From the NCBI RefSeq assembly GCF_036170895.1, contig NZ_CP108036.1, positions 6,917,501 through 6,981,500 on the forward strand: DNA of 64,000 nt, in the 5' to 3' direction. The stretch comes from Streptomyces erythrochromogenes. Its GTDB lineage: Bacteria; Actinomycetota; Actinomycetes; Streptomycetales; Streptomycetaceae. Each line of letters opens with the position of its first letter. Position 1 is the stretch's first letter. Both the position numbers and the translations under genes were made by a program. Below the pieces are notes generated by a model. That model ran no database searches. It was not told the DNA's origin and saw only the letters and a program-made list of their open reading frames with translations. Below are positions 1 to 64,000 of this stretch, piece by piece.

Positions 1-1579
1 ACTCGGCCGCGGCGTGGGCCAGTTGCTGGTGGATCAGGAGCCCCGCCCGGTCGGCGCTGATCCAGCCGCGCAGCCGCGGCCAGGCGTGCAGCAGGGCCTC
101 GTGGGTGATCTCCACGGTGTCGCTGTCCATGGTGATCAGGCGGGCCCGTACGAAGGTGTCGAGCGCGGCCGCGGCAGGGCCCGCGTCGGCCAGTTGCTCC
201 ATGAGGGCCGTCCGGCTCATCCGGCGCCGCGTGGCGCCCGTACCCTCGGCGACGTGCACCAGCCGTACCAGGATGCGCCGGAGCGTGTTCTGCTCGGCGG
301 GGTAGAGGCGGGCGAACACCTCCTCGGCGGTCCGGGCGACGGCCCCCTGGATGCCGCCGGTGCGCTCGTACCCGGCGACGGTCAGGGTGGCGCCCTCGCG
401 CTGGCGCCAGGTGGCCATCAGCGCGTGGGAGACCAGGGGCAGCGCGCCGGAGGGCGTCGTCCCGCCCGGTGTGTCGTCGCGCAGTCCCACGTCGCGCAGC
501 AGCAGGGGGACCAGCCCCGGTTCGAGGCCGAGACCCGCGAGCCGCGCCGGGCGGGTGATCGACTCCCGCAGTTCCTCGGGCGTCATCGGCGCCAGGACGA
601 ACAGCCCGCCCGTGAAGACCGGGGCCAGCTCCGGCAGGTCCAGGCAGTTTCCGGTGAAGTCGGCCCGTACACCGAGCACCACGACGGCCGGATCGCACGG
701 GGTGGGCGCCGGACCGGGGACGGCGAGCGCACACAGCACCCGTACGAACGCGCGCCGCTCGTCCTCGTCGGCGCAGAGGGTGAACAGCTCCTCGAACTGG
801 TCGACGAGCAGTACCGCGCGCAGGGGCGGCGGCCGCAGGTCCGGGGCGGCCGCCGGGTCCGGCTCCGCCAGCCGGTGGACCGCTTCGAGCAGGGCGTACG
901 GGTGCTCCCGCAACTCCCGTGCGGTGACGCCGAGATCGCCGCCCAGCACCTTCGCGGCCCGGCCGAGCAGTTCGTCCAGCGGGTGCGCGGTCGGGGTGAA
1001 CCTGACCACCGGCCAGCTGTCGGCGCCCGGCATCGGGAAGCCGCCGCCGCGCAGGGCCGGTACGAGGCCGGCGTTCAGCAGGGAGGACTTGCCGGCGCCC
1101 GACGGGGCGACGAGCACCAGCGGCCCGGTGCCGATCCGCTCGAAGACCCGTTCGGCCAGCTCGGCGGTGGCCCGCTCCCGACCGAAGAACCACCGGGCGT
1201 CCCGCGCGGTGAAGGCGGGCAGGCCGCGGTAGGGGCATTCGCCCTCGGCCCGCGGCCCGACCACGCCGACGGTGTCGCCGAGCGCGGCATCGCCCTCGGG
1301 GGCCTCCGTCTCCCTGGCCATCCGCAGCAGTTCACCCCCTGCCCGCAGTACGTCGTCGCAGCGCCGCGCGACGTCGACGGTGACGCGCTTCGAGCCGGTC
1401 TCGATCTTGCTGAGATAGCCCTTGCTGTAGTGCGTCTCGCGCGCGAGGTCCGCGAGGGACAGCCCGCGTTGCAACCGCAGACGTCTCAGCTGGGCAGGGA
1501 AGGGCCGTGCGGTGTCGTCGGACTCCCGCAAGTGGTCGGTCTTCCGCCGGCGGTCCGGATCCCCCAAAACATCCCCCAT
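1..1579 (-). CDS. XRE-type HTH + nSTAND1 NTPase sensor protein, 3' end outside window
   Basis: The frame is open from the ATG at 1579 to the window edge, giving 526 residues with no stop, so the C-terminus is missing. Residues about 20-85 form an XRE-type helix-turn-helix (SLADLA..THYSKGYLSKIETGSKRV). A CPYRGL..F..DA.WFFGR motif at about residue 120 leads into a STAND NTPase with Walker A APSGAGKSS at about 160 and Walker B-like LLVDQFEELF at about 250. A later stretch ends in THEALLHAWPRL, typical of the winged-helix end of nSTAND1 proteins. In this family the missing part is usually WD40 or another sensor repeat. Such proteins are thought to be signalling or conflict ATPases; the ligand is unknown. 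The lengthy antisense reading frames here are composition artefacts. Confidence 0.88.
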   Translation of the reverse strand, partial: MGDVLGDPDRRRKTDHLRESDDTARPFPAQLRRLRLQRGLSLADLARETHYSKGYLSKIETGSKRVTVDVARRCDDVLRAGGELLRMARETEAPEGDAALGDTVGVVGPRAEGECPYRGLPAFTARDARWFFGRERATAELAERVFERIGTGPLVLVAPSGAGKSSLLNAGLVPALRGGGFPMPGADSWPVVRFTPTAHPLDELLGRAAKVLGGDLGVTARELREHPYALLEAVHRLAEPDPAAAPDLRPPPLRAVLLVDQFEELFTLCADEDERRAFVRVLCALAVPGPAPTPCDPAVVVLGVRADFTGNCLDLPELAPVFTGGLFVLAPMTPEELRESITRPARLAGLGLEPGLVPLLLRDVGLRDDTPGGTTPSGALPLVSHALMATWRQREGATLTVAGYERTGGIQGAVARTAEEVFARLYPAEQNTLRRILVRLVHVAEGTGATRRRMSRTALMEQLADAGPAAAALDTFVRARLITMDSDTVEITHEALLHAWPRLRGWISADRAGLLIHQQLAHAAAE

Positions 1580-1726
1580 GGCGTGCGCGCCCAGGCAGCG
1601 AGGTGGTGCTGCCCAGGCTACCGCCAGGGGCGGCCGGAGAACTGGATCCTCCGGCCGGTATGACGAGAACAGGAATGTCCGGAGCCGTTGCGCGCGGCGG
1701 CTCCGGAAGCCCTCCTCGCCGGGGTG

Positions 1727-2089
1727 CTACGGGTTGAGGCGGATCGAGTTGATCGGCGTGAGGTCGGCGTACACACCGGTCTTGGAGGCGATGGCGCGGC
1801 CGCAGCCCGTGCCGTTGGAGCCGGTGCACAGGTTTGCGGTCGCACCGCCGTACTGATTGTTGAGCACCCAGTGGTTGCCGAACTGGTTGGTGAGGTTGTG
1901 GGCCCCGTACCTGTAGAAGACGTGGGACGGCTTGACGGCCGGGTTCTGGTTCTGAGGGTAGATGCAGACCGCGCCGTCGGGGCATCCCGCCCAGGCGTCG
2001 ACCGGCTTGGCCTCCACCGAAGCGCTGAGCGCGACCACGGCGACGACGGAGGTGGCGAGAGCGGCGGCGCCGCGGAACAGCTTGCGCAT
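1727..2089 (-). CDS. secreted peptidase inhibitor family I36 protein
   Basis: This 120-residue protein starts at the ATG at 2089, with a purine-rich AAGGGGAAA 3 nt upstream. An N-terminal signal peptide (MRKLFRG, a hydrophobic run of Ala/Val/Leu, then SVEA) ends at about residue 27. The mature part contains CPDGAVCIY, an aromatic/Asn-rich middle and a C..GTGC pair, which match the small beta-crystallin-like fold of I36 inhibitors such as the Streptomyces metalloproteinase inhibitor SMPI. It probably acts outside the cell on a protease. A longer in-frame start at 2203 exists but would bury the signal peptide. Several Asn residues near the C-terminus (NNQYGG, NSIRLNP) fit family members. Confidence 0.8.
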   Translation of the reverse strand: MRKLFRGAAALATSVVAVVALSASVEAKPVDAWAGCPDGAVCIYPQNQNPAVKPSHVFYRYGAHNLTNQFGNHWVLNNQYGGATANLCTGSNGTGCGRAIASKTGVYADLTPINSIRLNP

Positions 2090-2195
2090 GGTTTCCCCTT
2101 GCGGTTCGTGCCTCGTGTTGACGGCTCCAGACTTGCTCCGCCGGGGCGGCCGGTCGACGGGTTGCCCGTTGCCCCTTCCGAGGGCGACCGGGAAA

Positions 2196-2209
2196 CAGGT
2201 CATGACCTG
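2196..2209. promoter_or_regulatory. perfect 14-bp palindrome in divergent promoter region
   Basis: CAGGTCA/TGACCTG is a perfect inverted repeat with no spacer. It lies between the I36 gene (minus, start 2089) and the beta-helix gene (plus, start 2368), about 107 bp upstream of the I36 start. It could be an operator for a dimeric regulator. No regulator is identified. Confidence 0.4.
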
Positions 2210-2367
2210 CGCCGTCGCCGACCGGAGGGCAACGGCGCCCGGCGGACCGCGCCACCGGTATGACGATCCACTCTCCGGGCGTCAAAATGCGGCCGTTTGC
2301 CCACGGCATGCGTCGATACGCTCACCCGGTGTGGCGATATGTCGCAATCGCCCATAACTTCTGCATT

Positions 2368-3456
2368 GTGACGAACCGACAACTCAAGTCCCTCACGTGC
2401 ATCGCCGTCGTCATGGCCGCCGGTTTCGGCGTGTTCGCGCCACCCGCATCCGCGGCCGGACACCGAGTGCACCCGGGCGACTCGATCCAGGACGCGGTGG
2501 ATTCCGCGCGGCCGGGCGACATCATCACCGTGATGCCCGGCACCTACTACGAGAACGTGCTGATCACGAAGAGGCTGACCCTGCGCGGCTGGGGCGAGCG
2601 GACGGTGATCAAGCCGCCGGCCGCGAAGACGCTGCCCGCCACGCCGAAGACGTCCGCACGCGCCGACCTCGCCTGCTCCCAGGCCGACACCGGCATCTGC
2701 GTCATGGGGACCGAGGAGCGGCCCGTCACCGGTGTCGAGATCCGCGGACTCACCGTCTCGGGCTTCAAGCGGAACGGCATCTGGGCCTCGTGGACCGACC
2801 GGCTGAGCGTCGAGCGCGTGATCTCCGAGAACAACAGCACCTGGGGCATCGCCCAGGAACGCTCCACCCGCGGGTTCTTCCGCGACAACATCGCCCGCGA
2901 CAACGCCGAGTCGGGCATCTTCATCGCCAACACGGTCGCGCGCGAGGGCGGCGCCACCGACACCCGGGGCGCCGTGATCCGGGGCAACAGGCTGACCGGC
3001 AACCGGATCGGCGTCACCGTCAGGCGCGTGCGCAACCTCACCGTCAGCGGCAACACCCTCACCGGAAACTGCGGCGGCGTCTTCGTCGTCGGCGACGAGG
3101 GCGAGCCCGGCGCCGGGGACCTGAGCATCCGCGGCAACCGCATCCACGCGAACAACAAGTTCTGCAAGGGCAACAGCCGCCTCCCCGACATCCAGGGCGT
3201 CGGCGTCGTCCTCACCGGCGCCGAAGAGACGATCGTGCGTTCGAACTCCATCCGCGGCAACGTCGGATCCTCCCCGCTGTCGGGCGGCATCCTGCTGTTC
3301 AAGAGCTTCGTGGGCGCGACGAACACCGACAACGTCATCGAGGACAACGTGGTGAGGGACAACCTGCCGGCCGACCTGGCCAACCAGGGAGCCGGGTCGG
3401 GCAACCGGTTCCTCAACAACCGGTGCGACACCTCCGTGCCGACCGGCATGTGCTGA
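2368..3456 (+). CDS. secreted right-handed parallel beta-helix repeat protein
   Basis: The protein has 362 residues from the GTG at 2368. That start gives a clean signal peptide (TNRQLKSLTCIAVVMAAGF.. ending PASAA). An in-frame upstream start at 2260 would put about 36 untypical residues in front of it, and no Shine-Dalgarno sequence decides between them. After the signal, HPGDSIQDAVDSARPGDIITVMPGTYYENV is the classic first coil of NosD/pectate-lyase-like beta-helices. It is followed by repeated GN..TGN, IRGNRI and SENN coils to the C-terminus. The family includes polysaccharide lyases, hydrolases and inert surface proteins, and no catalytic residues could be assigned. The methyltransferase gene begins 35 bp downstream on the same strand. 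Confidence 0.82.
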   Translation: MTNRQLKSLTCIAVVMAAGFGVFAPPASAAGHRVHPGDSIQDAVDSARPGDIITVMPGTYYENVLITKRLTLRGWGERTVIKPPAAKTLPATPKTSARADLACSQADTGICVMGTEERPVTGVEIRGLTVSGFKRNGIWASWTDRLSVERVISENNSTWGIAQERSTRGFFRDNIARDNAESGIFIANTVAREGGATDTRGAVIRGNRLTGNRIGVTVRRVRNLTVSGNTLTGNCGGVFVVGDEGEPGAGDLSIRGNRIHANNKFCKGNSRLPDIQGVGVVLTGAEETIVRSNSIRGNVGSSPLSGGILLFKSFVGATNTDNVIEDNVVRDNLPADLANQGAGSGNRFLNNRCDTSVPTGMC

Positions 3457-3491
3457 CCCGTGTTCCCCCTCATCAGGAGAATCGAGGCCGT

Positions 3492-4580
3492 ATGACCACG
3501 GTGAGTTCCACCCCCGCCCCCACCCCCGCGCCCGTTCCCGCCCCGAACGCTGGCCCCCCGCACACGCCCCCGCCCGCCATGCGCCTGCGGGAGCTCGCCT
3601 TCGGTGCGGCCGTCGCCGCCGCCGTACGGGCCGCGGCACGCCTCAAGGTCGCCGACGCCCTCGGGGAGTCGCCCGCCACCCCCGCCGAGCTCGCGGCCGC
3701 GGTGCACGCCGAGCCGAAGCCCCTGCAACGGCTGCTCCGCGCCCTGTCCTGCTACGGGATCTTCGCCGAGACCGAGGACGGGAGCTTCGTCCACACCGAG
3801 ATGTCGCGGCTGCTGCGCGAGGACGACCCGCACAGCCTGCGCTACATCTCCCTGTGGTGCACGGAACCCTGGACCTGGCAGGCGTGGCCGCGCCTCGACG
3901 ACGCCGTCAGCACCGGCGACGGCGCGAGCATCTTCCACGACCTGTTCGGCAAGGGGTTCTTCGACTACCTGCACGAGGACGCCCACGAGTCGGCGCACGT
4001 CTTCAACCGCGCCATGACCACCTCCAGCGTGCAGTCGGCGCTGGAGGTCGCGGACCTCCTCGACCTCACCGGCGTCTCGGTGGTCGCGGACATCGGCGGC
4101 GGCCAGGGCCACGTGCTGGCCAGCCTGCTGGAGAAGCACCCGACCGTACGGGGGCACCTGCTCGACCTGCCCGGCGTGGTCGCCAAGGCCGATCCCCGGC
4201 TGCGCGACGGCGGCCCCCTCGCCGACCGGACCGGCATCGTCCCCGGCGACTGCCGCGAGGCCGTCCCGGTCGAGGCCGATCTCTACGTCATCAAGAACAT
4301 CCTCGAATGGGACGACGAGAGCACCCGCAGGTGCCTGCGCAACGTCCTCGCCGCGGCCCGCCCCGGAGCCAGGGTCGTCGTCATCGAGAACCTGGTCGAC
4401 GACACGCCGTCGATGCGGTTCACCACGGCGATGGACCTGATGCTGCTGCTCAACGTCGGCGGTGCGAAGCACACCAAGGAGAGCCTCTGCACCCGGCTGG
4501 CGGACGCCGGACTGGTGCTCGGCGACATCCGACCCGTCAACGCGTACCTGCACGCCTTCGAGTGCACCGTGCCCGGGTGA
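3492..4580 (+). CDS. SAM-dependent O-methyltransferase, aromatic polyketide (TcmN/DmpM-like) family
   Basis: This 362-residue protein starts at ATG 3492 behind AGGAGA. The first 30 residues are a Pro/Ala/Thr-rich low-complexity tail. A winged-helix dimerisation domain follows (LAAAVHAEPKPLQRLLRALSCYG), then the Methyltransf_2 Rossmann domain with SAM loop VADIGGGQGH at about residue 200. DLPGVV, then GDCREAVP and LYVIKNILEWDD, are positioned as in plant-type and polyketide O-methyltransferases. The family methylates phenolic hydroxyls of aromatic polyketides. Its convergent neighbours are an ACP, a SchA/CurD protein and an FAD monooxygenase, which supports an aromatic substrate. It probably shares a transcript with the beta-helix gene upstream. 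Confidence 0.88.
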   Translation: MTTVSSTPAPTPAPVPAPNAGPPHTPPPAMRLRELAFGAAVAAAVRAAARLKVADALGESPATPAELAAAVHAEPKPLQRLLRALSCYGIFAETEDGSFVHTEMSRLLREDDPHSLRYISLWCTEPWTWQAWPRLDDAVSTGDGASIFHDLFGKGFFDYLHEDAHESAHVFNRAMTTSSVQSALEVADLLDLTGVSVVADIGGGQGHVLASLLEKHPTVRGHLLDLPGVVAKADPRLRDGGPLADRTGIVPGDCREAVPVEADLYVIKNILEWDDESTRRCLRNVLAAARPGARVVVIENLVDDTPSMRFTTAMDLMLLLNVGGAKHTKESLCTRLADAGLVLGDIRPVNAYLHAFECTVPG

Positions 4581-4598
4581 TCCCGGCCGGCACGCGCC

Positions 4599-4640
4599 AC
4601 GACGCCCCGGGCCGGCGGTCGGCCGGTCCCGGGGCGTCGT
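4599..4640. terminator. bidirectional hairpin terminator
   Basis: A 13-bp perfect stem (4599-4611 ACGACGCCCCGGG with 4628-4640) encloses a 16-nt loop. It sits between the convergent methyltransferase and ACP genes. There is no U tract, as is usual in Streptomyces. Confidence 0.7.
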
Positions 4641-4679
4641 CATGCGTGCCGGGCGGCGGCACCTGTCCGCCCGTACGCG

Positions 4680-4937
4680 TCAGGTTCCGGCCGTCAGGGC
4701 GTTGTTGACGAGGTCGAGGAACTCGCGCGGCGACTTGCACTGGTCCGCACCGGCGGGGAGGGACCGGCCGTGCCGGTTCTCCAGCTCGCCGACGATGCCG
4801 AGCAGCCCCAGGGAGTCGAGCCCCCACTCGTCGAACTGCGAGTCGGGCCGGCTCGCCATCACGGCGGGGTCCACGGTGATGCCCGCACCCTTCTTCATCA
4901 GCGCGGCCAGCTCTTCCACGGTCAGTCGGTCGGTCAT
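4680..4937 (-). CDS. acyl carrier protein, type II polyketide-like
   Basis: The 85-residue protein starts at ATG 4937 behind GAGGAG. It has ACP length and layout: helix I LTVEELAALMKKGAG, then the phosphopantetheine site WGLDSLGLLGIVGELE, with the attachment serine in DSL, then a helix IV segment PREFLDLVNNAL. It resembles minimal type II PKS carrier proteins of aromatic and spore-pigment pathways. The gene lies 13 bp after the SchA/CurD-like gene and is probably co-transcribed with it. No ketosynthase or chain-length factor gene occurs anywhere in the window, so its loading partner must be encoded elsewhere or be lost. Confidence 0.9.
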   Translation of the reverse strand: MTDRLTVEELAALMKKGAGITVDPAVMASRPDSQFDEWGLDSLGLLGIVGELENRHGRSLPAGADQCKSPREFLDLVNNALTAGT

Positions 4938-4950
4938 GGCGGGCTTCTCC

Positions 4951-6135
4951 TCAGGCTCGGTCCGGCGAACGCCGGTCGGTGATCAGGCGCATCTCAGAGC
5001 GCTCGAGGAAGCGTGAGATCTCCTGGTGGGTGGTGGGGACGCCGTCCTTGGCGCTGTCGAGCAGCCGCGCGAGCACCGCCGCCTTGTGGCCGCCCTCGAC
5101 GCCGAGCGTCAGAGCCGGCCGGGCGTCGTGCGGCCCGCGCAGGTCGAGGAGACGGACCACGACGTCGTCGCGCTGGAAGACGGTGCTCGCCTCGATGGGG
5201 CTCGCCGCGTCGTCCACGGCCGCCTCGTCCTGTGCGGCGAGCAGCCGGGCCAGTTCCATGCCGCACCCCTTCTTGGCGGGGTAGAACAGCGCGTGCCGTG
5301 CGAGCTCCGGGCCCGCGCCGCCGCCGGCCGCCACGTGGTGCACCGCCGGGAGGGCCGCACGGGTGAAGAACGTCCTGGCCGAACCGGGGTCGCTGAGATC
5401 GCGGTCCTGCTCCAGGTACGGGTTGATGGCCTCCTCCAGTGCCCTGACCTCGGGCTGCAGCGCCACGTGGCGCAGCGCCGCGAGCAGGTCGCCCTCGACC
5501 TCGACGGCCCGCACGACCCGGTTGCCGTGCATGAAGAGCGAGGTCCGGCGCAGCCGGGTGTGCTCGTCGACCTGCGCCTGCGGGGACGCGTACCCGCTCA
5601 GCAGTTCCGCCACGACCGCCTCGCTGCCCGGCTTGACGGTGAAGGTCAGGGCGTGGCGGACGACGCCGTCGCCGCGCCGCGGGGCGACCTGGAGGCGGCC
5701 CCTGGACCGCTCCGGGCCGTCCGCGGAAGCGGAGCCGAAGGCGGGGCCGGCGGACACGTCGGGGGAGAAGGCCGCGGCGGCAGGACCGTGGTCCTGGCCG
5801 GTCTCCCGCAGCACGCTGAACCTCAGCGAGCGGGTGTCCCGTACGCAGCCGTGCAACGGCTGGACCGACGCGACGTGCTCCTCGCTGTTGACCCAGGCCA
5901 AGAACCGCGGTGCGCTCTCCCACTCACTGGTGATCAGCCACTGCGACGGATTCTCGATCGACTGGCACAGCTCGTCCCGGATGTGCCCGGGAACCGAGGA
6001 GACCTGCTTGTGGAGGTCCTCGTAGACCTCCAGGAACTGGTTCTGTGCACCGTCGTACAGATCCAGCAGCAGCACGACCCGAAGTCGCGAGTCGTCGAAG
6101 GCGGACTGGGATATCCGTTCCGACAAGGTTGTCAT
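4951..6135 (-). CDS. SchA/CurD-like protein with N-terminal ABM-type domain
   Basis: The 394-residue protein starts at ATG 6135 behind AAGGAG. Residues about 15-110 (RVVLLLDLYDGAQNQFLEVYEDLHKQVS..PGHIRDELCQSIENPSQWLITSEWES) look like an antibiotic biosynthesis monooxygenase (ABM) ferredoxin-like domain. After a Pro/Ala/Ser-rich linker comes a region (RHALTFTVKPGSEAVVAELL, then RHALFYPAKKGCGMELARLL..QRDDVVVRLLDLRG) with the repeated RHALxFxVKPG pattern of SchA/CurD/WhiE-ORFI proteins. These accompany spore-pigment polyketide genes, and their precise biochemical role is unsettled. The gene is transcribed divergently from the FAD monooxygenase, the same arrangement as whiE ORFI/ORFVIII, and leads into the ACP gene. 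Confidence 0.82.
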   Translation of the reverse strand: MTTLSERISQSAFDDSRLRVVLLLDLYDGAQNQFLEVYEDLHKQVSSVPGHIRDELCQSIENPSQWLITSEWESAPRFLAWVNSEEHVASVQPLHGCVRDTRSLRFSVLRETGQDHGPAAAAFSPDVSAGPAFGSASADGPERSRGRLQVAPRRGDGVVRHALTFTVKPGSEAVVAELLSGYASPQAQVDEHTRLRRTSLFMHGNRVVRAVEVEGDLLAALRHVALQPEVRALEEAINPYLEQDRDLSDPGSARTFFTRAALPAVHHVAAGGGAGPELARHALFYPAKKGCGMELARLLAAQDEAAVDDAASPIEASTVFQRDDVVVRLLDLRGPHDARPALTLGVEGGHKAAVLARLLDSAKDGVPTTHQEISRFLERSEMRLITDRRSPDRA

Positions 6136-6282
6136 CGTTCACACTCCTTCGAGACCACACGGTCGCCACGGGGCGGCGCCACCCGAACCGATCGTGGTCC
6201 GATAGCCCCGTCGGCGCGAGAGGAGAGAACCAAGCGGGTGAACGACCGAGGGAACCGCCCTCGTACAGGGCATGGAAGAGCC

Positions 6283-7953
6283 ATGAAGGAAAACGTCGAC
6301 CACCGCGTCCCGGTCCTCATCGTGGGCGGCTCGCTGGTGGGCCTGTGCACCTCGCTGTTCCTCGGCCGTCATGGCATCACGCACATGCTGGTCGAGAAGC
6401 ACGCGGGAACCTCGCTGCACCCGCGTGGACGCGGTATCAACGTACGCACGATGGAGCTGTTCCGGGTCGCCGAGGTCGAGGACCGGATCCGCGAGGCCGC
6501 CTCGGTCCTGGCGGACAACCACGGCATCCTCCAGGGCGGCTCGCTGACCGGTGACGACCAGGAGTGGCTCTTCGAACAGATCGACCCGGGTGGCGCACTG
6601 GCGCGGTTCAGCCCCTCGACCTGGTGCCTGTGCAGCCAGAACGACATCGAGCCGGTCCTCATGTCCGTGACCCCCACGCTCGGGGCGGACCTGCGGTTCT
6701 CCACCGAACTGCTCTCCTTCGAACAGGACGAGAGCGGGGTCACCGCGATCGTCAAGAACCGCGAGACCGGCGAGCACAGCACGGTGCGCGCCGACTACCT
6801 GGTCGCCGCCGACGGGCCGCGCAGCCCCGTGCGCGAACAGCTCCGCATCGGCCAGAGCGGTCCCGGCGACCTGTTCCACAACGTGAGCATCACCTTCCGG
6901 TCCCGCATGCTCGCGGACGTGATCGGCGACCGGCGGTTCATCGTGTGCTACCTGACCAAGCCCGACGCCGACGGGGCCCTGCTGCCCGTCGACAACCGCG
7001 AGCGGTGGGTCTTCCACGCCCCGTGGCACCCCGACCGGGGCGAAACCCTGGAGGACTTCACCGACGAACGCTGCGTCGAGCACATCCGGCGGGCCGTCGG
7101 CGCGCCCGACCTGGACGTCGAGATCACCGGGAAGGCGCCGTGGCACGCGGCCGAACGCGTCGCCCAGCGGTACGTGGCCGGCCGGGTCTTCCTCGCCGGC
7201 GACTCCGCCCACGAGATGTCGCCCACCGGGGCGTTCGGCTCCAACACGGGCATCCAGGACGCGCACAACCTCGCCTGGAAGCTTGCCGCGGTGCTGGACG
7301 GCGCCGCGGGCCCCGGGCTGCTGGAGACGTACGAGGCCGAGCGGCTCCCGGTGGCGCGGGCGACGAGCGAGCGGGCCTCGGCCCGTTCGGCCGAGCACAG
7401 CCACCCGGGGTACGAGCCGGAGCCCGAGTCCGTCCCCGAGTCCGTCCCCGAGGCGCCCGCGCGCGGCGGCGGCCGGCAGAACGGGGTCCTCTCCGTGGCC
7501 ATGGGGTACCGGTACGCCCAGGGTGCGGTGGTGGGAGCCGACCCGGACCTGCCGGTCGTGCCCGAGCGGATGCGGCTGTGCGGGGACCCGGGCTCGCGCG
7601 CCCCGCACCTGTGGCTGCGCGACCCGGTGGAGGGGCGGCGCAAGTCCACGGTCGACCTCTACGAGCGGTCCTTCGTCCTGCTCAGCTCCGAGGGCACGCC
7701 GTGGAGCGGAGCGGCGGGATCGGTCGCCAAGCGGATGAACGTCCGCCTGGACGCCTACGCGATCGGCACCGGCGCGGAGGCGGACCTGATCCCGGAGGAC
7801 GGCGGCGACTGGGCCGAGACGCACGGCACCACCCCGGCCGGGGCGGTCCTGGTCCGCCCGGACGGCTTCGTGGCCTGGCGCTCGGTGGAGGCGGTGGCGG
7901 ACCCTGAATCGGTCCTCTACAAGGTCCTCACCACGGTGCTGGACCGCTACTGA
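6283..7953 (+). CDS. FAD-dependent aromatic monooxygenase, PHBH/RdmE class
   Basis: The 556-residue protein starts at ATG 6283 with GGAAGAG just upstream. The dinucleotide fold VLIVGGSLVGLCTSLFLGRHG is at residues 10-30. R..RGRGINVRTMELF follows, then the DG motif YLVAADGPRSPVR at about 180, and GRVFLAGDSAHEMSPTGAFGSNTGIQDAHNLAWKL (GD motif) at about 300. A thioredoxin-like C-terminal domain ends with VLVRPDGFVAWRS. These match the FAD hydroxylases that oxygenate polyketide rings (TetX/RdmE/WhiE-VIII relatives). A low-complexity PEPESVPESVPEAP stretch near residue 385 is unusual and probably a surface loop. It is transcribed divergently from the SchA/CurD-ACP pair. Confidence 0.92.
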   Translation: MKENVDHRVPVLIVGGSLVGLCTSLFLGRHGITHMLVEKHAGTSLHPRGRGINVRTMELFRVAEVEDRIREAASVLADNHGILQGGSLTGDDQEWLFEQIDPGGALARFSPSTWCLCSQNDIEPVLMSVTPTLGADLRFSTELLSFEQDESGVTAIVKNRETGEHSTVRADYLVAADGPRSPVREQLRIGQSGPGDLFHNVSITFRSRMLADVIGDRRFIVCYLTKPDADGALLPVDNRERWVFHAPWHPDRGETLEDFTDERCVEHIRRAVGAPDLDVEITGKAPWHAAERVAQRYVAGRVFLAGDSAHEMSPTGAFGSNTGIQDAHNLAWKLAAVLDGAAGPGLLETYEAERLPVARATSERASARSAEHSHPGYEPEPESVPESVPEAPARGGGRQNGVLSVAMGYRYAQGAVVGADPDLPVVPERMRLCGDPGSRAPHLWLRDPVEGRRKSTVDLYERSFVLLSSEGTPWSGAAGSVAKRMNVRLDAYAIGTGAEADLIPEDGGDWAETHGTTPAGAVLVRPDGFVAWRSVEAVADPESVLYKVLTTVLDRY

Positions 7954-7955
7954 CG

Positions 7956-7973
7956 CCCGCGGAAATCCGCGGG
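7956..7973 (+). terminator. short hairpin after FAD monooxygenase
   Basis: CCCGCGG / CCGCGGG form a 7-bp stem with an AAAT loop, starting 2 nt after the monooxygenase stop codon. It is a small candidate terminator. Confidence 0.4.
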
Positions 7974-7974
7974 A

Positions 7975-8140
7975 CGGCGCCCTTTGCTGACCGGTGTCGT
8001 GCGGGTAGAGCACGACGGTCCGGCGGTAGGAGCCCTCGTCGTAGGACTCCGCGGTGACCTTCCCGCCGGCGCCCTTACGGAAGGCGGCAATCCAGTTCTC
8101 GGCGGTCCTCTCGGTCGTGGCTGCACCTGGGGCTCGGTCC
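7975..8140 (-). pseudogene. relic of a second copy of the adjacent lipoprotein gene
   Basis: Read on the minus strand, about 50 codons (ENWIAAFRKGAGGKVTAE, then DEGSYRRTVVLYPHDT) align with residues in the second half of the intact lipoprotein encoded at 8318-8851 (QNWVQSFGKGAGGKVTAE, then DEGSVRQTVVVYFHDT). Similarity stops just after HDT, near 7975, and fades before about 8140. The relic has no start codon, signal peptide or C-terminus. The remaining sequence up to 8255 shows nothing recognisable. It reads as a decayed tandem duplicate. Confidence 0.75.
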
Positions 8141-8258
8141 TGAGCTGCCGGAGAACGAGCGACGTCGGCCTCACGGGGACCGTGGCCAGGGCGGCGATCT
8201 CTACAGGAACAGGATGCCTCCAGGTGAGTGTGGTGCGAGTGGTCGATGCAGTGCGAAG

Positions 8259-8293
8259 GGCGCCGTCCTGGGGGTGACCCACGGGACGGCGCC
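8259..8293 (-). terminator. hairpin terminator downstream of lipoprotein gene
   Basis: GGCGCCGTCC at 8259-8268 pairs with 8284-8293 across a 15-nt loop that itself contains TGGG/CCCA. It lies 25 bp past the lipoprotein stop codon and probably ends the transcript of the 12900-8318 gene pair. Confidence 0.6.
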
Positions 8294-8317
8294 CCTTGCG
8301 AAGCGACTTCGGTCAGG

Positions 8318-8851
8318 TCAGCGCGGCGTCTTCGAGCCAAGGGCTCCGGGTGTCTTCGGGAGCCAGTCGAGGGAGCCCGCTGCCTCCTTCGGATCCGGTT
8401 CGCGCATGTGCACGCGCCAGCCGTCCTCGCCGGTCCTGCCCGTGAGCTGGACCAGGAACGCCTTGGTCTGGGCCGTGTCGTGGAAGTACACCACGACGGT
8501 CTGGCGCACCGACCCCTCGTCGTAGAACTCGGCGGTCACCTTGCCGCCGGCCCCCTTGCCGAAGGACTGGACCCAGTTCTGTGCGGTCTTGCGGGTCTCG
8601 TCCTTCGCCTCATCGCCGTAGGCGGCGAGCGCTTCCAGCTCGCCGGCCTTCCCGTCGGCGATCCGCCAGATCAGCTTCTGGGTGATCTGCAGGGAATCGG
8701 AGGTGGGATAGCCGACCACGCCCAGCGGTTCGTGGTTGCCGTAGTCGGTCGCGTACTGCAGCCGGTCCTCGTCGGGGGAGGCACACCCCGTGAGACCGCC
8801 CCACGCCAGAACGGCCACCAGGGCTGCGCGCACCGCCGGAGCAGACCTCAC
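8318..8851 (-). CDS. small secreted lipoprotein, translationally coupled to the DNRLRE/amidase gene
   Basis: The 177-residue protein starts at the GTG at 8851, which overlaps the upstream stop codon (GTGA), so translational coupling is likely. The N-terminus has Arg-containing residues, a hydrophobic run and lipobox LTGC, giving Cys as the anchored residue at about position 23. The mature part is hydrophilic, with no domain I recognise. Marked features are GNHEPLGVVGYPTSD, RKTAQNWVQSFGKGAGGKVTAEFYDEG and a final SLDWLPKTPGALGSKTPR. A decayed copy of the same family lies immediately downstream. It may assist or neutralise the large exported protein encoded upstream; that role is inferred from gene order only. 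Confidence 0.82.
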   Translation of the reverse strand: MRSAPAVRAALVAVLAWGGLTGCASPDEDRLQYATDYGNHEPLGVVGYPTSDSLQITQKLIWRIADGKAGELEALAAYGDEAKDETRKTAQNWVQSFGKGAGGKVTAEFYDEGSVRQTVVVYFHDTAQTKAFLVQLTGRTGEDGWRVHMREPDPKEAAGSLDWLPKTPGALGSKTPR

Positions 8852-11800
8852 CTGGTCCCTCTCGGGCGGATCGCGACGATTGAGGCGATCGGCTTGGCAG
8901 CGCCCTTGTGGCGGGCGATGGCGTCGTCCAGGGTGGTCCGGTCGGGTCCACCGTGCTGTGCCATGTGGATGCGCCCCCCATAGTTGGCGGTGACGACGGC
9001 GGCGTGGTCGTAGACGGGGTCGCCCCGGTACTGGAAGAAGAGTATGTCGCCCTTGCGGATGTCGTAGACGTTGTTGATGTAGTAGCCGCCACGGTATCCA
9101 ACCAGATGACGCTCCAGGTTGTTGGCCCCCGCCCATGTCCAGCTGGCCTTCACCGGCCAGCTGGACCAGCCAGAGTTCTTGAACCAGGCGCTGTTGCTCC
9201 TGTACCACCCGGACCGCATCTTCAGCCCGCCACCGTAGTAGAGGGCCTTGGAGACGAAGTTGGTGCAGTCGTAGTAGTAGTCCCTCTTGATGCCGACGTT
9301 GTTGTAGGCCCAGCTGCCGGTTCCCAGGCCGTTGACCCACGACGCCGGGGCGAAGGAGGCCGTGCGGACGCCGCCGGCGGGTGCTTCGCCGACGGGGAAA
9401 CCGTCCTCGCCGAGCGTGAGCGCCCCGGTGCCGTCGGCCGGCGGCTCTGCGGCGTCCGCGGATGTGGCGAGCACCTGGGTGGCCGCGGTCGCCGTCGCCG
9501 ACAGGGTCTGGCCCGCCTGAGCGTCGTCGGACTCGCTCTGGAGCTTGACGGTGTCACCGGACACGGAGAACAGGTACCGCTTGCTGTTCTGACTCTCGGA
9601 CACCTGGTCGACGCCATCGATCCGGACCGTCGTCGTTTCCGAGACGGTGGTGCGCAGCAGCAGGCGTCCGGACGCCGCGTCGGTACCCGTCACCGTCTCG
9701 GTGAGAGCCGTGGAGATCCCCGCGTAGGCCATGTTCCTGGTGGCCAAGGCCTCACGTGCGCTGACCAGGCTGGCCTCCTGCGTGCCCAGCAGATCACCGA
9801 AGACCGCTCCGTGCGGGGATTCGGCGGCTGCATCGGCGGCGGTCAGGCTCGCGCCGATGGTGATCTTGTTGCGTGCGTTGAGGTACGCCTGGACGTAGTC
9901 CTGGAAGCGCGTGGCTCCGCCGGCCACCGACGCACCGTGAACCAGTGCGGATCGTGAGACGGGGCCGCTGCCGACGGCGTTCTTCGCCGTCACCGCGACC
10001 CGGTAGGAGGTGGCGTTGTCCAGCCCGGAGAAGACGGCACGCGGTGCCGAGCCCTCCCACGTGCCGACCACGGTGCCGTCGCTCTTCTCGGCCTTGGCCA
10101 CGTAAGTGATGTCATGGGTCGCACCCCCGTCGAGGGGAGCGTTCCAGGTGGCGACCAGGCTGGTGTCACCCGGGGTGGACACCATGTCGCTGACGGCGCC
10201 CGGGGCGGTCGGCGGCAGGTACTCGACGGTCAGCTTGGGACGTTGGGCGGGGTCCGCCGCGGCACCCGAGCGGTAGGCCGCCGCGGCGGCCGTGCCGGAA
10301 ACGGTGAGGGCCGCACCCTCGTTGCCGCCGCGATCGGTCCAGGACTGCACCAGCGGGCCGAAGTCGATTTCGGCCAGAGCGGTATCGGCTATGTATGTGT
10401 CCTCGCCCGCGGCGGTGAGGAGGTCCTTGCCACTCTGCGCCGGGGTCCACGGCGTGGACAGTTCGTACACGGCCGGCTTCTGTGCCACGCACTGCGTGGT
10501 GCAGTCGGACCTGGTCAGCGACAGCTTGGCAGAGGTGACCCGCGCCCCCTTCGGCAGAGCCGAGAGATCTGCCTTCAAGTGGGTGGCCCACAGGTGGCCG
10601 TCGACCGTACCGATCCGCAGTTCGCCGGCCGGCGGTGTGGCACAGCCCGGTGTGTCGCAGTCGGTGGCGGTCGACACGCTCGTGACCGCCGTGTCGGTGA
10701 GGGCCAGGGTCTGCGTAGCGGGCATGGGGGGCAGCGGCTGGAGGCGGACCGTCAGGCTCTGCTCGGCCGACCAGGGGGAGCAGCCCACAGGGGTACAGGC
10801 GCGTACGGACCAGCGGTAGGTTGCACCGTCAGCCAGCTTTCCCTCCGGGATCTGGATTGCGGCGCGGCCACCGCTCACCTGTGAGACGGGAGGCAGGGTC
10901 AGGCCGGGTACCGGGTTGCCGGCTGCGTCCTTCACCGCGAATTCGGCGTTCACCCGGCCTTGGGAGGCCTCGGAGACGACCGCGGACAGGATGGGCGTCA
11001 GGGTCTGCTGCGCGCCCGCCTGGATGTCCTGCGGGGCGTCCGGCAGGGGGCTGACGGTGAACGTGGTCCAGTTGGACCACGGCGACCAGCTGTTGCTGTA
11101 GTGGGTGCCGTCGTAGGGCGAGGTGCGGAAGCGGTACATGCGGCCGTGCTGGAGCACGCCCGCCGGTACGACCACCGAGGCCGGGGTGCCCTGCGGGACG
11201 AACGGCGAGACCAGCGTGTTGCCGACCTGGGTGTTGGTGGCGGCGTCGAAGATCTGGAAGGTGCCGTTGACCGTGTCGCCGTTCTTGTCCGCGAAGGTGT
11301 CGCGCAGGGTCGGCGTCGTCGTCTCCACGCGCCAGGCGGGGGTCTTGTCCTGGACGAACGGAGGGCCGGCCTCCTGCTTGGTGCCGGTCTGCGGACGGTA
11401 GTTGTAGGTCACCGTCAGCTTGGGCGGGTTGGATGTGGCGTTCGCGGAGTTGACGCGCTTCCACTGCCCGACGACCGACTCCGAGCCGGCCCGCAGGCCC
11501 ATGCTGGACAGCGGGGCCTTCGCGGACGCCCACGTCTGCACGAGGGTGGTCACGTCGGCGTTGATCCAGCCGTCCGGTGCCGAGCCGCAGGAGGGGTTGC
11601 CGCGGGTCTCGGTGGAGGTGGCGTACTTGGTGCCCATGGCGGGCTGGTTCGTCCAGCGCGATGCGGTGCTCGGGGTGCCCGAGTCCCAGACCTCCCACGG
11701 CTGCGCGACGCAGTCGGTGTTGCCCGAGTGGAAGTTCCACAGCGACAGCTTGGCGTCGGAGACCAGCGCGTCCGCGATCGGCGCGGTGTTCCACGTGATG

Positions 11801-12900
11801 AACGAACGCGCGGTGCGGAAGGTGCCGTTGGCGTTCTTCGTCCCGGGGTTGCCGAGGTCGAGCTCGGTGTCGTTCGACCAGTCGACGGTCTCGCCCTGCT
11901 GGACGTAGGTGTCGAAGACGTTGCCCAGCGAGGAGGTGGAGGGGTCCACGGTCACGGGGTACCTGGTGGCCGGGTCCGCGAGGAACTTCGCGTCCGGCGT
12001 GACGACGAGGTCGACCGTGCCCCTGCCCTGGACGACCTTCATTGCCACGGGCACCCTGCGGGTGTGCTCGCCCGAGACCGGGTCGACCGTGGAGTCCCAC
12101 ATGACCGGCGCCGGCATGACCGCGGTGCGCCGGCTCTTGCGGTCGGTGAACTGCACGCTGCCGTCGGCCTGCTGTTCCACCTTCAGGCCCTTGGCCACCA
12201 GGGGCAGGGTGTACGAGTAGTTCTCGCCGGCCGGACGCTGCTTCAGCTCGACGAACTGCTCGAAGCCGCCTCGGGTGGCCTCGATGACGACGTCACCGCC
12301 GGGGACGGCGTTGGTGTACTCGGCGCGGGCCCCCTCCAGCTTCGGGGACGGCAGGGCGCCCTTCCACTTGAGGGTGATCTGCTGCTCGCCCTCGCCCAGG
12401 GTGACGAGGTCGGTGCTGATGTAGTCGATGGCCGGGGCGGCCTTGGGCGCGGCCTTGGCCATGCGCGGGATGCTGCCCGGTGCCAGCTTCAGGCCTTGCG
12501 GGTGGGCCTTCGACACCACGGTCCCGCCGGGGCCGTGGCCCAGGGTCACGTCGACGGCGCGCCAGCCGCGTGCCTGCTGGTCGTAGAACCGGACCGGCCC
12601 GGCGGCCACTTCGGTCGTCAGGGTGCCGTTCGGGTTCACCCACGTGGTGGACGTCTCGGACCGCTCCGAGACGGCTTCCACGCGGTGGCCGGACGTGCGC
12701 GCGGCCACGCGGGCCCGCGCGAGGTTGAGTTCTTCGGTCACCGTGCCGGGCTTGGCCCCGGCTGCCGGGGCCGCGTCGGCCGGGTGCGAGCTCTGGAGCA
12801 GGGTGGCGGTCACGATGAGTGCCGCTCCGCCCGCTATCCAGTGGGTGGTCCCCCAGGGCCCTCTCCCACGGCGTCTTGCCGCGGAGAAACGAGTAGCCAT
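8848..12900 (-). CDS. large secreted DNRLRE-domain protein with C-terminal amidase (Amidase_6-like) domain
   Basis: The 1350-residue protein starts at ATG 12900. A basic N-terminus (MATRFSAARRRGRG) and one hydrophobic segment ending ATLLQSSHPADAA form a signal peptide or anchor. A DNRLRE domain lies at about 340-500 (FDTYVQQGETVDWSNDTELDLGN..SFITWNT), a second such module at about 745-880, and a fibronectin type III-like module at about 890-970 (PGAVSDMVSTPGDTSLVATWNAP). Two further beta-rich repeats of the SPLPDAPQDIQAG type lie between. The last 150 residues hold YDCTNFVSKALYYGG, then KGDILFFQY and YDHAAVVTAN, which is the Cys/His arrangement of the Amidase_6/CHAP-like fold. It probably cleaves peptide cross-links in cell walls or an exported substrate. 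Export and domains are clear; the substrate is not. Confidence 0.85.
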   Translation of the reverse strand: MATRFSAARRRGRGPWGTTHWIAGGAALIVTATLLQSSHPADAAPAAGAKPGTVTEELNLARARVAARTSGHRVEAVSERSETSTTWVNPNGTLTTEVAAGPVRFYDQQARGWRAVDVTLGHGPGGTVVSKAHPQGLKLAPGSIPRMAKAAPKAAPAIDYISTDLVTLGEGEQQITLKWKGALPSPKLEGARAEYTNAVPGGDVVIEATRGGFEQFVELKQRPAGENYSYTLPLVAKGLKVEQQADGSVQFTDRKSRRTAVMPAPVMWDSTVDPVSGEHTRRVPVAMKVVQGRGTVDLVVTPDAKFLADPATRYPVTVDPSTSSLGNVFDTYVQQGETVDWSNDTELDLGNPGTKNANGTFRTARSFITWNTAPIADALVSDAKLSLWNFHSGNTDCVAQPWEVWDSGTPSTASRWTNQPAMGTKYATSTETRGNPSCGSAPDGWINADVTTLVQTWASAKAPLSSMGLRAGSESVVGQWKRVNSANATSNPPKLTVTYNYRPQTGTKQEAGPPFVQDKTPAWRVETTTPTLRDTFADKNGDTVNGTFQIFDAATNTQVGNTLVSPFVPQGTPASVVVPAGVLQHGRMYRFRTSPYDGTHYSNSWSPWSNWTTFTVSPLPDAPQDIQAGAQQTLTPILSAVVSEASQGRVNAEFAVKDAAGNPVPGLTLPPVSQVSGGRAAIQIPEGKLADGATYRWSVRACTPVGCSPWSAEQSLTVRLQPLPPMPATQTLALTDTAVTSVSTATDCDTPGCATPPAGELRIGTVDGHLWATHLKADLSALPKGARVTSAKLSLTRSDCTTQCVAQKPAVYELSTPWTPAQSGKDLLTAAGEDTYIADTALAEIDFGPLVQSWTDRGGNEGAALTVSGTAAAAAYRSGAAADPAQRPKLTVEYLPPTAPGAVSDMVSTPGDTSLVATWNAPLDGGATHDITYVAKAEKSDGTVVGTWEGSAPRAVFSGLDNATSYRVAVTAKNAVGSGPVSRSALVHGASVAGGATRFQDYVQAYLNARNKITIGASLTAADAAAESPHGAVFGDLLGTQEASLVSAREALATRNMAYAGISTALTETVTGTDAASGRLLLRTTVSETTTVRIDGVDQVSESQNSKRYLFSVSGDTVKLQSESDDAQAGQTLSATATAATQVLATSADAAEPPADGTGALTLGEDGFPVGEAPAGGVRTASFAPASWVNGLGTGSWAYNNVGIKRDYYYDCTNFVSKALYYGGGLKMRSGWYRSNSAWFKNSGWSSWPVKASWTWAGANNLERHLVGYRGGYYINNVYDIRKGDILFFQYRGDPVYDHAAVVTANYGGRIHMAQHGGPDRTTLDDAIARHKGAAKPIASIVAIRPRGTR

Positions 12901-13016
12901 ACTTCCTCGGTCTTTCTGCGAGTACCTGATGATCAAGGTACGAGGGGAGCAACGTAGCGCTCTGACCAGGCAGTTCGTTCCCGGAAACGGACATGGGGGA
13001 CACAAATCACGACCCA

Positions 13017-13030
13017 GTGATCCAAATCAC
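13017..13030. promoter_or_regulatory. CRP-like palindrome between the exported-protein gene and metE leader
   Basis: GTGAT-CCAA-ATCAC is an inverted repeat with GTGA-N6-TCAC spacing, as in CRP/FNR-family sites. It lies about 117 bp upstream of the exported DNRLRE protein start (minus strand). An extra AAATCACG copy at 13004-13011 lies 20 bp away in direct orientation. Binding by the Streptomyces Crp protein is a guess. Confidence 0.4.
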
Positions 13031-13146
13031 GCCACGGCTGGTTCTGGCTCCTGCCTCGGCGGTCCCCCCTCGGCCCCGTGCGTCTCACGCCACCATCCGG
13101 ATGTTGGACAACTCCACCCGTTGCCGGAGAAGGGCATCTACTCTGG

Positions 13147-13348
13147 CCGGGCAGCTGGTTCGCCCCGTCCGCCAGGCGGGATGCGTCGTAAGAGGGAACC
13201 CGGTGGGAATCCGGGACTGCCCCGCAGCGGTGAGCGGGAACGACCGCCGTCATACGCACTGGGACCGGACAACGGTCCTGGGAAGCGACGGCCAGTAGGT
13301 GCCCGCCGGGAGACCGGCAGGCGTGCCCGCGAGTCCGAAGACCTGCCC
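13147..13348 (+). ncRNA. cobalamin riboswitch (aptamer) upstream of metE
   Basis: The conserved blocks occur in order: AAGAGGGAACCCGGTG with GAATCCGGGACTGCCCCGC at about 13187-13230, GGGAAGCGACGG at about 13280, and the B12 box GCGAGTCCGAAGACCTGCC at 13329-13347. GGGCAG at 13147 can pair with CTGCCC at 13343-13348 as helix P1. It lies about 200 nt upstream of the metE start. In actinomycetes such elements switch off B12-independent methionine synthase when cobalamin is available. The approximately 200 nt between aptamer and gene is where an expression platform would sit; I did not resolve its fold. Confidence 0.93.
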
Positions 13349-13547
13349 GTTGCCCGTGTGCGACCCGTCGTGCGCGGAAACCCCGGTGACCTCGTGGGCG
13401 GGTCGGCGACACATCAGGCGGGCGACCGCGGGCGCGTACGCACAGGTACGCACTCCCGTAACCGGTCGAGGTCCGTCCGATACGTCATCCCTTCGCGCTC
13501 CCGACCCTCACCGGGTCCACAGGAGACAGCTCGCGAAGGAGAGTTCC

Positions 13548-15890
13548 GTGACCAGCAAGACTCCCGCCACCGCCGTACGGGCCGGTGCGGCCACCGTGTA
13601 CGGCTACCCCCGGCAGGGGCAGAACCGGGAACTGAAGAAGGCCGTCGAGGGCTACTGGAAGGGCCGGGTCGGCGCCGACGCCCTCCGGGAGACGGCCCGC
13701 GACCTGCGCCGGGCCAACTGGGGGCAGCTGGCCGACGCCGGCATCACCGAGGTACCCACCGGCGACTTCTCGTACTACGACCACGTGCTGGACACCAGCG
13801 TCATGGTCGGCGCCGTCCCCGCACGCCACCGCGCCGCCGTCGAAGCGGACGCCCTGGACGGCTACTTCGCCATGGCGCGCGGCACCCAGGAGGTGGCACC
13901 GCTCGAAATGACCAAGTGGTTCGACACCAACTACCACTACCTGGTGCCGGAACTCGGCCCGGACACCGTCTTCACCGCCGACTCCTCCCGGCAGGTCGCG
14001 CAGTTCGAGGAGGCCCGCGCGCTCGGCCACACCGCCCGCCCGGTGCTGGTCGGGCCGGTGACGTACCTGCTGCTGGCCAAGCCCGCCCCCGGAGTGGCGG
14101 CCGGCTTCGACCCCCTCGCCCTCCTCGACCGCCTGCTCCCCGTGTACGCACGGGTCCTCGCCGACCTGCGCGCGGCCGGGGCGGAGTGGGTGCAGCTGGA
14201 CGAGCCCGCCCTGGTGCAGGACCGCACCCCGGCCGAGCTGAACGCCGTCGCCCGCGCGTACCGCGAGCTCGGCGCCGCGGCCGACCGGCCGAAGCTGCTC
14301 GTGGCCTCCTACTTCGACCGGCTCGGCGAGGCCCTGGCCGTGCTGGCCAAGGCCCCCGTGGACGGGCTCGCCCTGGACTTCACCGGCGCGGCCGCCGCGA
14401 ACCTCGACGACCTCGCCGCCGTCGGCGGCCTGCCCGGCAAGCGCCTGGTCGCCGGCGTCGTCAACGGCCGCAACATCTGGATCAACGACTTCGAGAAGTC
14501 CCTCGCCACGCTCGGCACCCTCCTCGGCCTGGCCGGCAGCGTCGACGTGGCCGCCTCCTGCTCGCTGCTCCACGTGCCGCTGGACGCCTCCGTCGAGCGG
14601 GACATCGACCCGCAGGTCAGGCGCTGGCTCGCCTTCGCCCGCCAGAAGACCGCCGAGATCGCCACGCTCGCCCGCGGCCTCGCCCGCGGCACGGACGCCA
14701 TCGCGGCCGAACTCGCCGCCAACCGCGCCGACCTGGCCTCCCGTGCCACCTCCTCCGTCACCCGCGACCCCGCCGTCCGCGCCCGGACCGCGGCCGTCAC
14801 CGACGCCGACGGCCGCCGCTCCCAGCCCTACGGGGAGCGGGCGACCGCCCAGCGCACCCGCCTCGGCCTGCCGCTGCTGCCCACGACGACCATCGGATCG
14901 TTCCCGCAGACCGCCGAACTGCGCACGGCCCGCGCCGACCTGCGGGCCGGGCGCACCGACACCGCCGGCTACGAGGACCGCATCAGGGCGGAGATCCGGG
15001 AGGTGCTGGCCTTCCAGGAGAAGGCCGGCGTCGACGTACTGGTGCACGGCGAGCCCGAACGGGGCGACATGGTCCAGTACTTCGCCGAGCAGCTCACCGG
15101 CTACCTCGCCACGCAGCACGGCTGGGTCCAGTCCTACGGCACCCGCTACGTCCGCCCGCCCGTCCTGGCCGGCGACATCTCCCGCCCCGACCCGATGACC
15201 GTGCGCTGGACCACGTACGCGCAGGCGCAGACGACGAAGCCGGTCAAGGGCATGCTCACCGGGCCGGTCACCATGCTCGCCTGGTCCTTCGTCCGCGACG
15301 ACCAGCCGCTCGCGGACACCGCCCGGCAGGTCGCACTGGCCCTGCGCGACGAGGTGAACGACCTGGAGGCGGCCGGGACCTCCGTCATCCAGGTGGACGA
15401 GCCCGCACTGCGGGAGACCCTCCCGTTGCGCGGCGCCGACCACGCGGCCTACCTCGCCTGGGCCACCGAGTCCTTCCGGCTCACCACCGCGGGCGTCCGG
15501 CCGGACACCCAGATCCACACGCACATGTGCTACGCGGAGTTCGGCGACATCGTCGAGGCGATCGGCGACCTCGACGCCGACGTCATCAGCCTGGAGGCGG
15601 CCCGGTCGCACATGCAGGTCGCCGACGAGCTGTCCGGCGCCGGCTATCCGCGCGACGTCGGCCCGGGCGTCTGGGACATCCACTCGCCGCGGATCCCGTC
15701 CGTCGACGAGGCCTCGGCGCTGCTGCGCAAGGGCCTGGGGGCCATCCCGGCCGAACGGCTGTGGGTCAACCCCGACTGCGGCCTGAAGACCCGGGCCTGG
15801 CCCGAGACCCGGGCCTCCCTGGAGAACCTGGTCGAGGCGGCCCGCCTGGTCCGCGCCGAGGTGGGCGCCGAGGAGTCCGGCGCCGTCTGA
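13548..15890 (+). CDS. metE: cobalamin-independent methionine synthase
   Basis: The 780-residue protein starts at GTG 13548 with GAAGGAGAG 4 nt upstream. It transfers the methyl group of 5-methyltetrahydropteroyltri-L-glutamate to homocysteine. The N-terminal half starts GYPRQGQNRELKKAVEGYWKG, the family signature. The C-terminal zinc site is complete: His659 and Cys661 in IHTHMCYAEF, Glu683 in DVISLEAARS and Cys744 in VNPDCGLKTR. TTTIGSFPQT opens the catalytic barrel. The B12 riboswitch upstream implies that the organism also has a B12-dependent MetH and represses this gene when cobalamin is present. Confidence 0.98.
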   Translation: MTSKTPATAVRAGAATVYGYPRQGQNRELKKAVEGYWKGRVGADALRETARDLRRANWGQLADAGITEVPTGDFSYYDHVLDTSVMVGAVPARHRAAVEADALDGYFAMARGTQEVAPLEMTKWFDTNYHYLVPELGPDTVFTADSSRQVAQFEEARALGHTARPVLVGPVTYLLLAKPAPGVAAGFDPLALLDRLLPVYARVLADLRAAGAEWVQLDEPALVQDRTPAELNAVARAYRELGAAADRPKLLVASYFDRLGEALAVLAKAPVDGLALDFTGAAAANLDDLAAVGGLPGKRLVAGVVNGRNIWINDFEKSLATLGTLLGLAGSVDVAASCSLLHVPLDASVERDIDPQVRRWLAFARQKTAEIATLARGLARGTDAIAAELAANRADLASRATSSVTRDPAVRARTAAVTDADGRRSQPYGERATAQRTRLGLPLLPTTTIGSFPQTAELRTARADLRAGRTDTAGYEDRIRAEIREVLAFQEKAGVDVLVHGEPERGDMVQYFAEQLTGYLATQHGWVQSYGTRYVRPPVLAGDISRPDPMTVRWTTYAQAQTTKPVKGMLTGPVTMLAWSFVRDDQPLADTARQVALALRDEVNDLEAAGTSVIQVDEPALRETLPLRGADHAAYLAWATESFRLTTAGVRPDTQIHTHMCYAEFGDIVEAIGDLDADVISLEAARSHMQVADELSGAGYPRDVGPGVWDIHSPRIPSVDEASALLRKGLGAIPAERLWVNPDCGLKTRAWPETRASLENLVEAARLVRAEVGAEESGAV

Positions 15891-15903
15891 CCGGCGGAGC
15901 CCG

Positions 15904-16563
15904 TCATATGGAGAGCGGGGGGCCGGCGTACTCCGGCGAGTGCGCCCGGTCCCCGTCCGCGGCCCCGCCCGCGGTCTCGGTGAGCCCCGCGACGTGGTCG
16001 GTGATCATGTCGAGGAGGGCCGCCGAGACCGTGGCGTCGCCGAGCACGAGGTGGCCCAGGGTCAGACCGTCCGTCATGGCGGCCAGGTAGCGCGCCAGTA
16101 CGTGCACCGGTACGCGCAGCTCGAAGGGCATGAGCCGGCGGAGCTGTTCGATGAGCTCGGTGTAGGTGTCGGAGTACAGCTCGTACTGGCGCCGCGCCAG
16201 GTGCTCGAACCCGGGTCGGCGCAGGGCGTACTGCGTGAGCTCGTAGGTGAGCATGTGCTCGCCCGGGTTGGCGGCGACGTGGTCCCAGTACGCCTGGAAG
16301 CCGGCCCGGATGGTCTCCCGGAGGGTGGCCCGCGGCCGGATGGCCTCCCGCGCCACGGTGATGCCGTGCTCGGTGATCGCCGCGATGACGGATTCCAGCA
16401 GGGCCTGCTTGGACTCGAAGCAGTAGTGGAAGACGCTCAGCGAGACGCCGGCCTCGGCGCAGATCGAGCGCGTCGTCGCCCTGGCGACGCCGTCGCGGGC
16501 CATCACGCGGATCGCCGCCTCGGTCAGCTGGCGGCGTCGCTCGGCCGACGGCATCCGTGCCAT
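15904..16563 (-). CDS. TetR-family transcriptional regulator
   Basis: The 219-residue protein starts at ATG 16563. The N-terminal helix-turn-helix reads RRRQLTEAAIRVMARDGVARATTRSICAEAGVSLSVFHYCFESKQALLESV, a standard TetR DNA-binding domain. The C-terminal ligand/dimer domain (TIRAGFQAYWDHVAANPGEHMLTYELTQYALRRPG..ARRQYELYSDTYTELI) resembles the TetR_C_6/BetI-like group. It lies on the same strand as, and 114 bp downstream of, the dipeptidase-like gene, but a strong terminator separates them, so it has its own promoter. Its target is not evident. Confidence 0.93.
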   Translation of the reverse strand: MARMPSAERRRQLTEAAIRVMARDGVARATTRSICAEAGVSLSVFHYCFESKQALLESVIAAITEHGITVAREAIRPRATLRETIRAGFQAYWDHVAANPGEHMLTYELTQYALRRPGFEHLARRQYELYSDTYTELIEQLRRLMPFELRVPVHVLARYLAAMTDGLTLGHLVLGDATVSAALLDMITDHVAGLTETAGGAADGDRAHSPEYAGPPLSI

Positions 16564-16620
16564 GGGCGTCGTTCCCTTCGTTCCGTGCGGTGCGGTGCGG
16601 TGCTGTCGGGCAAAGGCATC

Positions 16621-16656
16621 CGGGGCCGGCCGGATCGGCGGATCCGGCCGGCCCCG
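16621..16656 (-). terminator. perfect 16-bp hairpin terminator
   Basis: CGGGGCCGGCCGGATC at 16621-16636 and its exact complement at 16641-16656 flank a GGCG loop. It lies just downstream of the secreted dipeptidase-like gene (minus strand). Confidence 0.8.
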
Positions 16657-16677
16657 GACGCGGGGACGTGAAGGGCG

Positions 16678-18744
16678 TCAGCTGCTGTAGACGCCGACCT
16701 CGTGGAGCGAGTAGCCCCACTTGGTGCCGCGCTGCACCCCGTGGACGCGAACGTAGCGGGCCGTGGTGCCGGTGAACAGGGCCGTGTCCAGACCGCCGTC
16801 ACCGGCGGTGGTGGACCACGCGGACTGCCAGTTGGCGCCGTCGCCCGACAGCTCGATGCGGTAGGCCTGCCCGTGCGCCCGCTCCCAGTCGAGGGTGACG
16901 CGCTTGACCAGGTTGGCCGCGCCGAGGTCGACCTGGATCCACTGGTCGTCGCTCCAGTCGCTCGCCCAGCGGGTGCCCGTGTTCCCGTCCACGGCCCGGG
17001 ACGGGGCGTAGCTGGTGAACGGGTTCCACTCGGAGGAGCTGGCCGTGGCGGACGCGCCCGCGGCGAGGTTCACCCCGGCCTTGTGCTTCTCGGACGAGCC
17101 CCAGGTGGTGAGGTAGGACTCGGCGCCGCGGAAGAGGTCGTCGACCACGTCCTGGCCGCCGACGATCCTCAGGTCCTCGATCCAGTCCGGGACCAGGCCG
17201 TAGTGCGAGGCGCCGTCGGTGTTGAGGTCCCAGGTGCGCTGCCCGGTGGTCTGCTTGTCGATGACGGAGCCGCCGTCGGTGCTGCGGAACGGGTAGCGGA
17301 CCGGATTCGGGGTGTCGGCCCCGCGGGGGCCGGGCCAACCGCCGACGCCGTTCATGTCGGTGCCGTAGCCGTAGCCGACGTTGTACTTGTCGCGCAGGGC
17401 GTTCTTGGCCTTGGCCTCGGCGCTGAAGCCCTCGGCCCCGCCCATGTACTGGGCGACGAACCCGCCGAGCTTGTAGAGCCGCTCGGTCCAGTTGTCGTCC
17501 ATCCAGCTGTGCGAGGAGATGATGCCCGGGTAGGACTCGGACTCCAGGATGTCGAAGGCCCGGCCGGCGGCCTTGACGCTCATGTGGTCGATCTCCAGCA
17601 TCATCTTGCGTTTCATCATCCCGCGCACCGCGTACTCGCCGAGATCGGTCAGACCTCGGGTGTTGCACTGCGCGTCCGCCGCGTACGAGGGCACGGACAC
17701 CCCTGCCGGGAGCTCCTTCTGGGCCGCGGGTGCGGCCGCGAGCCCGATGGGGTTGTCGTGCTGCGGGCCGGTGCACTTCTCGGTCTTCCAGAAGGTGCCG
17801 GTCGACAGGAACTGGCCCACGTTGATCGCGGTGCCGAGCGCGCCCTGGTCGAAGCGGACCCCGCACAGGGCGTTGTCGAACTTGTGGCAGAGGAACATGC
17901 TCCGCACGCCGAGCTTGTGCAGCTCGTCGAGGCCCCGGTCGATGTCCTCCTTGCTGCACTGCGCGAAGTCCAGGATCTGCTTGCAGCCGAAGGGCTCGGA
18001 GGTCTCGACCCCGAGGACGACCGCCAGCTTGCCCTGTTTGACGACCTCGCGGGCCTGGGCGGAGTCGGTGACGATCCGGAACCAGCCCTTTCCGGGGCCG
18101 CCGTACATCTTGTCGATGTAGGCCTGCATGTCGTAGGTCTTCTGCGCTTCGAGCCGGATGGCCGTCATCTCGTCACAGCTGCGGTCCTTGAAGAAGTAGA
18201 CCGAGCAGATCACGCCGTTGGTGACGAGGTCGTTGACGAGCACGCGCTGGCCGCCGCGCCAGGCCCGTTCGACCCACGCGTAGTAGTTCTGCTGGTGGGT
18301 GAGCGAGTCGTGGGCGGGCCAGTCCTTGAAGGTCGGCCAGCCGTTGGGGTCGTGCTTGCCGTCGCCGCCCTTGGTGATGAAGTCGAAGATCGCCAGGGTG
18401 CCGTCGGGGTAGTGCTCGGGACAGTCCTTGAGGGCGTCGGCCACGCCCATGTCGGAGAAGGGCTTGCCGCAGATGAGGCGCCCGCCGAAGCCCTCGTTGG
18501 ACATCAGGTGGTCATGCGCGTCGACGAATCCGCGGACCCGTCCCTGGGCGTCGGTGCCCTTGAAGGGCTCGCCGGTGACGTTGATCTCGGAGTCGGGTGC
18601 GGGCCGCGCCACCGGATTCCACCAGCCGGGGTTGTCGGCGGCGGAGCTGGGCACGGGGCCGAGCACCATCGCCACCACGGCGAGGAGCAATGACAGGACC
18701 GCGATCGGACTGCGCCTGGGGTGTTCGTGTCGGGAAATGGTCAT
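16678..18744 (-). CDS. secreted membrane-dipeptidase/amidohydrolase-like protein with C-terminal F5/8C (discoidin) domain
   Basis: The 688-residue protein starts at ATG 18744, or at the adjacent GTG 18747. A signal peptide covers about residues 1-36 (HPRRSPIAVLSLLLAVVAMVLGPVPSSAA). The catalytic-type domain, about 70-530, begins with FVDAHDHLMSNEGFGG, an amidohydrolase-like HxDxH-type strand end, and contains MMLEIDHMSVKAA, IISSHSWMD and GYGTDMNGVGG, which line up with metal-site positions of M19 dipeptidases. The last 135 residues (LAAGASATASSSEWNPFTSYAPSRAVDGNTGTRWASDWSDDQWIQVDLG) are an F5/8 type C carbohydrate-binding module. It may act on cell-surface peptides or glycans. Several extra cysteines suggest disulfides outside the cell. 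Confidence 0.82.
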   Translation of the reverse strand: MTISRHEHPRRSPIAVLSLLLAVVAMVLGPVPSSAADNPGWWNPVARPAPDSEINVTGEPFKGTDAQGRVRGFVDAHDHLMSNEGFGGRLICGKPFSDMGVADALKDCPEHYPDGTLAIFDFITKGGDGKHDPNGWPTFKDWPAHDSLTHQQNYYAWVERAWRGGQRVLVNDLVTNGVICSVYFFKDRSCDEMTAIRLEAQKTYDMQAYIDKMYGGPGKGWFRIVTDSAQAREVVKQGKLAVVLGVETSEPFGCKQILDFAQCSKEDIDRGLDELHKLGVRSMFLCHKFDNALCGVRFDQGALGTAINVGQFLSTGTFWKTEKCTGPQHDNPIGLAAAPAAQKELPAGVSVPSYAADAQCNTRGLTDLGEYAVRGMMKRKMMLEIDHMSVKAAGRAFDILESESYPGIISSHSWMDDNWTERLYKLGGFVAQYMGGAEGFSAEAKAKNALRDKYNVGYGYGTDMNGVGGWPGPRGADTPNPVRYPFRSTDGGSVIDKQTTGQRTWDLNTDGASHYGLVPDWIEDLRIVGGQDVVDDLFRGAESYLTTWGSSEKHKAGVNLAAGASATASSSEWNPFTSYAPSRAVDGNTGTRWASDWSDDQWIQVDLGAANLVKRVTLDWERAHGQAYRIELSGDGANWQSAWSTTAGDGGLDTALFTGTTARYVRVHGVQRGTKWGYSLHEVGVYSS

Positions 18745-18988
18745 CACTCACGTCTTCGGTCAGCGGATGCGCGGTGGAGGAGCCGGATCCGTTCGGGGAC
18801 GCGACGGCCACAGGGAGACACTGATTTGTCATGAACCCGCAAACGGTGGGTCGAGAATCGCCACTGGCGCCGACGGAGTCAAGAGTCCGGGACAGATGAC
18901 CTGATGATTCGTCAGGCGCTCCGATCGCGAGATCCGGCACGGACGGCGGGTCCGGCGTGGCCGGGAGGCGGGAGGTGCGGGGACGGCC

Positions 18989-18994
18989 TACCGT
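18989..18994 (+). promoter_or_regulatory. -10 box TACCGT of a probable leaderless promoter
   Basis: TACCGT ends 7 nt before the ATG at 19002, so transcription would start at or next to the start codon. No good -35 hexamer was seen. Confidence 0.45.
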
Positions 18995-19001
18995 CGGGGG
19001 T

Positions 19002-19286
19002 ATGAGCGCGATGGCCGTGGTGTACGAGGTGGAGGACCCGGTGGCGGCGCACGCCGGCGGGCCCGCGGACGCCGGCGGCGAGGTGGTCGTCGTACGCGTG
19101 CACGCGGCGCCCACGGCCCCCGGGATGCCCGGTGTCCCCGGTCCGCGGACCTTCTGCGGCAGGGACACCTTCGCGATGCGGGCCGCCCCGCAGCGGCCCG
19201 CGGGGCAGCCCGGCCCGACGTGGTACGAGGCCGGGTACGCGGACCGGGTCTGCCCCGCCTGCGACGACGTGGTGGGCACCGGCTGA
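19002..19286 (+). CDS. small hypothetical protein with paired cysteines
   Basis: The 94-residue protein starts at ATG 19002, immediately after a -10-like TACCGT, which suggests a leaderless message. I do not recognise a family. The visible features are a valine/alanine-rich first half (EVVVVRVHAAPT), then FCGRDTF and a C-terminal CPACDDV. The three cysteines could bind a metal ion. The C-terminal WYEAGYADRVCPAC segment gives it a protein-like character rather than random GC-rich translation. It converges on the serine hydrolase gene. Confidence 0.6.
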   Translation: MSAMAVVYEVEDPVAAHAGGPADAGGEVVVVRVHAAPTAPGMPGVPGPRTFCGRDTFAMRAAPQRPAGQPGPTWYEAGYADRVCPACDDVVGTG

Positions 19287-19327
19287 GGCGCCCCGGCGGC
19301 GGCCGTCCGGCCGGGTGTCAGCGGGCG

Positions 19328-20635
<1,308 letters not shown>

Positions 20636-20679
20636 TCATCGGGCAAGGACGGCGGTGGCGTGAGCCGCAACGCGCCGTT

Positions 20680-22308
20680 CTAAGAGGGTAGTTCCAGCAG
20701 CCGGAGGGCCTCCTGGCGCATGTCCACCTTGCGGACCTTCCCGGTGACGGTCATGGGGAACTCCTCCACGACGTGCACGTAGCGCGGGATCTTGAAGTGG
20801 GCCAGCCGGCCCGCGCAGTACGCGCGGACGGCGTCCGCGGTCAGCGGTTCGGCCCCCTCGCGCATCCGCACCCACGCCATCAGCTCCTCCCCGTACTTGG
20901 GGTCGGGCACCCCGATGACCTGGACGTCGAGGACGTCCGGGTGGGTGTGGAGGAACTCCTCGATCTCCCGCGGGTAGAGGTTCTCCCCGCCGCGGATCAC
21001 CATGTCCTTGATCCGGCCGGTGATGCTCAGGTACCCGTCGTCGTCCATGACGGCCAGGTCGCCCGTGTGCATCCAGCGGGCCGCGTCGACGGCCTCCGCG
21101 GTGCGTTCCGGTTCCTCCCAGTAGCCGAGCATCACCGAGTAGCCGCGGGTGCACAGTTCTCCCGGCTCGCCGCGGGGCACGGTCCGCCCGGTCCGCGGAT
21201 CGACCACCTTCACCTCCAGGTGCGGCCCGACGCGGCCGACGGTGGACACCCGGCGCTCGACCGAGTCGTCGGCGCGGGTCTGCGTCGACACGGGCGAGGT
21301 CTCCGTCATCCCGTAGCAGATGGACACCTCGGTCATGCCCATCCGCTCGATGACCTCCCGCATGACCTCGACCGGGCAGGGCGAGCCCGCCATGATCCCG
21401 GTGCGCAGGCTGGACAGGTCGTACGCGTCGAAGCCGGGCTCCGCCAGCTCGGCGATGAACATCGTGGGGACGCCGTAGAGGGAGGTGCACCTCTCCGACT
21501 CCACCGCCGCCAGGGTGGCCACCGGATCGAAGGACGGCGCGGGGATCACCATGGCCGCACCGTGGCTGGTGCAGGCGAGGTTGCCCATGACCATGCCGAA
21601 GCAGTGGTAGAAGGCGACCGGGATGCATACCCGGTCCTGCTCGGTGTAGTGGCACAGCTCGCCCACGAAGAAGCCGTTGTTGAGGATGTTGTGGTGCGAG
21701 AGGGTCGCGCCCTTGGGGAACCCGGTGGTCCCGGAGGTGTACTGGATGTTGACGGCGTCGTCGGGGCTGAGCGCGGCCTGTGCCCGGGCCAGGTCGGCCG
21801 GGTCGCCCTGGCGGCCTCGCTCCAGCAGGGAGTTCCACACGGGGCCGCCGAGCAGGGCCACGAACTCCAGGGCCGGACATCGCGGGCGCACCTCATCGAT
21901 CATGGCGGCGTAGTCGGAGGTCTTGAAGCGGTCCGCGGCGGCCAGCAGCCGGATGCCGGACTGCCGCAGCACGTACTCCAGTTCGTGGGAGCGGTAGGCG
22001 GGGTTCACCGTGACGAGGACCGCCCCGATCCTGGCCGTGGCGTACTGCACCAGCGTCCACTCCGCGCGGTTGGGGGCCCAGATCCCGACGCGGTCGCCCT
22101 TCACGATGCCCAGGTCCAGGAGCCCGAGCGCGAGGGCGTCGACATCGGATGCCAGCTCCGCGTACGTCCAGCGGCGGCCGGCGGCCACGTCGATGAGGGC
22201 GTCGCGGTCGGGGAACCTGCGCACCGTCCGGTCCAGGTTCTCGCCGATGGTGTCACCGAGCAGCGGCACTTCGCCGACCCCGGACGCGTAACTCGATGCG
22301 GCAGACAC
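20680..22308 (-). CDS. AMP-forming acyl-CoA synthetase (fatty-acyl-CoA synthase family)
   Basis: The 542-residue protein starts at the GTG at 22308 behind AGGAGG. The ANL-superfamily motifs are complete: phosphate loop [16 protein letters not shown] at about 180, YGMTETSP at about 320, [36 protein letters not shown] at about 420-455, and the catalytic lysine in [13 protein letters not shown] at about 525. The overall pattern ([18 protein letters not shown], then the C-terminal [17 protein letters not shown]) matches medium/long-chain fatty-acyl-CoA ligases of the FadD group. It activates a carboxylic acid with ATP and CoA for beta-oxidation or lipid use. No partner genes lie beside it. Confidence 0.93.
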
Positions 22309-22406
22309 AAGGACCTCCTGGAGGGGCGGACCGACGGACCGGCGGGCCGGCAGGGGCCGGCAGAACCGCCGGACACGCGGGCGATCTGGGGCGATGGAGC
22401 CTGAAA

Positions 22407-22412
22407 TATACT
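22407..22412 (+). promoter_or_regulatory. -10 box TATACT of a probable leaderless promoter
   Basis: TATACT, close to the consensus TATAAT, ends 6 nt before the GTG at 22419. No Shine-Dalgarno sequence fits in between, so the message probably begins at the start codon. Confidence 0.55.
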
Positions 22413-22418
22413 GACGGG

Positions 22419-22775
22419 GTGACTGAGAACCCCTTGCCAGCCTGCCCCGAGTGCGCGGGTGCCTACGCCTACGAAATGGGCTCGCTGCTGATCTGCCCCG
22501 AGTGCGGGCACGAGTGGCCGCCGACCTCCGCCGGACCGGGGGAGACCCCCGAGGAGCGGGTGATCAAGGACGCCGTCGGCAACGTGCTGGCCGACGGCGA
22601 CACCGTGACGGTCGTCAAGGGGCTGAAGGTCAAGGGCAGTCCGACCGGCATCAAGGCGGGCACCAAGGTGCGCAACATCCGCCTCGTCGAGGGCGTGGAC
22701 GGCCACGACATCGACTGCAGGATCGAGGGGTTCGGGCAGATGCAGCTCAAGTCCAGCGTGGTCCGCAAGGTCTGA
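22419..22775 (+). CDS. yjdM: zinc-ribbon protein YjdM (PhnA homologue)
   Basis: The 118-residue protein starts at GTG 22419. The N-terminal zinc ribbon has two CPxC knuckles ([27 protein letters not shown]). The C-terminal SH3-like domain reads [27 protein letters not shown], then [24 protein letters not shown] and [11 protein letters not shown], which are diagnostic of YjdM/PhnA. Despite the historical phn name, the family is not established as part of phosphonate breakdown, and its function remains unclear. It is a stand-alone gene with its own leaderless-type promoter and a strong terminator. Confidence 0.95.
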
Positions 22776-22813
22776 GGGACCCGAGGGGGACCCGAAGGGT
22801 CCGAGGGGAAACG

Positions 22814-22852
22814 GAAGGCGCCTGCCCGGGGAGAGCCCGGGCAGGCGCCTTC
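22814..22852 (+). terminator. 17-bp hairpin terminator
   Basis: 22814-22830 (GAAGGCGCCTGCCCGGG) and 22836-22852 are perfect complements around a GAGAG loop, between the convergent yjdM and afsA-like genes. It can serve both strands. Confidence 0.85.
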
Positions 22853-22895
22853 GTCGTGCGCGTGGGGGGTGTGGTGCGGCCCTCCTGGGGGAAGG

Positions 22896-23876
22896 TCAGG
22901 GCGCGGAGAAGAGCCGCTGGGGCGCGGGCGCCATGGTGGTGATCGCCGCCGTGGCCGTGAAGACCTCCTCGCCGTTCTGCCGGGCCACGACCCGCACGGG
23001 AAGCCGCCGGCCGTCCGGTGCCGCCGTACGGTCGGGGAGCGCGGTCGTCTCGATCCAGCAGGGCGCGTTCAGCTCCGCGTAGCGGAAGAACCGCATCTCC
23101 ATGTCGGTCAGGACACCGCGGCGGGGGAAGGCGGAGGCGTACGCGGCCTGGCGCACGGCCTCCAGCAACAGCATGCCCGGGGCGTGGTCGACGGGGTGGT
23201 CGAAGAGGATCGGGTGGTTGATGTCGGCCCGCAGCTGCGCGCGGTGCGTGGAGCTGGTCGGGGAGAGGACCACGTCGTGGAAGCGGTCGCGGCACACCCG
23301 CCGGGGCGTCATCGGCGGCGGGAGCGGGATGACGCGGGAGGTCACCTGGTCGAGGTCGCCGTTCCCGCCGCGCAGGCGCTGGTAGACGGCTTCGGGCTGG
23401 TTGGTGAAACCGGCCTCGGCGGTGCTCAGGAACTCCCCGTCGCGGGTGGCGGTGACGTGCATGGTCAGGCGTGCGAGCCGGCGTCCCCGGCGGGCGATGC
23501 CCGAGCAGCGGATGTGGAGCATGATGTCGGCGGGTCTCGAACCGACCGCGAGCGCGGCGGGGTTGACCGAGTAGCTGAACGTGTCCCAGATCTGGCGGTG
23601 GCCGAAGGGCACCTCGTACGCCACGTGGCTGAGCAGCGGGATGGCCTGGCGGACGGATTCGGCCAGGAGGAGCGGGTCGTGGTGGCCCGCGTCGGGCGAG
23701 TAGAAGCTGTGGGCGCGGGGCCACTGGGCGGTGACGACGTACTCGTCGGGAGCGACGGAACGCCATCCGGTGAGCAGGACCTCGGAGTGCGCGCTCTTGT
23801 GCACGTACTCCCGCGGTAAGGCGCTGCTGAGCGAGGCGGTTGCGGGCGAAGTGGAGTGAGTGGCTGAGACGGTCAT
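22896..23876 (-). CDS. AfsA/ScbA-type gamma-butyrolactone synthase
   Basis: The 326-residue protein starts at ATG 23876 behind AGGGGGG. It contains the two tandem hot-dog-like AfsA repeats. The first has HKSAHSEVLLTGW, then HHDPLLLAESVRQA and DTFSYSVN. The second has FHDVVLSP, then HPILFDHPVDHAPGMLLLEAVRQAAYAS. The DHxxDHxPGMxLLEAxRQA string is the family signature. AfsA enzymes join a beta-keto acyl group to dihydroxyacetone phosphate, the first step to A-factor-type hormones. It is divergent from a ScbR-like receptor gene with an ARE-type palindrome between them, the canonical layout for a self-controlled signalling pair. Confidence 0.95.
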   Translation of the reverse strand: MTVSATHSTSPATASLSSALPREYVHKSAHSEVLLTGWRSVAPDEYVVTAQWPRAHSFYSPDAGHHDPLLLAESVRQAIPLLSHVAYEVPFGHRQIWDTFSYSVNPAALAVGSRPADIMLHIRCSGIARRGRRLARLTMHVTATRDGEFLSTAEAGFTNQPEAVYQRLRGGNGDLDQVTSRVIPLPPPMTPRRVCRDRFHDVVLSPTSSTHRAQLRADINHPILFDHPVDHAPGMLLLEAVRQAAYASAFPRRGVLTDMEMRFFRYAELNAPCWIETTALPDRTAAPDGRRLPVRVVARQNGEEVFTATAAITTMAPAPQRLFSAP

Positions 23877-23937
23877 TGGTTGAGCCCCCCTGGAACGTCG
23901 GACATGAGCTGGTGCTTGTTCGGCGCTGGGTCCTAAA

Positions 23938-23959
23938 ATAAAGGATGTTCGTTTTTTTT
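23938..23959. promoter_or_regulatory. ARE-type operator (gamma-butyrolactone receptor site) in afsA/receptor intergenic region
   Basis: The 22-bp site has left half ATAAAGGATG, spacer TT and right half CGTTTTTTTT. It follows the ARE pattern (A-rich half ending near CG, two-base spacer, CG followed by a T-rich half). It lies 21 bp upstream of the receptor start and 62 bp upstream of the afsA-like start. Right half, spacer and most of the left half match the second site at 28605-28626. Confidence 0.7.
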
Positions 23960-23979
23960 GTCGAGAAGGTTAGGTGCAC

Positions 23980-24627
23980 ATGTCAGAACGGAAGCAGCAA
24001 CGAGCCCCGCAACTAAGGGCAGTTCAGACCAAGGCGGCCATCCTGCGCGCCGCCGCGGAGGTTTTCGACGAGTTCGGCTTCAGCGGAGCCAGCATCAGCA
24101 AGATCATGAAGCGGGCGGACGTCACGCAGGGCGGGATGTACTTCCACTTCAGCTCGAAGGAGGAGCTCGCCTACGCCGTGATGGTCGGTCAGGGCGAGGG
24201 CCTGGAGTTCCCCGCGGGCGAGGACGGCCTCCAGCGCCTGGTGGACATCACGCTCTACCTCGCGGAGCAGCTACGGCACAATCCGGTGCTCCGCGCCGGC
24301 GTACGACTGGCCGTGGAACAGGGCGAGTTCGGCCTGCGCGACGACGTCGCCTACCAGGCCTGGGTCCTCGAGTTCCGCCAGCAGCTGCGCTTCGCCCGGG
24401 CCAAGGGCGAGCTCCAGCCGGACGTCGACGACCACGAACTGGCCTGGGTTCTGGTCAGCTCCTTCACCGGCGCACAGCTCTTCTCCCAGGTCTCCACCGG
24501 CCGGGCCGACCTGCCGCAGCGCATCGCCTCGCTCTGGCGCTACCTGCTGCCCGCCGTCGCCACCGAGGACACCCGCAAGGGCCTGCGCCTGACGCTGGAG
24601 GCGGCCGGGCCGGAGCAGCAGGGGTGA
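23980..24627 (+). CDS. ScbR/ArpA-like gamma-butyrolactone receptor, TetR family
   Basis: The 215-residue protein starts at ATG 23980 (or GTG 23974) with GAAGG upstream. The helix-turn-helix reads QTKAAILRAAAEVFDEFGFSGASISKIMKRADVTQGGMYFHFSSKEELAYAVM, close to ArpA/ScbR sequences. The C-terminal half (RAGVRLAVEQGEFGLRD..YQAWVLEFRQQL..AKGELQPDVDDHELAWVLVSSFTGAQLFSQV) retains the family pattern including the ligand-pocket tryptophan region. It should repress from the palindrome just upstream and be released by the butyrolactone. Its stop codon overlaps the next gene's start (GTGA). Confidence 0.94.
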   Translation: MSERKQQRAPQLRAVQTKAAILRAAAEVFDEFGFSGASISKIMKRADVTQGGMYFHFSSKEELAYAVMVGQGEGLEFPAGEDGLQRLVDITLYLAEQLRHNPVLRAGVRLAVEQGEFGLRDDVAYQAWVLEFRQQLRFARAKGELQPDVDDHELAWVLVSSFTGAQLFSQVSTGRADLPQRIASLWRYLLPAVATEDTRKGLRLTLEAAGPEQQG

Positions 24628-25583
24628 CCGGCCGTCAGGTCGTCGTGACCGGGGCTACGGGATTCGTCGGATCCGCGGTACTGCGCCACCTGGCCGAGCG
24701 GTACCCGCAGGTCGTGCCGCGCCTGGTGTCCCGTACGCCGGCCCCCGCCGCCGGGGCGGGCGCCGCACACCGGGTGGGCGCGGACCTGGCGGACCCGGCC
24801 TCCCTGCGCGGGGTGTGCGAAGGCGCCGACGTCCTGCTCTCGCTGGCCTCCTACGTCGGACCGGACGCCGGCCGCTGCGAGGCGGTCAACTCCGCCGGAA
24901 CCGAAGCCCTGATGGCGGAGGCGCGGCGCGCGGGCGTGCGGCGCATCGTCCACCTGTCGACGTGCGCCGTCTACGGTCCGGGACCGCACCGCGGAGCGGA
25001 AGCGGGGGAGTTGACGCCCGCCCCGGTCTCGCCGGCCAGCGTGAGCCGGCTGGCGGGGGAGGCGTCCGTGCTCGCCGCGGGGGGCCTGGTGCTGCGCGCC
25101 GGGCTGGTGCTGGGCAGGGGCGACCGATGGGTCGTACCGGCCCTCGCCGATGCCTTCCGGCGGGTGCCGGCGCAGTGGGACGGGGGAGCCGGGCTGGCCT
25201 CCTTCGTCGACGTCGACGACCTGGCGAGGCTCCTCGCGGCGTTCGCCCTCGGGAACGGCGCCGCGGCCGGGGCGACGGGCGTCCTGCACGCCCACCACCC
25301 GGAGCCGGTGCGCAACCGGGACCTCATGCACGCCCTGGCCGGACACGGGGTGCTGCCGGAGCGGCCCGCCGCCGACTGGCCCTGGAGCAGGTGCCTGGAG
25401 GCCCTGGCCGCCACCCCGGGCTGGGTGAGCGAGCGGCAGTTCACCCTGCTGGCGCGGGACCACTGGTACCGCGCGGACGCGGCGTGGCGGCTCGCCGGCA
25501 TCGATCCGGGACCCGGTCCGCTGGACCGGCTCGGCCGGGCGGCGCCCTGGTACCGGGAGAGGGGCGCCGTCACCCCGGGGTGA
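24624..25583 (+). CDS. NAD(P)-dependent epimerase/reductase linked to the butyrolactone pair
   Basis: The 319-residue protein starts at the GTG at 24624, overlapping the receptor stop by 4 nt, so it is translated from the same message. It is an extended SDR: nucleotide-binding VVVTGATGFVGSAVLRHLAERYP at the N-terminus, VLLSLASYVG, HLSTCAVYGPGP with the catalytic Ser/Tyr region at about 115, and SFVDVDDLARLLAAF later. In other Streptomyces GBL loci an oxidoreductase next to afsA takes part in hormone maturation or 6-keto reduction; that is the likely role here. Substrate specificity is inferred from position only. Confidence 0.88.
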   Translation: MTGRQVVVTGATGFVGSAVLRHLAERYPQVVPRLVSRTPAPAAGAGAAHRVGADLADPASLRGVCEGADVLLSLASYVGPDAGRCEAVNSAGTEALMAEARRAGVRRIVHLSTCAVYGPGPHRGAEAGELTPAPVSPASVSRLAGEASVLAAGGLVLRAGLVLGRGDRWVVPALADAFRRVPAQWDGGAGLASFVDVDDLARLLAAFALGNGAAAGATGVLHAHHPEPVRNRDLMHALAGHGVLPERPAADWPWSRCLEALAATPGWVSERQFTLLARDHWYRADAAWRLAGIDPGPGPLDRLGRAAPWYRERGAVTPG

Positions 25584-25646
25584 CGGAGATCTGCCAAAGC
25601 CTCAACGGGATGGGGGCGGACGGGCCGTGGCGGGGAAGGGGGCGGG

Positions 25647-25652
25647 TAGCGT
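25647..25652 (+). promoter_or_regulatory. -10 box TAGCGT upstream of manB
   Basis: TAGCGT fits TANNNT and would place the manB transcription start near 25659, leaving a leader of about 45 nt that carries the GGAGGAG ribosome site. No clear -35 is visible. Confidence 0.4.
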
Positions 25653-25703
25653 CCCGGACAGAGCCGGTCCTGGTCATCCCGAGAACCTTGTGGAGGAGTG
25701 GAA

Positions 25704-27074
25704 ATGCCCGCAGATCTTTCGAACATCGTCAAGGCGTATGACGTGCGTGGCGTTGTGCCGGACGAGTGGGACGAGTCGCTGGCGGAGCTGTTCGGTGGTG
25801 CTTTCGTCGAGGTCGTGGGTGGTTCGGCGATCGTGGTGGGGCATGACATGCGTCCTTCGTCGCCTGGTTTGTCGGCGGCGTTCGCGCGGGGTGCGGCGGC
25901 GCGTGGTGTGGATGTGACGTTGATCGGTCTGTGTTCGACGGACCAGCTGTATTACGCGTCGGGTTCGTCGGGTCTGCCGGGTGCGATGTTCACGGCGTCG
26001 CACAATCCTGCGCAGTACAACGGGATCAAGATGTGTCGTGCGGGTGCGGCTCCGGTGGGTCAGGACACGGGTCTGTCGCAGATCCGGTCGCTGGTGGAGG
26101 GGTGGCTGGAGGAGGGTGCCCCGGAGGTTGCGGCGGGGACGGTGCCGGGGAGGGTGACGGAGCAGGACTCTCTGAAGGGGTATGCGGAGCACCTGCGGTC
26201 TTTGGTGGATCTGGCGTCGATCCGTCCGTTGAAGGTGGTCGTGGACGCGGGCAACGGCATGGGCGGTCACACGGTGCCGACGGTGTTCGAGGGTCTGCCG
26301 CTGGATGTGACGCAGATGTACTTCGAGCTGGACGGGACGTTCCCGAACCACGAGGCGAATCCTCTCGATCCGAAGAACATCGTGGATCTGCAGGCGCGGG
26401 TGTTGGCGGAGGGCGCGGATCTGGGGATCGCGTTCGACGGTGATGCGGATCGCTGTTTCATCGTGGACGAGCGTGGTGTGGGTGTGTCGCCGTCGGCGAT
26501 CACGGCTCTGGTGGCGTCGCGTGAGCTGGCGCGTCACGGCGGGTCGGGCACGGTGATCCACAATCTGATCACTTCCTGGTCGGTGCCGGAGGTGGTGCGG
26601 GAGAACGGCGGTACGCCGGTTCGTACGCGGGTGGGTCATTCCTTCATCAAGGAGGAGATGGCGAGGACGGGTGCGATCTTCGGTGGTGAGCACTCGGCGC
26701 ACTACTACTTCAAGGACTTCTGGAACGCGGACACGGGGATGTTGGCGGCGTTGCACGTGCTGGCGGCTCTGGGTGGCCAGGAGGGTCCGCTGTCGGGGCT
26801 GGTGGCCTCGTACGACCGTTACGCGGGTTCGGGGGAGATCAACTCCACGGTGGCGGACCAGGCGGGCCGTCTGGCGGCGGTGAAGGAGGCGTTCGCCGGC
26901 CGTGAGGGTGTGGTGTTGGACGAGTTGGACGGTTTGACGGTGACGGGTGCGGACTGGTGGTTCAACGTCCGTGCGTCGAACACGGAGCCGTTGCTGCGTC
27001 TGAACGTCGAGGCCCGTGACGCGCAGACCCTCTCGCGTGTCCGTGACGAGGCCCTGGCCCTCATCCGCGGCTGA
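25704..27074 (+). CDS. manB: phosphomannomutase / phosphoglucomutase
   Basis: The 456-residue protein starts at ATG 25704 with GGAGGAG upstream. Alpha-D-phosphohexomutase motifs are complete: N-terminal NIVKAYDVRGVVP, phosphoserine loop GAMFTASHNPAQYNGIKM at about 100, Mg-binding GIAFDGDADRCFIVDE at about 245, sugar-recognition GGEHSAHYYFKDFW at about 330, and phosphate-binding VRASNTEPLLRLNVEA near the end. It interconverts hexose 6- and 1-phosphates and, with the galU gene 2.4 kb downstream, would feed UDP-glucose or GDP-mannose supply. Codon choice is odd: GGT, CGT, GTG and TTG are frequent through most of the gene, unlike its neighbours, and C-ending codons return only in the last 20 codons. 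Confidence 0.95.
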   Translation: MPADLSNIVKAYDVRGVVPDEWDESLAELFGGAFVEVVGGSAIVVGHDMRPSSPGLSAAFARGAAARGVDVTLIGLCSTDQLYYASGSSGLPGAMFTASHNPAQYNGIKMCRAGAAPVGQDTGLSQIRSLVEGWLEEGAPEVAAGTVPGRVTEQDSLKGYAEHLRSLVDLASIRPLKVVVDAGNGMGGHTVPTVFEGLPLDVTQMYFELDGTFPNHEANPLDPKNIVDLQARVLAEGADLGIAFDGDADRCFIVDERGVGVSPSAITALVASRELARHGGSGTVIHNLITSWSVPEVVRENGGTPVRTRVGHSFIKEEMARTGAIFGGEHSAHYYFKDFWNADTGMLAALHVLAALGGQEGPLSGLVASYDRYAGSGEINSTVADQAGRLAAVKEAFAGREGVVLDELDGLTVTGADWWFNVRASNTEPLLRLNVEARDAQTLSRVRDEALALIRG

Positions 27075-27086
27075 CGCACCGAAGCG

Positions 27087-27113
27087 GGGCCCGCGCTTTT
27101 CCGGCGCGGGCCC
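27087..27113 (+). terminator. manB terminator hairpin
   Basis: GGGCCCGCGC (27087-27096) pairs with GCGCGGGCCC (27104-27113) across a TTTTCCG loop, 13 bp after the manB stop. From here to 27252 I see nothing else supportable. Confidence 0.75.
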
Positions 27114-27252
27114 GCACATACTGTGGCGCCCCGGAGTGGCCAACCACACCAACACGTCGGTGTTCATCTACGAGGCCGACGCGTGCGCGGGTGCTCCGCG
27201 GGACCGGACACCGATGGAACCCGGGAAGGTGATCATCGGCGTTCCCCTCCTC

Positions 27253-28551
27253 TCATTCAAGATCGTCCCCGCTCCGACCCCGGACCTCGGCACCCCGCCG
27301 CCCTCGGCGGGGTAGGCCGTTGTTGCACGCCACCTGGCGGTAGCCGGACGAGAACAGGCCCCGGTAGGCGTACGCGGCGGACATCAAGGTCATGTGGTGG
27401 TGCCAGCCGGGGAAGGAGCGCCCCTCGAAGTCGAGGAGCCCGAAGTCGTCGGCCAGAGCGCCCAGCGTGGCGGCGGCCCGGCCCGACTGCCGGACCAGCC
27501 GCAGCAGGTCGTCCATCCGGTGGCGGCTCATGTTGGTGAGCCAGACCGCACCGCTCGCGCCCGGCGCCCCGGGCCCCGGGCGCCGTTCGCCGAACAGGCG
27601 GTACGTCTGCTGCGCGCCCGGGACCGCCAGGTCGGCGCCCGGCACCCGGACCAGGGCCGATTGGATGCGCAGTGGCTGCGGGCGCGCGACACGGCCCGTG
27701 AGCGGCGCCGCGTACGGATGGCTGGTGTTGCCCCGCCGCGCGAGGTCGCCCGCCGAGGTGGCGTGCCCGGCGGTGGCGTACGCCGCGGTGGCGTACGCGG
27801 CCGGCCGGGCCGGCTCGGACCTGTGGCCCGGTCCGGCCGCGCAGACGGCGAGGGCGGGCGGGACGGACACCAGGAAGTCGTGGCCGCGCCGGCCCAGCAT
27901 GCCGATCAGCGCGGCGGCCGCGCCGAGGCGGCTGAGGTCGGCGACCACGGGGGCGCGCACCGACGAGGTACGGGCGGCGATCGAATCGACGAGCTCCAGG
28001 ACCAGTGACTCCGGGGTCTGGTGCGCCACGGCGGGGGAGATCCGCGCCCGGCGGCGCAGGGCGGGGTCCACCGACCAGGAGTCGGGAAGCACCAGCCGCC
28101 AGTCGACGGGCACGCTCAGGCCGTCCAGGGAGAGGAAGAGTCCGAAGCCGAACTGGCAGTTGACGATGCGTCCGGCGGCGGGGTCGAAGCGGCGGTGCAC
28201 GCCGACGGAGTGCTCACCGCGCTTGGGGAAGCAGACCTGCCCGACCGTCCAGGCGTGCACCGGGTGGCGTTCCTCCACCCAGCGGAGCAGCTCGGCGCGG
28301 GCCGGATCCCACTCCCACGGGCTCGCGTTGATGAACTGCTGCAGGGACTGGGACGCGGTGGGTGACGCGGTCACGGAAGCCGCGAGCCTGCGGACGGACT
28401 TCTTGCCCGGGGTGGTGAGCAGGCCCTGTAAGTAGACCCGGGCCCATCTGCGCTGGTCGGCCCTCGGTAAGTGGCCGAAGAGGCGTTCCGTGAACTCGTC
28501 CAGGGCGGTGCCGCCGGCAGCCAGGGCTCTGGTCCTCATGTGCGCCGTCAT
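27253..28551 (-). CDS. IS701-family-like DDE transposase, possibly domesticated
   Basis: The 432-residue protein starts at ATG 28551 with GGAGGGGAG about 9 nt upstream; longer in-frame starts (28578, 28665) lack a ribosome site. QRRWARVYLQGLLTTPGKKSVRRLAA is the IS701 N-terminal signature. Acidic residues can be placed at SLDGLSVPVDWRLVLP, VVADLSRLGAAAALIGMLG and DFEGRSFPGWHHHMTLM, so the DDE triad looks present. I see no flanking terminal inverted repeats. An ARE-type butyrolactone operator (28605-28626) lies in its upstream region, and it sits between two receptor genes. That context suggests a resident, regulated gene rather than a recent insertion; the role is unknown. Confidence 0.8.
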   Translation of the reverse strand: MTAHMRTRALAAGGTALDEFTERLFGHLPRADQRRWARVYLQGLLTTPGKKSVRRLAASVTASPTASQSLQQFINASPWEWDPARAELLRWVEERHPVHAWTVGQVCFPKRGEHSVGVHRRFDPAAGRIVNCQFGFGLFLSLDGLSVPVDWRLVLPDSWSVDPALRRRARISPAVAHQTPESLVLELVDSIAARTSSVRAPVVADLSRLGAAAALIGMLGRRGHDFLVSVPPALAVCAAGPGHRSEPARPAAYATAAYATAGHATSAGDLARRGNTSHPYAAPLTGRVARPQPLRIQSALVRVPGADLAVPGAQQTYRLFGERRPGPGAPGASGAVWLTNMSRHRMDDLLRLVRQSGRAAATLGALADDFGLLDFEGRSFPGWHHHMTLMSAAYAYRGLFSSGYRQVACNNGLPRRGRRGAEVRGRSGDDLE

Positions 28552-28604
28552 CTGTCGTCTCCCCTCCAGTGCGGACATCGGTGTGCGCCATGACAGCCAA
28601 GAGA

Positions 28605-28626
28605 ATACAGAACGTTCGTTTTGTTT
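28605..28626. promoter_or_regulatory. ARE-type operator upstream of IS701-like gene
   Basis: Left half ATACAGAACG, spacer TT and right half CGTTTTGTTT match the published ARE pattern AWACAAACCG-N2-CGGTTTGTWT at 17 of 20 positions by eye. It lies about 54 bp upstream of the IS701-like start and shares the core GTTCGTTTT with the site at 23938-23959. A GBL receptor should bind it. Confidence 0.72.
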
Positions 28627-28842
28627 TCCAGCTAAAGTATGGCTTCCCCGCGGCGACTTGGGCACGTTGGAGGTACGACGCCGCCCGCCCCCGACGCGGG
28701 CGGCGCGGGACGGCGGGGCATGGTCGCTTCTTCGTCAAGTAGCCGTTGTGCGCGGTCGGCACCGGGGCGACGCTGGAGGTCGTCCCCGTGCCGGGCGCGG
28801 GGGTGAGTGAGGAACGAACCGGATGGCAGTGGTAGTGCAGTG

Positions 28843-29445
28843 GTGAAGCAAGAGCGCGGCGTGCGCACCCGTAATCATCTGATCTCGGTGGCCGCCGCCG
28901 AATTCGACCGCAACGGATACGAGGGGACGTCGCTTTCCCGGCTGAGCAGATCGGCCGGTATTTCGATCGGGGCCGTCACCTTCCACTTCTCGGCGAAGGG
29001 GGAACTGGCCTCCGCCGTCGAGGATTCCGGTCGGGCCGCCACCCGGAGGGTGGTCGAGTGCGTGACGGCCCGCGGAGGGCCGGCGCTGGACACCGTCTCC
29101 TCGCTCGTCCTGGCCCTCGGCCGGCTGATCGAGACCGACGCGGCCGTGCGCGCCGCGGCCCGGCTCACCCAGGAACGCGTCGGCGCCGGCCCCGAGTGGT
29201 GCGGCTGCTGGCTCCCGGAGGTCGAGGAACTGCTGGAACAGGCCGCGGAAGAGGGTCAGCTCCATCCGGAGGTCGACCCGCGCCCGCTCACTCAGCTGAC
29301 GGGACATCTGGTCGGCGGCGTCGTCGCGCGGGCCCGCCGGGACCGGGAGGACCGCCCCGGCGCGGTCGTCGGCGAGCTCGGCGAACTGTGGTGCCTCATC
29401 CGGCGGCGCGTCGCGGCCCGCCCGGAAGCGGAAATGCCCAAGTAG
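28843..29445 (+). CDS. second ScbR-like (pseudo)receptor, TetR family
   Basis: This protein of about 200 residues starts at GTG 28843 (GTG 28840 and 28807 are in frame). The chosen start makes KQERGVRTRNHLI the N-terminus, as in ScbR/ArpA relatives. The helix-turn-helix reads ISVAAAEFDRNGYEGTSLSRLSRSAGISIGAVTFHFSAKGELASAV. The C-terminal part (AAARLTQERVGAGPEW, then VEELLEQAAEEGQLHPEVDPRPLTQLTGHLVGGVVARA) keeps family spacing but differs clearly from the first receptor. It may be a ScbR2-type pseudo-receptor that senses antibiotics rather than butyrolactones. It is divergent from the IS701-like gene and runs toward galU. Confidence 0.88.
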   Translation: MKQERGVRTRNHLISVAAAEFDRNGYEGTSLSRLSRSAGISIGAVTFHFSAKGELASAVEDSGRAATRRVVECVTARGGPALDTVSSLVLALGRLIETDAAVRAAARLTQERVGAGPEWCGCWLPEVEELLEQAAEEGQLHPEVDPRPLTQLTGHLVGGVVARARRDREDRPGAVVGELGELWCLIRRRVAARPEAEMPK

Positions 29446-29489
29446 GCGGAAATGCGCGGGGATTACGGCCGCCGGCGTGAGGCGCCGTC

Positions 29490-29495
29490 TAGCGT
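29490..29495 (+). promoter_or_regulatory. -10 box TAGCGT of a probable leaderless galU promoter
   Basis: TAGCGT ends exactly 7 nt before the galU ATG at 29503. There is no Shine-Dalgarno sequence in the gap. The hexamer is identical to the manB -10 box. Confidence 0.5.
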
Positions 29496-29502
29496 CAGCG
29501 GC

Positions 29503-30411
29503 ATGAATTCCACGCCTCCGCAGATAACCAAGGCAGTGATCCCCGCCGCGGGACTCGGAACACGATTCCTCCCGCTGACGAAGGCCACCCCGAAGGAAAT
29601 GCTCCCGGTGGTCGACAAGCCCGCCATCCAGTACGTGGTGGAAGAGGCGGTCGCGGCGGGGATGTCGGACATCCTCATGGTCACCGGGCGCAACAAGCGG
29701 CCGCTCGAGGACCACTTCGACCGCAACTACGAGCTGGAGGAGGCCCTCCAGCGCCGTGGTGATCAGGACAAACTCAACAGCGTCTGCGCATCCACCGAAC
29801 TCGCCGACATCCACTACGTGCGCCAGCGGGACCCCAAGGGCCTCGGGCACGCCGTCCTGTGCGCCGCGCCGCACGTCGGCCGGGAGCCCTTCGCCGTCCT
29901 CCTGGCCGACGACCTGATCGACCCCAGGGATCCCCTGCTGTCCCGGATGGCCGAGGTCCGCGCCCGGCTCGGCGGCAGCGTCGTGGCCCTCATGGAGGTG
30001 GACTCGGACGCCATCCACCTGTACGGATGCGCCGCGGTCGAGCAGTCGGCGGCCGGCGGCGATGGCGTGCGCATCACCGAGCTGGTGGAGAAGCCGGAGC
30101 CCGGCACCGCCCCCAGCAACCTCGCGATCATCGGCCGCTACCTCCTCGATCCCGAGATCTTCGAGGTGCTGCGGAGCACCAGCCCCGGGCGCGGCGGCGA
30201 GATCCAGCTCACGGACGCCCTGCGCACCCTGGTGCGCGCCGGACGCCCCGTGCACGGCGTGGTCTTCTCCGGCCGCCGCTACGACACGGGGGACCGTGCC
30301 GAGTACCTGCGCGCGACGGTCCGGCTCGCCTGCGAGCGCGAGGACCTGGGCCCCGAATTCCTGTCCTGGCTAAGGGAGTTCGTGCGTGCGGAGGAGCTCG
30401 CGCCGGTCTGA
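29503..30411 (+). CDS. galU: UTP-glucose-1-phosphate uridylyltransferase
   Basis: The 302-residue protein starts at ATG 29503; an upstream in-frame ATG at 29452 gives an untypical N-terminus. The pyrophosphorylase signature KAVIPAAGLGTRFLPLTKATPKEMLPVVDKPAIQYVVEEAV is at residues 10-50. QRDPKGLGHAVLCA, the metal-site strand FAVLLADDLID and VEKPEPGTAPSNLAIIGRYLL follow, as in bacterial GalU. It makes UDP-glucose from UTP and glucose-1-phosphate. Streptomyces normally have a housekeeping galU elsewhere, so this copy among GBL regulators, with manB nearby, is probably pathway-dedicated. A 12-bp hairpin follows the stop codon. Confidence 0.95.
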   Translation: MNSTPPQITKAVIPAAGLGTRFLPLTKATPKEMLPVVDKPAIQYVVEEAVAAGMSDILMVTGRNKRPLEDHFDRNYELEEALQRRGDQDKLNSVCASTELADIHYVRQRDPKGLGHAVLCAAPHVGREPFAVLLADDLIDPRDPLLSRMAEVRARLGGSVVALMEVDSDAIHLYGCAAVEQSAAGGDGVRITELVEKPEPGTAPSNLAIIGRYLLDPEIFEVLRSTSPGRGGEIQLTDALRTLVRAGRPVHGVVFSGRRYDTGDRAEYLRATVRLACEREDLGPEFLSWLREFVRAEELAPV

Positions 30412-30421
30412 TCAGCCGACC

Positions 30422-30456
30422 GGTGGGCGACCGGGGAAGTTCCGCGGTCGCCCACC
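30422..30456 (+). terminator. galU terminator hairpin
   Basis: GGTGGGCGACCG (30422-30433) pairs perfectly with 30445-30456 around an 11-nt loop, 11 bp after the galU stop codon. Confidence 0.75.
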
Positions 30457-30516
30457 TGACCGGCCCCGACTCCGCCAACTTGCCCAAATCTCAACAGGGT
30501 TCGGCCGCTCCGTAGG

Positions 30517-30540
30517 TTACCGAACGGTAATTACGTAATT
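30517..30540. promoter_or_regulatory. tandem palindromes in promoter of the ParB/StrR-like regulator
   Basis: TTACCG-AA-CGGTAA (30517-30530) is an inverted repeat with the ACCG-N2-CGGT core seen in AREs. It overlaps a perfect 12-bp palindrome AATTACGTAATT (30529-30540). Both are AT-rich islands in GC-rich DNA, 65-88 bp upstream of the regulator start, and are probably operator and promoter elements. Confidence 0.55.
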
Positions 30541-30604
30541 TCTTCTTCGGGCCCGGCGAAAGGTGCGGCGCCCCAGGCAGCGAGTGCACGAAGGGAGGTG
30601 AACC

Positions 30605-31582
30605 ATGGACGACTCGAACGCAGGACACCCGGCGAAGCGGACCCCCCGCTCCGCCGCAGAGGTGCCGGTCGGCGCACTGCTCGCCGCGGATTCCCCCCGC
30701 ACCGTCCCCGTGGACGAGAGCCACGCACAGGCTCTCGCGAACTCGGGCCGGACACTGCCGCCGCTGCTCGTGCACCGCCCCACGATGCGGATCATCGACG
30801 GGACGCACCGCTTGCGGGCGGCCGTGCTGAGGGGCCGCGACACCGTCGGCGTGACGTACTTCGACGGCAGCGCCGAGGACGCGTTCGTCCTCTCGGTCGA
30901 GGCCAACATCAGCCACGGACTCCCGCTGACCCAGGCGGAACGGACGGGCGCGGCGTTGCGCATCCTGCGGTCCCACCCGGACTGGTCCGATCGCGGGATC
31001 GCCGGGCGGACCGGCCTCGCGGCCAAGACCGTCGCCGCGCTGCGCCGCCGGGAGGCGCCGGAGCACGAACCGCCGGGCCGCGTCGGCCGGGACGGGCGCA
31101 TCAGGCCGGCCGATCCGGCCCGCGGCCGGGAGGCCGCGGCCCGGCTGCTCGCGGGCCGGCCCACCGCCTCCCTGCGGCAGATCGCACGGGAGGCGGGCAT
31201 CGCGCCCTCGACCGTACGGGACGTACGCCGCCGGATCGGCGAGGGCGAGGACCCCGTACCGGCGGGGCAGCGGCGCTCCGGCAGCGCACCGTCCCCGCCG
31301 GCCCGGCCGGCGGACCGGGGACGGGCCCGCGGGCAACCGCTGCCCGCGCTGGTCACCGGCCTCTGCAAGGACCCCCTGCTCAGACTCAGCGAGGCGGGCA
31401 GGCTGCTGCTGCGCATGCTCGACCTCCAGGTGAGCGGTCTGCGCCAGCGGGAGCGGATCGTCGCCGCGGTGCCCCCGTACCGCGCCGAGACCGCTGCCGC
31501 CGCTGCCGCGCAGTGCGCCCGCGACTGGCAGGAACTGTCGGAGGAACTGGGCCGCCGCGCCTCGGCGGAGGCCCGTACCTGA
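30605..31582 (+). CDS. ParB-N-domain transcriptional activator, StrR-like
   Basis: The 325-residue protein starts at ATG 30605 behind an excellent GGGAGGTGA. Residues 15-110 are a ParB/Srx-type domain: VPVGALL, then LPPLLVHRPTMRIIDGTHRLRAAVLRG and EANISHGLPLTQAER. A helix-turn-helix follows at about 120-145 (HPDWSDRGIAGRTGLAAKTVAALRR), and a second possible one at about 188-208 (RQIAREAGIAPSTVRDVRRRI). This arrangement is that of StrR/NovG-type pathway activators, not chromosome partition proteins. No parA lies nearby. In S. griseus, StrR stands at the end of the A-factor cascade, and the GBL island here fits the same logic. Its DNA targets are unknown. Confidence 0.85.
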   Translation: MDDSNAGHPAKRTPRSAAEVPVGALLAADSPRTVPVDESHAQALANSGRTLPPLLVHRPTMRIIDGTHRLRAAVLRGRDTVGVTYFDGSAEDAFVLSVEANISHGLPLTQAERTGAALRILRSHPDWSDRGIAGRTGLAAKTVAALRRREAPEHEPPGRVGRDGRIRPADPARGREAAARLLAGRPTASLRQIAREAGIAPSTVRDVRRRIGEGEDPVPAGQRRSGSAPSPPARPADRGRARGQPLPALVTGLCKDPLLRLSEAGRLLLRMLDLQVSGLRQRERIVAAVPPYRAETAAAAAAQCARDWQELSEELGRRASAEART

Positions 31583-31605
31583 GCGGTCCTCCACCCCCCA
31601 ATACC

Positions 31606-31626
31606 GGCCTTCCCTGCTGGAAGGCC
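31606..31626 (+). terminator. small hairpin between regulator and MFS gene
   Basis: GGCCTTCC / GGAAGGCC form an 8-bp stem with a CTGCT loop. It may end the regulator message or attenuate read-through into the MFS gene. Confidence 0.5.
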
Positions 31627-31647
31627 CCGTTCATGTGTGTGTCGGAA

Positions 31648-33061
31648 AGGAAGTCTGGCGATGTCGGTTGTCGAGGGTGCGCGGGTTGATGCGGGTGCGG
31701 GGGAGGTGCCGGCCCGTTTGGACGGGCGCCTGAGGTTGGTGCTCGTGGTGCTGCTGGTGGCGCAGTTCATGCTGGCGGTGGATTTCTCGATTTTGAATGT
31801 GGCGTTGCCGGTGATCGGTGACGGGCTTGGTTTCTCGTTGTCGAATCTGCAGTGGATCGCGACGTCGTTCGCGTTGTGTGCTGCGGGTTTCACGTTGTTG
31901 TTCGGGCGGGTTGCGGACCTGTTCGGGCGTCGGCGGCTGTTCCTGGTGGGCCTTGCGGTGCTGGGCCTGTCCTCGCTCGTGGGTGGTCTGGCGACGTCGC
32001 CGGAGATGCTGATCGCGGCGCGGGTGTTCCAGGGTCTGGCGACCGCCGCGGTGACGCCGGCGGGTCTGTCCCTGCTCACTACGTCGTTTCCCGAAGGGCC
32101 CTTGCGTCAGAAGGCGTTGGGTCTGAACGGTGCTCTGATGTCGGCGGGGTTCACGACGGGCGCGATTCTGGGTGGAGTGCTCACGGATCTGTTGTCGTGG
32201 CGGTGGGCGTTCTTCATCAACGTCCCGGTGGCGCTCGCGGTGTTGTTCATCGCTCCGACGGTGATCAAGGAGTCGCGTCCGGCGACGCGTCCGAAGCTGG
32301 ACGTGCCGGGGGCGACGGCCGTCACCCTGGGTTTGCTGGCTCTGATTTACGGGTTGACGCAGGCGGGTGAGCACGGTTGGGGTGCGCCGTCTGCGCTGGG
32401 TTGGCTGGCTGCGGGTGTGGTGCTGCTGATCGTCTTCTATGCGATCGAGTCGAAGAGTTCGGCTCCGCTGGTTCCGGTTTCTGTGCTGAAGAAGAAGACG
32501 GTCGCGTGGGGGAACATCGCGGGTCTGGTCGCGTTTCTGACGGAGACCAGTCTGGTGTTCCTGATGACGCTGTATCTGCAGGAGGTGTTGGACTTCTCGC
32601 CGCTGACGGCGGGTCTGTCGTTCGGTGTGCTGGGTGTGGGCACGGTGATCGGTGGTTCGATCGCGCCGCGGGTGATCGGTGCGGTGGGTACGCGGTCGAC
32701 GTTGATCGTCGGTGGTGTGCTGCAGGCGGTGGCGACGTTGAGCCTGGTGGCGTTGGGTGAGACGTCGGCGTCGATGTGGCTGCTGTTGGTTGCGACGTTC
32801 GCGGGTGGTGTGGGCAACATGCTGGTGATCGTCGGGTTCATGGTGACCGCGACGACGGGTCTGCCGGACCATGAGCAGGGTATGGCGACGGGTCTGGCGA
32901 CGATGACGCAGCAGATCGGCATCACGATGGGCACGCCCATCATGTCCGCGGTCGCCGCGGCCAACACCGACATCCATGCCGGCATCACCACCGCGGTCAT
33001 CGTCAACACCGCCATCGTCGTGGTCGGCATCCTCACCACCGTCCTCTTCCTCCGCACCAAG
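31648..33061 (+). repeat. direct repeat copy 1, 1414 bp (MFS gene)
   Basis: This segment runs from the ribosome site (AGGAAG) to the last few codons of the MFS gene. It is repeated at 43124-44537 with a constant offset of 11476 bp. I found no difference on reading both copies, and the translations agree through the shared region. Sequence diverges immediately at both borders. Confidence 0.95.
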
Positions 33062-33091
33062 GCCGCGAAGGACGTCGCCGCCGCCGGCTGA
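31661..33091 (+). CDS. DHA2/EmrB-type MFS drug exporter, copy 1
   Basis: The 476-residue membrane protein starts at ATG 31661 with AAAGGAAG upstream. The first membrane helix (LVLVVLLVAQFMLAVDFSILNVALPVIG) contains the drug:H+ antiporter motif D1, and LLFGRVADLFGRRRLFLVGL is motif A. RVFQGLATAAVTPAGLSLL and TTGAILGGVLTDLLSWRWAFFINVPV (motif C/D region) complete the 14-helix DHA2 signature. It probably exports the local pathway's product or another toxic compound. It is duplicated at 43137-44552, differing only in its last residues (AAKDVAAAG here). Wobble positions favour G and T until about 32915, then C, unlike its neighbours. Confidence 0.95.
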   Translation: MSVVEGARVDAGAGEVPARLDGRLRLVLVVLLVAQFMLAVDFSILNVALPVIGDGLGFSLSNLQWIATSFALCAAGFTLLFGRVADLFGRRRLFLVGLAVLGLSSLVGGLATSPEMLIAARVFQGLATAAVTPAGLSLLTTSFPEGPLRQKALGLNGALMSAGFTTGAILGGVLTDLLSWRWAFFINVPVALAVLFIAPTVIKESRPATRPKLDVPGATAVTLGLLALIYGLTQAGEHGWGAPSALGWLAAGVVLLIVFYAIESKSSAPLVPVSVLKKKTVAWGNIAGLVAFLTETSLVFLMTLYLQEVLDFSPLTAGLSFGVLGVGTVIGGSIAPRVIGAVGTRSTLIVGGVLQAVATLSLVALGETSASMWLLLVATFAGGVGNMLVIVGFMVTATTGLPDHEQGMATGLATMTQQIGITMGTPIMSAVAAANTDIHAGITTAVIVNTAIVVVGILTTVLFLRTKAAKDVAAAG

Positions 33092-33129
33092 TTTCCCGGC
33101 CGAAGAGATTCCCCTCCCTCCGGGAAGCG

Positions 33130-33172
33130 CCCCGGCACGGTCGTCAGACCGCTCCCGTCGACCGTGCCGGGG
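33130..33172 (+). terminator. MFS copy 1 terminator hairpin
   Basis: CCCCGGCACGGTCG (33130-33143) pairs perfectly with 33159-33172 around a 15-nt loop, between MFS copy 1 and the SDR gene. Confidence 0.8.
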
Positions 33173-33199
33173 TCGCCTCCCTCCTTCTCAAGGAACCCG

Positions 33200-33985
33200 A
33201 TGGACCTCCATATCGAAGACCGCGTGTACCTCGTCACCGGCGCGTCGTCCGGCATCGGCGAGGCGACCGTCCGCCTCCTCGCGGCCGAAGGCGCCACCGT
33301 CGTCGGCGTCGCCCGCAAGCCGTGGAGCACCGAAGCCCTCGGCGACCGGGTCAGCACCCTCGCCGCCGACCTCACCGATCCCGCCGCGGCCCGGCAGGTC
33401 GCGGACGCCGTGGCCGCGCGCCACGGCCGGCTCGACGGCCTCGTCAACAACGTCGGCGCGCTGGAATCCCGTACCGGCTTCCTCGACGTGACCGACGAGC
33501 AGTGGAAGAACACCTTCGAGGTCAACTTCCACTCGGCCGTCCGCATGACCCGCGCCGCACTGCCCGCGCTCCTGGAGTCGGGAGCCGGCTCCGTCGTGCA
33601 CGTGGCGAGCGAGGCCGCCCGCTACCCCGACCCCGGCATCGTCGACTACGCCGCCTCGAAGACGGCGCTGCTGTCCCTGTCCAAGTCCCTCGCCGCGGAG
33701 TTCGGCGCACGGGCGGTACGTTCGAACGTCGTCTCCCCGGGGCCCACCCGGACCGCGCTCTTCGACGCGCCCGGCGGCTTCGCCGACCAGCTCGGCCAGC
33801 GGTTCGGGCTCCCCGCGGACGAGGCCGTCGACCACTTCATCCGCGAGGTGCGCCGACTGCCCAGCGGCCGCATCGGCACACCCGAAGACGTCGCGGGCGT
33901 GATCGCGTACCTGCTCTCGCCCCTGGCGGGCCAGGTCACCGGCGCCGAATGGAGCGTCGACGGCGGCGCCCTGCGGCAGATCTGA
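33200..33985 (+). CDS. short-chain dehydrogenase/reductase (classical SDR)
   Basis: The 261-residue protein starts at ATG 33200 with AAGGA upstream. Classical SDR motifs are all present: cofactor loop VTGASSGIGEATVRLLAAEGA, NNVGALE, active-site VHVASEAA followed by YAASKTALLSLSKSLAAEF (Tyr and Lys), then VSPGPTRTALF and the final GQVTGAEWSVDGGA. It oxidises or reduces a hydroxyl or carbonyl with NAD(P). It is the first gene of a tight run (8 bp to the MFS gene, then 4 bp to the FAD oxidase). The three together look like one transcription unit ending at the 37039 hairpin. Confidence 0.93.
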   Translation: MDLHIEDRVYLVTGASSGIGEATVRLLAAEGATVVGVARKPWSTEALGDRVSTLAADLTDPAAARQVADAVAARHGRLDGLVNNVGALESRTGFLDVTDEQWKNTFEVNFHSAVRMTRAALPALLESGAGSVVHVASEAARYPDPGIVDYAASKTALLSLSKSLAAEFGARAVRSNVVSPGPTRTALFDAPGGFADQLGQRFGLPADEAVDHFIREVRRLPSGRIGTPEDVAGVIAYLLSPLAGQVTGAEWSVDGGALRQI

Positions 33986-33993
33986 CCAGGCCG

Positions 33994-35256
33994 ATGCGTG
34001 CTTCCCTCCTCGCCCTCGCGGTCGGCGCCTTCGGGATCGGGACGACCGAGTTCGTCATCGTCGGCCTGCTCCCCGAGGTGGCCGACGACCTGTCCGTGTC
34101 CATCCCCTCCGCCGGCATGCTGGTCACCGGATACGCCCTGGGCGTGGTCGTCGGCGCACCGCTGATGACCGCGGCCGGTGCCCGGCTTCCCCGCAAGACC
34201 ATGCTTGTCGTGCTCATGGCTATCTTCATCGCCGGCAACCTGCTCTGCGCCCTCGCCGGGGACTACGCGGCCCTCATGGGCGGGCGGCTGATCGCGGCCC
34301 TCACGCACGGCGCGTTCTTCGGGATCGGCTCCGTCGTCGCCGCCGACCTCGTGGCCCCCGACCGGCGGGCCAGCGCCATCGCCCTGATGTTCACCGGCCT
34401 CACCCTGGCCAATGTGCTCGGCGTGCCCCTGGGGACCTTCCTGGGCCAGGAGTTCGGCTGGCGTTCGACCTTCTGGGCGGTCACCGCCATCGGGATCGTC
34501 GGACTGCTCGCCCTCATCACACTGGTCCCGGCGCAGCCCGCGCCGCAGAGCGGGGCCCTGCGCGGCGAACTCGCCGTCTTCCGCAGGCCTCAGGTGTGGC
34601 TGGCCCTGACCACGACGGTCCTCGGCTTCGGCGGCGTCTTCGCCTCCTTCACCTACCTCGCCCCGATGATGACGGAACTGGCCGGCTTCTCCGACGGTGC
34701 GGTCGCCTGGCTCCTCGTCCTCTTCGGCGTCGGGCTGTGCGTGGGCAACGTACTCGGCGGCCGGGCCGCCGACCGCTCCCTCATGCCCAGCCTGTACCTC
34801 ATCCTCGGCGGCCTCTGCCTGGTGCTGGTGGTCTTCACCTTCACGTCGAGGGCCGCCCTGCCCGCCGCGGTCACCCTGGCCGCCTTCGGGGCGATCGGCT
34901 TCGCCACCGTGCCGCCGCTCCAGGCACGCGTGATGCAGCAGGCGGCCGGGGCCCCGGCCCTCGCCTCCGCGGCGAACATCGCGGCCTTCAACCTCGGCAA
35001 CGCCCTCGGCGCCTGGCTCGGCGGCCTCGCTGTCGCCCACGGCCTGGGCTGGACCTCGCCGACCTGGATCGGCGCCGGACTCGCCGCCGCCGGCCTCGGC
35101 ACCGCGGCCCTCTCCGGCCACCTGGACCGCAGGAGCGGCCGAGGACCGCGCCCGCTTCCCGCCGAACGGCCCCTCCCTGCACCACTCCCCGCGCAGCACC
35201 CCTCCGCCGGTGCCGGGCACGGCACCCATCCCATCGTCGAACAGAAGTCGAGGTAG
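33994..35256 (+). CDS. DHA1-type MFS efflux transporter (AraJ/Cmx-like)
   Basis: The 420-residue protein starts at ATG 33994, 8 bp after the SDR stop. The first helix LLALAVGAFGIGTTEFVIVGLLPEVADDL carries the GTTEFV signature of the AraJ/chloramphenicol-exporter group. ALTHGAFFGIGSVVAADLVAPDRRASAIALMFTGLTLANVLGVPLGTFLGQ is the following diagnostic stretch. Twelve membrane helices are expected from the family and length. The C-terminal 45 residues are a Pro/Arg-rich tail (RSGRGPRPLPAERPLPAPL), which is unusual. It probably exports the compound made by the neighbouring oxidase and reductase. Confidence 0.93.
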   Translation: MRASLLALAVGAFGIGTTEFVIVGLLPEVADDLSVSIPSAGMLVTGYALGVVVGAPLMTAAGARLPRKTMLVVLMAIFIAGNLLCALAGDYAALMGGRLIAALTHGAFFGIGSVVAADLVAPDRRASAIALMFTGLTLANVLGVPLGTFLGQEFGWRSTFWAVTAIGIVGLLALITLVPAQPAPQSGALRGELAVFRRPQVWLALTTTVLGFGGVFASFTYLAPMMTELAGFSDGAVAWLLVLFGVGLCVGNVLGGRAADRSLMPSLYLILGGLCLVLVVFTFTSRAALPAAVTLAAFGAIGFATVPPLQARVMQQAAGAPALASAANIAAFNLGNALGAWLGGLAVAHGLGWTSPTWIGAGLAAAGLGTAALSGHLDRRSGRGPRPLPAERPLPAPLPAQHPSAGAGHGTHPIVEQKSR

Positions 35257-35260
35257 TCCC

Positions 35261-36946
35261 ATGAACGGTGTCGATCGCCGGACCATGCTCACCCGCAGCG
35301 CGGCCGTCGTCGGAGGCGCGGCGGTGGCCGGCGCGCTCGCCGGCCCCGCGGCAGCGGCCACGGATCCCGCCGCCTCCGCGGCGCCCGGCTCGGCCGCCGG
35401 GACCGGAGCCGTCGTACGCCCGGGCGACCCGCGCTACGAGATGCTCACCACCGGCAACAACCAGCGCTTCGTCGCCCGCCCCGACTACGTCAAGATGGTC
35501 CGCTCGACCGCGGACGCCGAACGGGCCCTGAGAGACGCCGTCCGGGCCGGCAAGCGGGTCTCCGTGCGCAGCGGCGGCCACTGCTTCGCCGACTTCGCCG
35601 CCCACCCCGAGACCGAGGTCATCATCGACTTCTCGGAGATGACCCACGTCGGCTACGACCCCGCGCGCCGCGCCTTCGTCGTCGAGGCGGGCGCCCGCCT
35701 GATCAACGTGTACGAGGCCCTCTACAAGGGCTGGGGCGTCACCATACCCGGCGGCATCTGCTACAGCGTCGGAGCCGGCGGGCACATCGTCGGCGGCGGC
35801 TACGGGCTCCTCTCCCGGGCCCACGGCCTGGTCGTCGACCACCTCTACGCCGTGGAGGTCGTCGTCACGGACGGCCGGGGCGGCGTCCGCACCGTCGTCG
35901 CCACCCGCGAGAAGAACGACCCCCACCGCGACCTGTGGTGGGCGCACACCGGCGGGGGCGGCGGCAACTTCGGCCTGGTGACCCGCTACTGGTTCCGCTC
36001 CCCGGGCGCGAAGGGCTCCGAGCCCTCCGAGCAGCTGATATCGCCGCCGTCGAAGGTCCTCGTCAGCGCCCTCGACTTCCCCTGGGAACAGCTGACGGAG
36101 GCGAAGTTCACCCGCCTCCTGAAGAACTTCGGCGCCTGGCACGCCGCCCACAGCGCACCCGACAGCCCCTACCGCAACCTCTCCAGCCTGTTCAACGTCA
36201 GCTCCAAGGCCCACGGCAGCGTGGGCATGTTCACCCAGGTCGACGCGACCGTGCCGAACGCGCGCAAGCTGCTCGACGACTACGTGGCGGCCATCACCGC
36301 CGGTACGGGGATCACCCCCAAGGCACTGACCCGCGCCACCGGCGAACTGCCCGCCATGCCGCAGTTCGCCGAGCCCAGAACACTGCCCTGGCTCCAGGCG
36401 ACCCGGCTCGTCGGCACCAACAACCCGACCATCACCAACCCCACCTCGCGCGGCGCGCACAAGTCCGCGTACATGCGCAAGAACTTCACCGACCACCAGA
36501 TCTCCGCGCTCTACCGGTACATGAGCCGGCCGGACTTCAAGAACCCCGACACCATGCTGGTGCTGTTCTCCTTCGGCGGCCAGGTCAACGCCGTCGCACC
36601 CGACGCGACGGCCAACGCGCAGCGGTCGTCCATCTTCAAGATGTGCTTCCAGACCTTCTGGCAGGAGGAGAGCGAGGACGCCTTCTACCTGGGATGGCTG
36701 CGCGACCTGTACGAGGACTTCTTCTCGGCGACCGGCGGCGTGCCCCTGATCGACGACAGCACCGACGGCTGCTACATCAACTATCCCGACCGGGACATCA
36801 CCGACCCACGCCGCAACCGGTCCGGCGTGCCGTGGCAGACCCTCTACTACAAGGACAACTACCCGCGCCTGCAGCAGGTCAAGAAGCGCTACGACCCGTC
36901 CGACTTCTTCCGCCACTCCATGTCGATCAAGCCTGCCCGAGGCTGA
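35261..36946 (+). CDS. Tat-exported BBE-type FAD oxidase (bicovalent flavin, AknOx-like)
   Basis: The 561-residue protein starts at ATG 35261 behind GAGG. A twin-arginine-type signal (VDRRTMLTRSAAVVGGAAVAGALAGPAAAA) precedes a PCMH FAD-binding domain. The flavin-linking residues are visible: His in VSVRSGGHCFADFA and Cys in GGICYSVGAGGHIVGGGYGLLSRAHGLV, the pair used for bicovalent FAD in glucooligosaccharide oxidase and AknOx. The C-terminal BBE motif YYKDNYPRLQQVKKRYDPSDFFRHSMSI is intact. Such enzymes oxidise sugar hydroxyls, glycosylated antibiotics or related alcohols with O2, outside the membrane here. Neighbouring sugar-enzyme genes support a sugar or glycoside substrate. Confidence 0.93.
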   Translation: MNGVDRRTMLTRSAAVVGGAAVAGALAGPAAAATDPAASAAPGSAAGTGAVVRPGDPRYEMLTTGNNQRFVARPDYVKMVRSTADAERALRDAVRAGKRVSVRSGGHCFADFAAHPETEVIIDFSEMTHVGYDPARRAFVVEAGARLINVYEALYKGWGVTIPGGICYSVGAGGHIVGGGYGLLSRAHGLVVDHLYAVEVVVTDGRGGVRTVVATREKNDPHRDLWWAHTGGGGGNFGLVTRYWFRSPGAKGSEPSEQLISPPSKVLVSALDFPWEQLTEAKFTRLLKNFGAWHAAHSAPDSPYRNLSSLFNVSSKAHGSVGMFTQVDATVPNARKLLDDYVAAITAGTGITPKALTRATGELPAMPQFAEPRTLPWLQATRLVGTNNPTITNPTSRGAHKSAYMRKNFTDHQISALYRYMSRPDFKNPDTMLVLFSFGGQVNAVAPDATANAQRSSIFKMCFQTFWQEESEDAFYLGWLRDLYEDFFSATGGVPLIDDSTDGCYINYPDRDITDPRRNRSGVPWQTLYYKDNYPRLQQVKKRYDPSDFFRHSMSIKPARG

Positions 36947-37038
36947 TCCCGGACGGATGACGGCCGGCGGGTGACCGCCGGCGGTCCGGCGTCCCCCACG
37001 CGACCCTGCCCGCGGTCCCGCGACCGTCATCCCTGCTC

Positions 37039-37077
37039 AGAAGCCCCGCACTCCCTTCCCCGGAGTGCGGGGCTTCT
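37039..37077 (+). terminator. 16-bp hairpin terminator after the oxidase gene
   Basis: AGAAGCCCCGCACTCC (37039-37054) and 37062-37077 are exact complements around a CTTCCCC loop, 92 bp after the oxidase stop. Confidence 0.88.
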
Positions 37078-37316
37078 GGCGTTCCCGGCCAGGTGTTCGA
37101 GTGGCCGAGGCGGTTCGTTGACTGTCCGGGCGGCTCCGGGAAAGCTGATTGCAGGCCGGAAGAGGGCAGCCGAAAAGGGCCCCTCGCAGAGCGATCCGAT
37201 CCCCTGGCCGCACCCTCGCACACCCCTCAGACACGCCCGCGGCACCGCCGTGCCGCGCCCCTTCCCCCGCCATGCCACGGCGCGATTCCCACCGCGCCAG
37301 AGAGAAAGAGGAAGCC
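37078..37316 (+). promoter_or_regulatory. intergenic region presumed to hold the promoter of the epimerase operon
   Basis: No gene is supportable in these 239 bases. TTGACT at 37118-37123 matches a -35 box, but no convincing -10 follows at 17-19 bp. As the stretch lies between a strong terminator and the epimerase ribosome site, it should contain the operon promoter. Confidence 0.35.
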
Positions 37317-38513
37317 ATGCGTTCCGTCGCCGTAGTCCTCGGCACCCGGCCGGAAGCCATCAAGTTCGCGCCGGTCATCCGCGCCCTCCAGGACGACCCG
37401 CGCTTCGAGCCCGTCGTGATCTCCACCGGCCAGCACCGCCAGATGCTGGACGAGACCCTCGACGCCTTCGGCCTCACCGCCGACGTCGACCTGAAGGTGA
37501 TGGCGCCCAAGCAGACCCTCTCCCAGGTCACCTACCGCTCGCTGCGCGGCCTGGAGGACTACTTCGCCGCCTCGCCCGCCGACGCGGTCCTGGTCCACGG
37601 GGACACCGCCACCACCCTCACCGGCGCCCTGGCCGGTTTCCACCTGCGGATCCCCGTCGTCCACGTCGAGGCCGGACTGCGCAGCGGCCGGCTCGGCTCG
37701 CCCTTCCCCGAGGAGGGCAACAGACGGCTCGTCGCGCAGGTCGCCGCACTCCACCTGGCCCCCACCCCCGGCAACCTGGCGAACCTGCTGCGCGAGGGCA
37801 TCGCCGCCGACACCGTCACCGTCACCGGCAACACCGTCATCGACGCCCTGCGCTGGGCCAGCGGCCGTGCGGAGAGCTACGGCGACCCGGCCCTGGCCGA
37901 CCTCGACAGCGACCCGCGGCGGGTCGTCCTGGCCTCCGCGCACCGCCGCGAGGCCTGGCCGCACCTGCCCGAGATCGGCCGGGCCCTCGCCCGCATCGCC
38001 GACGAGCCCGGCGTGCGCGTCGTCGTACCGCTCCACCGCAACCCCGTCGTCCGCGAGGCGCTCCTGCCGCACATCGGCAACCACCCGGGCATCACCGTCA
38101 CCGACCCGCTGCCCTACCTCAGCTTCTGCAAGCTCATGGGCCGCGCCGACATCATCGTCTCGGACAGCAGCGGCAGCCAGGAGGAGGGCCCCGCCCTCGG
38201 CAAGCCCACGCTCGTCCTCGGCAACGTCACCGAGCGCTCCGAGGCCATTGTCGCCGGTACCGCCTGCCTCGTCGGCACGGCCACCGAGGGGATCGTCGCC
38301 CACACCCTGGAGCTGCTGCGCGACCGGGTCGCCTACGACCGGATGGCCAACGCCGCCAACCCGTACGGCGACGGACAGGCCACCGAGCGCACCGTCGCCG
38401 CCCTCGCCCACTTCTTCGGCATGGGCCCCGCCCCCGAACCCTTCGTCCCCGACGACGCCGTCGACGAGCTCAGCGTCGAGCTCGCCCGTACGGCCGACTT
38501 CGCCCGCACCTGA
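37317..38513 (+). CDS. wecB: UDP-N-acetylglucosamine 2-epimerase (non-hydrolysing), WecB family
   Basis: The 398-residue protein starts at ATG 37317 behind AGAGGAAG. Family motifs run through it: VVLGTRPEAIKFAPVIRAL at the N-terminus, VISTGQHRQMLDE, VHGDTATTLTGALAGF, VVHVEAGLRSGRLGSPFPEEGNRRL, VTGNTVIDAL, LASAHRRE.W and VSDSSGSQEEGPALGKPTLVL. Catalytic Asp, Glu and His positions are therefore kept. The enzyme interconverts UDP-GlcNAc and UDP-ManNAc. LGNVTERSEAI replaces the more common LRxxTERPE loop, so substrate preference may differ. It heads a run of four genes (epimerase, cupin-like, FG-GAP/VCBS, acyltransferase). Confidence 0.93.
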   Translation: MRSVAVVLGTRPEAIKFAPVIRALQDDPRFEPVVISTGQHRQMLDETLDAFGLTADVDLKVMAPKQTLSQVTYRSLRGLEDYFAASPADAVLVHGDTATTLTGALAGFHLRIPVVHVEAGLRSGRLGSPFPEEGNRRLVAQVAALHLAPTPGNLANLLREGIAADTVTVTGNTVIDALRWASGRAESYGDPALADLDSDPRRVVLASAHRREAWPHLPEIGRALARIADEPGVRVVVPLHRNPVVREALLPHIGNHPGITVTDPLPYLSFCKLMGRADIIVSDSSGSQEEGPALGKPTLVLGNVTERSEAIVAGTACLVGTATEGIVAHTLELLRDRVAYDRMANAANPYGDGQATERTVAALAHFFGMGPAPEPFVPDDAVDELSVELARTADFART

Positions 38514-38588
38514 GCCCGTAGCGAAGCCCGCAGCCGAGCCCGCAGCCGAGTCCGTGCCCGGGCCCGCACCCGATCGAGAGGAGCGCGC

Positions 38589-39371
38589 ATGAGCGCCACC
38601 CCGTCCGCCGTCGAACGCCCGCTGAACTTCAGCTCCCCGTACCTGAGGGCCCACCTCGTGCGCGACGCCGTGGACTACACCGTCGAAGGCCGCACCATCG
38701 TCGTCAACCCCGGAGTGACGCCCGTGACCATCGCGGAGGAACCCCGCAAGACCATCCCCCCGCTCTCCTCCACCGTCCTCGCCGACACCCGCATCGAGAA
38801 GGCCGACGCGCTCCTCCTCCTGCGCTCCGCCCCCGATGGCACCGACATCACCGGCATCACCGCGGAACCCGGCTGGTCCCACCTCGCCGACCTCCTCGGC
38901 CCCGGCGAGTTCCCCCGCGAGACCGCCCTCCACCGCAGTCCCCAGGACGACATCAACACCGTCCTGTTCGACCCGGCCCACGTGCTCGGCGAGCGCGAGA
39001 ACGCCACGGACCTGCGCGAGTTCAACGTCCGCGCCAACCTCTGGTTCTCACCCGCCGGCACCGACTGCGCCGTCCACAACAGCCACGACTTCATCGAGGT
39101 CCACACCCAGGTCCACGGCCTCGGCCGGATGCAGCGCTTTCGGGACCGCGACCACGCCTCGCTCTACCAGGACGTCCTGATGAGCCCCGGCTACACCACC
39201 CCGGACCCGTTCTGCGCCACCGGCCCCCAGTGCACCTACCACTACCCCTGGCACCAGTACCGGGCCGACACCGACTGCATCTGGCTCGCCATCGAGTACC
39301 ACCCCGTACCCCGCGCGCTGCGCACCCTCCACCCCGTGACCACCCCGAACCCTCTGGAGAACCACTCGTGA
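38589..39371 (+). CDS. unassigned cupin-like protein
   Basis: The 260-residue protein starts at ATG 38589 behind GAGAGGAG. I do not recognise a named family. The second half (NVRANLWFSPAGTDCAVHNSHDFIEVHTQVHGLGRMQRF, then YHYPWHQYRADTDCIWLAIEYHPVPRAL) has the His-rich, beta-rich pattern of a cupin barrel, with possible metal ligands in HNSHDFIEVH and one late His. Its stop overlaps the start of the FG-GAP/VCBS gene (GTGA), so the two are made together. Fungal aldos-2-ulose dehydratase/isomerase combines a beta-propeller with cupin domains in one chain, which prompts the idea that these two proteins form a split version; this is inference. Confidence 0.75.
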   Translation: MSATPSAVERPLNFSSPYLRAHLVRDAVDYTVEGRTIVVNPGVTPVTIAEEPRKTIPPLSSTVLADTRIEKADALLLLRSAPDGTDITGITAEPGWSHLADLLGPGEFPRETALHRSPQDDINTVLFDPAHVLGERENATDLREFNVRANLWFSPAGTDCAVHNSHDFIEVHTQVHGLGRMQRFRDRDHASLYQDVLMSPGYTTPDPFCATGPQCTYHYPWHQYRADTDCIWLAIEYHPVPRALRTLHPVTTPNPLENHS

Positions 39372-40615
39372 CCACCACCGGCAGCACCAACGAAACCGCC
39401 CTGCGCGCCCCGAAGTTCACCGCCGAGGTCGTCGCCGACCAGCTCCGCGACGGCTACTGGCTGGAGGCCCCGGACATCGACGGCGACGGCAGGCCCGACC
39501 TCTTCGGCTACGGGCTCCGCCTCGGCGAGATCTACTGGTACGCCAACGACGGGGACTGGACCCGCCGCCTGATAGCCGACCGGATCAAGATGCCCGTCGG
39601 CGCCGACTACGCCGACGTCACCGGAAACGGCCACCCCGACGTCATCGTCTGCTACGACCTGTACGGCCCGATCGGCACGATCCACGACGCCAACACCGAA
39701 GGCGGCAAGATCGACTGGCTGGAGAACCCGGGCACCCCAGACAAGGACGAGTCCCGCTGGAAGCGCCACTACGTCGGCCGCGCCACCGGCATGCACCGCC
39801 TGCGCGCAGGCCACTTCACCCGCACCGACCGGCTCCAGATCATCGGCCTCCCGATCGTCGCCAAGGAGGACGTCCACGCCGTCCTGCCCGTCGTGCTCTT
39901 CACCCAGCCCGACGACGTGCACACGGCGGAGGAATGGGAGATGACCGTCATCGACGACAGCCACTTCCGGATGATCCACGGCGCCGAGAAGAAGAAGGGC
40001 CTGATCCCCGGTTCCGACCTGGAGTCCCTGCTGCTCGCCTCCGACGAGGGCGTCACCTGGCTCCACTACGACGAGGCCCGCCAGGAGTGGATCCGGGAGC
40101 TGATCGGCACGGGCGAGCTCACGCAGTTCGAGCAGACCGGATTCCGCGGCAGCGGCGACCTCAACGCAGGCCGCCTCGGCGACGACCCGATGGCCTACGT
40201 CGCCGCCGTCGAGCCCTTCCACGGCAACACGGTGGCCGTCTACACCAAGGCCGGCGGCGGCCACGGCTGGAACCGCGTCCTGCTCGACGTGTACGGCGAC
40301 CCCAACGAGAACGGCGAGGGCCCCGGCCACCAGATCGTCTGCGCCGACTTCGACGGCGACGGCGACGACGAGTTCCTCGTGGCGCTGCGCGGCCCGTGGC
40401 CGTGGCAGGGGGTCATGTACTACAAGGCGATCGACGCCGCCAACGGCATCTGGGCCAAGTGGCGGGTCTCCGACGAGTCCGTCGCCCGCATCGCCACCGC
40501 CGACTTCAACGGCGACGGCCGCCTGGACTTCGCCACCATCGCTTACTCCGTGCAGAACTACTACGTGGCCAAGGACGCCAAGCTCGTGGTCCACCGCAAC
40601 CAGATCGAACAGTAG
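39368..40615 (+). CDS. FG-GAP/VCBS-repeat beta-propeller protein, aldos-2-ulose dehydratase-like
   Basis: The 415-residue protein starts at the GTG at 39368, overlapping the previous stop. Calcium-binding propeller repeats are visible: DIDGDGRPDLFGYG near residue 38, ADVTGNGHPDVIVCYD near 81, ADFDGDGDDEFLVALRGP near 330 and ADFNGDGRLDFATIAY near 378. No signal peptide is visible, so it is probably cytoplasmic, unlike most VCBS proteins. The layout resembles the propeller domain of aldos-2-ulose dehydratase/isomerase, which acts on oxidised sugars such as glucosone or 1,5-anhydrofructose. Coupling to a cupin-like gene fits this. Function is inferred, not shown. Confidence 0.82.
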   Translation: MTTTGSTNETALRAPKFTAEVVADQLRDGYWLEAPDIDGDGRPDLFGYGLRLGEIYWYANDGDWTRRLIADRIKMPVGADYADVTGNGHPDVIVCYDLYGPIGTIHDANTEGGKIDWLENPGTPDKDESRWKRHYVGRATGMHRLRAGHFTRTDRLQIIGLPIVAKEDVHAVLPVVLFTQPDDVHTAEEWEMTVIDDSHFRMIHGAEKKKGLIPGSDLESLLLASDEGVTWLHYDEARQEWIRELIGTGELTQFEQTGFRGSGDLNAGRLGDDPMAYVAAVEPFHGNTVAVYTKAGGGHGWNRVLLDVYGDPNENGEGPGHQIVCADFDGDGDDEFLVALRGPWPWQGVMYYKAIDAANGIWAKWRVSDESVARIATADFNGDGRLDFATIAYSVQNYYVAKDAKLVVHRNQIEQ

Positions 40616-40811
40616 GGGACCAGCGCGCCGGCCCCCCGCGGCCGGCCCCCGGCCCCGCGCGAACTCCGAGCCCCCGACGGGCAGTCCCGCCTTCCGCGAC
40701 GCCCCTGCGCGCGCCGCCCGGGACCGTGTCCCCGCCGCACGGCGGACCACGGCCCCGGGGGCCGTCCCTCACGAAACCTCTTCCGCACCTCTTCCGAAAG
40801 AGCGATTCCCT

Positions 40812-42035
40812 GTGGCCTCCACGACGTCCTCCGACGCCGCGAAGCGGGCGAAGCTGCCCTCACTGACCGGCCTGCGGTTCTTCGCCGCCCTCTCCGTCTT
40901 CTTCTTCCACTCGTCCCTGACCGACTCCCCGATCCCGCCCAACGCCCCCATCAACCCCTTCGCCGACGCCGGCATCGCGGACTGGTTCTCCACCGCCTTC
41001 GGCAAGGCCGGCTACCTGGGCGTCTCCTTCTTCTTCGTCCTCTCCGGCTTCGTCCTCGCCTGGGCCGCCAAGCCCGGCGAGCCCGTCACCGCGTTCCTGC
41101 GCCGCCGACTGCTGAAGATCTTCCCCAACCACATCGTCGTCTTCGCAGCCGCGATGGTCCTCTTCGCCGGATCGGCCGTCACCGGCGTCGCCGACTGGCT
41201 CCCGAACCTCCTGCTCATCCACACCTGGTGGCCGCAGCCCACCGTCAACCTCAGCGTCAACCCGCCCAGCTGGTCCCTCGGCAGCGAGCTGCTCTTCTAC
41301 ATGCTCTTCCCCGCGCTCATCGTCCCGATCCGGGGGCTCCGCGGCCGGGCCGCCCTGTGGGGCTGGAGCGCCGCGATGGTCGCCGGCATGGTCGCCGTCC
41401 AGCTCATCGCCACCTACTTTGTCCCCGACACCCCGAAGTCCACCATCACGCCCATCTCCGGAATGCAGTTCTGGTTCGGCTACCTGCTGCCCGCCGGCCG
41501 CCTCTTCGAGTTCGTCCTCGGCATCCTGCTCGCCCGGATCGTCCTCGCGGGACTGTGGCCGCGCCGCGTCGGCCTCGGCGTCTCCCTGGCCCTGACCGTT
41601 CTCGGCTACGCCGCCGCGCTCGTCGCCCCGTTCCAGTACGGGTTCGTCGTCGCCACGATCATCCCGGTCGCCGCGCTCATCGGGGCCACCGCCCACGCCG
41701 ACGTCCAGGGCCGCGCCACCTTCCTGCGCAGCCGGACCATGGTCTGGCTCGGCGAGGTCTCCTTCGGCTTCTACCTCGTCCAGGGCGTCACGATCTTCTA
41801 CCTGCGCTCGCTCCTGGGCGAGCACACCTACAGCGTTCCCGTCGCCCTGATGGTGATCGCAGGCTTCTTCGCCGCCTCGCTGCTCGGCGGCTGGCTCCTC
41901 TTCCGCTTCGTCGAGATGCCCGCCATGCGCCGCTTCGGCCGCGCCAGGACCCGTACGCCGTCCGCCCCGGTCCCGACTCCGGCCCACGAGCCGTCCGGGG
42001 ACCGGACCCCGGTCAGCGCGGCCGCCCGCGACTGA
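40812..42035 (+). CDS. membrane acyltransferase (acyltransferase family 3)
   Basis: The 407-residue protein starts at GTG 40812; the ribosome site is weak. N-terminal LTGLRFFAALSVFFFHSSL is the family-3 opening, with the catalytic-type His in FFFHSS. KAGYLGVSFFFVLSGFVLAW, FLRRRLLKIFPNHIVVF and PSWSLGSELLFYMLFPAL follow as in OatA/ExoZ-like enzymes. About ten hydrophobic helices alternate with short loops, so it sits in the membrane. It probably moves an acyl group onto a sugar hydroxyl of the pathway product or of a surface glycan. A Pro/Thr-rich cytoplasmic tail closes the protein. Confidence 0.92.
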   Translation: MASTTSSDAAKRAKLPSLTGLRFFAALSVFFFHSSLTDSPIPPNAPINPFADAGIADWFSTAFGKAGYLGVSFFFVLSGFVLAWAAKPGEPVTAFLRRRLLKIFPNHIVVFAAAMVLFAGSAVTGVADWLPNLLLIHTWWPQPTVNLSVNPPSWSLGSELLFYMLFPALIVPIRGLRGRAALWGWSAAMVAGMVAVQLIATYFVPDTPKSTITPISGMQFWFGYLLPAGRLFEFVLGILLARIVLAGLWPRRVGLGVSLALTVLGYAAALVAPFQYGFVVATIIPVAALIGATAHADVQGRATFLRSRTMVWLGEVSFGFYLVQGVTIFYLRSLLGEHTYSVPVALMVIAGFFAASLLGGWLLFRFVEMPAMRRFGRARTRTPSAPVPTPAHEPSGDRTPVSAAARD

Positions 42036-42052
42036 CCCGCTCGCCCACCGCC

Positions 42053-42970
42053 CTACCGCTCACCGCCCGCGTCGGCATCAGCCGGCGCGGGCTCCGGCGT
42101 ACCCCGGCCCCTACCCGCCGGTCCGGCGGTCAGGCTCGACAGCATGCGCAGCGCCGCGTCGGAGGGGGAGGACTCGGGGGCGCTGTAGAGCAGCATCCGG
42201 TGGTTGGTGCCGTCGGTGAGGTGCAGGTTCTCGAAGTCGAGGGTCAGCGGGCCCACCACCGGATGGTGCAGGGTCTTCGTACCGACCGTGCAGTCCCGTA
42301 CCGGGTGCTTCGACCAGAGGGAGGCGAAATCGGGGCTCTGCAGCATGAGCGAGCCGATGAGCTCGGCCAGCGCGCGGTCCTCGGGATTGCGTCCCGCGAC
42401 CAGACGCAGCGCCGCCAGCGCCACCCGGGCCTCGCTCTTCCAGTCCGTGTACAGCTCCCGGGTGTGCGGGTCGAGGAACAGCATCCGCGTGAGGTTCGGG
42501 CGTACCGCGGGATCCTCGGGACTCGCGAAGTCCAGGTGCCCGGCGAGCAGGGCGTGCCCCAGCGGGTTCCAGGCGAGTACGTTGTTGCGGCCGTCCAGCA
42601 CCACGGCGGGGACCTGCGGCATCGCGCCGATCAGCCGGCGCGTGGTGTCGCGGGCGTACTCGGGGCGGGGCGACGGGGCCCGCTTGGCACGCGGCGGACG
42701 GGCCAGGTTGTGCAGGTGCGCGTGCTCGTCCGGGGTCAGGCGCAGCGCGCGGGCCAGGGCGTCGAGGACGCTGTCCGAGGCGTTCGTGCTCTGGCCCTGC
42801 TCCAGGTGCGTGTAGTACGTGATGCTCACGCCGGCCAGCAGGGCGAGCTCCTCGCGCCGCAGCCCGGGCACGCGCCGGCGGGTGCCGTGGGACGGGAGCC
42901 CGACGTCCTCGGGCTGGAGCTGGGCGCGACGGGTGCGGAGGAACTCTCCCAGAGCGGTCGGTGTGTCCAT
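42053..42970 (-). CDS. XRE-family regulator with MmyB-like ligand domain
   Basis: The 305-residue protein starts at ATG 42970 with GGAAGG upstream. ALGEFLRTRRAQLQPEDVGLP, then RRVPGLRREELALLAGVSITYYTHLEQGQSTNASDSVLDALARAL, form the helix-turn-helix. The C-terminal MmyB-like PAS-type domain starts at about residue 105 (VPAVVLDGRNNVLAWNPLGHALLAG) and contains NLTRMLFLDPHTRELYTDW. Such proteins often repress an adjacent, divergent efflux or oxidoreductase gene. Here the divergent gene is MFS copy 2, so control of that pump is likely. The last 25 residues are low-complexity. Confidence 0.93.
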   Translation of the reverse strand: MDTPTALGEFLRTRRAQLQPEDVGLPSHGTRRRVPGLRREELALLAGVSITYYTHLEQGQSTNASDSVLDALARALRLTPDEHAHLHNLARPPRAKRAPSPRPEYARDTTRRLIGAMPQVPAVVLDGRNNVLAWNPLGHALLAGHLDFASPEDPAVRPNLTRMLFLDPHTRELYTDWKSEARVALAALRLVAGRNPEDRALAELIGSLMLQSPDFASLWSKHPVRDCTVGTKTLHHPVVGPLTLDFENLHLTDGTNHRMLLYSAPESSPSDAALRMLSSLTAGPAGRGRGTPEPAPADADAGGER

Positions 42971-43031
42971 GCCTTCCAGTGTGCCGGGGGAGGGCGCCGG
43001 GCGCCGCCCCGGAAGGTGGCCCTGGGAGTGC

Positions 43032-43037
43032 TAGCTT
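43032..43037 (+). promoter_or_regulatory. -10-like TAGCTT upstream of MFS copy 2
   Basis: TAGCTT lies in the XRE/MFS divergent gap and would give a leader of about 93 nt. That leader holds AGGGCTGGGTAACCCT, a short inverted repeat (AGGG/CCCT) that could be an operator or hairpin. Support is weak. Confidence 0.3.
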
Positions 43038-43123
43038 GCGCGGCGCCAGCACAACCAGAGGGCTGGGTAACCCTTTCCGACCGGTCCAGAGTCGATGAGG
43101 CAACACACCGTTGCGTGATCGAG

Positions 43124-44537
43124 AGGAAGTCTGGCGATGTCGGTTGTCGAGGGTGCGCGGGTTGATGCGGGTGCGGGGGAGGTGCCGGCCCGTTTGGACG
43201 GGCGCCTGAGGTTGGTGCTCGTGGTGCTGCTGGTGGCGCAGTTCATGCTGGCGGTGGATTTCTCGATTTTGAATGTGGCGTTGCCGGTGATCGGTGACGG
43301 GCTTGGTTTCTCGTTGTCGAATCTGCAGTGGATCGCGACGTCGTTCGCGTTGTGTGCTGCGGGTTTCACGTTGTTGTTCGGGCGGGTTGCGGACCTGTTC
43401 GGGCGTCGGCGGCTGTTCCTGGTGGGCCTTGCGGTGCTGGGCCTGTCCTCGCTCGTGGGTGGTCTGGCGACGTCGCCGGAGATGCTGATCGCGGCGCGGG
43501 TGTTCCAGGGTCTGGCGACCGCCGCGGTGACGCCGGCGGGTCTGTCCCTGCTCACTACGTCGTTTCCCGAAGGGCCCTTGCGTCAGAAGGCGTTGGGTCT
43601 GAACGGTGCTCTGATGTCGGCGGGGTTCACGACGGGCGCGATTCTGGGTGGAGTGCTCACGGATCTGTTGTCGTGGCGGTGGGCGTTCTTCATCAACGTC
43701 CCGGTGGCGCTCGCGGTGTTGTTCATCGCTCCGACGGTGATCAAGGAGTCGCGTCCGGCGACGCGTCCGAAGCTGGACGTGCCGGGGGCGACGGCCGTCA
43801 CCCTGGGTTTGCTGGCTCTGATTTACGGGTTGACGCAGGCGGGTGAGCACGGTTGGGGTGCGCCGTCTGCGCTGGGTTGGCTGGCTGCGGGTGTGGTGCT
43901 GCTGATCGTCTTCTATGCGATCGAGTCGAAGAGTTCGGCTCCGCTGGTTCCGGTTTCTGTGCTGAAGAAGAAGACGGTCGCGTGGGGGAACATCGCGGGT
44001 CTGGTCGCGTTTCTGACGGAGACCAGTCTGGTGTTCCTGATGACGCTGTATCTGCAGGAGGTGTTGGACTTCTCGCCGCTGACGGCGGGTCTGTCGTTCG
44101 GTGTGCTGGGTGTGGGCACGGTGATCGGTGGTTCGATCGCGCCGCGGGTGATCGGTGCGGTGGGTACGCGGTCGACGTTGATCGTCGGTGGTGTGCTGCA
44201 GGCGGTGGCGACGTTGAGCCTGGTGGCGTTGGGTGAGACGTCGGCGTCGATGTGGCTGCTGTTGGTTGCGACGTTCGCGGGTGGTGTGGGCAACATGCTG
44301 GTGATCGTCGGGTTCATGGTGACCGCGACGACGGGTCTGCCGGACCATGAGCAGGGTATGGCGACGGGTCTGGCGACGATGACGCAGCAGATCGGCATCA
44401 CGATGGGCACGCCCATCATGTCCGCGGTCGCCGCGGCCAACACCGACATCCATGCCGGCATCACCACCGCGGTCATCGTCAACACCGCCATCGTCGTGGT
44501 CGGCATCCTCACCACCGTCCTCTTCCTCCGCACCAAG
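43124..44537 (+). repeat. direct repeat copy 2, 1414 bp (MFS gene)
   Basis: Same sequence as 31648-33061, in the same orientation, offset 11476 bp. It begins at the ribosome site and stops five codons before the end of the gene. Upstream and downstream flanks are unrelated to those of copy 1. Confidence 0.95.
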
Positions 44538-44552
44538 CAGCCCGGCAACTAA
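43137..44552 (+). CDS. DHA2/EmrB-type MFS drug exporter, copy 2
   Basis: The 471-residue protein starts at ATG 43137. It is identical to copy 1 through FLRTK and ends QPGN instead of AAKDVAAAG. All DHA2 motifs described for copy 1 apply. Its upstream region differs completely: a divergent XRE/MmyB regulator and a 166-bp shared gap with a possible TAGCTT -10 box. The two identical pumps may therefore answer to different signals. The G/T-rich wobble pattern is the same as in copy 1. Confidence 0.95.
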   Translation: MSVVEGARVDAGAGEVPARLDGRLRLVLVVLLVAQFMLAVDFSILNVALPVIGDGLGFSLSNLQWIATSFALCAAGFTLLFGRVADLFGRRRLFLVGLAVLGLSSLVGGLATSPEMLIAARVFQGLATAAVTPAGLSLLTTSFPEGPLRQKALGLNGALMSAGFTTGAILGGVLTDLLSWRWAFFINVPVALAVLFIAPTVIKESRPATRPKLDVPGATAVTLGLLALIYGLTQAGEHGWGAPSALGWLAAGVVLLIVFYAIESKSSAPLVPVSVLKKKTVAWGNIAGLVAFLTETSLVFLMTLYLQEVLDFSPLTAGLSFGVLGVGTVIGGSIAPRVIGAVGTRSTLIVGGVLQAVATLSLVALGETSASMWLLLVATFAGGVGNMLVIVGFMVTATTGLPDHEQGMATGLATMTQQIGITMGTPIMSAVAAANTDIHAGITTAVIVNTAIVVVGILTTVLFLRTKQPGN

Positions 44553-44624
44553 GGCAACTCCGCCTTGTGACAGACCTGCCGAGGCGGCGAACGTTGGCCC
44601 CAGGCACGGAGGGAAGGAACCCCG

Positions 44625-45506
44625 ATGGCAACACCCACCCACTCGGCCGCCGGACAGAGCCGTGCCCGGGTCCGCTGGGAGCACGCGAGCATCCCCTCCC
44701 CGTCCGGCCCCGTCCCCGCCCGGGTGTACCGGCCGGCGGCATCCGCACCGCAGGGCTGGCTGGTCTGGGCCCACGGAGGCAGCTGGCGAGCCGGATCCGC
44801 CCAGGACTGGCACGGCCCCACCGCCGAACTCTCCCTGATCTCCGGCTTCGCCGTCGCCAGCGTCGACTACCGGCTGGTCCCCGAGGTACGCCACCCGGCC
44901 ATGGTCGAGGACGTACTGGCGGCGCTCGCCTGGGCCCGGGAACAGGCCGTGGAACGGGCAGGGGAGCGGGCCGGGGAATCCCTACCCGTCGCGGTCGGCG
45001 GAGACAGCGCGGGAGCCACCCTCGCCGCCTGCGCCGCCCTCGCCTGCCGCGACCGGGCCCTTCCGCTGGCCGCCCAGCTCCTCGCCTACCCGCCGCTGGA
45101 CCCCGGTTGTACGGCGGCCTCGTACCACCGCTACCCCGACATGTTCCCCACCGCCTCCTACCTGATGGCGGCCTGGCAGGACTACCGGGACCCGGGCCGG
45201 CCCGCCGCCGCCGACGGCACCCCGCTCTACAGCACCCCCTTCGAGGCGGCCGACCTGCGCGGCGTGGCTCGGGCCGTCCTGGCCACCGGCGACCTCGACC
45301 CCGTCGGCGACGACGTACACCGCTACGCGCGCCTGCTGCACACGGCCGGAGTGGAGGTCACCCTGCGGGAGTTCGGGCAGACCGGCCACGGGGCGTTCCT
45401 CCAGCCCGGCCGCGCCACGGGCAGCGGCCCCGAGACGACTTCCCTGCGCGGCTGGCTGGGTGTGGCCCTGCGCCTGCTCACCTCACCGGCCGCCCCCGGC
45501 GCCTGA
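44625..45506 (+). CDS. alpha/beta hydrolase, HSL-type esterase
   Basis: The 293-residue protein starts at ATG 44625 behind GAGGGAAGGA. The hormone-sensitive-lipase-family motifs are present: oxyanion-hole HGGSWRAG at about 50, nucleophile elbow VGGDSAGATLAA at about 125, acid in ATGDLDPVGDD at about 225 and catalytic His in TGHGAFLQ at about 256. VDYRLVPEVRHPAMVEDVLAALAW is the usual preceding segment. It should hydrolyse short-chain esters or lactones in the cytoplasm. It follows MFS copy 2 by 72 bp on the same strand and might remove an acyl group from the pathway product. Confidence 0.92.
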   Translation: MATPTHSAAGQSRARVRWEHASIPSPSGPVPARVYRPAASAPQGWLVWAHGGSWRAGSAQDWHGPTAELSLISGFAVASVDYRLVPEVRHPAMVEDVLAALAWAREQAVERAGERAGESLPVAVGGDSAGATLAACAALACRDRALPLAAQLLAYPPLDPGCTAASYHRYPDMFPTASYLMAAWQDYRDPGRPAAADGTPLYSTPFEAADLRGVARAVLATGDLDPVGDDVHRYARLLHTAGVEVTLREFGQTGHGAFLQPGRATGSGPETTSLRGWLGVALRLLTSPAAPGA

Positions 45507-45554
45507 GGCGCCCCTTCCACCCCCTCCGTTCAACCCATCCCACATGGAGCCGAC

Positions 45555-46073
45555 ATGAGCCCCGACACACCCAACCTCGACGCCCTGCTCCGGCACTTCG
45601 CCGACCTCCGCGACGGCCACCACGGCGGCGCCGTCACCCGTCCCGACAAGGAGGAGCACTTCCGCACCGCCGCCCGGCTCCTCGACCCGTACGCCCGACA
45701 GGCACTCGCCGAACTCAACGACGAACTCCTCCTCGGGCAGGGCGTGGTCGACGCCAGCGGCGTGCAACGCGCCGACGACGGGAGCCTCTTCCACGCCTGG
45801 ACCCTCTGGTGGGACGAGCAGTCGACCGCCGACATCCCGCCGGTGACGCTCTACGCCCACTACGGCGCGGGCTTCCACCACCCCCACCTGCGCGGCGCCA
45901 CGGTCTCCGAATGGCCGCTCAACGTCTTCGACGAGGAGCAGGCCGCCGCCGAACTCCCCACGATGCGCGCCATCGCCGCCGCCGACCTGCACAACCTCGT
46001 CTTCGAACGGGACTTCAGGATCGTCCCGGCGACCGTGGCGGGCGCCACCGGCCTCCCCGCCCACCAGCACTGA
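45555..46073 (+). CDS. conserved hypothetical protein
   Basis: The 172-residue protein starts at ATG 45555 with GGAG upstream. I do not recognise the family. There is no signal peptide or membrane helix. The sequence is Asp/His-rich and mixed alpha/beta (LARQALAELNDELLLGQG, then WTLWWDEQSTADIPPVTLYAHYGAGFHHPHLRG, then ADLHNLVFERDFRIVP). The gene sits 48 bp after the esterase gene and 13 bp before the LLM flavin enzyme gene, so the three may be co-transcribed. A role as partner or modifier of the flavin enzyme is possible but unsupported. Confidence 0.8.
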   Translation: MSPDTPNLDALLRHFADLRDGHHGGAVTRPDKEEHFRTAARLLDPYARQALAELNDELLLGQGVVDASGVQRADDGSLFHAWTLWWDEQSTADIPPVTLYAHYGAGFHHPHLRGATVSEWPLNVFDEEQAAAELPTMRAIAAADLHNLVFERDFRIVPATVAGATGLPAHQH

Positions 46074-46086
46074 AAGGCCGTCCGTC

Positions 46087-47052
46087 ATGACGAAGCCGCG
46101 ACTGTCCGTACTGGACCAGACCCCCGTCGGCGAGGACCACACCGCGGACCAGGCGCTGCGCGCCTCCGTGGACCTCGCCCGGGCCGCCGAGGACCTCGGG
46201 TACACCCGCTACTGGGCCGCCGAGCACCACGGTTCCCCGGGCTTCGCGAGCAGCGCCCCCGAGATCCTCGCGGGAGCCCTGCTCGCCCACACCTCGCGCA
46301 TGCGGATCGGCACCGGCGGGGTACTGCTGCCCCGCTACGACCCGGCGAAGGTCGCCGAGGTCTTCGGGGTCCTCGCCTCCCTCCACCCGGGCCGCGTCGA
46401 CCTCGGCATCGGCCGGGCCGGCGGCCCCGCACGGGACTTCCCGCAGCGGCTGGCGGACTTGCGGACGCTGCTCGGCGCGGGCGGCGTCGTACCGCACCCG
46501 CCCGTCCCGCCGCAGATGTGGCTCCTGGGCGCGGGCCGCGAGTCGGCGCGGCTGGCCGGCCTGCTGGGCACCGGGTTCGCGTTCGGGCACTTCTTCTCCC
46601 CGGCCGGCGGGGCGGAGGCGTTCGACGACTACCGCTCCCAGTTCCGCCGGGCCACCGGCCGGCCCGCGGGCGGCGCCCTCGCGGTACGCGTGGTCACGGC
46701 CGACAGCGCCGGCCGCGCCGAGGAGCTGGCCCAGAGCCTGCTGCTGTGGCGCGCCCGCAAGGACCTCGGCCAGGACGCGCCGCTGCCGTCGTACGAGACC
46801 ACGCGCCGCCACCGCTGGACCGGCGCGGAGCTGGAGCGGGCCAAGGTGCACCGCACGGCCCTGGTCTCCGGGGCGCCCGAGCAGGTGCACGCCGTACTGA
46901 CGGGGCTCGCCGCCACCCACGGGGTGGACGAGCTGATCGTCAACACCCTCACGGCCGACCCGTCCGACCGGCGGCGCTCCTACGAGCTGCTGGCCGAGGC
47001 CTTCGACCTGCCGGCGGACCGCCGGGAAGCAGCAGTGCCGGCCGCGCGCTAG
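46087..47052 (+). CDS. LLM-class flavin-dependent oxidoreductase (MsnO8-like)
   Basis: The 321-residue protein starts at ATG 46087 with AAAGG upstream. It has the bacterial-luciferase-like barrel: LSVLDQTPVGEDHTADQALRASVDLARAAEDLGYTRYWAAEHHGSPGFASSAPEIL is the MsnO8-group opening. TSRMRIGTGGVLLPRYDPAKVAEVFGVLASLHPGRVDLGIGRAGG and WLLGAGRESARLAGLLGTGFAFGHFF follow. Family members use FMNH2 or F420 to oxygenate or reduce small molecules; the cofactor cannot be told from sequence alone. An actinomycete product-tailoring or detoxification role is plausible. Confidence 0.93.
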   Translation: MTKPRLSVLDQTPVGEDHTADQALRASVDLARAAEDLGYTRYWAAEHHGSPGFASSAPEILAGALLAHTSRMRIGTGGVLLPRYDPAKVAEVFGVLASLHPGRVDLGIGRAGGPARDFPQRLADLRTLLGAGGVVPHPPVPPQMWLLGAGRESARLAGLLGTGFAFGHFFSPAGGAEAFDDYRSQFRRATGRPAGGALAVRVVTADSAGRAEELAQSLLLWRARKDLGQDAPLPSYETTRRHRWTGAELERAKVHRTALVSGAPEQVHAVLTGLAATHGVDELIVNTLTADPSDRRRSYELLAEAFDLPADRREAAVPAAR

Positions 47053-47123
47053 ACCAGTGTCCCGCGGATCCCGCCGTGCCCGCGACGCCCGTCACCGGGC
47101 GCCGCGGGCCGGGCCGGGTGATC

Positions 47124-47129
47124 TACGGT
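47124..47129 (+). promoter_or_regulatory. -10 box TACGGT upstream of phosphatase gene
   Basis: TACGGT would place the transcription start near 47136, leaving a leader of about 44 nt with the GAGGGGGAG ribosome site of the gene at 47180. Confidence 0.35.
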
Positions 47130-47179
47130 GGGCCCAGGGCGGTGTCCGGGAGCGGCGCCGCGGACGAGGGGGAGCGTCG

Positions 47180-47917
47180 ATGGACCGGCACGTCGCATTC
47201 GAGAACCTGCACAACTTCCGTGACCTGGGCGGCTACGGGGGCGCCGACGGCAGAACCGTCCGGTGGCGGACCCTGTACCGCGCCGACTCACTGGGCAAGC
47301 TGCGCGGCGCCGACTGGGACACGTTCCTGGAGCTGGGCGTCGGCACCGTGATCGACCTGCGCTACCCGTGGGAGATAGCGGCCAAGGGCCGGGTGCCCGA
47401 GGCGGAGCGGTTGAAGTACGTCAACCTGAGCATCGAGCACCGGCCCTACGACCAGGCCGAGATCGACCCCGGCACCGACCCCTGGCGCTACCTCGCCGAC
47501 CGGTTCGCGGAGGTCACCGAGGACGGCGCCGAGGAGATCCGGCAGGTCCTGGAGACGATCGCCGAAGCGCCCGGGCCGCTGGTCTTCCACTGCACTTCGG
47601 GCAAGGACCGGACCGGGCTGATCGCCGCGTTCGTCCTCACCCTGCTCGGTGTCCCCGAGGAGCAGGTCCTCGCCGACTTCGCGCTCACCGAGCTGGCCAC
47701 CGAACGCCTCACCGCCGACTGGCGGGCCGCCAACCCGGACCGGGTCATGAAGTGGCCGAGCTACGGCCGTGCCCCGGCGGTGATCATGGAGCTGGTGCTG
47801 GCGGACCTCCAGGCCCGCCACGGCTCGGTGCACGGCTATCTCAAGAACCGCGCGGGGCTCTCGGACCGGACCGCCGAGCGGCTGCGCGCCCGGCTGCTGA
47901 CGCCCGCCGACGCCTGA
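47180..47917 (+). CDS. tyrosine-protein phosphatase, LipA/IphP-like
   Basis: The 245-residue protein starts at ATG 47180 behind GAGGGGGAG. NLHNFRDLGGYGGADGRTVRWRTLYRADSL is the IphP-type opening. The catalytic P-loop VFHCTSGKDRTGLIAAFVL (HCxxGxxRTG) is intact at about residue 137, with VIDLRYPWEI before it carrying the conserved Asp region. It removes phosphate from tyrosine, perhaps also serine or phosphoinositides, in the cytoplasm. No signal peptide is visible. It stands upstream of the 2TM/cupin-like/IMPase-like operon but has its own -10-like box, and a separate one precedes that operon. Confidence 0.93.
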   Translation: MDRHVAFENLHNFRDLGGYGGADGRTVRWRTLYRADSLGKLRGADWDTFLELGVGTVIDLRYPWEIAAKGRVPEAERLKYVNLSIEHRPYDQAEIDPGTDPWRYLADRFAEVTEDGAEEIRQVLETIAEAPGPLVFHCTSGKDRTGLIAAFVLTLLGVPEEQVLADFALTELATERLTADWRAANPDRVMKWPSYGRAPAVIMELVLADLQARHGSVHGYLKNRAGLSDRTAERLRARLLTPADA

Positions 47918-48007
47918 CACCTTCCGGGCCGCGCGGCGTGAACCGGCGTGCGCGCGGGCGCTGTTGCGCGACGCGAAGTCGCTCTGGTGGCGCCGCCGGA
48001 TGATCCC

Positions 48008-48013
48008 TACCAT
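48008..48013 (+). promoter_or_regulatory. -10 box TACCAT of the three-gene operon
   Basis: TACCAT lies 30 bp before the ATG at 48044, with a GGGGGAGGGGG ribosome site between. Confidence 0.4.
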
Positions 48014-48043
48014 CGGAGCAGGGGCGGGGGAGGGGGTGCGTTC

Positions 48044-48988
48044 ATGGCAGCGCAGGTCGGGCGGCTGGAGCGCTTCGTGGCCTGGCTGCTGCGCAACGCC
48101 GACGTGGTGGTCGCCCTCTGCGTCGCGATGGCGGTCGGCTTCCTGGACATCTTCGGCGACGTCGTCAGCGACGACGTCTCCTCCGGCGCCACCCTCGTCG
48201 TCCTCGGCCTCCTCGCGACCGGCTCGATCGTGGAGCGGGTGCGCCGGCCGGCCAGCATCCACGAGGCGCTGAGCGGGACCCGCCAGGCCCTGGAGGACCT
48301 CGCCATGGTCCGCTCGCTCTCCGGCAACGAGGTCGGCGAAGCCCTGCGCAAGGCCAGGCAGCACACCAACCTCTGGTACTTCAAAGGCGGAACGGGCACC
48401 TACCTCAGGGCGGTCACCCTGCCGCTGTGCGTGGCCGCGGCCAAGGAACAGCGCTCCCAGCTCAACGTGAAGATCGACATCGTCAACCCGGCCGACGAGC
48501 GCGCCTGCGCCGCCTACGCCCGGTTCCGGCAGATGTTCGGCGGGCAGCGCCGGGGCGACGAGGTGTGGACCACCGATCGGGTCCGCCGGGAGTCGTACGC
48601 TACCGTCCTCGCCGCCTGCTGGTACCAGCGGCAGCTGACCACCCTCGAGATCAGCGTGCACCTCTCGTCCGCCGTGCCCACCCTGCGCTTCGACCTCTCC
48701 GAGACCTGCCTCGTCATCACCCAGGACGACCAGTCCCGGGTGAACCTGCTGGTGGAGCGGGGGCAACCGCTCTACGACTACTACGTCACCGAGTTGCACC
48801 AGAGCCGCGAGCAGGCCACCGTGCTCGATCTGCGGGTCGCGTCGCCCCTCGGCCAGGAGCCCACCGTCGACGAAGTGCGGACGCTCTTCGACGACCTGGG
48901 GCTCCCGCTGCCGCGCGTCTTCACCGACAGCGACATCGGCAAGATCATCGAGAAGGCCCTGCACGCGGAGGACCCCTACAGGAGGTGA
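48044..48988 (+). CDS. membrane-anchored protein with two N-terminal TM helices and cytosolic domain
   Basis: The 314-residue protein starts at ATG 48044 behind a strong purine tract. Two hydrophobic helices (ADVVVALCVAMAVGFLDIFG and SSGATLVVLGLLATGSIVE) are followed by a soluble domain of about 240 residues. Its WYFKGGTGTYLRAVTLPLCVAAAKEQRSQLNVKIDIVNPADERACAAYARFR stretch recalls phospholipase-D-like folds, but no HKD motif is present. I cannot name the family. The next two genes follow at 18 bp and with a 20-bp overlap, so all three form an operon. 2TM proteins beside soluble enzymes are common in bacterial conflict systems, a possible setting here. Confidence 0.82.
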   Translation: MAAQVGRLERFVAWLLRNADVVVALCVAMAVGFLDIFGDVVSDDVSSGATLVVLGLLATGSIVERVRRPASIHEALSGTRQALEDLAMVRSLSGNEVGEALRKARQHTNLWYFKGGTGTYLRAVTLPLCVAAAKEQRSQLNVKIDIVNPADERACAAYARFRQMFGGQRRGDEVWTTDRVRRESYATVLAACWYQRQLTTLEISVHLSSAVPTLRFDLSETCLVITQDDQSRVNLLVERGQPLYDYYVTELHQSREQATVLDLRVASPLGQEPTVDEVRTLFDDLGLPLPRVFTDSDIGKIIEKALHAEDPYRR

Positions 48989-49006
48989 GGCGCTGCGGCG
49001 CGTGCC

Positions 49007-49630
49007 ATGGACTACGAGCTCGAAAGGACCCTTGTCTCCCTGGAGGAGATCGCCTCCGGGGACCGTGAGCTGCGCGCGGTGCGCCATCCGCTCGGGTTCC
49101 TGTGCCTGCCGCTGCTGAGAGACGGCCTGCGCGGAATCTGCGTGCACCTCTTCGAGGCCGGCAACCGAGCCGAGCCGGACGCCTCCCCCCTGCACGCCCA
49201 CAGCTGGGAACTGCGCAGCCGGGTGCTGTACGGGCGGATCGCCAACCTCCCCGTACGCACCCGGGTGGTGCGGGACGGCGAGGAGGGCGCGACCCACCGG
49301 GTGTTCGAGGTGCACAGCCGCAGCGACGGCGTGGACGAGATCCGCCCCACGCCCCTGCTGGTACGCAGCGAGCCCGGTCCCGCCCACATCAGCTCCGGCG
49401 GGGAGACGTACACGCTGCCCGCGGGGGAGTTCCACGCCACCGCCCTGGAAGGCCCGGAACCGGCGGCCACCCTGGTCCACGGGCTGTCGGTCCCCGGCCG
49501 GCGCGACCTCTCGCTCGGACCGCTCGACGGCCGGCCGCGCCGCACGACCCGCCGGCTGTGCGACAAGGCGCAGACCGTGCGCAGCGTCCACACCGTCCTC
49601 AGGAGGATCGATGCCCAGCAACGGGCCTGA
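49007..49630 (+). CDS. unassigned cupin-like protein of the 2TM operon
   Basis: The 207-residue protein starts at ATG 49007. I do not recognise a named family. LGFLCLPLLRDGLRGICVHLFEAGNRAEPDASPLHAHSWELRSRVLYGRI has a cupin-like H-x-H pattern (PLHAHSWEL) and beta-strand periodicity. A second strand set, LVRSEPGPAHISSGGETYTLPAGEFHATALEG, could complete the barrel. This suggests a small metal-dependent or ligand-binding barrel, like cysteine-dioxygenase relatives. Its end overlaps the next gene by 20 bp, and translation of the two should be coupled. Confidence 0.78.
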   Translation: MDYELERTLVSLEEIASGDRELRAVRHPLGFLCLPLLRDGLRGICVHLFEAGNRAEPDASPLHAHSWELRSRVLYGRIANLPVRTRVVRDGEEGATHRVFEVHSRSDGVDEIRPTPLLVRSEPGPAHISSGGETYTLPAGEFHATALEGPEPAATLVHGLSVPGRRDLSLGPLDGRPRRTTRRLCDKAQTVRSVHTVLRRIDAQQRA

Positions 49631-50432
49631 TTTCGACCGCGAGCGGCGGATCGCCGTCGCCGCGGCGGAGGAGGCGGGCGGTCTGCTGCGCAGGCGCTTC
49701 GGGGCCGCGTACTGCCTGCGGACCAAGGACGAGTCGGGGGACGTCCAGGTCGACCTCGACCTCGCCGCCGAGGAACTCGTACTGGGACGGATCCAGCGGC
49801 ACTTCCCGGACGACCGGATCCTGTCCGAGGAGGCCGGCCTGCTGGACGCGGCGGGCGAGCGCACCTGGCTGGTCGACCCGCTGGACGGCAGCAACAACGT
49901 CGCGATCGGCCTGCCCGCCTACGCGGTCGGCATCGGGCTGTGCCTGGCCGGCGTCCCGGTGCTGGGCGTGGTGCACGAGCCGGTCACCGGACAGACCTGG
50001 CACGCGGTCAGAGGGCACGGGGCGCACGGCGGCGCCGGGGTGCTGACGGGGCCCGCGCCCGGGCCGCCGGGCCCCGGACCCGTCGTCGCCTGGACCCAGG
50101 GGTACGCCGTGCGGCGCGGTGACGCGACGGCGGTGGCCCTGCGCGGTGCGCTGGAGCTCCACTGCCGGCGGGTCCTCCAGCTGTGGGCGCCGCTGCTCGG
50201 CTGGAGCCTGCTGGCACGCGGCACCATCGACGCCTTCGTCGGCTACCGGGCCGAGGGCGTGGACCTGCCGACGGGGGCGCTGCTCGCCGCCGAGGCGGGG
50301 GTGGAGCTGCGCACGCTGTCCGGCGCGCCCTTCACCCCCGGATTCGCCGGGGACGACTCCGGGCGCAGCTTCGTCGCGGCGCGCGGCGAGACCCTGGCGC
50401 ACCTGCTGCGGGAGGTGGGCGCCGTCGCCTGA
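49611..50432 (+). CDS. inositol monophosphatase-family phosphatase
   Basis: The 273-residue protein starts at ATG 49611 with an AGGAGG site inside the previous gene. The family motifs are present: metal-site ILSEEAGLLDA at about 70, WLVDPLDGSNNVAIGLPAYAVGIGL (DPLDG) at about 85-110 and the C-terminal VDLPTGALLAAEAGVELRTLSG in place of the usual WDxAAG motif. The Trp-Asp pair of that last motif is changed to V-D-L, so metal binding may be altered. Relatives hydrolyse inositol phosphates, 3'-phosphoadenosine phosphates or sugar phosphates. With the 2TM and cupin-like genes it forms an operon of unknown purpose. Confidence 0.88.
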   Translation: MPSNGPDFDRERRIAVAAAEEAGGLLRRRFGAAYCLRTKDESGDVQVDLDLAAEELVLGRIQRHFPDDRILSEEAGLLDAAGERTWLVDPLDGSNNVAIGLPAYAVGIGLCLAGVPVLGVVHEPVTGQTWHAVRGHGAHGGAGVLTGPAPGPPGPGPVVAWTQGYAVRRGDATAVALRGALELHCRRVLQLWAPLLGWSLLARGTIDAFVGYRAEGVDLPTGALLAAEAGVELRTLSGAPFTPGFAGDDSGRSFVAARGETLAHLLREVGAVA

Positions 50433-50447
50433 GGGGTCGTCGCCGCC

Positions 50448-51638
50448 TCAGGTGGTGGCGGCCAGGGCCAGCGTCGCCGCCAGGGTGCCGGCCACCGAGA
50501 GGACCAGCCCCGTACCGAGGAAGCGGCGCATCTCGATGCGGGTGCCGTGCCAGCGGCACCGCTCGAACCACAGCAGGGTGGCCAGCGAAGCCCACGGCGT
50601 GATGACCGGGCCGACGTTGACGCCGACGAGCTGTGCGAGCAGCTGGTGGTGGTTGGCCTCGGGGATGGCCGCCTCGCCCGCCAGGTAGGCCGGCAGGTTG
50701 TTGAGCACGTTGGAGAAGCCCGCACCGACCGCGGCCGACCTCAGCATCCCGACGAGGTCGTTGTCCGAACCCATCGCCGCGGCCAGGACGTCGTGCAGCC
50801 CGTGCGCGTTGACGGTCTCCACGACCAGGAACATGCCCGGCACCAGGACGAGCAGCCGCCACGGGACCAGGGACGGGCGCAGCGCCCCGCGGTCGCGGAC
50901 CGCGAAGGCCGCCACCACGACCAGCGCGGCCGCCATCGACGCCGACCACAGCGGCACGTCCGCGAGGAGCAGCGCCACGAGGAACCCGCCGCACGCGATC
51001 GCGCACACCCGGAACAGGACGCGGTCCTTGGGGCGCGGCGGAGCCGGGGGCGCGTAACTGACCGCGCCGCGCCGCCCCGGGCGCCAGTAGAAGCCCCACA
51101 GGCAGGCCATCGTCACGGCGATGGCGGCCAGCTGCGGCGCCCACATGGTGGCGGCCATCTCCGACGGGGCCAGCGCCACCCGGTCCGCGGCGAGCAGGTT
51201 CGTCAGGTTCGACACGGGGAGCAGCAGGCTCGCCGTGTTGGCCAGCCACACCGTGGTCATCGCCAGCGGGACGGCCGCGATGCCCACCCGGGTCGCCAGC
51301 GCCAGCATCACCGGGGTCAGCAGGACCGCCGTCGTGTCCAGGTTCAGGGTGATCGTCGTGACGGACGCGAACACGACGCAGAGGAGGAAGAGCAGGGCGT
51401 AGTTGCCGCGGCCCACCCGCGCCACCCAGGTGGCGACCACGTCGAAGACCTCCGCCTTGCCGGTCAGCTCGGCGAGGACGATGACCGTCGCCAGGAAGAC
51501 CACCAGCGGCCCGATGCGTTGCAGGACGTCCCCGGCGGGCCCGTGCGGCAGCAGACCGGTGGCGACGCAGAGCACACCGAGTGCGAGCAGCCCGCCGGCC
51601 AGCCAGTCCAGTGGATGCAGACGCCTGAGGAAAGACAC
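50448..51638 (-). CDS. SLC13/ArsB-type anion permease
   Basis: The 396-residue membrane protein starts at the GTG at 51638, which places LRRLHPLDWLAGGLLALGVLCVATGL as the first helix; longer in-frame extensions are Arg/Pro-rich and unlikely. GPLVVFLATVIVLAELTGKAEVFDVVA, VTTITLNLDTTAVLLTPVMLALATRVG and ANTASLLLPVSNLTNLLAAD match the first half of the ArsB/CitMHS fold. The related second-half motif NVLNNLPAYLAGEA is at about 305. These proteins export arsenite or move dicarboxylates and other anions. No ars regulator or reductase lies nearby, so the substrate is open. It converges on the IMPase-like gene. Confidence 0.92.
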   Translation of the reverse strand: MSFLRRLHPLDWLAGGLLALGVLCVATGLLPHGPAGDVLQRIGPLVVFLATVIVLAELTGKAEVFDVVATWVARVGRGNYALLFLLCVVFASVTTITLNLDTTAVLLTPVMLALATRVGIAAVPLAMTTVWLANTASLLLPVSNLTNLLAADRVALAPSEMAATMWAPQLAAIAVTMACLWGFYWRPGRRGAVSYAPPAPPRPKDRVLFRVCAIACGGFLVALLLADVPLWSASMAAALVVVAAFAVRDRGALRPSLVPWRLLVLVPGMFLVVETVNAHGLHDVLAAAMGSDNDLVGMLRSAAVGAGFSNVLNNLPAYLAGEAAIPEANHHQLLAQLVGVNVGPVITPWASLATLLWFERCRWHGTRIEMRRFLGTGLVLSVAGTLAATLALAATT

Positions 51639-51785
51639 GGCGAACAGAGTCGCACACGCACGCGCCCGGACGGCAGACGGGCCCGGCCGGAACCGGACAC
51701 CCCCCACGCCGGGCCCGGGTGAGCGGACCCTCACGCTCCGCGACCCGTCCTCGGCGGGAAGGGGTCGCGGCCGGAGCCCCCGCCC

Positions 51786-51791
51786 TACCAT
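51786..51791 (+). promoter_or_regulatory. -10 box TACCAT of a probable leaderless promoter for the TIR-NACHT gene
   Basis: TACCAT ends exactly 7 nt before the ATG at 51799, and the gap GGGATCC offers no ribosome site. The message probably starts at the initiating A. Confidence 0.5.
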
Positions 51792-51798
51792 GGGATCC

Positions 51799-54700
51799 AT
51801 GATGACGGACGGGCAAGTCGGGGCGCCGGCACGGGAGTTCGACTTCTTCATCAGCTACTCGCCGGCGGACGAGCAATGGGCCGCGTGGATCGCCTGGACC
51901 CTGGAGGAAGCCGGCTACCGCACGGTGGTGCAGGCCTGGGACTTCGTACCGGGGACCAACTTCATAGACTTCATGGACCGCGGAGTCAGCGAGTCCGTCG
52001 CCGTGATCGCTGTCCTGTCGCGCCACTACGAACGCTCCACCTACGGGCGCATGGAATGGCAGGCCGCGCTCCGGGCCTCCCCCGAGTCACCCGAACGACG
52101 CCTCCTGACCGTCCGGGTGGACGAGATGCCGATCGAGGGACTCCTCGCCACGATCACCTACGTCGACCTGGTGGGCGTCGCCGACACCGACACCGCCCGC
52201 TCCCTGCTGCTCACCCGGGTCGAGCAGGCCGTCGACGGGCACGCCCGCCCCGGCCGGCGGCCCGGCTACCCCGGCAGCGGATCGGGCACCGCGTCGGGCG
52301 GCGGCCCGGGCGGTGTCCGCCTCCCCGAGCAGGCCCACCGGGGCCGGCTCCGGCCGAGCGCGCTCGCCGGCCCCGGCTGGGCGGGCCGCCGCCGTCCGGC
52401 CCGGGCGCCCCTCTACCCGCAGGCCTCGCCGGCCGGCGCCGCCGGCAACGGCCAGGACGCCGTGACCGTCCTGCACCTGGCCGGTCCCGACTTCGGGCGG
52501 GGCCGCGAACCCGACTCGCTCAGCCGCCAGATCCGCGGCGACCTGATCATGCTCAGGGACGCGGGAGCCCCGTCCCCCGACCTGATGGTGGTCACCGGCG
52601 ACCTCACCGCCTCCGGCAGCCCCCGCGAGTGCGACCAGGCCCTCAGCTTCCTCACCACCCTGCGCGCCCAGCTCGACCTGTCGCCCCCGCGCGTGATGGT
52701 CGTACCGGGCGCACAGGACGTGAACCAGGCCGCCTCCCAGGCCTACTTCCACACCTGCGAGGCCGACGAGGTGGCACCGCAGCCGCCGTACTGGCCCAAG
52801 TGGCGCCACTACACACGCCTGTTCCGCGGCCTCTACCAGGGTCTGGACACCGTCTTCGACAGCGACCAGCCCTGGACCCTCTTCCCGGTGCCCGAACTGA
52901 GCACGGTCGTCGCCGGATTCAACTCCTCCATCGCCTACAGCCACCGCCAGGAGGAGCAGTACGGCTTCATCGGCCGCGACCAGGCCGCCTGGTTCGCCGA
53001 GGCCATGCGCCGCTACGAGGACGAGGGCTGGCTGCGCATCGGCGCGCTGCGCCACCCGCTCACCGACGGCCGCCGCCCCGGCGACGCCGTCGGCGGCCCC
53101 GGCGGACTCCGCGACGTCGACACCCTGGCCCGGCTCGCCGCGCCGCGGCTCCACCTGCTGCTGCACGGCCCGACCGGCGGACCGCGCACTCTGTCCGCCA
53201 CCCCCGGACACAGCCGGCTCACGGGACCCGCCGGCGGGCTGCCGCTCTTCGGCTCCGCGGCCCCCGCCCGCTTCCAGCTGCTCCAGGTCACCGCGGACGC
53301 CGTCACCCGGTGGGACGACCGGATCACGTCCGAGGCCGAGCGGTTCCCCGGCGAGTGGCGGCACACCCGCCGCGTCTTCCCCGTCCCCGAACTTCCCCCC
53401 GTGATCAACGTCGGGCACGCCCAGGGCAGGGCACCCCTCGACGACCCCGCCGCCGCGCTCGCCGAGCGGGTCAAGGAGATCTGCCGCGTGCGCAGGGCGG
53501 GCGTACGGCTGCGCGACGTCCCGCGCCGCGAACCGGGCGACATGGTCCAGATCATGGCCACCTGGCAGGAGCAGGAGGACGACGTCGTCCAGCAGCAGCG
53601 CATCGCCGTCCACCCCGGGACGCCCAGCGAGGAGGAGATCGACCGGTTCGTCGGCCAGGTGCACGCGACCGACTCCGGCTCCGAGGCCGTCCTCGTCCAC
53701 GGCGGCGACGCGCCGGCCGGCGGGCTGCGGCACCGGGCCGCCGGCCACGGCGTACGGGTCAGGGTGCGCAGCTTCATCGAGTTCCAGGGCCTGCTCGACC
53801 TGCGCGGCTACGTCGCCGCGCAGACGGCCCGGCTCGGCAGCAGCGAGCAGTACGCCCCCGGCCTGTACCTGCCCCAGCGCTACCGCGACGCCGACCGCCC
53901 CGACGGGCAGGAGCGCGACGGCCTCGTCGAGGAGCTCCTGGAGCTACTCGAATCCGACCACGGCCGCTTCGTCCTGCTCCTCGGCGACTTCGGACACGGC
54001 AAGACCTTCGCCCTGCGCGAGCTGGCCCGCCGCATCCCCGAACAGCTCCCGCACCTGACGCCGCTGCTGATCCCGCTCAACACCCTCGACCGGGCGCACA
54101 GCCTCGAAGGCCTCGTCGCCGCCCACCTCGCGAGCCACGAGGTCGACACCATCGACCTGCGGGCGCTGCGCTACATGCTGGCCCAGGGCCGCGTCGTCCT
54201 GCTCTTCGACGGCTTCGACGAACTGGTCCACCGGGTCAGCTACGACCGGGCCGCCGACCACCTCCAGGTGCTCCTCGACGCCGCCGTCGACAACGCCAAG
54301 ATCGTCGTCAGCAGCCGCACCCAGCACTTCAAGTCGCACGCCCAGGTCCTCACCGCGCTCGGCGAGCGGGTCGGACTGCTGCCGCAGCGCCGCGTCCTGT
54401 CCGTCGAGGGCTTCACCCCGGCGCAGATCCGCTCCTACCTCGTGCGCAGCTACGGCGACGAACGCGCCGCCGACCAGCGCTACCAGCTCCTGCGCAACAT
54501 CCCCGACCTCCTGATGCTCTGCCGCAACCCGCGGCTGCTCTCCTTCGTCGCGGACCTGAGCCAGGACCAGCTGCGCGCGGTCGCCGGCGCCGGCCGCGCG
54601 CTCAGCGCGGCCCGGCTGTACGAGGACGTGTTCAGCTCCTGGCTCGCCTACGAGGAGGCGCGCGGCCAGGGCGGGCCCGGCGCCCCGCCCGGACTCACCG

Positions 54701-57663
54701 TCGACGAGCTGTGGGCGGCCGTGACCGCGCTGGCCTGGCGGCTGTGGGAGAGCGGCCGCAGCGCCCTGCGCCTGGACGAGCTCACCGAGACCGTCGCCGC
54801 CACCCTCAGCGAGCTCACCGAGTCCCCGCTCACCCCGTCCGAACGCGCCCAGGCGGTCGGCGCGGGCAGCCTGCTGGTCCGCAGCTCCGACGGCGTCTTC
54901 CAGTTCATCCACGGCTCCGTCGTCGAATGGCTCGTGGCGCGCGAAGCCGCCCGCCAGCTCGACCGCGGCCGCCACACCCTGCTCGTCGCACGCCCGCTCA
55001 GCCAGCTCGCCGTCGAGTTCTTCTGCGACCTCGCCGACCACGAACGGTGCGCCCGGTGGGTGCGCGAGGTCCTCGACGCGCCCGGCCGCGGGACCAGCGA
55101 CGCCGCCCGCGCCAACGCCGTCCGGATCAGCGACCGGCTGCGGGTTCCGGCCGACGCCGACCTGAGGGGCGCCAGGCTGGCCGGCGAGGACCTCTCGCAC
55201 CGGGACTTCTGCGGCGTCGACCTCTCCGACGCCGATCTCACCGATACCCGGCTGATCGGAGCCAACCTCTCGGGAGCCCTGCTGCGGGGCACCCGGCTGA
55301 CCGGCGCCCGCCTCGACCGGGCCGACCTGAGCGGGGCCGACCTGACCGGCGCGAACCTCAGCCGGGCCCGCCTGACCCGGGCCGACCTGCGGGGTGCCGT
55401 GCTGACCGGCAGCCGCTGGCACCGGGCCGCGCTCATCGACGTCACCATGGACGACGCCGTGCGGGCCGCCCCCGAACTGGGAACCGCCGCGATCGCCCCC
55501 GGGATGCCGGTGGACGCCGGATTCCGGCCCTCGGCGGTCGGTGTCCCGTACGGCTTCGGCATGCGCACCAGCAGGCTGCCCGAACCCATCGCCTACAGCA
55601 GCGACGGCGAACTCCTCGCGGTCGGCAGCGAGGACGGCTCCATCCTCGTCTGCGGCGCCGACGACGGCCGGGCGGTGCGCACCCTCCAGGGACACGAAGG
55701 ACGCGTCTACGCGGTGAAGTTCCGGCCGGACGTGATCGCCACCGGCGGGTCCGACGGCACCGTACGCCTCTGGGACCCGGTGACCGGTGCCTGCCGCCAC
55801 ATCCTGGAGATCCACCCCGACGGCGTGTGGCCGGTCTCCTTCGACGAGGCCGGCACGCTCCTCGCCACCGGCGACAGCGAAGGCCTGGTCACGGTCTGGG
55901 ACGTGGCCACCGGCCGGCCCGTGCACCGGCTGCCCGGCCACACCGCGCCCGTCTACACCGCCGTCCACAGCCGCGACGGCCATCTGCTCACCGGCGACGC
56001 GGCCGCGACGGCACGGCTGTGGGACCTGAACACCGGTACGTGCGTCCGGGAGATCGACGGGCACCAAGGAGCCGTCTACCGCGCGCGGTTCAGCCCCGAC
56101 GGCACCCTCTTCGCCACCGCGGACCGGGGCACGGGCACAGGCGGCGGCACCGTGCGGATCTGGCGGGCGTCCGACGCCCGGCTGCTGCACGAGTTCACCG
56201 GACACACCGGCCGCGTGTACGTCCTCGACTTCCACCCGGGCGGCAACCTCCTCGCCAGCGGCTGCACCGACGGCCAGGTCCGGCTCTGGGACCCGGTCGT
56301 CGGCACCCCCGCCGGAGTCCTCGAACGGGGCACGGGCGCCGTCTACCAGGTGCTGTTCGGCGACGACGGCGACCTCCTCGCCGCCTGCGACAGCAACGGC
56401 GCCGTCCGGCTCTGGACGGTCGCCGGCCGCCCCCACGGCTACACGATCGCCCTCCACCCCCAGCAGCCCGCCGACCACCGCGGCACCGCCTGGGCGTGCG
56501 CCTTCCGCCCCGGCGACAGCCAGCTGCTCACCGTCGGCAACGACGGAGGCGCACAGATCTGGGACTCCGCCACCGGCCAGGGCAAGCGCATCCTGCGCGG
56601 GCACGGCCGCAGGATCAGCGGCGTCGCCTTCAGCGCGGACGGCTCCCAGTTGGCGACCGCCGGCAACGACGGCGTCGTACGGCTCTGGGACACGCGCACC
56701 GGGCGGCGTACGGAGGAGCTCCGCGGCCGCGGCGACCGGCTGGTCTCCGCGGCGTTCAGCCCCGTCGGCCCCGTCCTGGCCACGGCCAGCAACGACGGCG
56801 ACATGTACCTGTGGGACCCGGTGGGCGGCCACTACCTGCGCGAGCTCGACGCCGAGACCGAGCACGTGTGGGCGGAGGCCTTCAACGCCGACGGCACCCT
56901 GCTCGCCACCGCGAACGACGACGACTCGGTCCGCGTCTGGTTCCGCCCGACCGGTTCACCCGTCTCGAACCTGGCCGGGCACCGCGGCCGGGTCCGCTCC
57001 ATCGCCTTCCGCTCGGACGGCGACGTGCTGGCCACCGGCTGCGACGACAGCGTCGTACGGGTGTGGGAGGCACGCAGCGGCCGCCTGGTGGAGGAGCTCG
57101 GCAGCGGCGCCGGCCACGCGGACCGGGTGTACGGCGTCGCGTACGGCCAGGGCAGCGCGTGGCTGGCGAGCGCGAGCTGGGACGGCAGCGCCATCGTCTG
57201 GCGGGACGGGCGGGCGCGCCTGCGCCTGCGCGGTCGCGGCGGACGGCTGTGGGCCGTGGCCGCCCATCCGCGCCGGCCGCTGCTGGCCGCCGCCGGCGAC
57301 GACCGCGCGATCGCCCTCTGGAACGCCGACACGGGCGAGCGGATCACCGACCTCGCGGGCCACACCGGACGGGTGCTCTCCCTGGCCTTCTCCCCGGACG
57401 GCAGCCTCCTGGCGAGCGGCGCCGAGGACGGCACCGTACGGCTCTGGGGCACCCCGGCGGACGGGGAGCCGCCGTCGCTGCGCGCGACGCTGATGGGCAT
57501 GGCGGGCGGCTGGGCGGCGCTGACACCGGCCGGCGGCTACAAGTACGAGGGCGACGTGGCCGGAGAGTTCTGGCACGTGGTGGGCATGTCCCGGTTCACA
57601 CCGGGGGAGCTCGACGAGTACCTGCCGGGCATCCACCGGCTGCCGCTCGGCGAGGAACTCTGA
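51799..57663 (+). CDS. TIR - degenerate metallophosphoesterase - NACHT - pentapeptide - WD40 giant STAND sensor
   Basis: The 1954-residue protein starts at ATG 51799 (MMTDG). TIR domain at about 12-145 (FDFFISYSPADEQWAAWIAWTLEEAGY) with the NADase-type glutamate at Glu86 in YGRMEW. A calcineurin-like phosphoesterase fold covers about 220-500 (LHLAGPDFGRG, VVTGDLTASG, VVPGAQDVN), but metal ligands of the SDxH and GNHD motifs are lost. NACHT NTPase at about 715-1080 has Walker A GDFGHGKT (Lys735) and Walker B LLFDGFDEL (Asp804). Pentapeptide repeats lie at about 1120-1215 (ADLSGADLTGANL), and about 14-15 WD40 repeats run to about residue 1895. The expected behaviour is ligand-triggered oligomerisation and NAD+ breakdown, as in TIR-STAND antiphage proteins. 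The trigger is unknown. Confidence 0.95.
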   Translation: MMTDGQVGAPAREFDFFISYSPADEQWAAWIAWTLEEAGYRTVVQAWDFVPGTNFIDFMDRGVSESVAVIAVLSRHYERSTYGRMEWQAALRASPESPERRLLTVRVDEMPIEGLLATITYVDLVGVADTDTARSLLLTRVEQAVDGHARPGRRPGYPGSGSGTASGGGPGGVRLPEQAHRGRLRPSALAGPGWAGRRRPARAPLYPQASPAGAAGNGQDAVTVLHLAGPDFGRGREPDSLSRQIRGDLIMLRDAGAPSPDLMVVTGDLTASGSPRECDQALSFLTTLRAQLDLSPPRVMVVPGAQDVNQAASQAYFHTCEADEVAPQPPYWPKWRHYTRLFRGLYQGLDTVFDSDQPWTLFPVPELSTVVAGFNSSIAYSHRQEEQYGFIGRDQAAWFAEAMRRYEDEGWLRIGALRHPLTDGRRPGDAVGGPGGLRDVDTLARLAAPRLHLLLHGPTGGPRTLSATPGHSRLTGPAGGLPLFGSAAPARFQLLQVTADAVTRWDDRITSEAERFPGEWRHTRRVFPVPELPPVINVGHAQGRAPLDDPAAALAERVKEICRVRRAGVRLRDVPRREPGDMVQIMATWQEQEDDVVQQQRIAVHPGTPSEEEIDRFVGQVHATDSGSEAVLVHGGDAPAGGLRHRAAGHGVRVRVRSFIEFQGLLDLRGYVAAQTARLGSSEQYAPGLYLPQRYRDADRPDGQERDGLVEELLELLESDHGRFVLLLGDFGHGKTFALRELARRIPEQLPHLTPLLIPLNTLDRAHSLEGLVAAHLASHEVDTIDLRALRYMLAQGRVVLLFDGFDELVHRVSYDRAADHLQVLLDAAVDNAKIVVSSRTQHFKSHAQVLTALGERVGLLPQRRVLSVEGFTPAQIRSYLVRSYGDERAADQRYQLLRNIPDLLMLCRNPRLLSFVADLSQDQLRAVAGAGRALSAARLYEDVFSSWLAYEEARGQGGPGAPPGLTVDELWAAVTALAWRLWESGRSALRLDELTETVAATLSELTESPLTPSERAQAVGAGSLLVRSSDGVFQFIHGSVVEWLVAREAARQLDRGRHTLLVARPLSQLAVEFFCDLADHERCARWVREVLDAPGRGTSDAARANAVRISDRLRVPADADLRGARLAGEDLSHRDFCGVDLSDADLTDTRLIGANLSGALLRGTRLTGARLDRADLSGADLTGANLSRARLTRADLRGAVLTGSRWHRAALIDVTMDDAVRAAPELGTAAIAPGMPVDAGFRPSAVGVPYGFGMRTSRLPEPIAYSSDGELLAVGSEDGSILVCGADDGRAVRTLQGHEGRVYAVKFRPDVIATGGSDGTVRLWDPVTGACRHILEIHPDGVWPVSFDEAGTLLATGDSEGLVTVWDVATGRPVHRLPGHTAPVYTAVHSRDGHLLTGDAAATARLWDLNTGTCVREIDGHQGAVYRARFSPDGTLFATADRGTGTGGGTVRIWRASDARLLHEFTGHTGRVYVLDFHPGGNLLASGCTDGQVRLWDPVVGTPAGVLERGTGAVYQVLFGDDGDLLAACDSNGAVRLWTVAGRPHGYTIALHPQQPADHRGTAWACAFRPGDSQLLTVGNDGGAQIWDSATGQGKRILRGHGRRISGVAFSADGSQLATAGNDGVVRLWDTRTGRRTEELRGRGDRLVSAAFSPVGPVLATASNDGDMYLWDPVGGHYLRELDAETEHVWAEAFNADGTLLATANDDDSVRVWFRPTGSPVSNLAGHRGRVRSIAFRSDGDVLATGCDDSVVRVWEARSGRLVEELGSGAGHADRVYGVAYGQGSAWLASASWDGSAIVWRDGRARLRLRGRGGRLWAVAAHPRRPLLAAAGDDRAIALWNADTGERITDLAGHTGRVLSLAFSPDGSLLASGAEDGTVRLWGTPADGEPPSLRATLMGMAGGWAALTPAGGYKYEGDVAGEFWHVVGMSRFTPGELDEYLPGIHRLPLGEEL

Positions 57664-57669
57664 CGCGCC

Positions 57670-57699
57670 GGTCCGGCCGCGGGCGACCGCGCCCGGACC
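57670..57699. terminator. bidirectional hairpin between TIR-NACHT and isochorismatase genes
   Basis: GGTCCGG (57670-57676) pairs with CCGGACC (57693-57699), with an inner GCGG/CCGC pair, in the 49-bp convergent gap. Confidence 0.6.
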
Positions 57700-57712
57700 C
57701 CGGCCGTTCCCC

Positions 57713-58306
57713 TCAGCGCAGGGCCGCGGCGGTGGGCACGACGACCCCGTAGAGGTCGGCGACGGTCGCGAGCGCGGCACGGTGGACCTGCTCGGCGGAC
57801 AGCTCGCCGCCCACCGAGCTCAGCGGCCTGGTGGCGCAGGCGTCGGCGACCACGGTGGGCCGGTTGCCGCGCAGGAACGCGCCCTGCGCCGTGAACGTCA
57901 CGCACATGTGGGTCATGAACCCGGCGACGACCACGTTCTCGTGGCCGGCGGCGTCGAGGTGCTCGCCGAGGTCCGTTCCGACGAAGGCGTCCGGCGCGGC
58001 CGTCTTGACGACGACGGCCTCGCCCGCGACGGGGGCGACCCGGGGGTGGATCCGCCCGATGTCCTGCCGCACGTCGTACAGGGTTCCCTCGCCGTCGTCG
58101 TGGATCACGTGGACGACCTTCGTACCGGCTGCGCGGGCCCGCGCCAGCAGGTCGGCGGCGGCATCGAGCGCCGGCTCCCAGCCCGTCAGCTCCAGCACGC
58201 CACGGGTGTAGGTGTTCTGGTAGTCGACCAGGATCAGCGTCGCGTCGGCCAGTGAGGCCGGCGTCCGGTCAAGGCCGTTGAGCTCGCGCAGGGTGGTCGT
58301 GGGCAT
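57713..58306 (-). CDS. isochorismatase-family cysteine hydrolase
   Basis: The 197-residue protein starts at ATG 58306 behind AGGAGG. ATLILVDYQNTYTRGVLELTGWEPAL supplies the catalytic Asp. VVKTAAPDAFVGTDLGEHL supplies the conserved Lys, and VVAGFMTHMCVTFTAQGAFLRG the nucleophile Cys with its usual THMCV surroundings. VVADACATRPL follows as in the family. Relatives hydrolyse isochorismate, nicotinamide or other C-N/C-O bonds. No siderophore or NAD genes adjoin, so the substrate is open. It is divergent from a GlxA-type regulator gene, a common pairing in which the regulator controls the hydrolase. Confidence 0.93.
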   Translation of the reverse strand: MPTTTLRELNGLDRTPASLADATLILVDYQNTYTRGVLELTGWEPALDAAADLLARARAAGTKVVHVIHDDGEGTLYDVRQDIGRIHPRVAPVAGEAVVVKTAAPDAFVGTDLGEHLDAAGHENVVVAGFMTHMCVTFTAQGAFLRGNRPTVVADACATRPLSSVGGELSAEQVHRAALATVADLYGVVVPTAAALR

Positions 58307-58477
58307 GGAAGAACCCTCCTAGGGCGTCGATTCGAAAGGTGGGGCGGCCCCTTCGCGGAGGTGGCCGTACCCAGAACGCTATGAGCCCCCGGTAATGTCT
58401 GCAATGTCATCCAACTTGCAGAAACAGACATGCCGCGGGGCGGTACCGGCGCCCCGGCCCATCGAACGGAGACCCCC

Positions 58478-59467
58478 GTGAACAGCGCCGGCCGGCTCGT
58501 CGTGGTCGTCCTCTTCGAGGGCGTGGACCTGCTGGACGTCACCGGCCCGCCGGAGGTCTTCGCCCTCCTGCGCCGCGAGGTCGGCGACGCCACCGGCTAC
58601 GAGGTCCTCCTGGCCGCCGAGACCGCGGACCCGGTCACCACCTCCGCCGGGGTCCGCATCCTGCCCGACACCACCTTCGCCGAGCTGGCCGGCAGGAGCG
58701 TCGACACCCTGCTGGTCCCCGGCTCGGTCGAGATCGACGACGCCGGCCGTGCCCGCGCCGTCGCCGAGCCCGCCGTCGTCGGCCGGGTCAAGGACCTCGC
58801 CGGCCGGACCCGGCGCGTCGCGTCCGTCTGCGTCGGGGCCCACATCCTCGCCGAGGCCGGGCTGCTCGACGGCCGGCGCGCCACCACCCACTGGTCCACC
58901 GCGCAGCAGCTCGCCGCCGACCACCCGGCCGTCGAGGTCGACGCCGACCCGATCTTCATCCGCGACCGCGACGTGTGGACCGGCGCGGGCATCAGCGCCT
59001 GCCTCGACCTCTCCCTCGCCCTCGTCGCCGACGACTTCGGCGAGGCCGTCGCCCTGCGCGTCGCCCGGCAGCTCGTGATGTACCTGAAGCGGCCGAGCGG
59101 ACAGAGCCAGTTCAGCGTCCCCCTCGCACCCCTGTCCGCGACCCGGCGCACCGAGGACCTCCGCCACTACGTCACCCGCAACCTCGCCGGCCGGCTCTCC
59201 GTCGCGGACCTCGCCGCGCACGCCCACGTCAGCGAACGGCAGCTCACCCGGATCTTCAAGACGGAACTGGGCACGACCCCGGCCTCCTACATCGAATCGG
59301 CGCGCGTCGAGGTGGCCCGCAACCAGCTCGAATCCACCGACGCCACCCTCGACCGGATCGCCTCCGCCTGCGGCTTCAACACGACGGACACCCTCATCCG
59401 GGCCTTCCGCCGCACCCTCGACACCACCCCCACGGAGTACCGCAACCGCTTCCGCTCCCCGGTCTAG
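58478..59467 (+). CDS. GlxA-type transcriptional regulator (DJ-1/PfpI + AraC HTH)
   Basis: The 329-residue protein starts at GTG 58478 behind CGGAGA. Residues 5-180 are a DJ-1/PfpI-like amidotransferase fold (RLVVVVLFEGVDLLDVTGPPEVFALL, then RRVASVCVGAHILAEAGLLDGRRATTHW with Cys at the nucleophile elbow). Residues about 225-320 are an AraC-type double helix-turn-helix (LSVADLAAHAHVSERQLTRIFKTELGTTPASYIESARVEVARNQLE, then IASACGFNTTDTLIRAFRRTLDTTPTEYRNRF). The regulator probably senses a small nitrogenous compound and controls the divergent isochorismatase-family gene, 171 bp away. It is close to family-standard length. Confidence 0.95.
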   Translation: MNSAGRLVVVVLFEGVDLLDVTGPPEVFALLRREVGDATGYEVLLAAETADPVTTSAGVRILPDTTFAELAGRSVDTLLVPGSVEIDDAGRARAVAEPAVVGRVKDLAGRTRRVASVCVGAHILAEAGLLDGRRATTHWSTAQQLAADHPAVEVDADPIFIRDRDVWTGAGISACLDLSLALVADDFGEAVALRVARQLVMYLKRPSGQSQFSVPLAPLSATRRTEDLRHYVTRNLAGRLSVADLAAHAHVSERQLTRIFKTELGTTPASYIESARVEVARNQLESTDATLDRIASACGFNTTDTLIRAFRRTLDTTPTEYRNRFRSPV

Positions 59468-59582
59468 GGGTGCCTCGCGTGCGGCGAGGGGGCCATCCGG
59501 CGTACATGCTGCATCCGTACCGCCCGCGACCGAGGAAGAGATCAGGGAACCACACCGGTCGACGGCGGAACGGAGCACCTCC

Positions 59583-61163
59583 ATGACCGACACCCCAGGG
59601 CACCCGGCCCACCCTCCCGGCTCGCTGTGCCTGGTCACCGGCGCCACCGGCTACATCGGCGGCCGGCTCGTCCCCGAGCTGATCAAGGCCGGACACCGCG
59701 TCCGGTGCCTCGCCCGCACCCCCGCGAAACTGCGCGACCACCCCTGGGCGGGCCAGGCCGAGATCGTCCGCGGCGACGTCACCGACGCCGCGTCGCTCGC
59801 CCCCGCCATGGAGGGCGTCGACGTCGCCTACTACCTCGTGCACGCCCTGGGCACCGGGCGCGACTTCGAGGAGACCGACCGCCGGGCCGCGCGCACCTTC
59901 GCCGAGCAGGCCCGCGCCGCCGGTGTGCGCCGCATCGTCTACCTGGGCGGACTCACCCCGAGCGGGGTCCCCGGCCACGCCCTCTCGCCCCACCTGCGCT
60001 CCCGCGCCGAGGTCGGGCGCATCCTCCTCGACTCCGGGGTCCCCACCACCGTGCTCCGCGCCGCCGTCATCATCGGCTCCGGCTCGGCGTCCTTCGAAAT
60101 GCTCCGCTACCTCACCGAGCGGCTGCCCGTCATGGTCACCCCGAGCTGGGTGCGCACCCGCATCCAGCCCATCGCCGTCCGCGACGTGCTGCGCTACCTG
60201 GTCGGCAGCGCCGGGATGCCCGACCACGTCAGCCGGGCCTTCGACATCGGCGGCCCCGAAGTCCTCACCTACCTCGACATGATGCGCCGCTACGCCGTCG
60301 TCGACGGACTGCCCAAACGCCTGATCTTCCCCGTCCCGGTCCTCACCCCGCGCCTGTCCAGCCACTGGGTCGGCCTGGTCACCCCCGTGCCCCGGTCCAT
60401 CGCCCGGCCGCTCGCGGAATCCCTCAAGTACGAGGTCGTCTGCGACGAGCACGACATCGCCGACTGGGTGCCCGATCCGCCCGGCACCCCCATCTCCTTC
60501 GACACGGCGCTCTCGCTCGCCCTCCAGAAGGTCCGCGACGCCCAGGTCGTCACCCGCTGGTCCTCGGCCTCCGTACCCGGCGCGCCCAGCGACCCGCTGC
60601 CCACCGACCCCGACTGGGCCGGCGGCAGCCTCTACAGCGACGTCCGCGAGCGCACCGTCGACGCCCCGCCCCAGGCGCTGTGGCGGGTCCTGGAGGGCAT
60701 CGGCGGGGAGAACGGCTGGTACTCCTTCCCGCTCGCCTGGGCCGTCCGCGGCTGGCTCGACCGCCTCGTCGGCGGCGTCGGACTGCGCCGCGGCCGGCGC
60801 GACGCCACGCGCCTGCGGGTCGGCGACTCCCTCGACTTCTGGCGGGTCGAGGAGATCGAACGGGGGCGGCTGCTCAGGCTCCGCGCCGAGATGCGGCTCC
60901 CCGGCCTCGCCTGGCTGGAGATGTACGCCGAACAGGACGACGAAGGGCGCACGCGGTACCGGCAGCGGGCCCTCTTCCACCCGCGCGGCCTGGCCGGCCA
61001 CGCCTACTGGTGGAGCGTCTCGCCCTTCCACGCCCTCGTCTTCGGCGGCATGGCACGCAACATCGCACGCACGGCCGAGGCGGCCGACGGACCGCCCCCG
61101 CTCGCGCAGCCGGCCGGGTCCGCCACTGCGGCCGGCGGCCCCACCCCAGGAGCGCAGGCATGA
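59583..61163 (+). CDS. NAD(P)-binding SDR with C-terminal DUF2867 (START-like) domain
   Basis: The 526-residue protein starts at ATG 59583. Residues 10-310 are an atypical/extended SDR: CLVTGATGYIGGRLVPELIKAGHRVRCLAR, then VDVAYYLVHALG, RRIVYLGGLTPSG and RAAVIIGSGSASFEMLRYLTERLPVMVTPSWV. The C-terminal 160 residues (WRVLEGIGGENGWYSFPLAWAVRGWLDRLVGGVGLRRGRRDATRLRVGDSLDFWRVEEIERG) are DUF2867. The gene overlaps the photolyase start by 4 nt (ATGA) and must share its message. In other actinomycetes, DUF2867 reductases accompany light-induced photolyase and carotenoid genes. The reaction is unknown. Confidence 0.94.
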   Translation: MTDTPGHPAHPPGSLCLVTGATGYIGGRLVPELIKAGHRVRCLARTPAKLRDHPWAGQAEIVRGDVTDAASLAPAMEGVDVAYYLVHALGTGRDFEETDRRAARTFAEQARAAGVRRIVYLGGLTPSGVPGHALSPHLRSRAEVGRILLDSGVPTTVLRAAVIIGSGSASFEMLRYLTERLPVMVTPSWVRTRIQPIAVRDVLRYLVGSAGMPDHVSRAFDIGGPEVLTYLDMMRRYAVVDGLPKRLIFPVPVLTPRLSSHWVGLVTPVPRSIARPLAESLKYEVVCDEHDIADWVPDPPGTPISFDTALSLALQKVRDAQVVTRWSSASVPGAPSDPLPTDPDWAGGSLYSDVRERTVDAPPQALWRVLEGIGGENGWYSFPLAWAVRGWLDRLVGGVGLRRGRRDATRLRVGDSLDFWRVEEIERGRLLRLRAEMRLPGLAWLEMYAEQDDEGRTRYRQRALFHPRGLAGHAYWWSVSPFHALVFGGMARNIARTAEAADGPPPLAQPAGSATAAGGPTPGAQA

Positions 61164-62536
61164 ACGTCTCGGTCGTCCTCTTCACCTCGGACCTGCGGGT
61201 CCACGACCATCCGCCGCTGCGCGCGGCGCAGGGACCGCGCAACGAGACCGTCCCGCTCTTCGTGCGCGACCCGGCGGTGGACCACGCCGGTTTCGCGGCG
61301 CCGAACCGCCTCGCCTTCCTCGCGGACTGCCTGGCCGACCTCGACCAGGGGCTGCGCCGGCGGGGCGGCCGGCTCGTCGTCCGCTCGGGCGACCCCGTCG
61401 CCGAAGTGTGCGCCGTCGTACGGGAGACCGACGCCGACGAGGTGCACATGGCCGCCGGGTGCAGCGCCTTCGCCCTGCGGCGCGAACAGCGGCTGCGCCG
61501 GGCCCTGGAGGCCGACGGCCGCCGCCTGTACGTCCACGACGGGGTCGTCACCGCCCTGCCGGCCGGCGCCGTGACACCGAACGGCTCCGACCACTTCGCC
61601 GTGTTCACCCCGTACTTCAGACGCTGGTCCGGCGAGCGGCTGCGCACGCCCCTCGCCGCACCGCGCGTGGTCCGGGTCCCGCTCGGCATCCGGTCCGAGG
61701 GCCTCCCCGCACGGCCGGCCGCCGGAACCGTCTCGGCGGGCCTGGCCACCGGCGGCGAGGAGGAAGGGCGCAAGAGGCTCGCGTACTGGCTCGACCGGCA
61801 CGCCGACGCCTACGAGGAGGGACACGACGACCTCGCCGCCGACGCGACCTCCCGGCTCTCCCCGTACTTCCACTTCGGCGCGCTCTCGGCGGCCGAGGCC
61901 GTGCACCGCGCCCGCGCCCGGGGCGGAGCCGGCGCCGAGGCCTTCGTACGGCAGCTCTGCTGGCGGGACTTCCACCACCAGCTCCTCGCCGCCCGCCCCG
62001 CGGTCGCCGACGCCGACTACCGCACCCGGTCCGACCACTGGCGCCGCGGTGCGCAGGCCGAGGCCGACCTGCGGGCATGGCGCGAGGGCCGCACCGGCTA
62101 TCCCGTCGTCGACGCGGCCATGCGCCAACTCGCCCACGAGGGCTGGATGCCCGGCCGCGGCCGGCTGCTCACCGCCTCGTTCCTGACCAAGACGCTGTAC
62201 ATCGACTGGCGCGCCGGAGCCCGCCACTTCCTCGACCTGCTGGTCGACGGGGACGTCGCCAACAACCAGCTCAACTGGCAGTGGATGGCCGGCACCGGCA
62301 CCGACAGCCGCCCCAACCGGGTCCTCAACCCCGTGATCCAGGCCAAGCGGTACGACCCGGAGGGCGCCTACGTACGCCGGTGGGTGCCCGAACTCGCCGC
62401 ACTGCGGGGCCCGGCGATCCACGAGCCGTGGAAGCTGGCCGGCTCCGAACGCAGCCGGTTCGACGGCTATCCCGATCCGCTGATCGCACTCCCCGAGGGG
62501 CTGGCCCGCTTCCGCAGGGCCCGCGGTCAGGACTGA
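61160..62536 (+). CDS. phrB: deoxyribodipyrimidine photolyase (cryptochrome/photolyase family)
   Basis: The 458-residue protein starts at ATG 61160, overlapping the previous stop (ATGA). The N-terminal antenna domain opens SVVLFTSDLRVHDHPPL. FAD-binding motifs follow: TSRLSPYFHFGALSAAEAV, FVRQLCWRDFHHQLLA, GYPVVDAAMRQLAHEGWMPGRGRLLTASFLTKTLYIDWRAGARHFLDLLVDGDVANNQLNWQWMAGTGTDSRPNRVLNP. The WxxR/N and NxQWxAG pieces are those of class I CPD photolyases. It repairs UV-induced pyrimidine dimers with blue light. The last 10 bp overlap the convergent MerR/B12-type regulator gene. Confidence 0.96.
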   Translation: MNVSVVLFTSDLRVHDHPPLRAAQGPRNETVPLFVRDPAVDHAGFAAPNRLAFLADCLADLDQGLRRRGGRLVVRSGDPVAEVCAVVRETDADEVHMAAGCSAFALRREQRLRRALEADGRRLYVHDGVVTALPAGAVTPNGSDHFAVFTPYFRRWSGERLRTPLAAPRVVRVPLGIRSEGLPARPAAGTVSAGLATGGEEEGRKRLAYWLDRHADAYEEGHDDLAADATSRLSPYFHFGALSAAEAVHRARARGGAGAEAFVRQLCWRDFHHQLLAARPAVADADYRTRSDHWRRGAQAEADLRAWREGRTGYPVVDAAMRQLAHEGWMPGRGRLLTASFLTKTLYIDWRAGARHFLDLLVDGDVANNQLNWQWMAGTGTDSRPNRVLNPVIQAKRYDPEGAYVRRWVPELAALRGPAIHEPWKLAGSERSRFDGYPDPLIALPEGLARFRRARGQD

Positions 62537-63573
62537 TCCGCGCCGGCGGGCCGTCCCGTATCCGCACCCACACCCGCCGCCGCGTCGCAGAGCCCGCGCA
62601 GCAGGGCCAGGGCCTCTCGCAGCCCGTGGGGCCGCAGCGTGCCCGGGGAGAGGGGCTGACCCGCCCAGCCCGGTCCCGCCGTCAGCACGGCCGGCCGGGC
62701 GCGGGCGCCCTTGACGCCCCACGCGACCTCGGCGAGGTGCCGGGCCAGCGGGTGGTTCGCGGTGGACCGGGCCTGGGACCACAGGACGACCGCGGCCGGT
62801 CCGGTCCGGCGTACGGCCTGGTCGAGGGCCTCGGGCGGCACGGCCGCACCGAACATGAGCGTGGGCAGGCCGAGCCCGGCCAGGCCTGCGGCCAGCGCCT
62901 CCAGCGCGAGGGTGTGCTGCTCGCCCGGCACACAGGCGAGCAGGACCGGGGGGACGCCCGTCCTCGCCCCGGAGGCCGGGGGCCCGGCGGCGCGGCGCAG
63001 GGCGCTCGACACGTGCCAGGACAGCAGGTGTTCGACCTCGACGTACCGGTCGCCCGAGGTCTCCCACTTGCGGCCCACGGCGTGCAGGGTCGGCGCCATC
63101 ACCTCCTCCCAGGCGGTGACCAGGCCGTACTGGTCGATCACCGAACCCAGCATCTCGTCCACGGCCCAGGCGTCGAGGCGCACCGCGGCCCGCCCCAGCC
63201 CGCGGCACTCCTGTCGTACGGCGCCCAGCGGCAGGCCGTTGCCCGAACCGGGCCGGCGGGTCGGCCGGGGGAGGGGCTCGGGGCCGACGGGCGCAAGGGC
63301 CGCAACCGCCGGAGCAGGTCGAGTGGCCGGAGCGGGCGCCGGGCCGGCCAGGGCGGCCCGCGCGGCCTCCGCGGGCGGGATCCCCGACGAGGTCAGCCGG
63401 CACATCTCGTGCAGGACGGCGATGTCCCCGGGGGTCCACCGCCGGTGCCGGCCGTCCTCGCGGGCGGCCGGCCCGATGCCGTAGCGCCGGTCCCAGGTGC
63501 GCAGGGTCGTGGGGGCGACCCCCAGCCGGCGGGCCACCGCCCCCGTGGTCAGGCCGTGTGAGGACTGCGTCAT
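62527..63573 (-). CDS. litR: MerR-type regulator with cobalamin-binding-like domain, LitR/CarH-like
   Basis: The 348-residue protein starts at ATG 63573. A MerR helix-turn-helix (TTGAVARRLGVAPTTLRTWDRRYGIGP, then HRRWTPGDIAVLHEMCRLTSSGIPPAEAA) is followed by a linker of about 50 Pro/Ala-rich residues. A helical plus Rossmann B12-binding module comes next. KWETSGDRYVEVEHLLSWH resembles the W..EH cap of CarH, and LLACVPGEQHTLALEALAAGLAGLGLPTLMFGAAVPPEAL has the lower-ligand-type His. In Streptomyces, LitR with adenosyl-B12 senses light and drives an ECF sigma gene. This gene is divergent from an ECF sigma gene and next to a photolyase. The symbol rests on that context. Confidence 0.85.
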   Translation of the reverse strand: MTQSSHGLTTGAVARRLGVAPTTLRTWDRRYGIGPAAREDGRHRRWTPGDIAVLHEMCRLTSSGIPPAEAARAALAGPAPAPATRPAPAVAALAPVGPEPLPRPTRRPGSGNGLPLGAVRQECRGLGRAAVRLDAWAVDEMLGSVIDQYGLVTAWEEVMAPTLHAVGRKWETSGDRYVEVEHLLSWHVSSALRRAAGPPASGARTGVPPVLLACVPGEQHTLALEALAAGLAGLGLPTLMFGAAVPPEALDQAVRRTGPAAVVLWSQARSTANHPLARHLAEVAWGVKGARARPAVLTAGPGWAGQPLSPGTLRPHGLREALALLRGLCDAAAGVGADTGRPAGADQS

Positions 63574-63581
63574 GGATCCAT

Positions 63582-63604
63582 GATGCGACGCACAAACGAT
63601 GCGA
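63582..63604. promoter_or_regulatory. direct repeat GATGCGA in regulator/sigma intergenic region
   Basis: GATGCGA occurs at 63582-63588 and 63598-63604, separated by 9 bp, just upstream of the MerR/B12-type regulator start. It could be that regulator's own operator. Confidence 0.3.
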
Positions 63605-63722
63605 GTGGTGCCGAAGCGCGCACGGGCCGGAATCTGGAGGGGCTCCCGCCCCGGCACACCACGGGGCGGGGCACCCGTCCGCCGACCGGCCGGTTCGGGT
63701 CCCGGCCCGAGGAGCAGCCGCC

Positions 63723-64000
63723 ATGACCGCCGTGAGCGTCACCGCCCAGCCGTCCCCCGGGACCGGGGACCGCCTCCTCGACCACGAGGTCGCCGAGGGG
63801 TTCGTGCGCGGCGACGAGCAGTGCCTGACCGCCGCGTACCGTCGCTGGGGCGGCCTCGTCCACGCCCTGGCGGCCCGCACCCTCGGGGATCCGCGGGAGG
63901 CCGAGGACGTCAGCCAGCAGGTCTTCCTGGCCGCGTGGCGCGGCCGGGCCGGCTACCGCCCGGAGCGCGGGGCCTTCCCCGGATGGCTCGTCGGCATCAC
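63723..64000 (+). CDS. litS: ECF-type RNA polymerase sigma factor, truncated by window end
   Basis: The frame opens at ATG 63723 behind GAGGAG and runs off the window after 92 complete codons. Region 2 of an ECF sigma factor is clear: DHEVAEGFVRGDEQCLTAAYRRWGGLVHALAARTLGDPREAEDVSQQVFLAAWRGRAGYRPERGAFPGWLVGI, including the -10-recognition helix. Region 4 lies beyond the window. It is divergent from the LitR/CarH-like gene with a 149-bp gap. The arrangement matches litR-litS in S. coelicolor, where the sigma factor turns on light-dependent genes such as those for photolyase and carotenoids. The symbol is an inference from arrangement. Confidence 0.9.
   Translation, partial: MTAVSVTAQPSPGTGDRLLDHEVAEGFVRGDEQCLTAAYRRWGGLVHALAARTLGDPREAEDVSQQVFLAAWRGRAGYRPERGAFPGWLVGI

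Follow-up and report, generated by a model that had tools for sequence, protein, structure and literature searches.

The window, that is, the whole stretch of 64,000 nucleotides of Streptomyces erythrochromogenes (contig NZ_CP108036.1, positions 6,917,501 to 6,981,500) that was analysed, encodes a large TIR-NACHT protein next to four partner genes. The features are as follows (coordinates within the window):

47948..48988, + strand: TM2, N-terminal helices, membrane-spanning by eye, followed by a phospholipase-D-fold domain
49007..49630, + strand: CUP, cupin-like protein with an invariant HxHSW motif and a later His
49611..50432, + strand: IMP, inositol-monophosphatase-family enzyme (PF00459, E 8e-34)
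50448..51851, - strand: ARS, ArsB/CitMHS-type transporter, the divergent partner
51799..57663, + strand: TIR-pseudophosphoesterase-iREase3-NACHT-pentapeptide-WD40 protein, 1954 aa
51844..52200, + strand: TIR_2 domain, residues 16-134 (TIR_2 profile, E 5e-33)
52054-52056, + strand: codon of the TIR catalytic Glu86 (kept in 78/78 aligned copies)
52456..53388, + strand: pseudo-phosphoesterase (calcineurin / class III phosphodiesterase fold), residues about 220-530
53455..53802, + strand: NA-iREase3 (PF22739), NACHT-associated inactive restriction endonuclease, residues 553-668
53965..54447, + strand: NACHT, residues 723-883, Walker A GDFGHGKT, Walker B LLFDGFDE
55147..55473, + strand: pentapeptide repeats, residues about 1117-1225
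55546..57468, + strand: WD40 beta-propeller region, residues about 1250-1890 (start approximate)

The 1954-aa protein, which could also start at an in-frame ATG at 51790, appears to have the layout of an animal or plant immune receptor (NLR-like STAND protein). A sequence-only reading of this DNA had described five modules. All five were found, and a sixth had been missed, the NA-iREase3 domain, which scores 102.6 bits and lies above the Pfam gathering cutoff of 27. The assignment as a TIR-STAND protein was borne out, as the TIR Glu, the NACHT Walker motifs, and the C-terminal repeats are all present. The NACHT domain matches PF05729 (E 1.4e-11), and its Walker motifs had rightly been called intact, with Lys735 (A) and Asp804 (B) kept in 71/71 copies (all conserved-residue counts include only copies that are long enough and free of unknown residues). 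The pentapeptide repeats were seen as described, and the expected 14-15 WD40 repeats correspond to 15 Pfam WD40 stretches (each E up to 1; family E 1e-106). As Glu86 and the Walker residues are kept in every copy counted, the TIR domain is the likely executor. From the NACHT start to the stop codon, 59 of the 62 frames listed measure 1218-1320 aa across genera, and the three exceptions stem from the broken loci L204 and L247. This constant length fits a fixed target for the WD40 part.

Further WD40-encoding sequences lie on the same contig. Just before the window start (contig positions 6915306-6917141, - strand; L002/L003), a 1354-aa open frame carries WD40 repeats that are 36-40% identical to those of the receptor. 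Other WD40-encoding matches (66862-68679, - strand, and 8429852-8431669, + strand; L004-L007) form two pairs, equal in score and mirrored in position, and apparently lie near both ends of the contig, as long terminal inverted repeats would give.

Among the partner genes, IMP has its acidic site residues E73, E74, D89, D92, and D218 kept in 78/78 copies. Five homologues of ARS align only from residue 54-75 onward, and the true start of this gene is probably near 51640. The cupin fold call for CUP is weak (Cupin_2 in 4/33 members, best E 0.023). TM2 matches the phospholipase D (PLD) fold as a single half-domain, and the HKD motif HxK(x)4D is absent from all copies (0/80). PLD-fold proteins without a lipase role, such as TrmB and FAM83, are known; TM2 differs from these by its N-terminal membrane-like helices. 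A PDB sequence search returned no match to CUP or TM2, and these two proteins have no fitting family in Pfam, NCBIfam, or PADLOC. None of the four partner genes has a PADLOC match.

The middle of the receptor had been read as a dead calcineurin-like phosphoesterase. The fold is supported: our model matches SMPDL3A/B among solved structures, and in comparison with the class III phosphodiesterases (Rv0805/GpdQ), the calcineurin-type fold is present and the binuclear metal ligands are absent. The best family match is NF053862 (DS-9A; E 2e-14, 53 bits vs a cutoff of 420), and the match of the receptor to the DS-8 profile NF053861 is weak and below cutoff (E 0.0007). For the metal site, we aligned the domain to Rv0805, a class III cyclic nucleotide phosphodiesterase with about 20% identity, whose ligands we take to be Asp21, His23, Asp63, Asn97, His169, His207, and His209. 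In the window, six of the seven positions are changed, and only Asp268, the Asp63 equivalent, is kept. The site is dead in all 66 cassette copies examined, the window included; a separate alignment of the domain omitted the fragmented frames L053 and L062 and found no match in L072 and L073. At the Asp21 position, all 66 copies have Gly; Asn97 is Asn in 10/66 and another residue in 56/66; His169 is replaced by Arg (58), Ala (4), Gly (3), or Glu (1), and His207 by Pro (58), Ala (3), Thr (3), or Arg (2). His23 and His209 are variable. It is very improbable that the domain has kept enzymatic activity through a modified metal site: the Asp63 position is Asp in 63/66 copies (Asn in 3) and both Asp307 and His419 are found in 66/66, which would suit such an enzyme, and against it no copy retains the counterparts of Asp21, His169, and His207, and most lack that of Asn97.

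We compared selection between domains in the six pairs closest to the window (L198, L199, L201, L202, L212, and L263; 0.89-0.96 identity). Nei-Gojobori dN/dS was 0.07-0.20 for the phosphoesterase, 0.05-0.10 for NACHT, 0.13-0.40 for iREase3, 0.20-0.28 for WD40, and 0.29-0.98 for the linker before the phosphoesterase; as the method is biased in GC-rich genomes, these values can be used only relative to each other. The phosphoesterase is under purifying selection in these pairs. In wider pairs (about 0.65-0.79 identity), dN/dS is higher for nearly every domain, and the values for phosphoesterase and WD40 overlap, their order differing pair by pair. Eleven phosphoesterase residues are kept in 66/66 copies (G229, F232, G233, R234, G267, L269, T270, P303, G304, D307, and H419). 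Among 80 loci found with TM2 (see below), the phosphoesterase is seen in 73, the others being cut by contig ends or having the gene elsewhere, and no locus with the region in view is without the domain.

Hence, the dead phosphoesterase is probably not neutral debris. We consider it unlikely that the domain is a relic serving only as a spacer. The loss of six of seven ligands, the different motifs lost in different relatives, and the wider pairs, in which it evolves about as fast as WD40, would all be expected of a spacer. This is opposed by its dN/dS, which in the six closest pairs is lower than that of the linker and of WD40, by the eleven invariant residues, and by the domain never missing where its region is in view.

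A class-wide profile search matched 33 of 345 genomes, and 40 loci were fetched. With domain profiles that omit the broken frames L042, L067, and L071, TIR-phosphoesterase-iREase3-NACHT proteins were found in several families, and family f18 also has TIR-iREase3-NACHT forms without a phosphoesterase. The relatives with an intact-looking phosphoesterase belong to f18 as well. Four of them (L122, L123, L127, and L133) combine a TIR domain with a near-complete site, with the motifs SDTQFG, GDLA/T, PGNHD, HHN, and HGHT/AH and with the first His replaced by Gln. The same replacement is known from ADPRibase-Mn-like enzymes. L128 has a site of the same kind and is the only one of the five without TIR in its frame. 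The five loci stem from three genomes (three from G408, one each from G630 and G606), and the L133 frame is broken after the phosphoesterase. Intermediate sites are seen in L125, L126, and L129-L131, and different relatives have lost different motifs. Apart from the window's own match, a phylum-wide search of 296 genomes yielded 17 weak ones (E 4e-12 to 3e-9) that cover only the first ~100 model positions, and we take these as likely generic phosphoesterases.

In a NACHT tree of 56 rows, which took the window and 12 Streptomyces loci rather than all 33, the window falls in a 24-row clade (support 100/100) whose rows were all scored dead. A different clade holds the intact-looking rows, with the partial forms L129-L131 nested inside, and given the starred branches, the intact label must have changed at least twice; 'intact' and 'partial' were assigned by eye from the motifs. 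This placement indicates that catalytic loss is derived. The idea that a clean fossil was left when TIR replaced the phosphoesterase was rejected, as TIR coexists with an intact-looking site in L122, L123, L127, and L133. Decay would thus have come with TIR already present.

The sequence-only reading had proposed the phosphoesterase as a sensing part, and this fared less well: the four loci above, L128, and DS-8, as described in the part of its report available to us (PMC13092281), fit a former effector better. Since the phosphoesterase that DS-8 joins to NACHT must be active for defence, according to the same partial text, the window domain is read as a demoted effector. Its description as a former effector that is now a scaffold draws on these relatives and, by analogy, on the accessible parts of the DS-8 and conflict-system papers. 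Ligand binding by the dead pocket is possible.

Two further relatives were noted by eye. Residues about 1-170 of the 2043-aa open frame of L119 appear TIR-like of another lineage, without a match to the TIR profile, as if the TIR had been exchanged. In L072 (positions 7443-10382, genome G301), a 980-aa frame has intact phosphoesterase motifs followed by an apparent P-loop NTPase, a DS-8-like layout in Streptomyces.

The partner genes are inherited together with the receptor. The phosphoesterase-iREase3 piece was matched in 36/392 Streptomyces genomes; two of these (G301 and G347) were rejected as carriers because they hold other phosphoesterases, which leaves 34/392 with the window's genome included. 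In stretches of 14-20 kb from the 33 other carriers, the transporter was present in 33, IMP in 32, CUP in 31, and TM2 in 31. Among 79 non-carrier Streptomyces, TM2 left traces in two, one of them a scrap of 47 residues (G039), and the transporter was found in five (E up to 1e-60). Fisher tests, uncorrected for relatedness, gave 6e-23 for TM2 with both traces counted and 2e-23 for the transporter. The second trace, in G049 (L284:7293-10993), is a diverged TM2-CUP pair of 38% identity with no other set member within 20 kb. It lies 1.7 kb from a transposase-like frame and may be a decayed or separate cassette form.

A search of named genomes with TM2 alone gave 218 relatives, of which the best 80 were examined. 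These come from Streptomyces, Kitasatospora, Streptacidiphilus, Streptosporangium, Microbispora, Nonomuraea, Actinomadura, and Micromonospora and include one Streptosporangiaceae MAG; they overlap the Streptomyces carrier set, so the two samples are not independent (L198 and G042 are one 77820-base contig). Among these best 80 loci, CUP and IMP were found in 80, the transporter in 78, TIR in 77, and the phosphoesterase in 73, and the whole TIR-phosphoesterase-iREase3-NACHT set was in view in 70. Seven loci with TIR have an incomplete set and are truncated where the contig or the fetched stretch ends. For the three that show no TIR (L245, L267, and L269), the transporter and the TIR-phosphoesterase-iREase3-NACHT gene lie elsewhere in the genome: for L245 on a different short contig, at its end; for L267 on the same contig, about 12 kb farther along; and for L269 on a different draft contig. 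Where the set lies on the other short contig, both transporter halves are cut, which probably reflects a contig break. As all three exceptions carry the set elsewhere, at least the family's TIR is present in all genomes of the best 80 TM2 relatives.

At class level, the transporter is near the gene in 11/11 members of the 24-row clade (L104-L114). No partner gene was seen in the 29 loci of other clades (L115-L143), several of which are cut by contig ends so that the view is limited. In 80 chosen genomes, TM2 was found in 12/15 with a gene of this clade (11 assigned by the tree; G407, G474, G542, and G638 by match score), in 1/18 with only other clades (G606), and in 0/47 others. The three misses (G669, G700, and G506) have the transporter and CUP near TIR-NACHT, with no TM2 and with no IMP in the fetched stretch. 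Because of these exceptions, only the transporter and CUP come close to being universal among the partners.

Several loci deviate in other ways. G606 holds an IMP-CUP-TM2 set (L298:9362-12040) for which the 20 kb fetched contain neither a transporter nor TIR-NACHT, and it also holds L128, the TIR-less intact-looking phosphoesterase-NACHT protein. In a Microbispora locus (L264:12565-17116), an insert lies between IMP and the transporter, and its frames, judged by eye, resemble a thiolase, an AMP-ligase, and a vitamin transporter of the ECF/BioY type; the cassette halves are still near each other. In L289-L292 (G542, G668, G407, and G474, one genus), each TM2 match crosses one TGA. Near the five-gene run of L114 (positions 13613-14008), a second TIR-like frame has Gln at the position of the catalytic Glu.

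The receptor could be a stand-alone, single-gene defence protein whose neighbours are an old conserved stretch of chromosome without shared function. The bNACHT and Avs proteins known so far work without partners, a few genomes hold an incomplete set, and the correlation of gene distances (Spearman 0.83-0.94 over 62 loci) is also expected from shared descent. Carriage in Streptomyces is patchy and yet linked, with TM2 in 31/33 carriers vs 2/79 non-carriers and the transporter in 33/33 vs 5/79. Moreover, gene order differs: L112 and L114 (f18) have a one-direction run TM2-CUP-IMP-TIR-NACHT-transporter, and the transporter is divergent in Streptomyces and f17. As the order varies between families, the linkage is more than a frozen order, and the cassette halves stay within about 12 kb even with other genes between. 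We therefore regard a lone receptor among bystander genes as improbable, and we prefer the reading that the receptor works within a cassette of five genes inherited together, the others being TM2, as a membrane-anchored pseudo-phospholipase D, CUP, IMP, and ARS.

Defence genes are often mobile. Two scans of IMG/VR viral contigs, each starting from two short peptide patterns, found no cassette relative, and the only match in a plasmid collection is an 11.85-Mb Nonomuraea record. On these scans and this one record, cargo of a mobile element was rejected. Among the results that would speak against it, the sequence-only reading had named homologues consistently placed in non-defence contexts together with unaffected NAD+ on activation. 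The first half was found: the homologues of this clade lie consistently in one setting, which bears little resemblance to a defence island.

This setting bears on a second alternative, a metabolic or envelope stress switch, in which the STAND receptor guards a transporter/phosphatase pathway whose failure leads to NAD+ loss and a stop of growth. The identity of the partners (a transporter, a membrane protein, a cupin-like protein, and an enzyme of a phosphatase family whose acidic residues are kept in 78/78 copies), the constant sensor length, and the searches above, which found no phage or true plasmid carriage, are in keeping with such a switch. The nearest function-tested proteins, DS-8 (PMC13092281) and bNACHT25 (PMC12169576), are defence proteins according to the parts of these reports available to us, and patchy carriage is more typical of defence. 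By analogy with these bNACHT and DS-8 proteins, an antiphage function is plausible; the missing IMG/VR relatives and PADLOC partner matches count against a defence cassette, and the fixed chromosomal setting fits the stress switch nearly as well. On balance, we consider a stress switch rather unlikely.

For the preferred reading, we propose the following mechanism. The WD40 propellers, together with the pentapeptide and iREase3 parts, would register the trigger, upon which NACHT is predicted to oligomerise. This assembly would allow the TIR domain, as the executing NADase, to consume NAD+, possibly with an antiphage or abortive outcome. The phosphoesterase would once have been an effector like that of DS-8 and would have become inactive after TIR had joined it; its fold may persist because it relays between TIR and NACHT, either structurally or by binding a ligand. 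The guarded state, which may be a small phosphorylated metabolite or a membrane condition, is most likely set or reported by the partners. With moderate confidence, we suggest that the target of the WD40 part is the state of this partner module, in a guard arrangement. Taken together, we assign a probability of roughly 0.55 to the joint reading of a TIR-NADase STAND receptor with a demoted phosphoesterase relay, in a five-gene cassette whose state the receptor guards. It counts against this reading that the intact-looking sites come from three genomes only and that the L133 frame is broken.

We suggest, tentatively and at a little under even odds, that the locus represents an undescribed five-gene actinomycete alarm of the NLR type, in which a receptor with two dead nuclease-type domains guards a small-molecule or membrane module and the phosphoesterase is a fossil effector turned scaffold, of which relatives show intermediate states. 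The relatives offer a natural series for executioner swapping in immune receptors: an intact-looking phosphoesterase without TIR, the two together, and TIR with a phosphoesterase that is dead and yet preserved. Some bacterial NLR-like receptors may also belong to fixed cassettes with transport and phosphatase genes instead of being lone proteins, and the cassette setting suggests that, in place of a phage protein, a metabolite or a membrane state of the host may act as trigger.

We compared the locus with known systems as far as their reports were available to us in part. The titles and abstract beginnings covered, with most subscription journals outside this scope, held no description of the cassette. 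DS-8 is a single-protein defence system of a metallophosphatase and NACHT, and its catalytic residues are required for defence (PMC13092281). The window protein likewise joins an SMPDL3A-related phosphoesterase to NACHT; unlike DS-8, it has lost the metallophosphatase residues, and it has a front TIR, the iREase3, pentapeptide, and WD40 parts, and a gene cassette. DS-9 pairs with a HAD phosphatase, and its catalytic residues are also required, according to the accessible text (PMC13092281); the window phosphoesterase scores far below the cutoff of the DS-9A family (NF053862). With bNACHT proteins, as described in the available part of PMC12169576, and with Avs, the window protein shares an N-terminal effector, a central NACHT, and a C-terminal sensor. 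It differs from both by the dead phosphoesterase and the inactive REase added between effector and NACHT and by its conserved partner genes, and its defence role is predicted. In STAND conflict systems, TIR and calcineurin-type domains are alternative effectors (PMC8195603, PMC7159879), and the accessible parts of these two papers do not name this domain order or these partners. The window protein, unlike those systems, holds a TIR and a calcineurin domain together, one of them dead.
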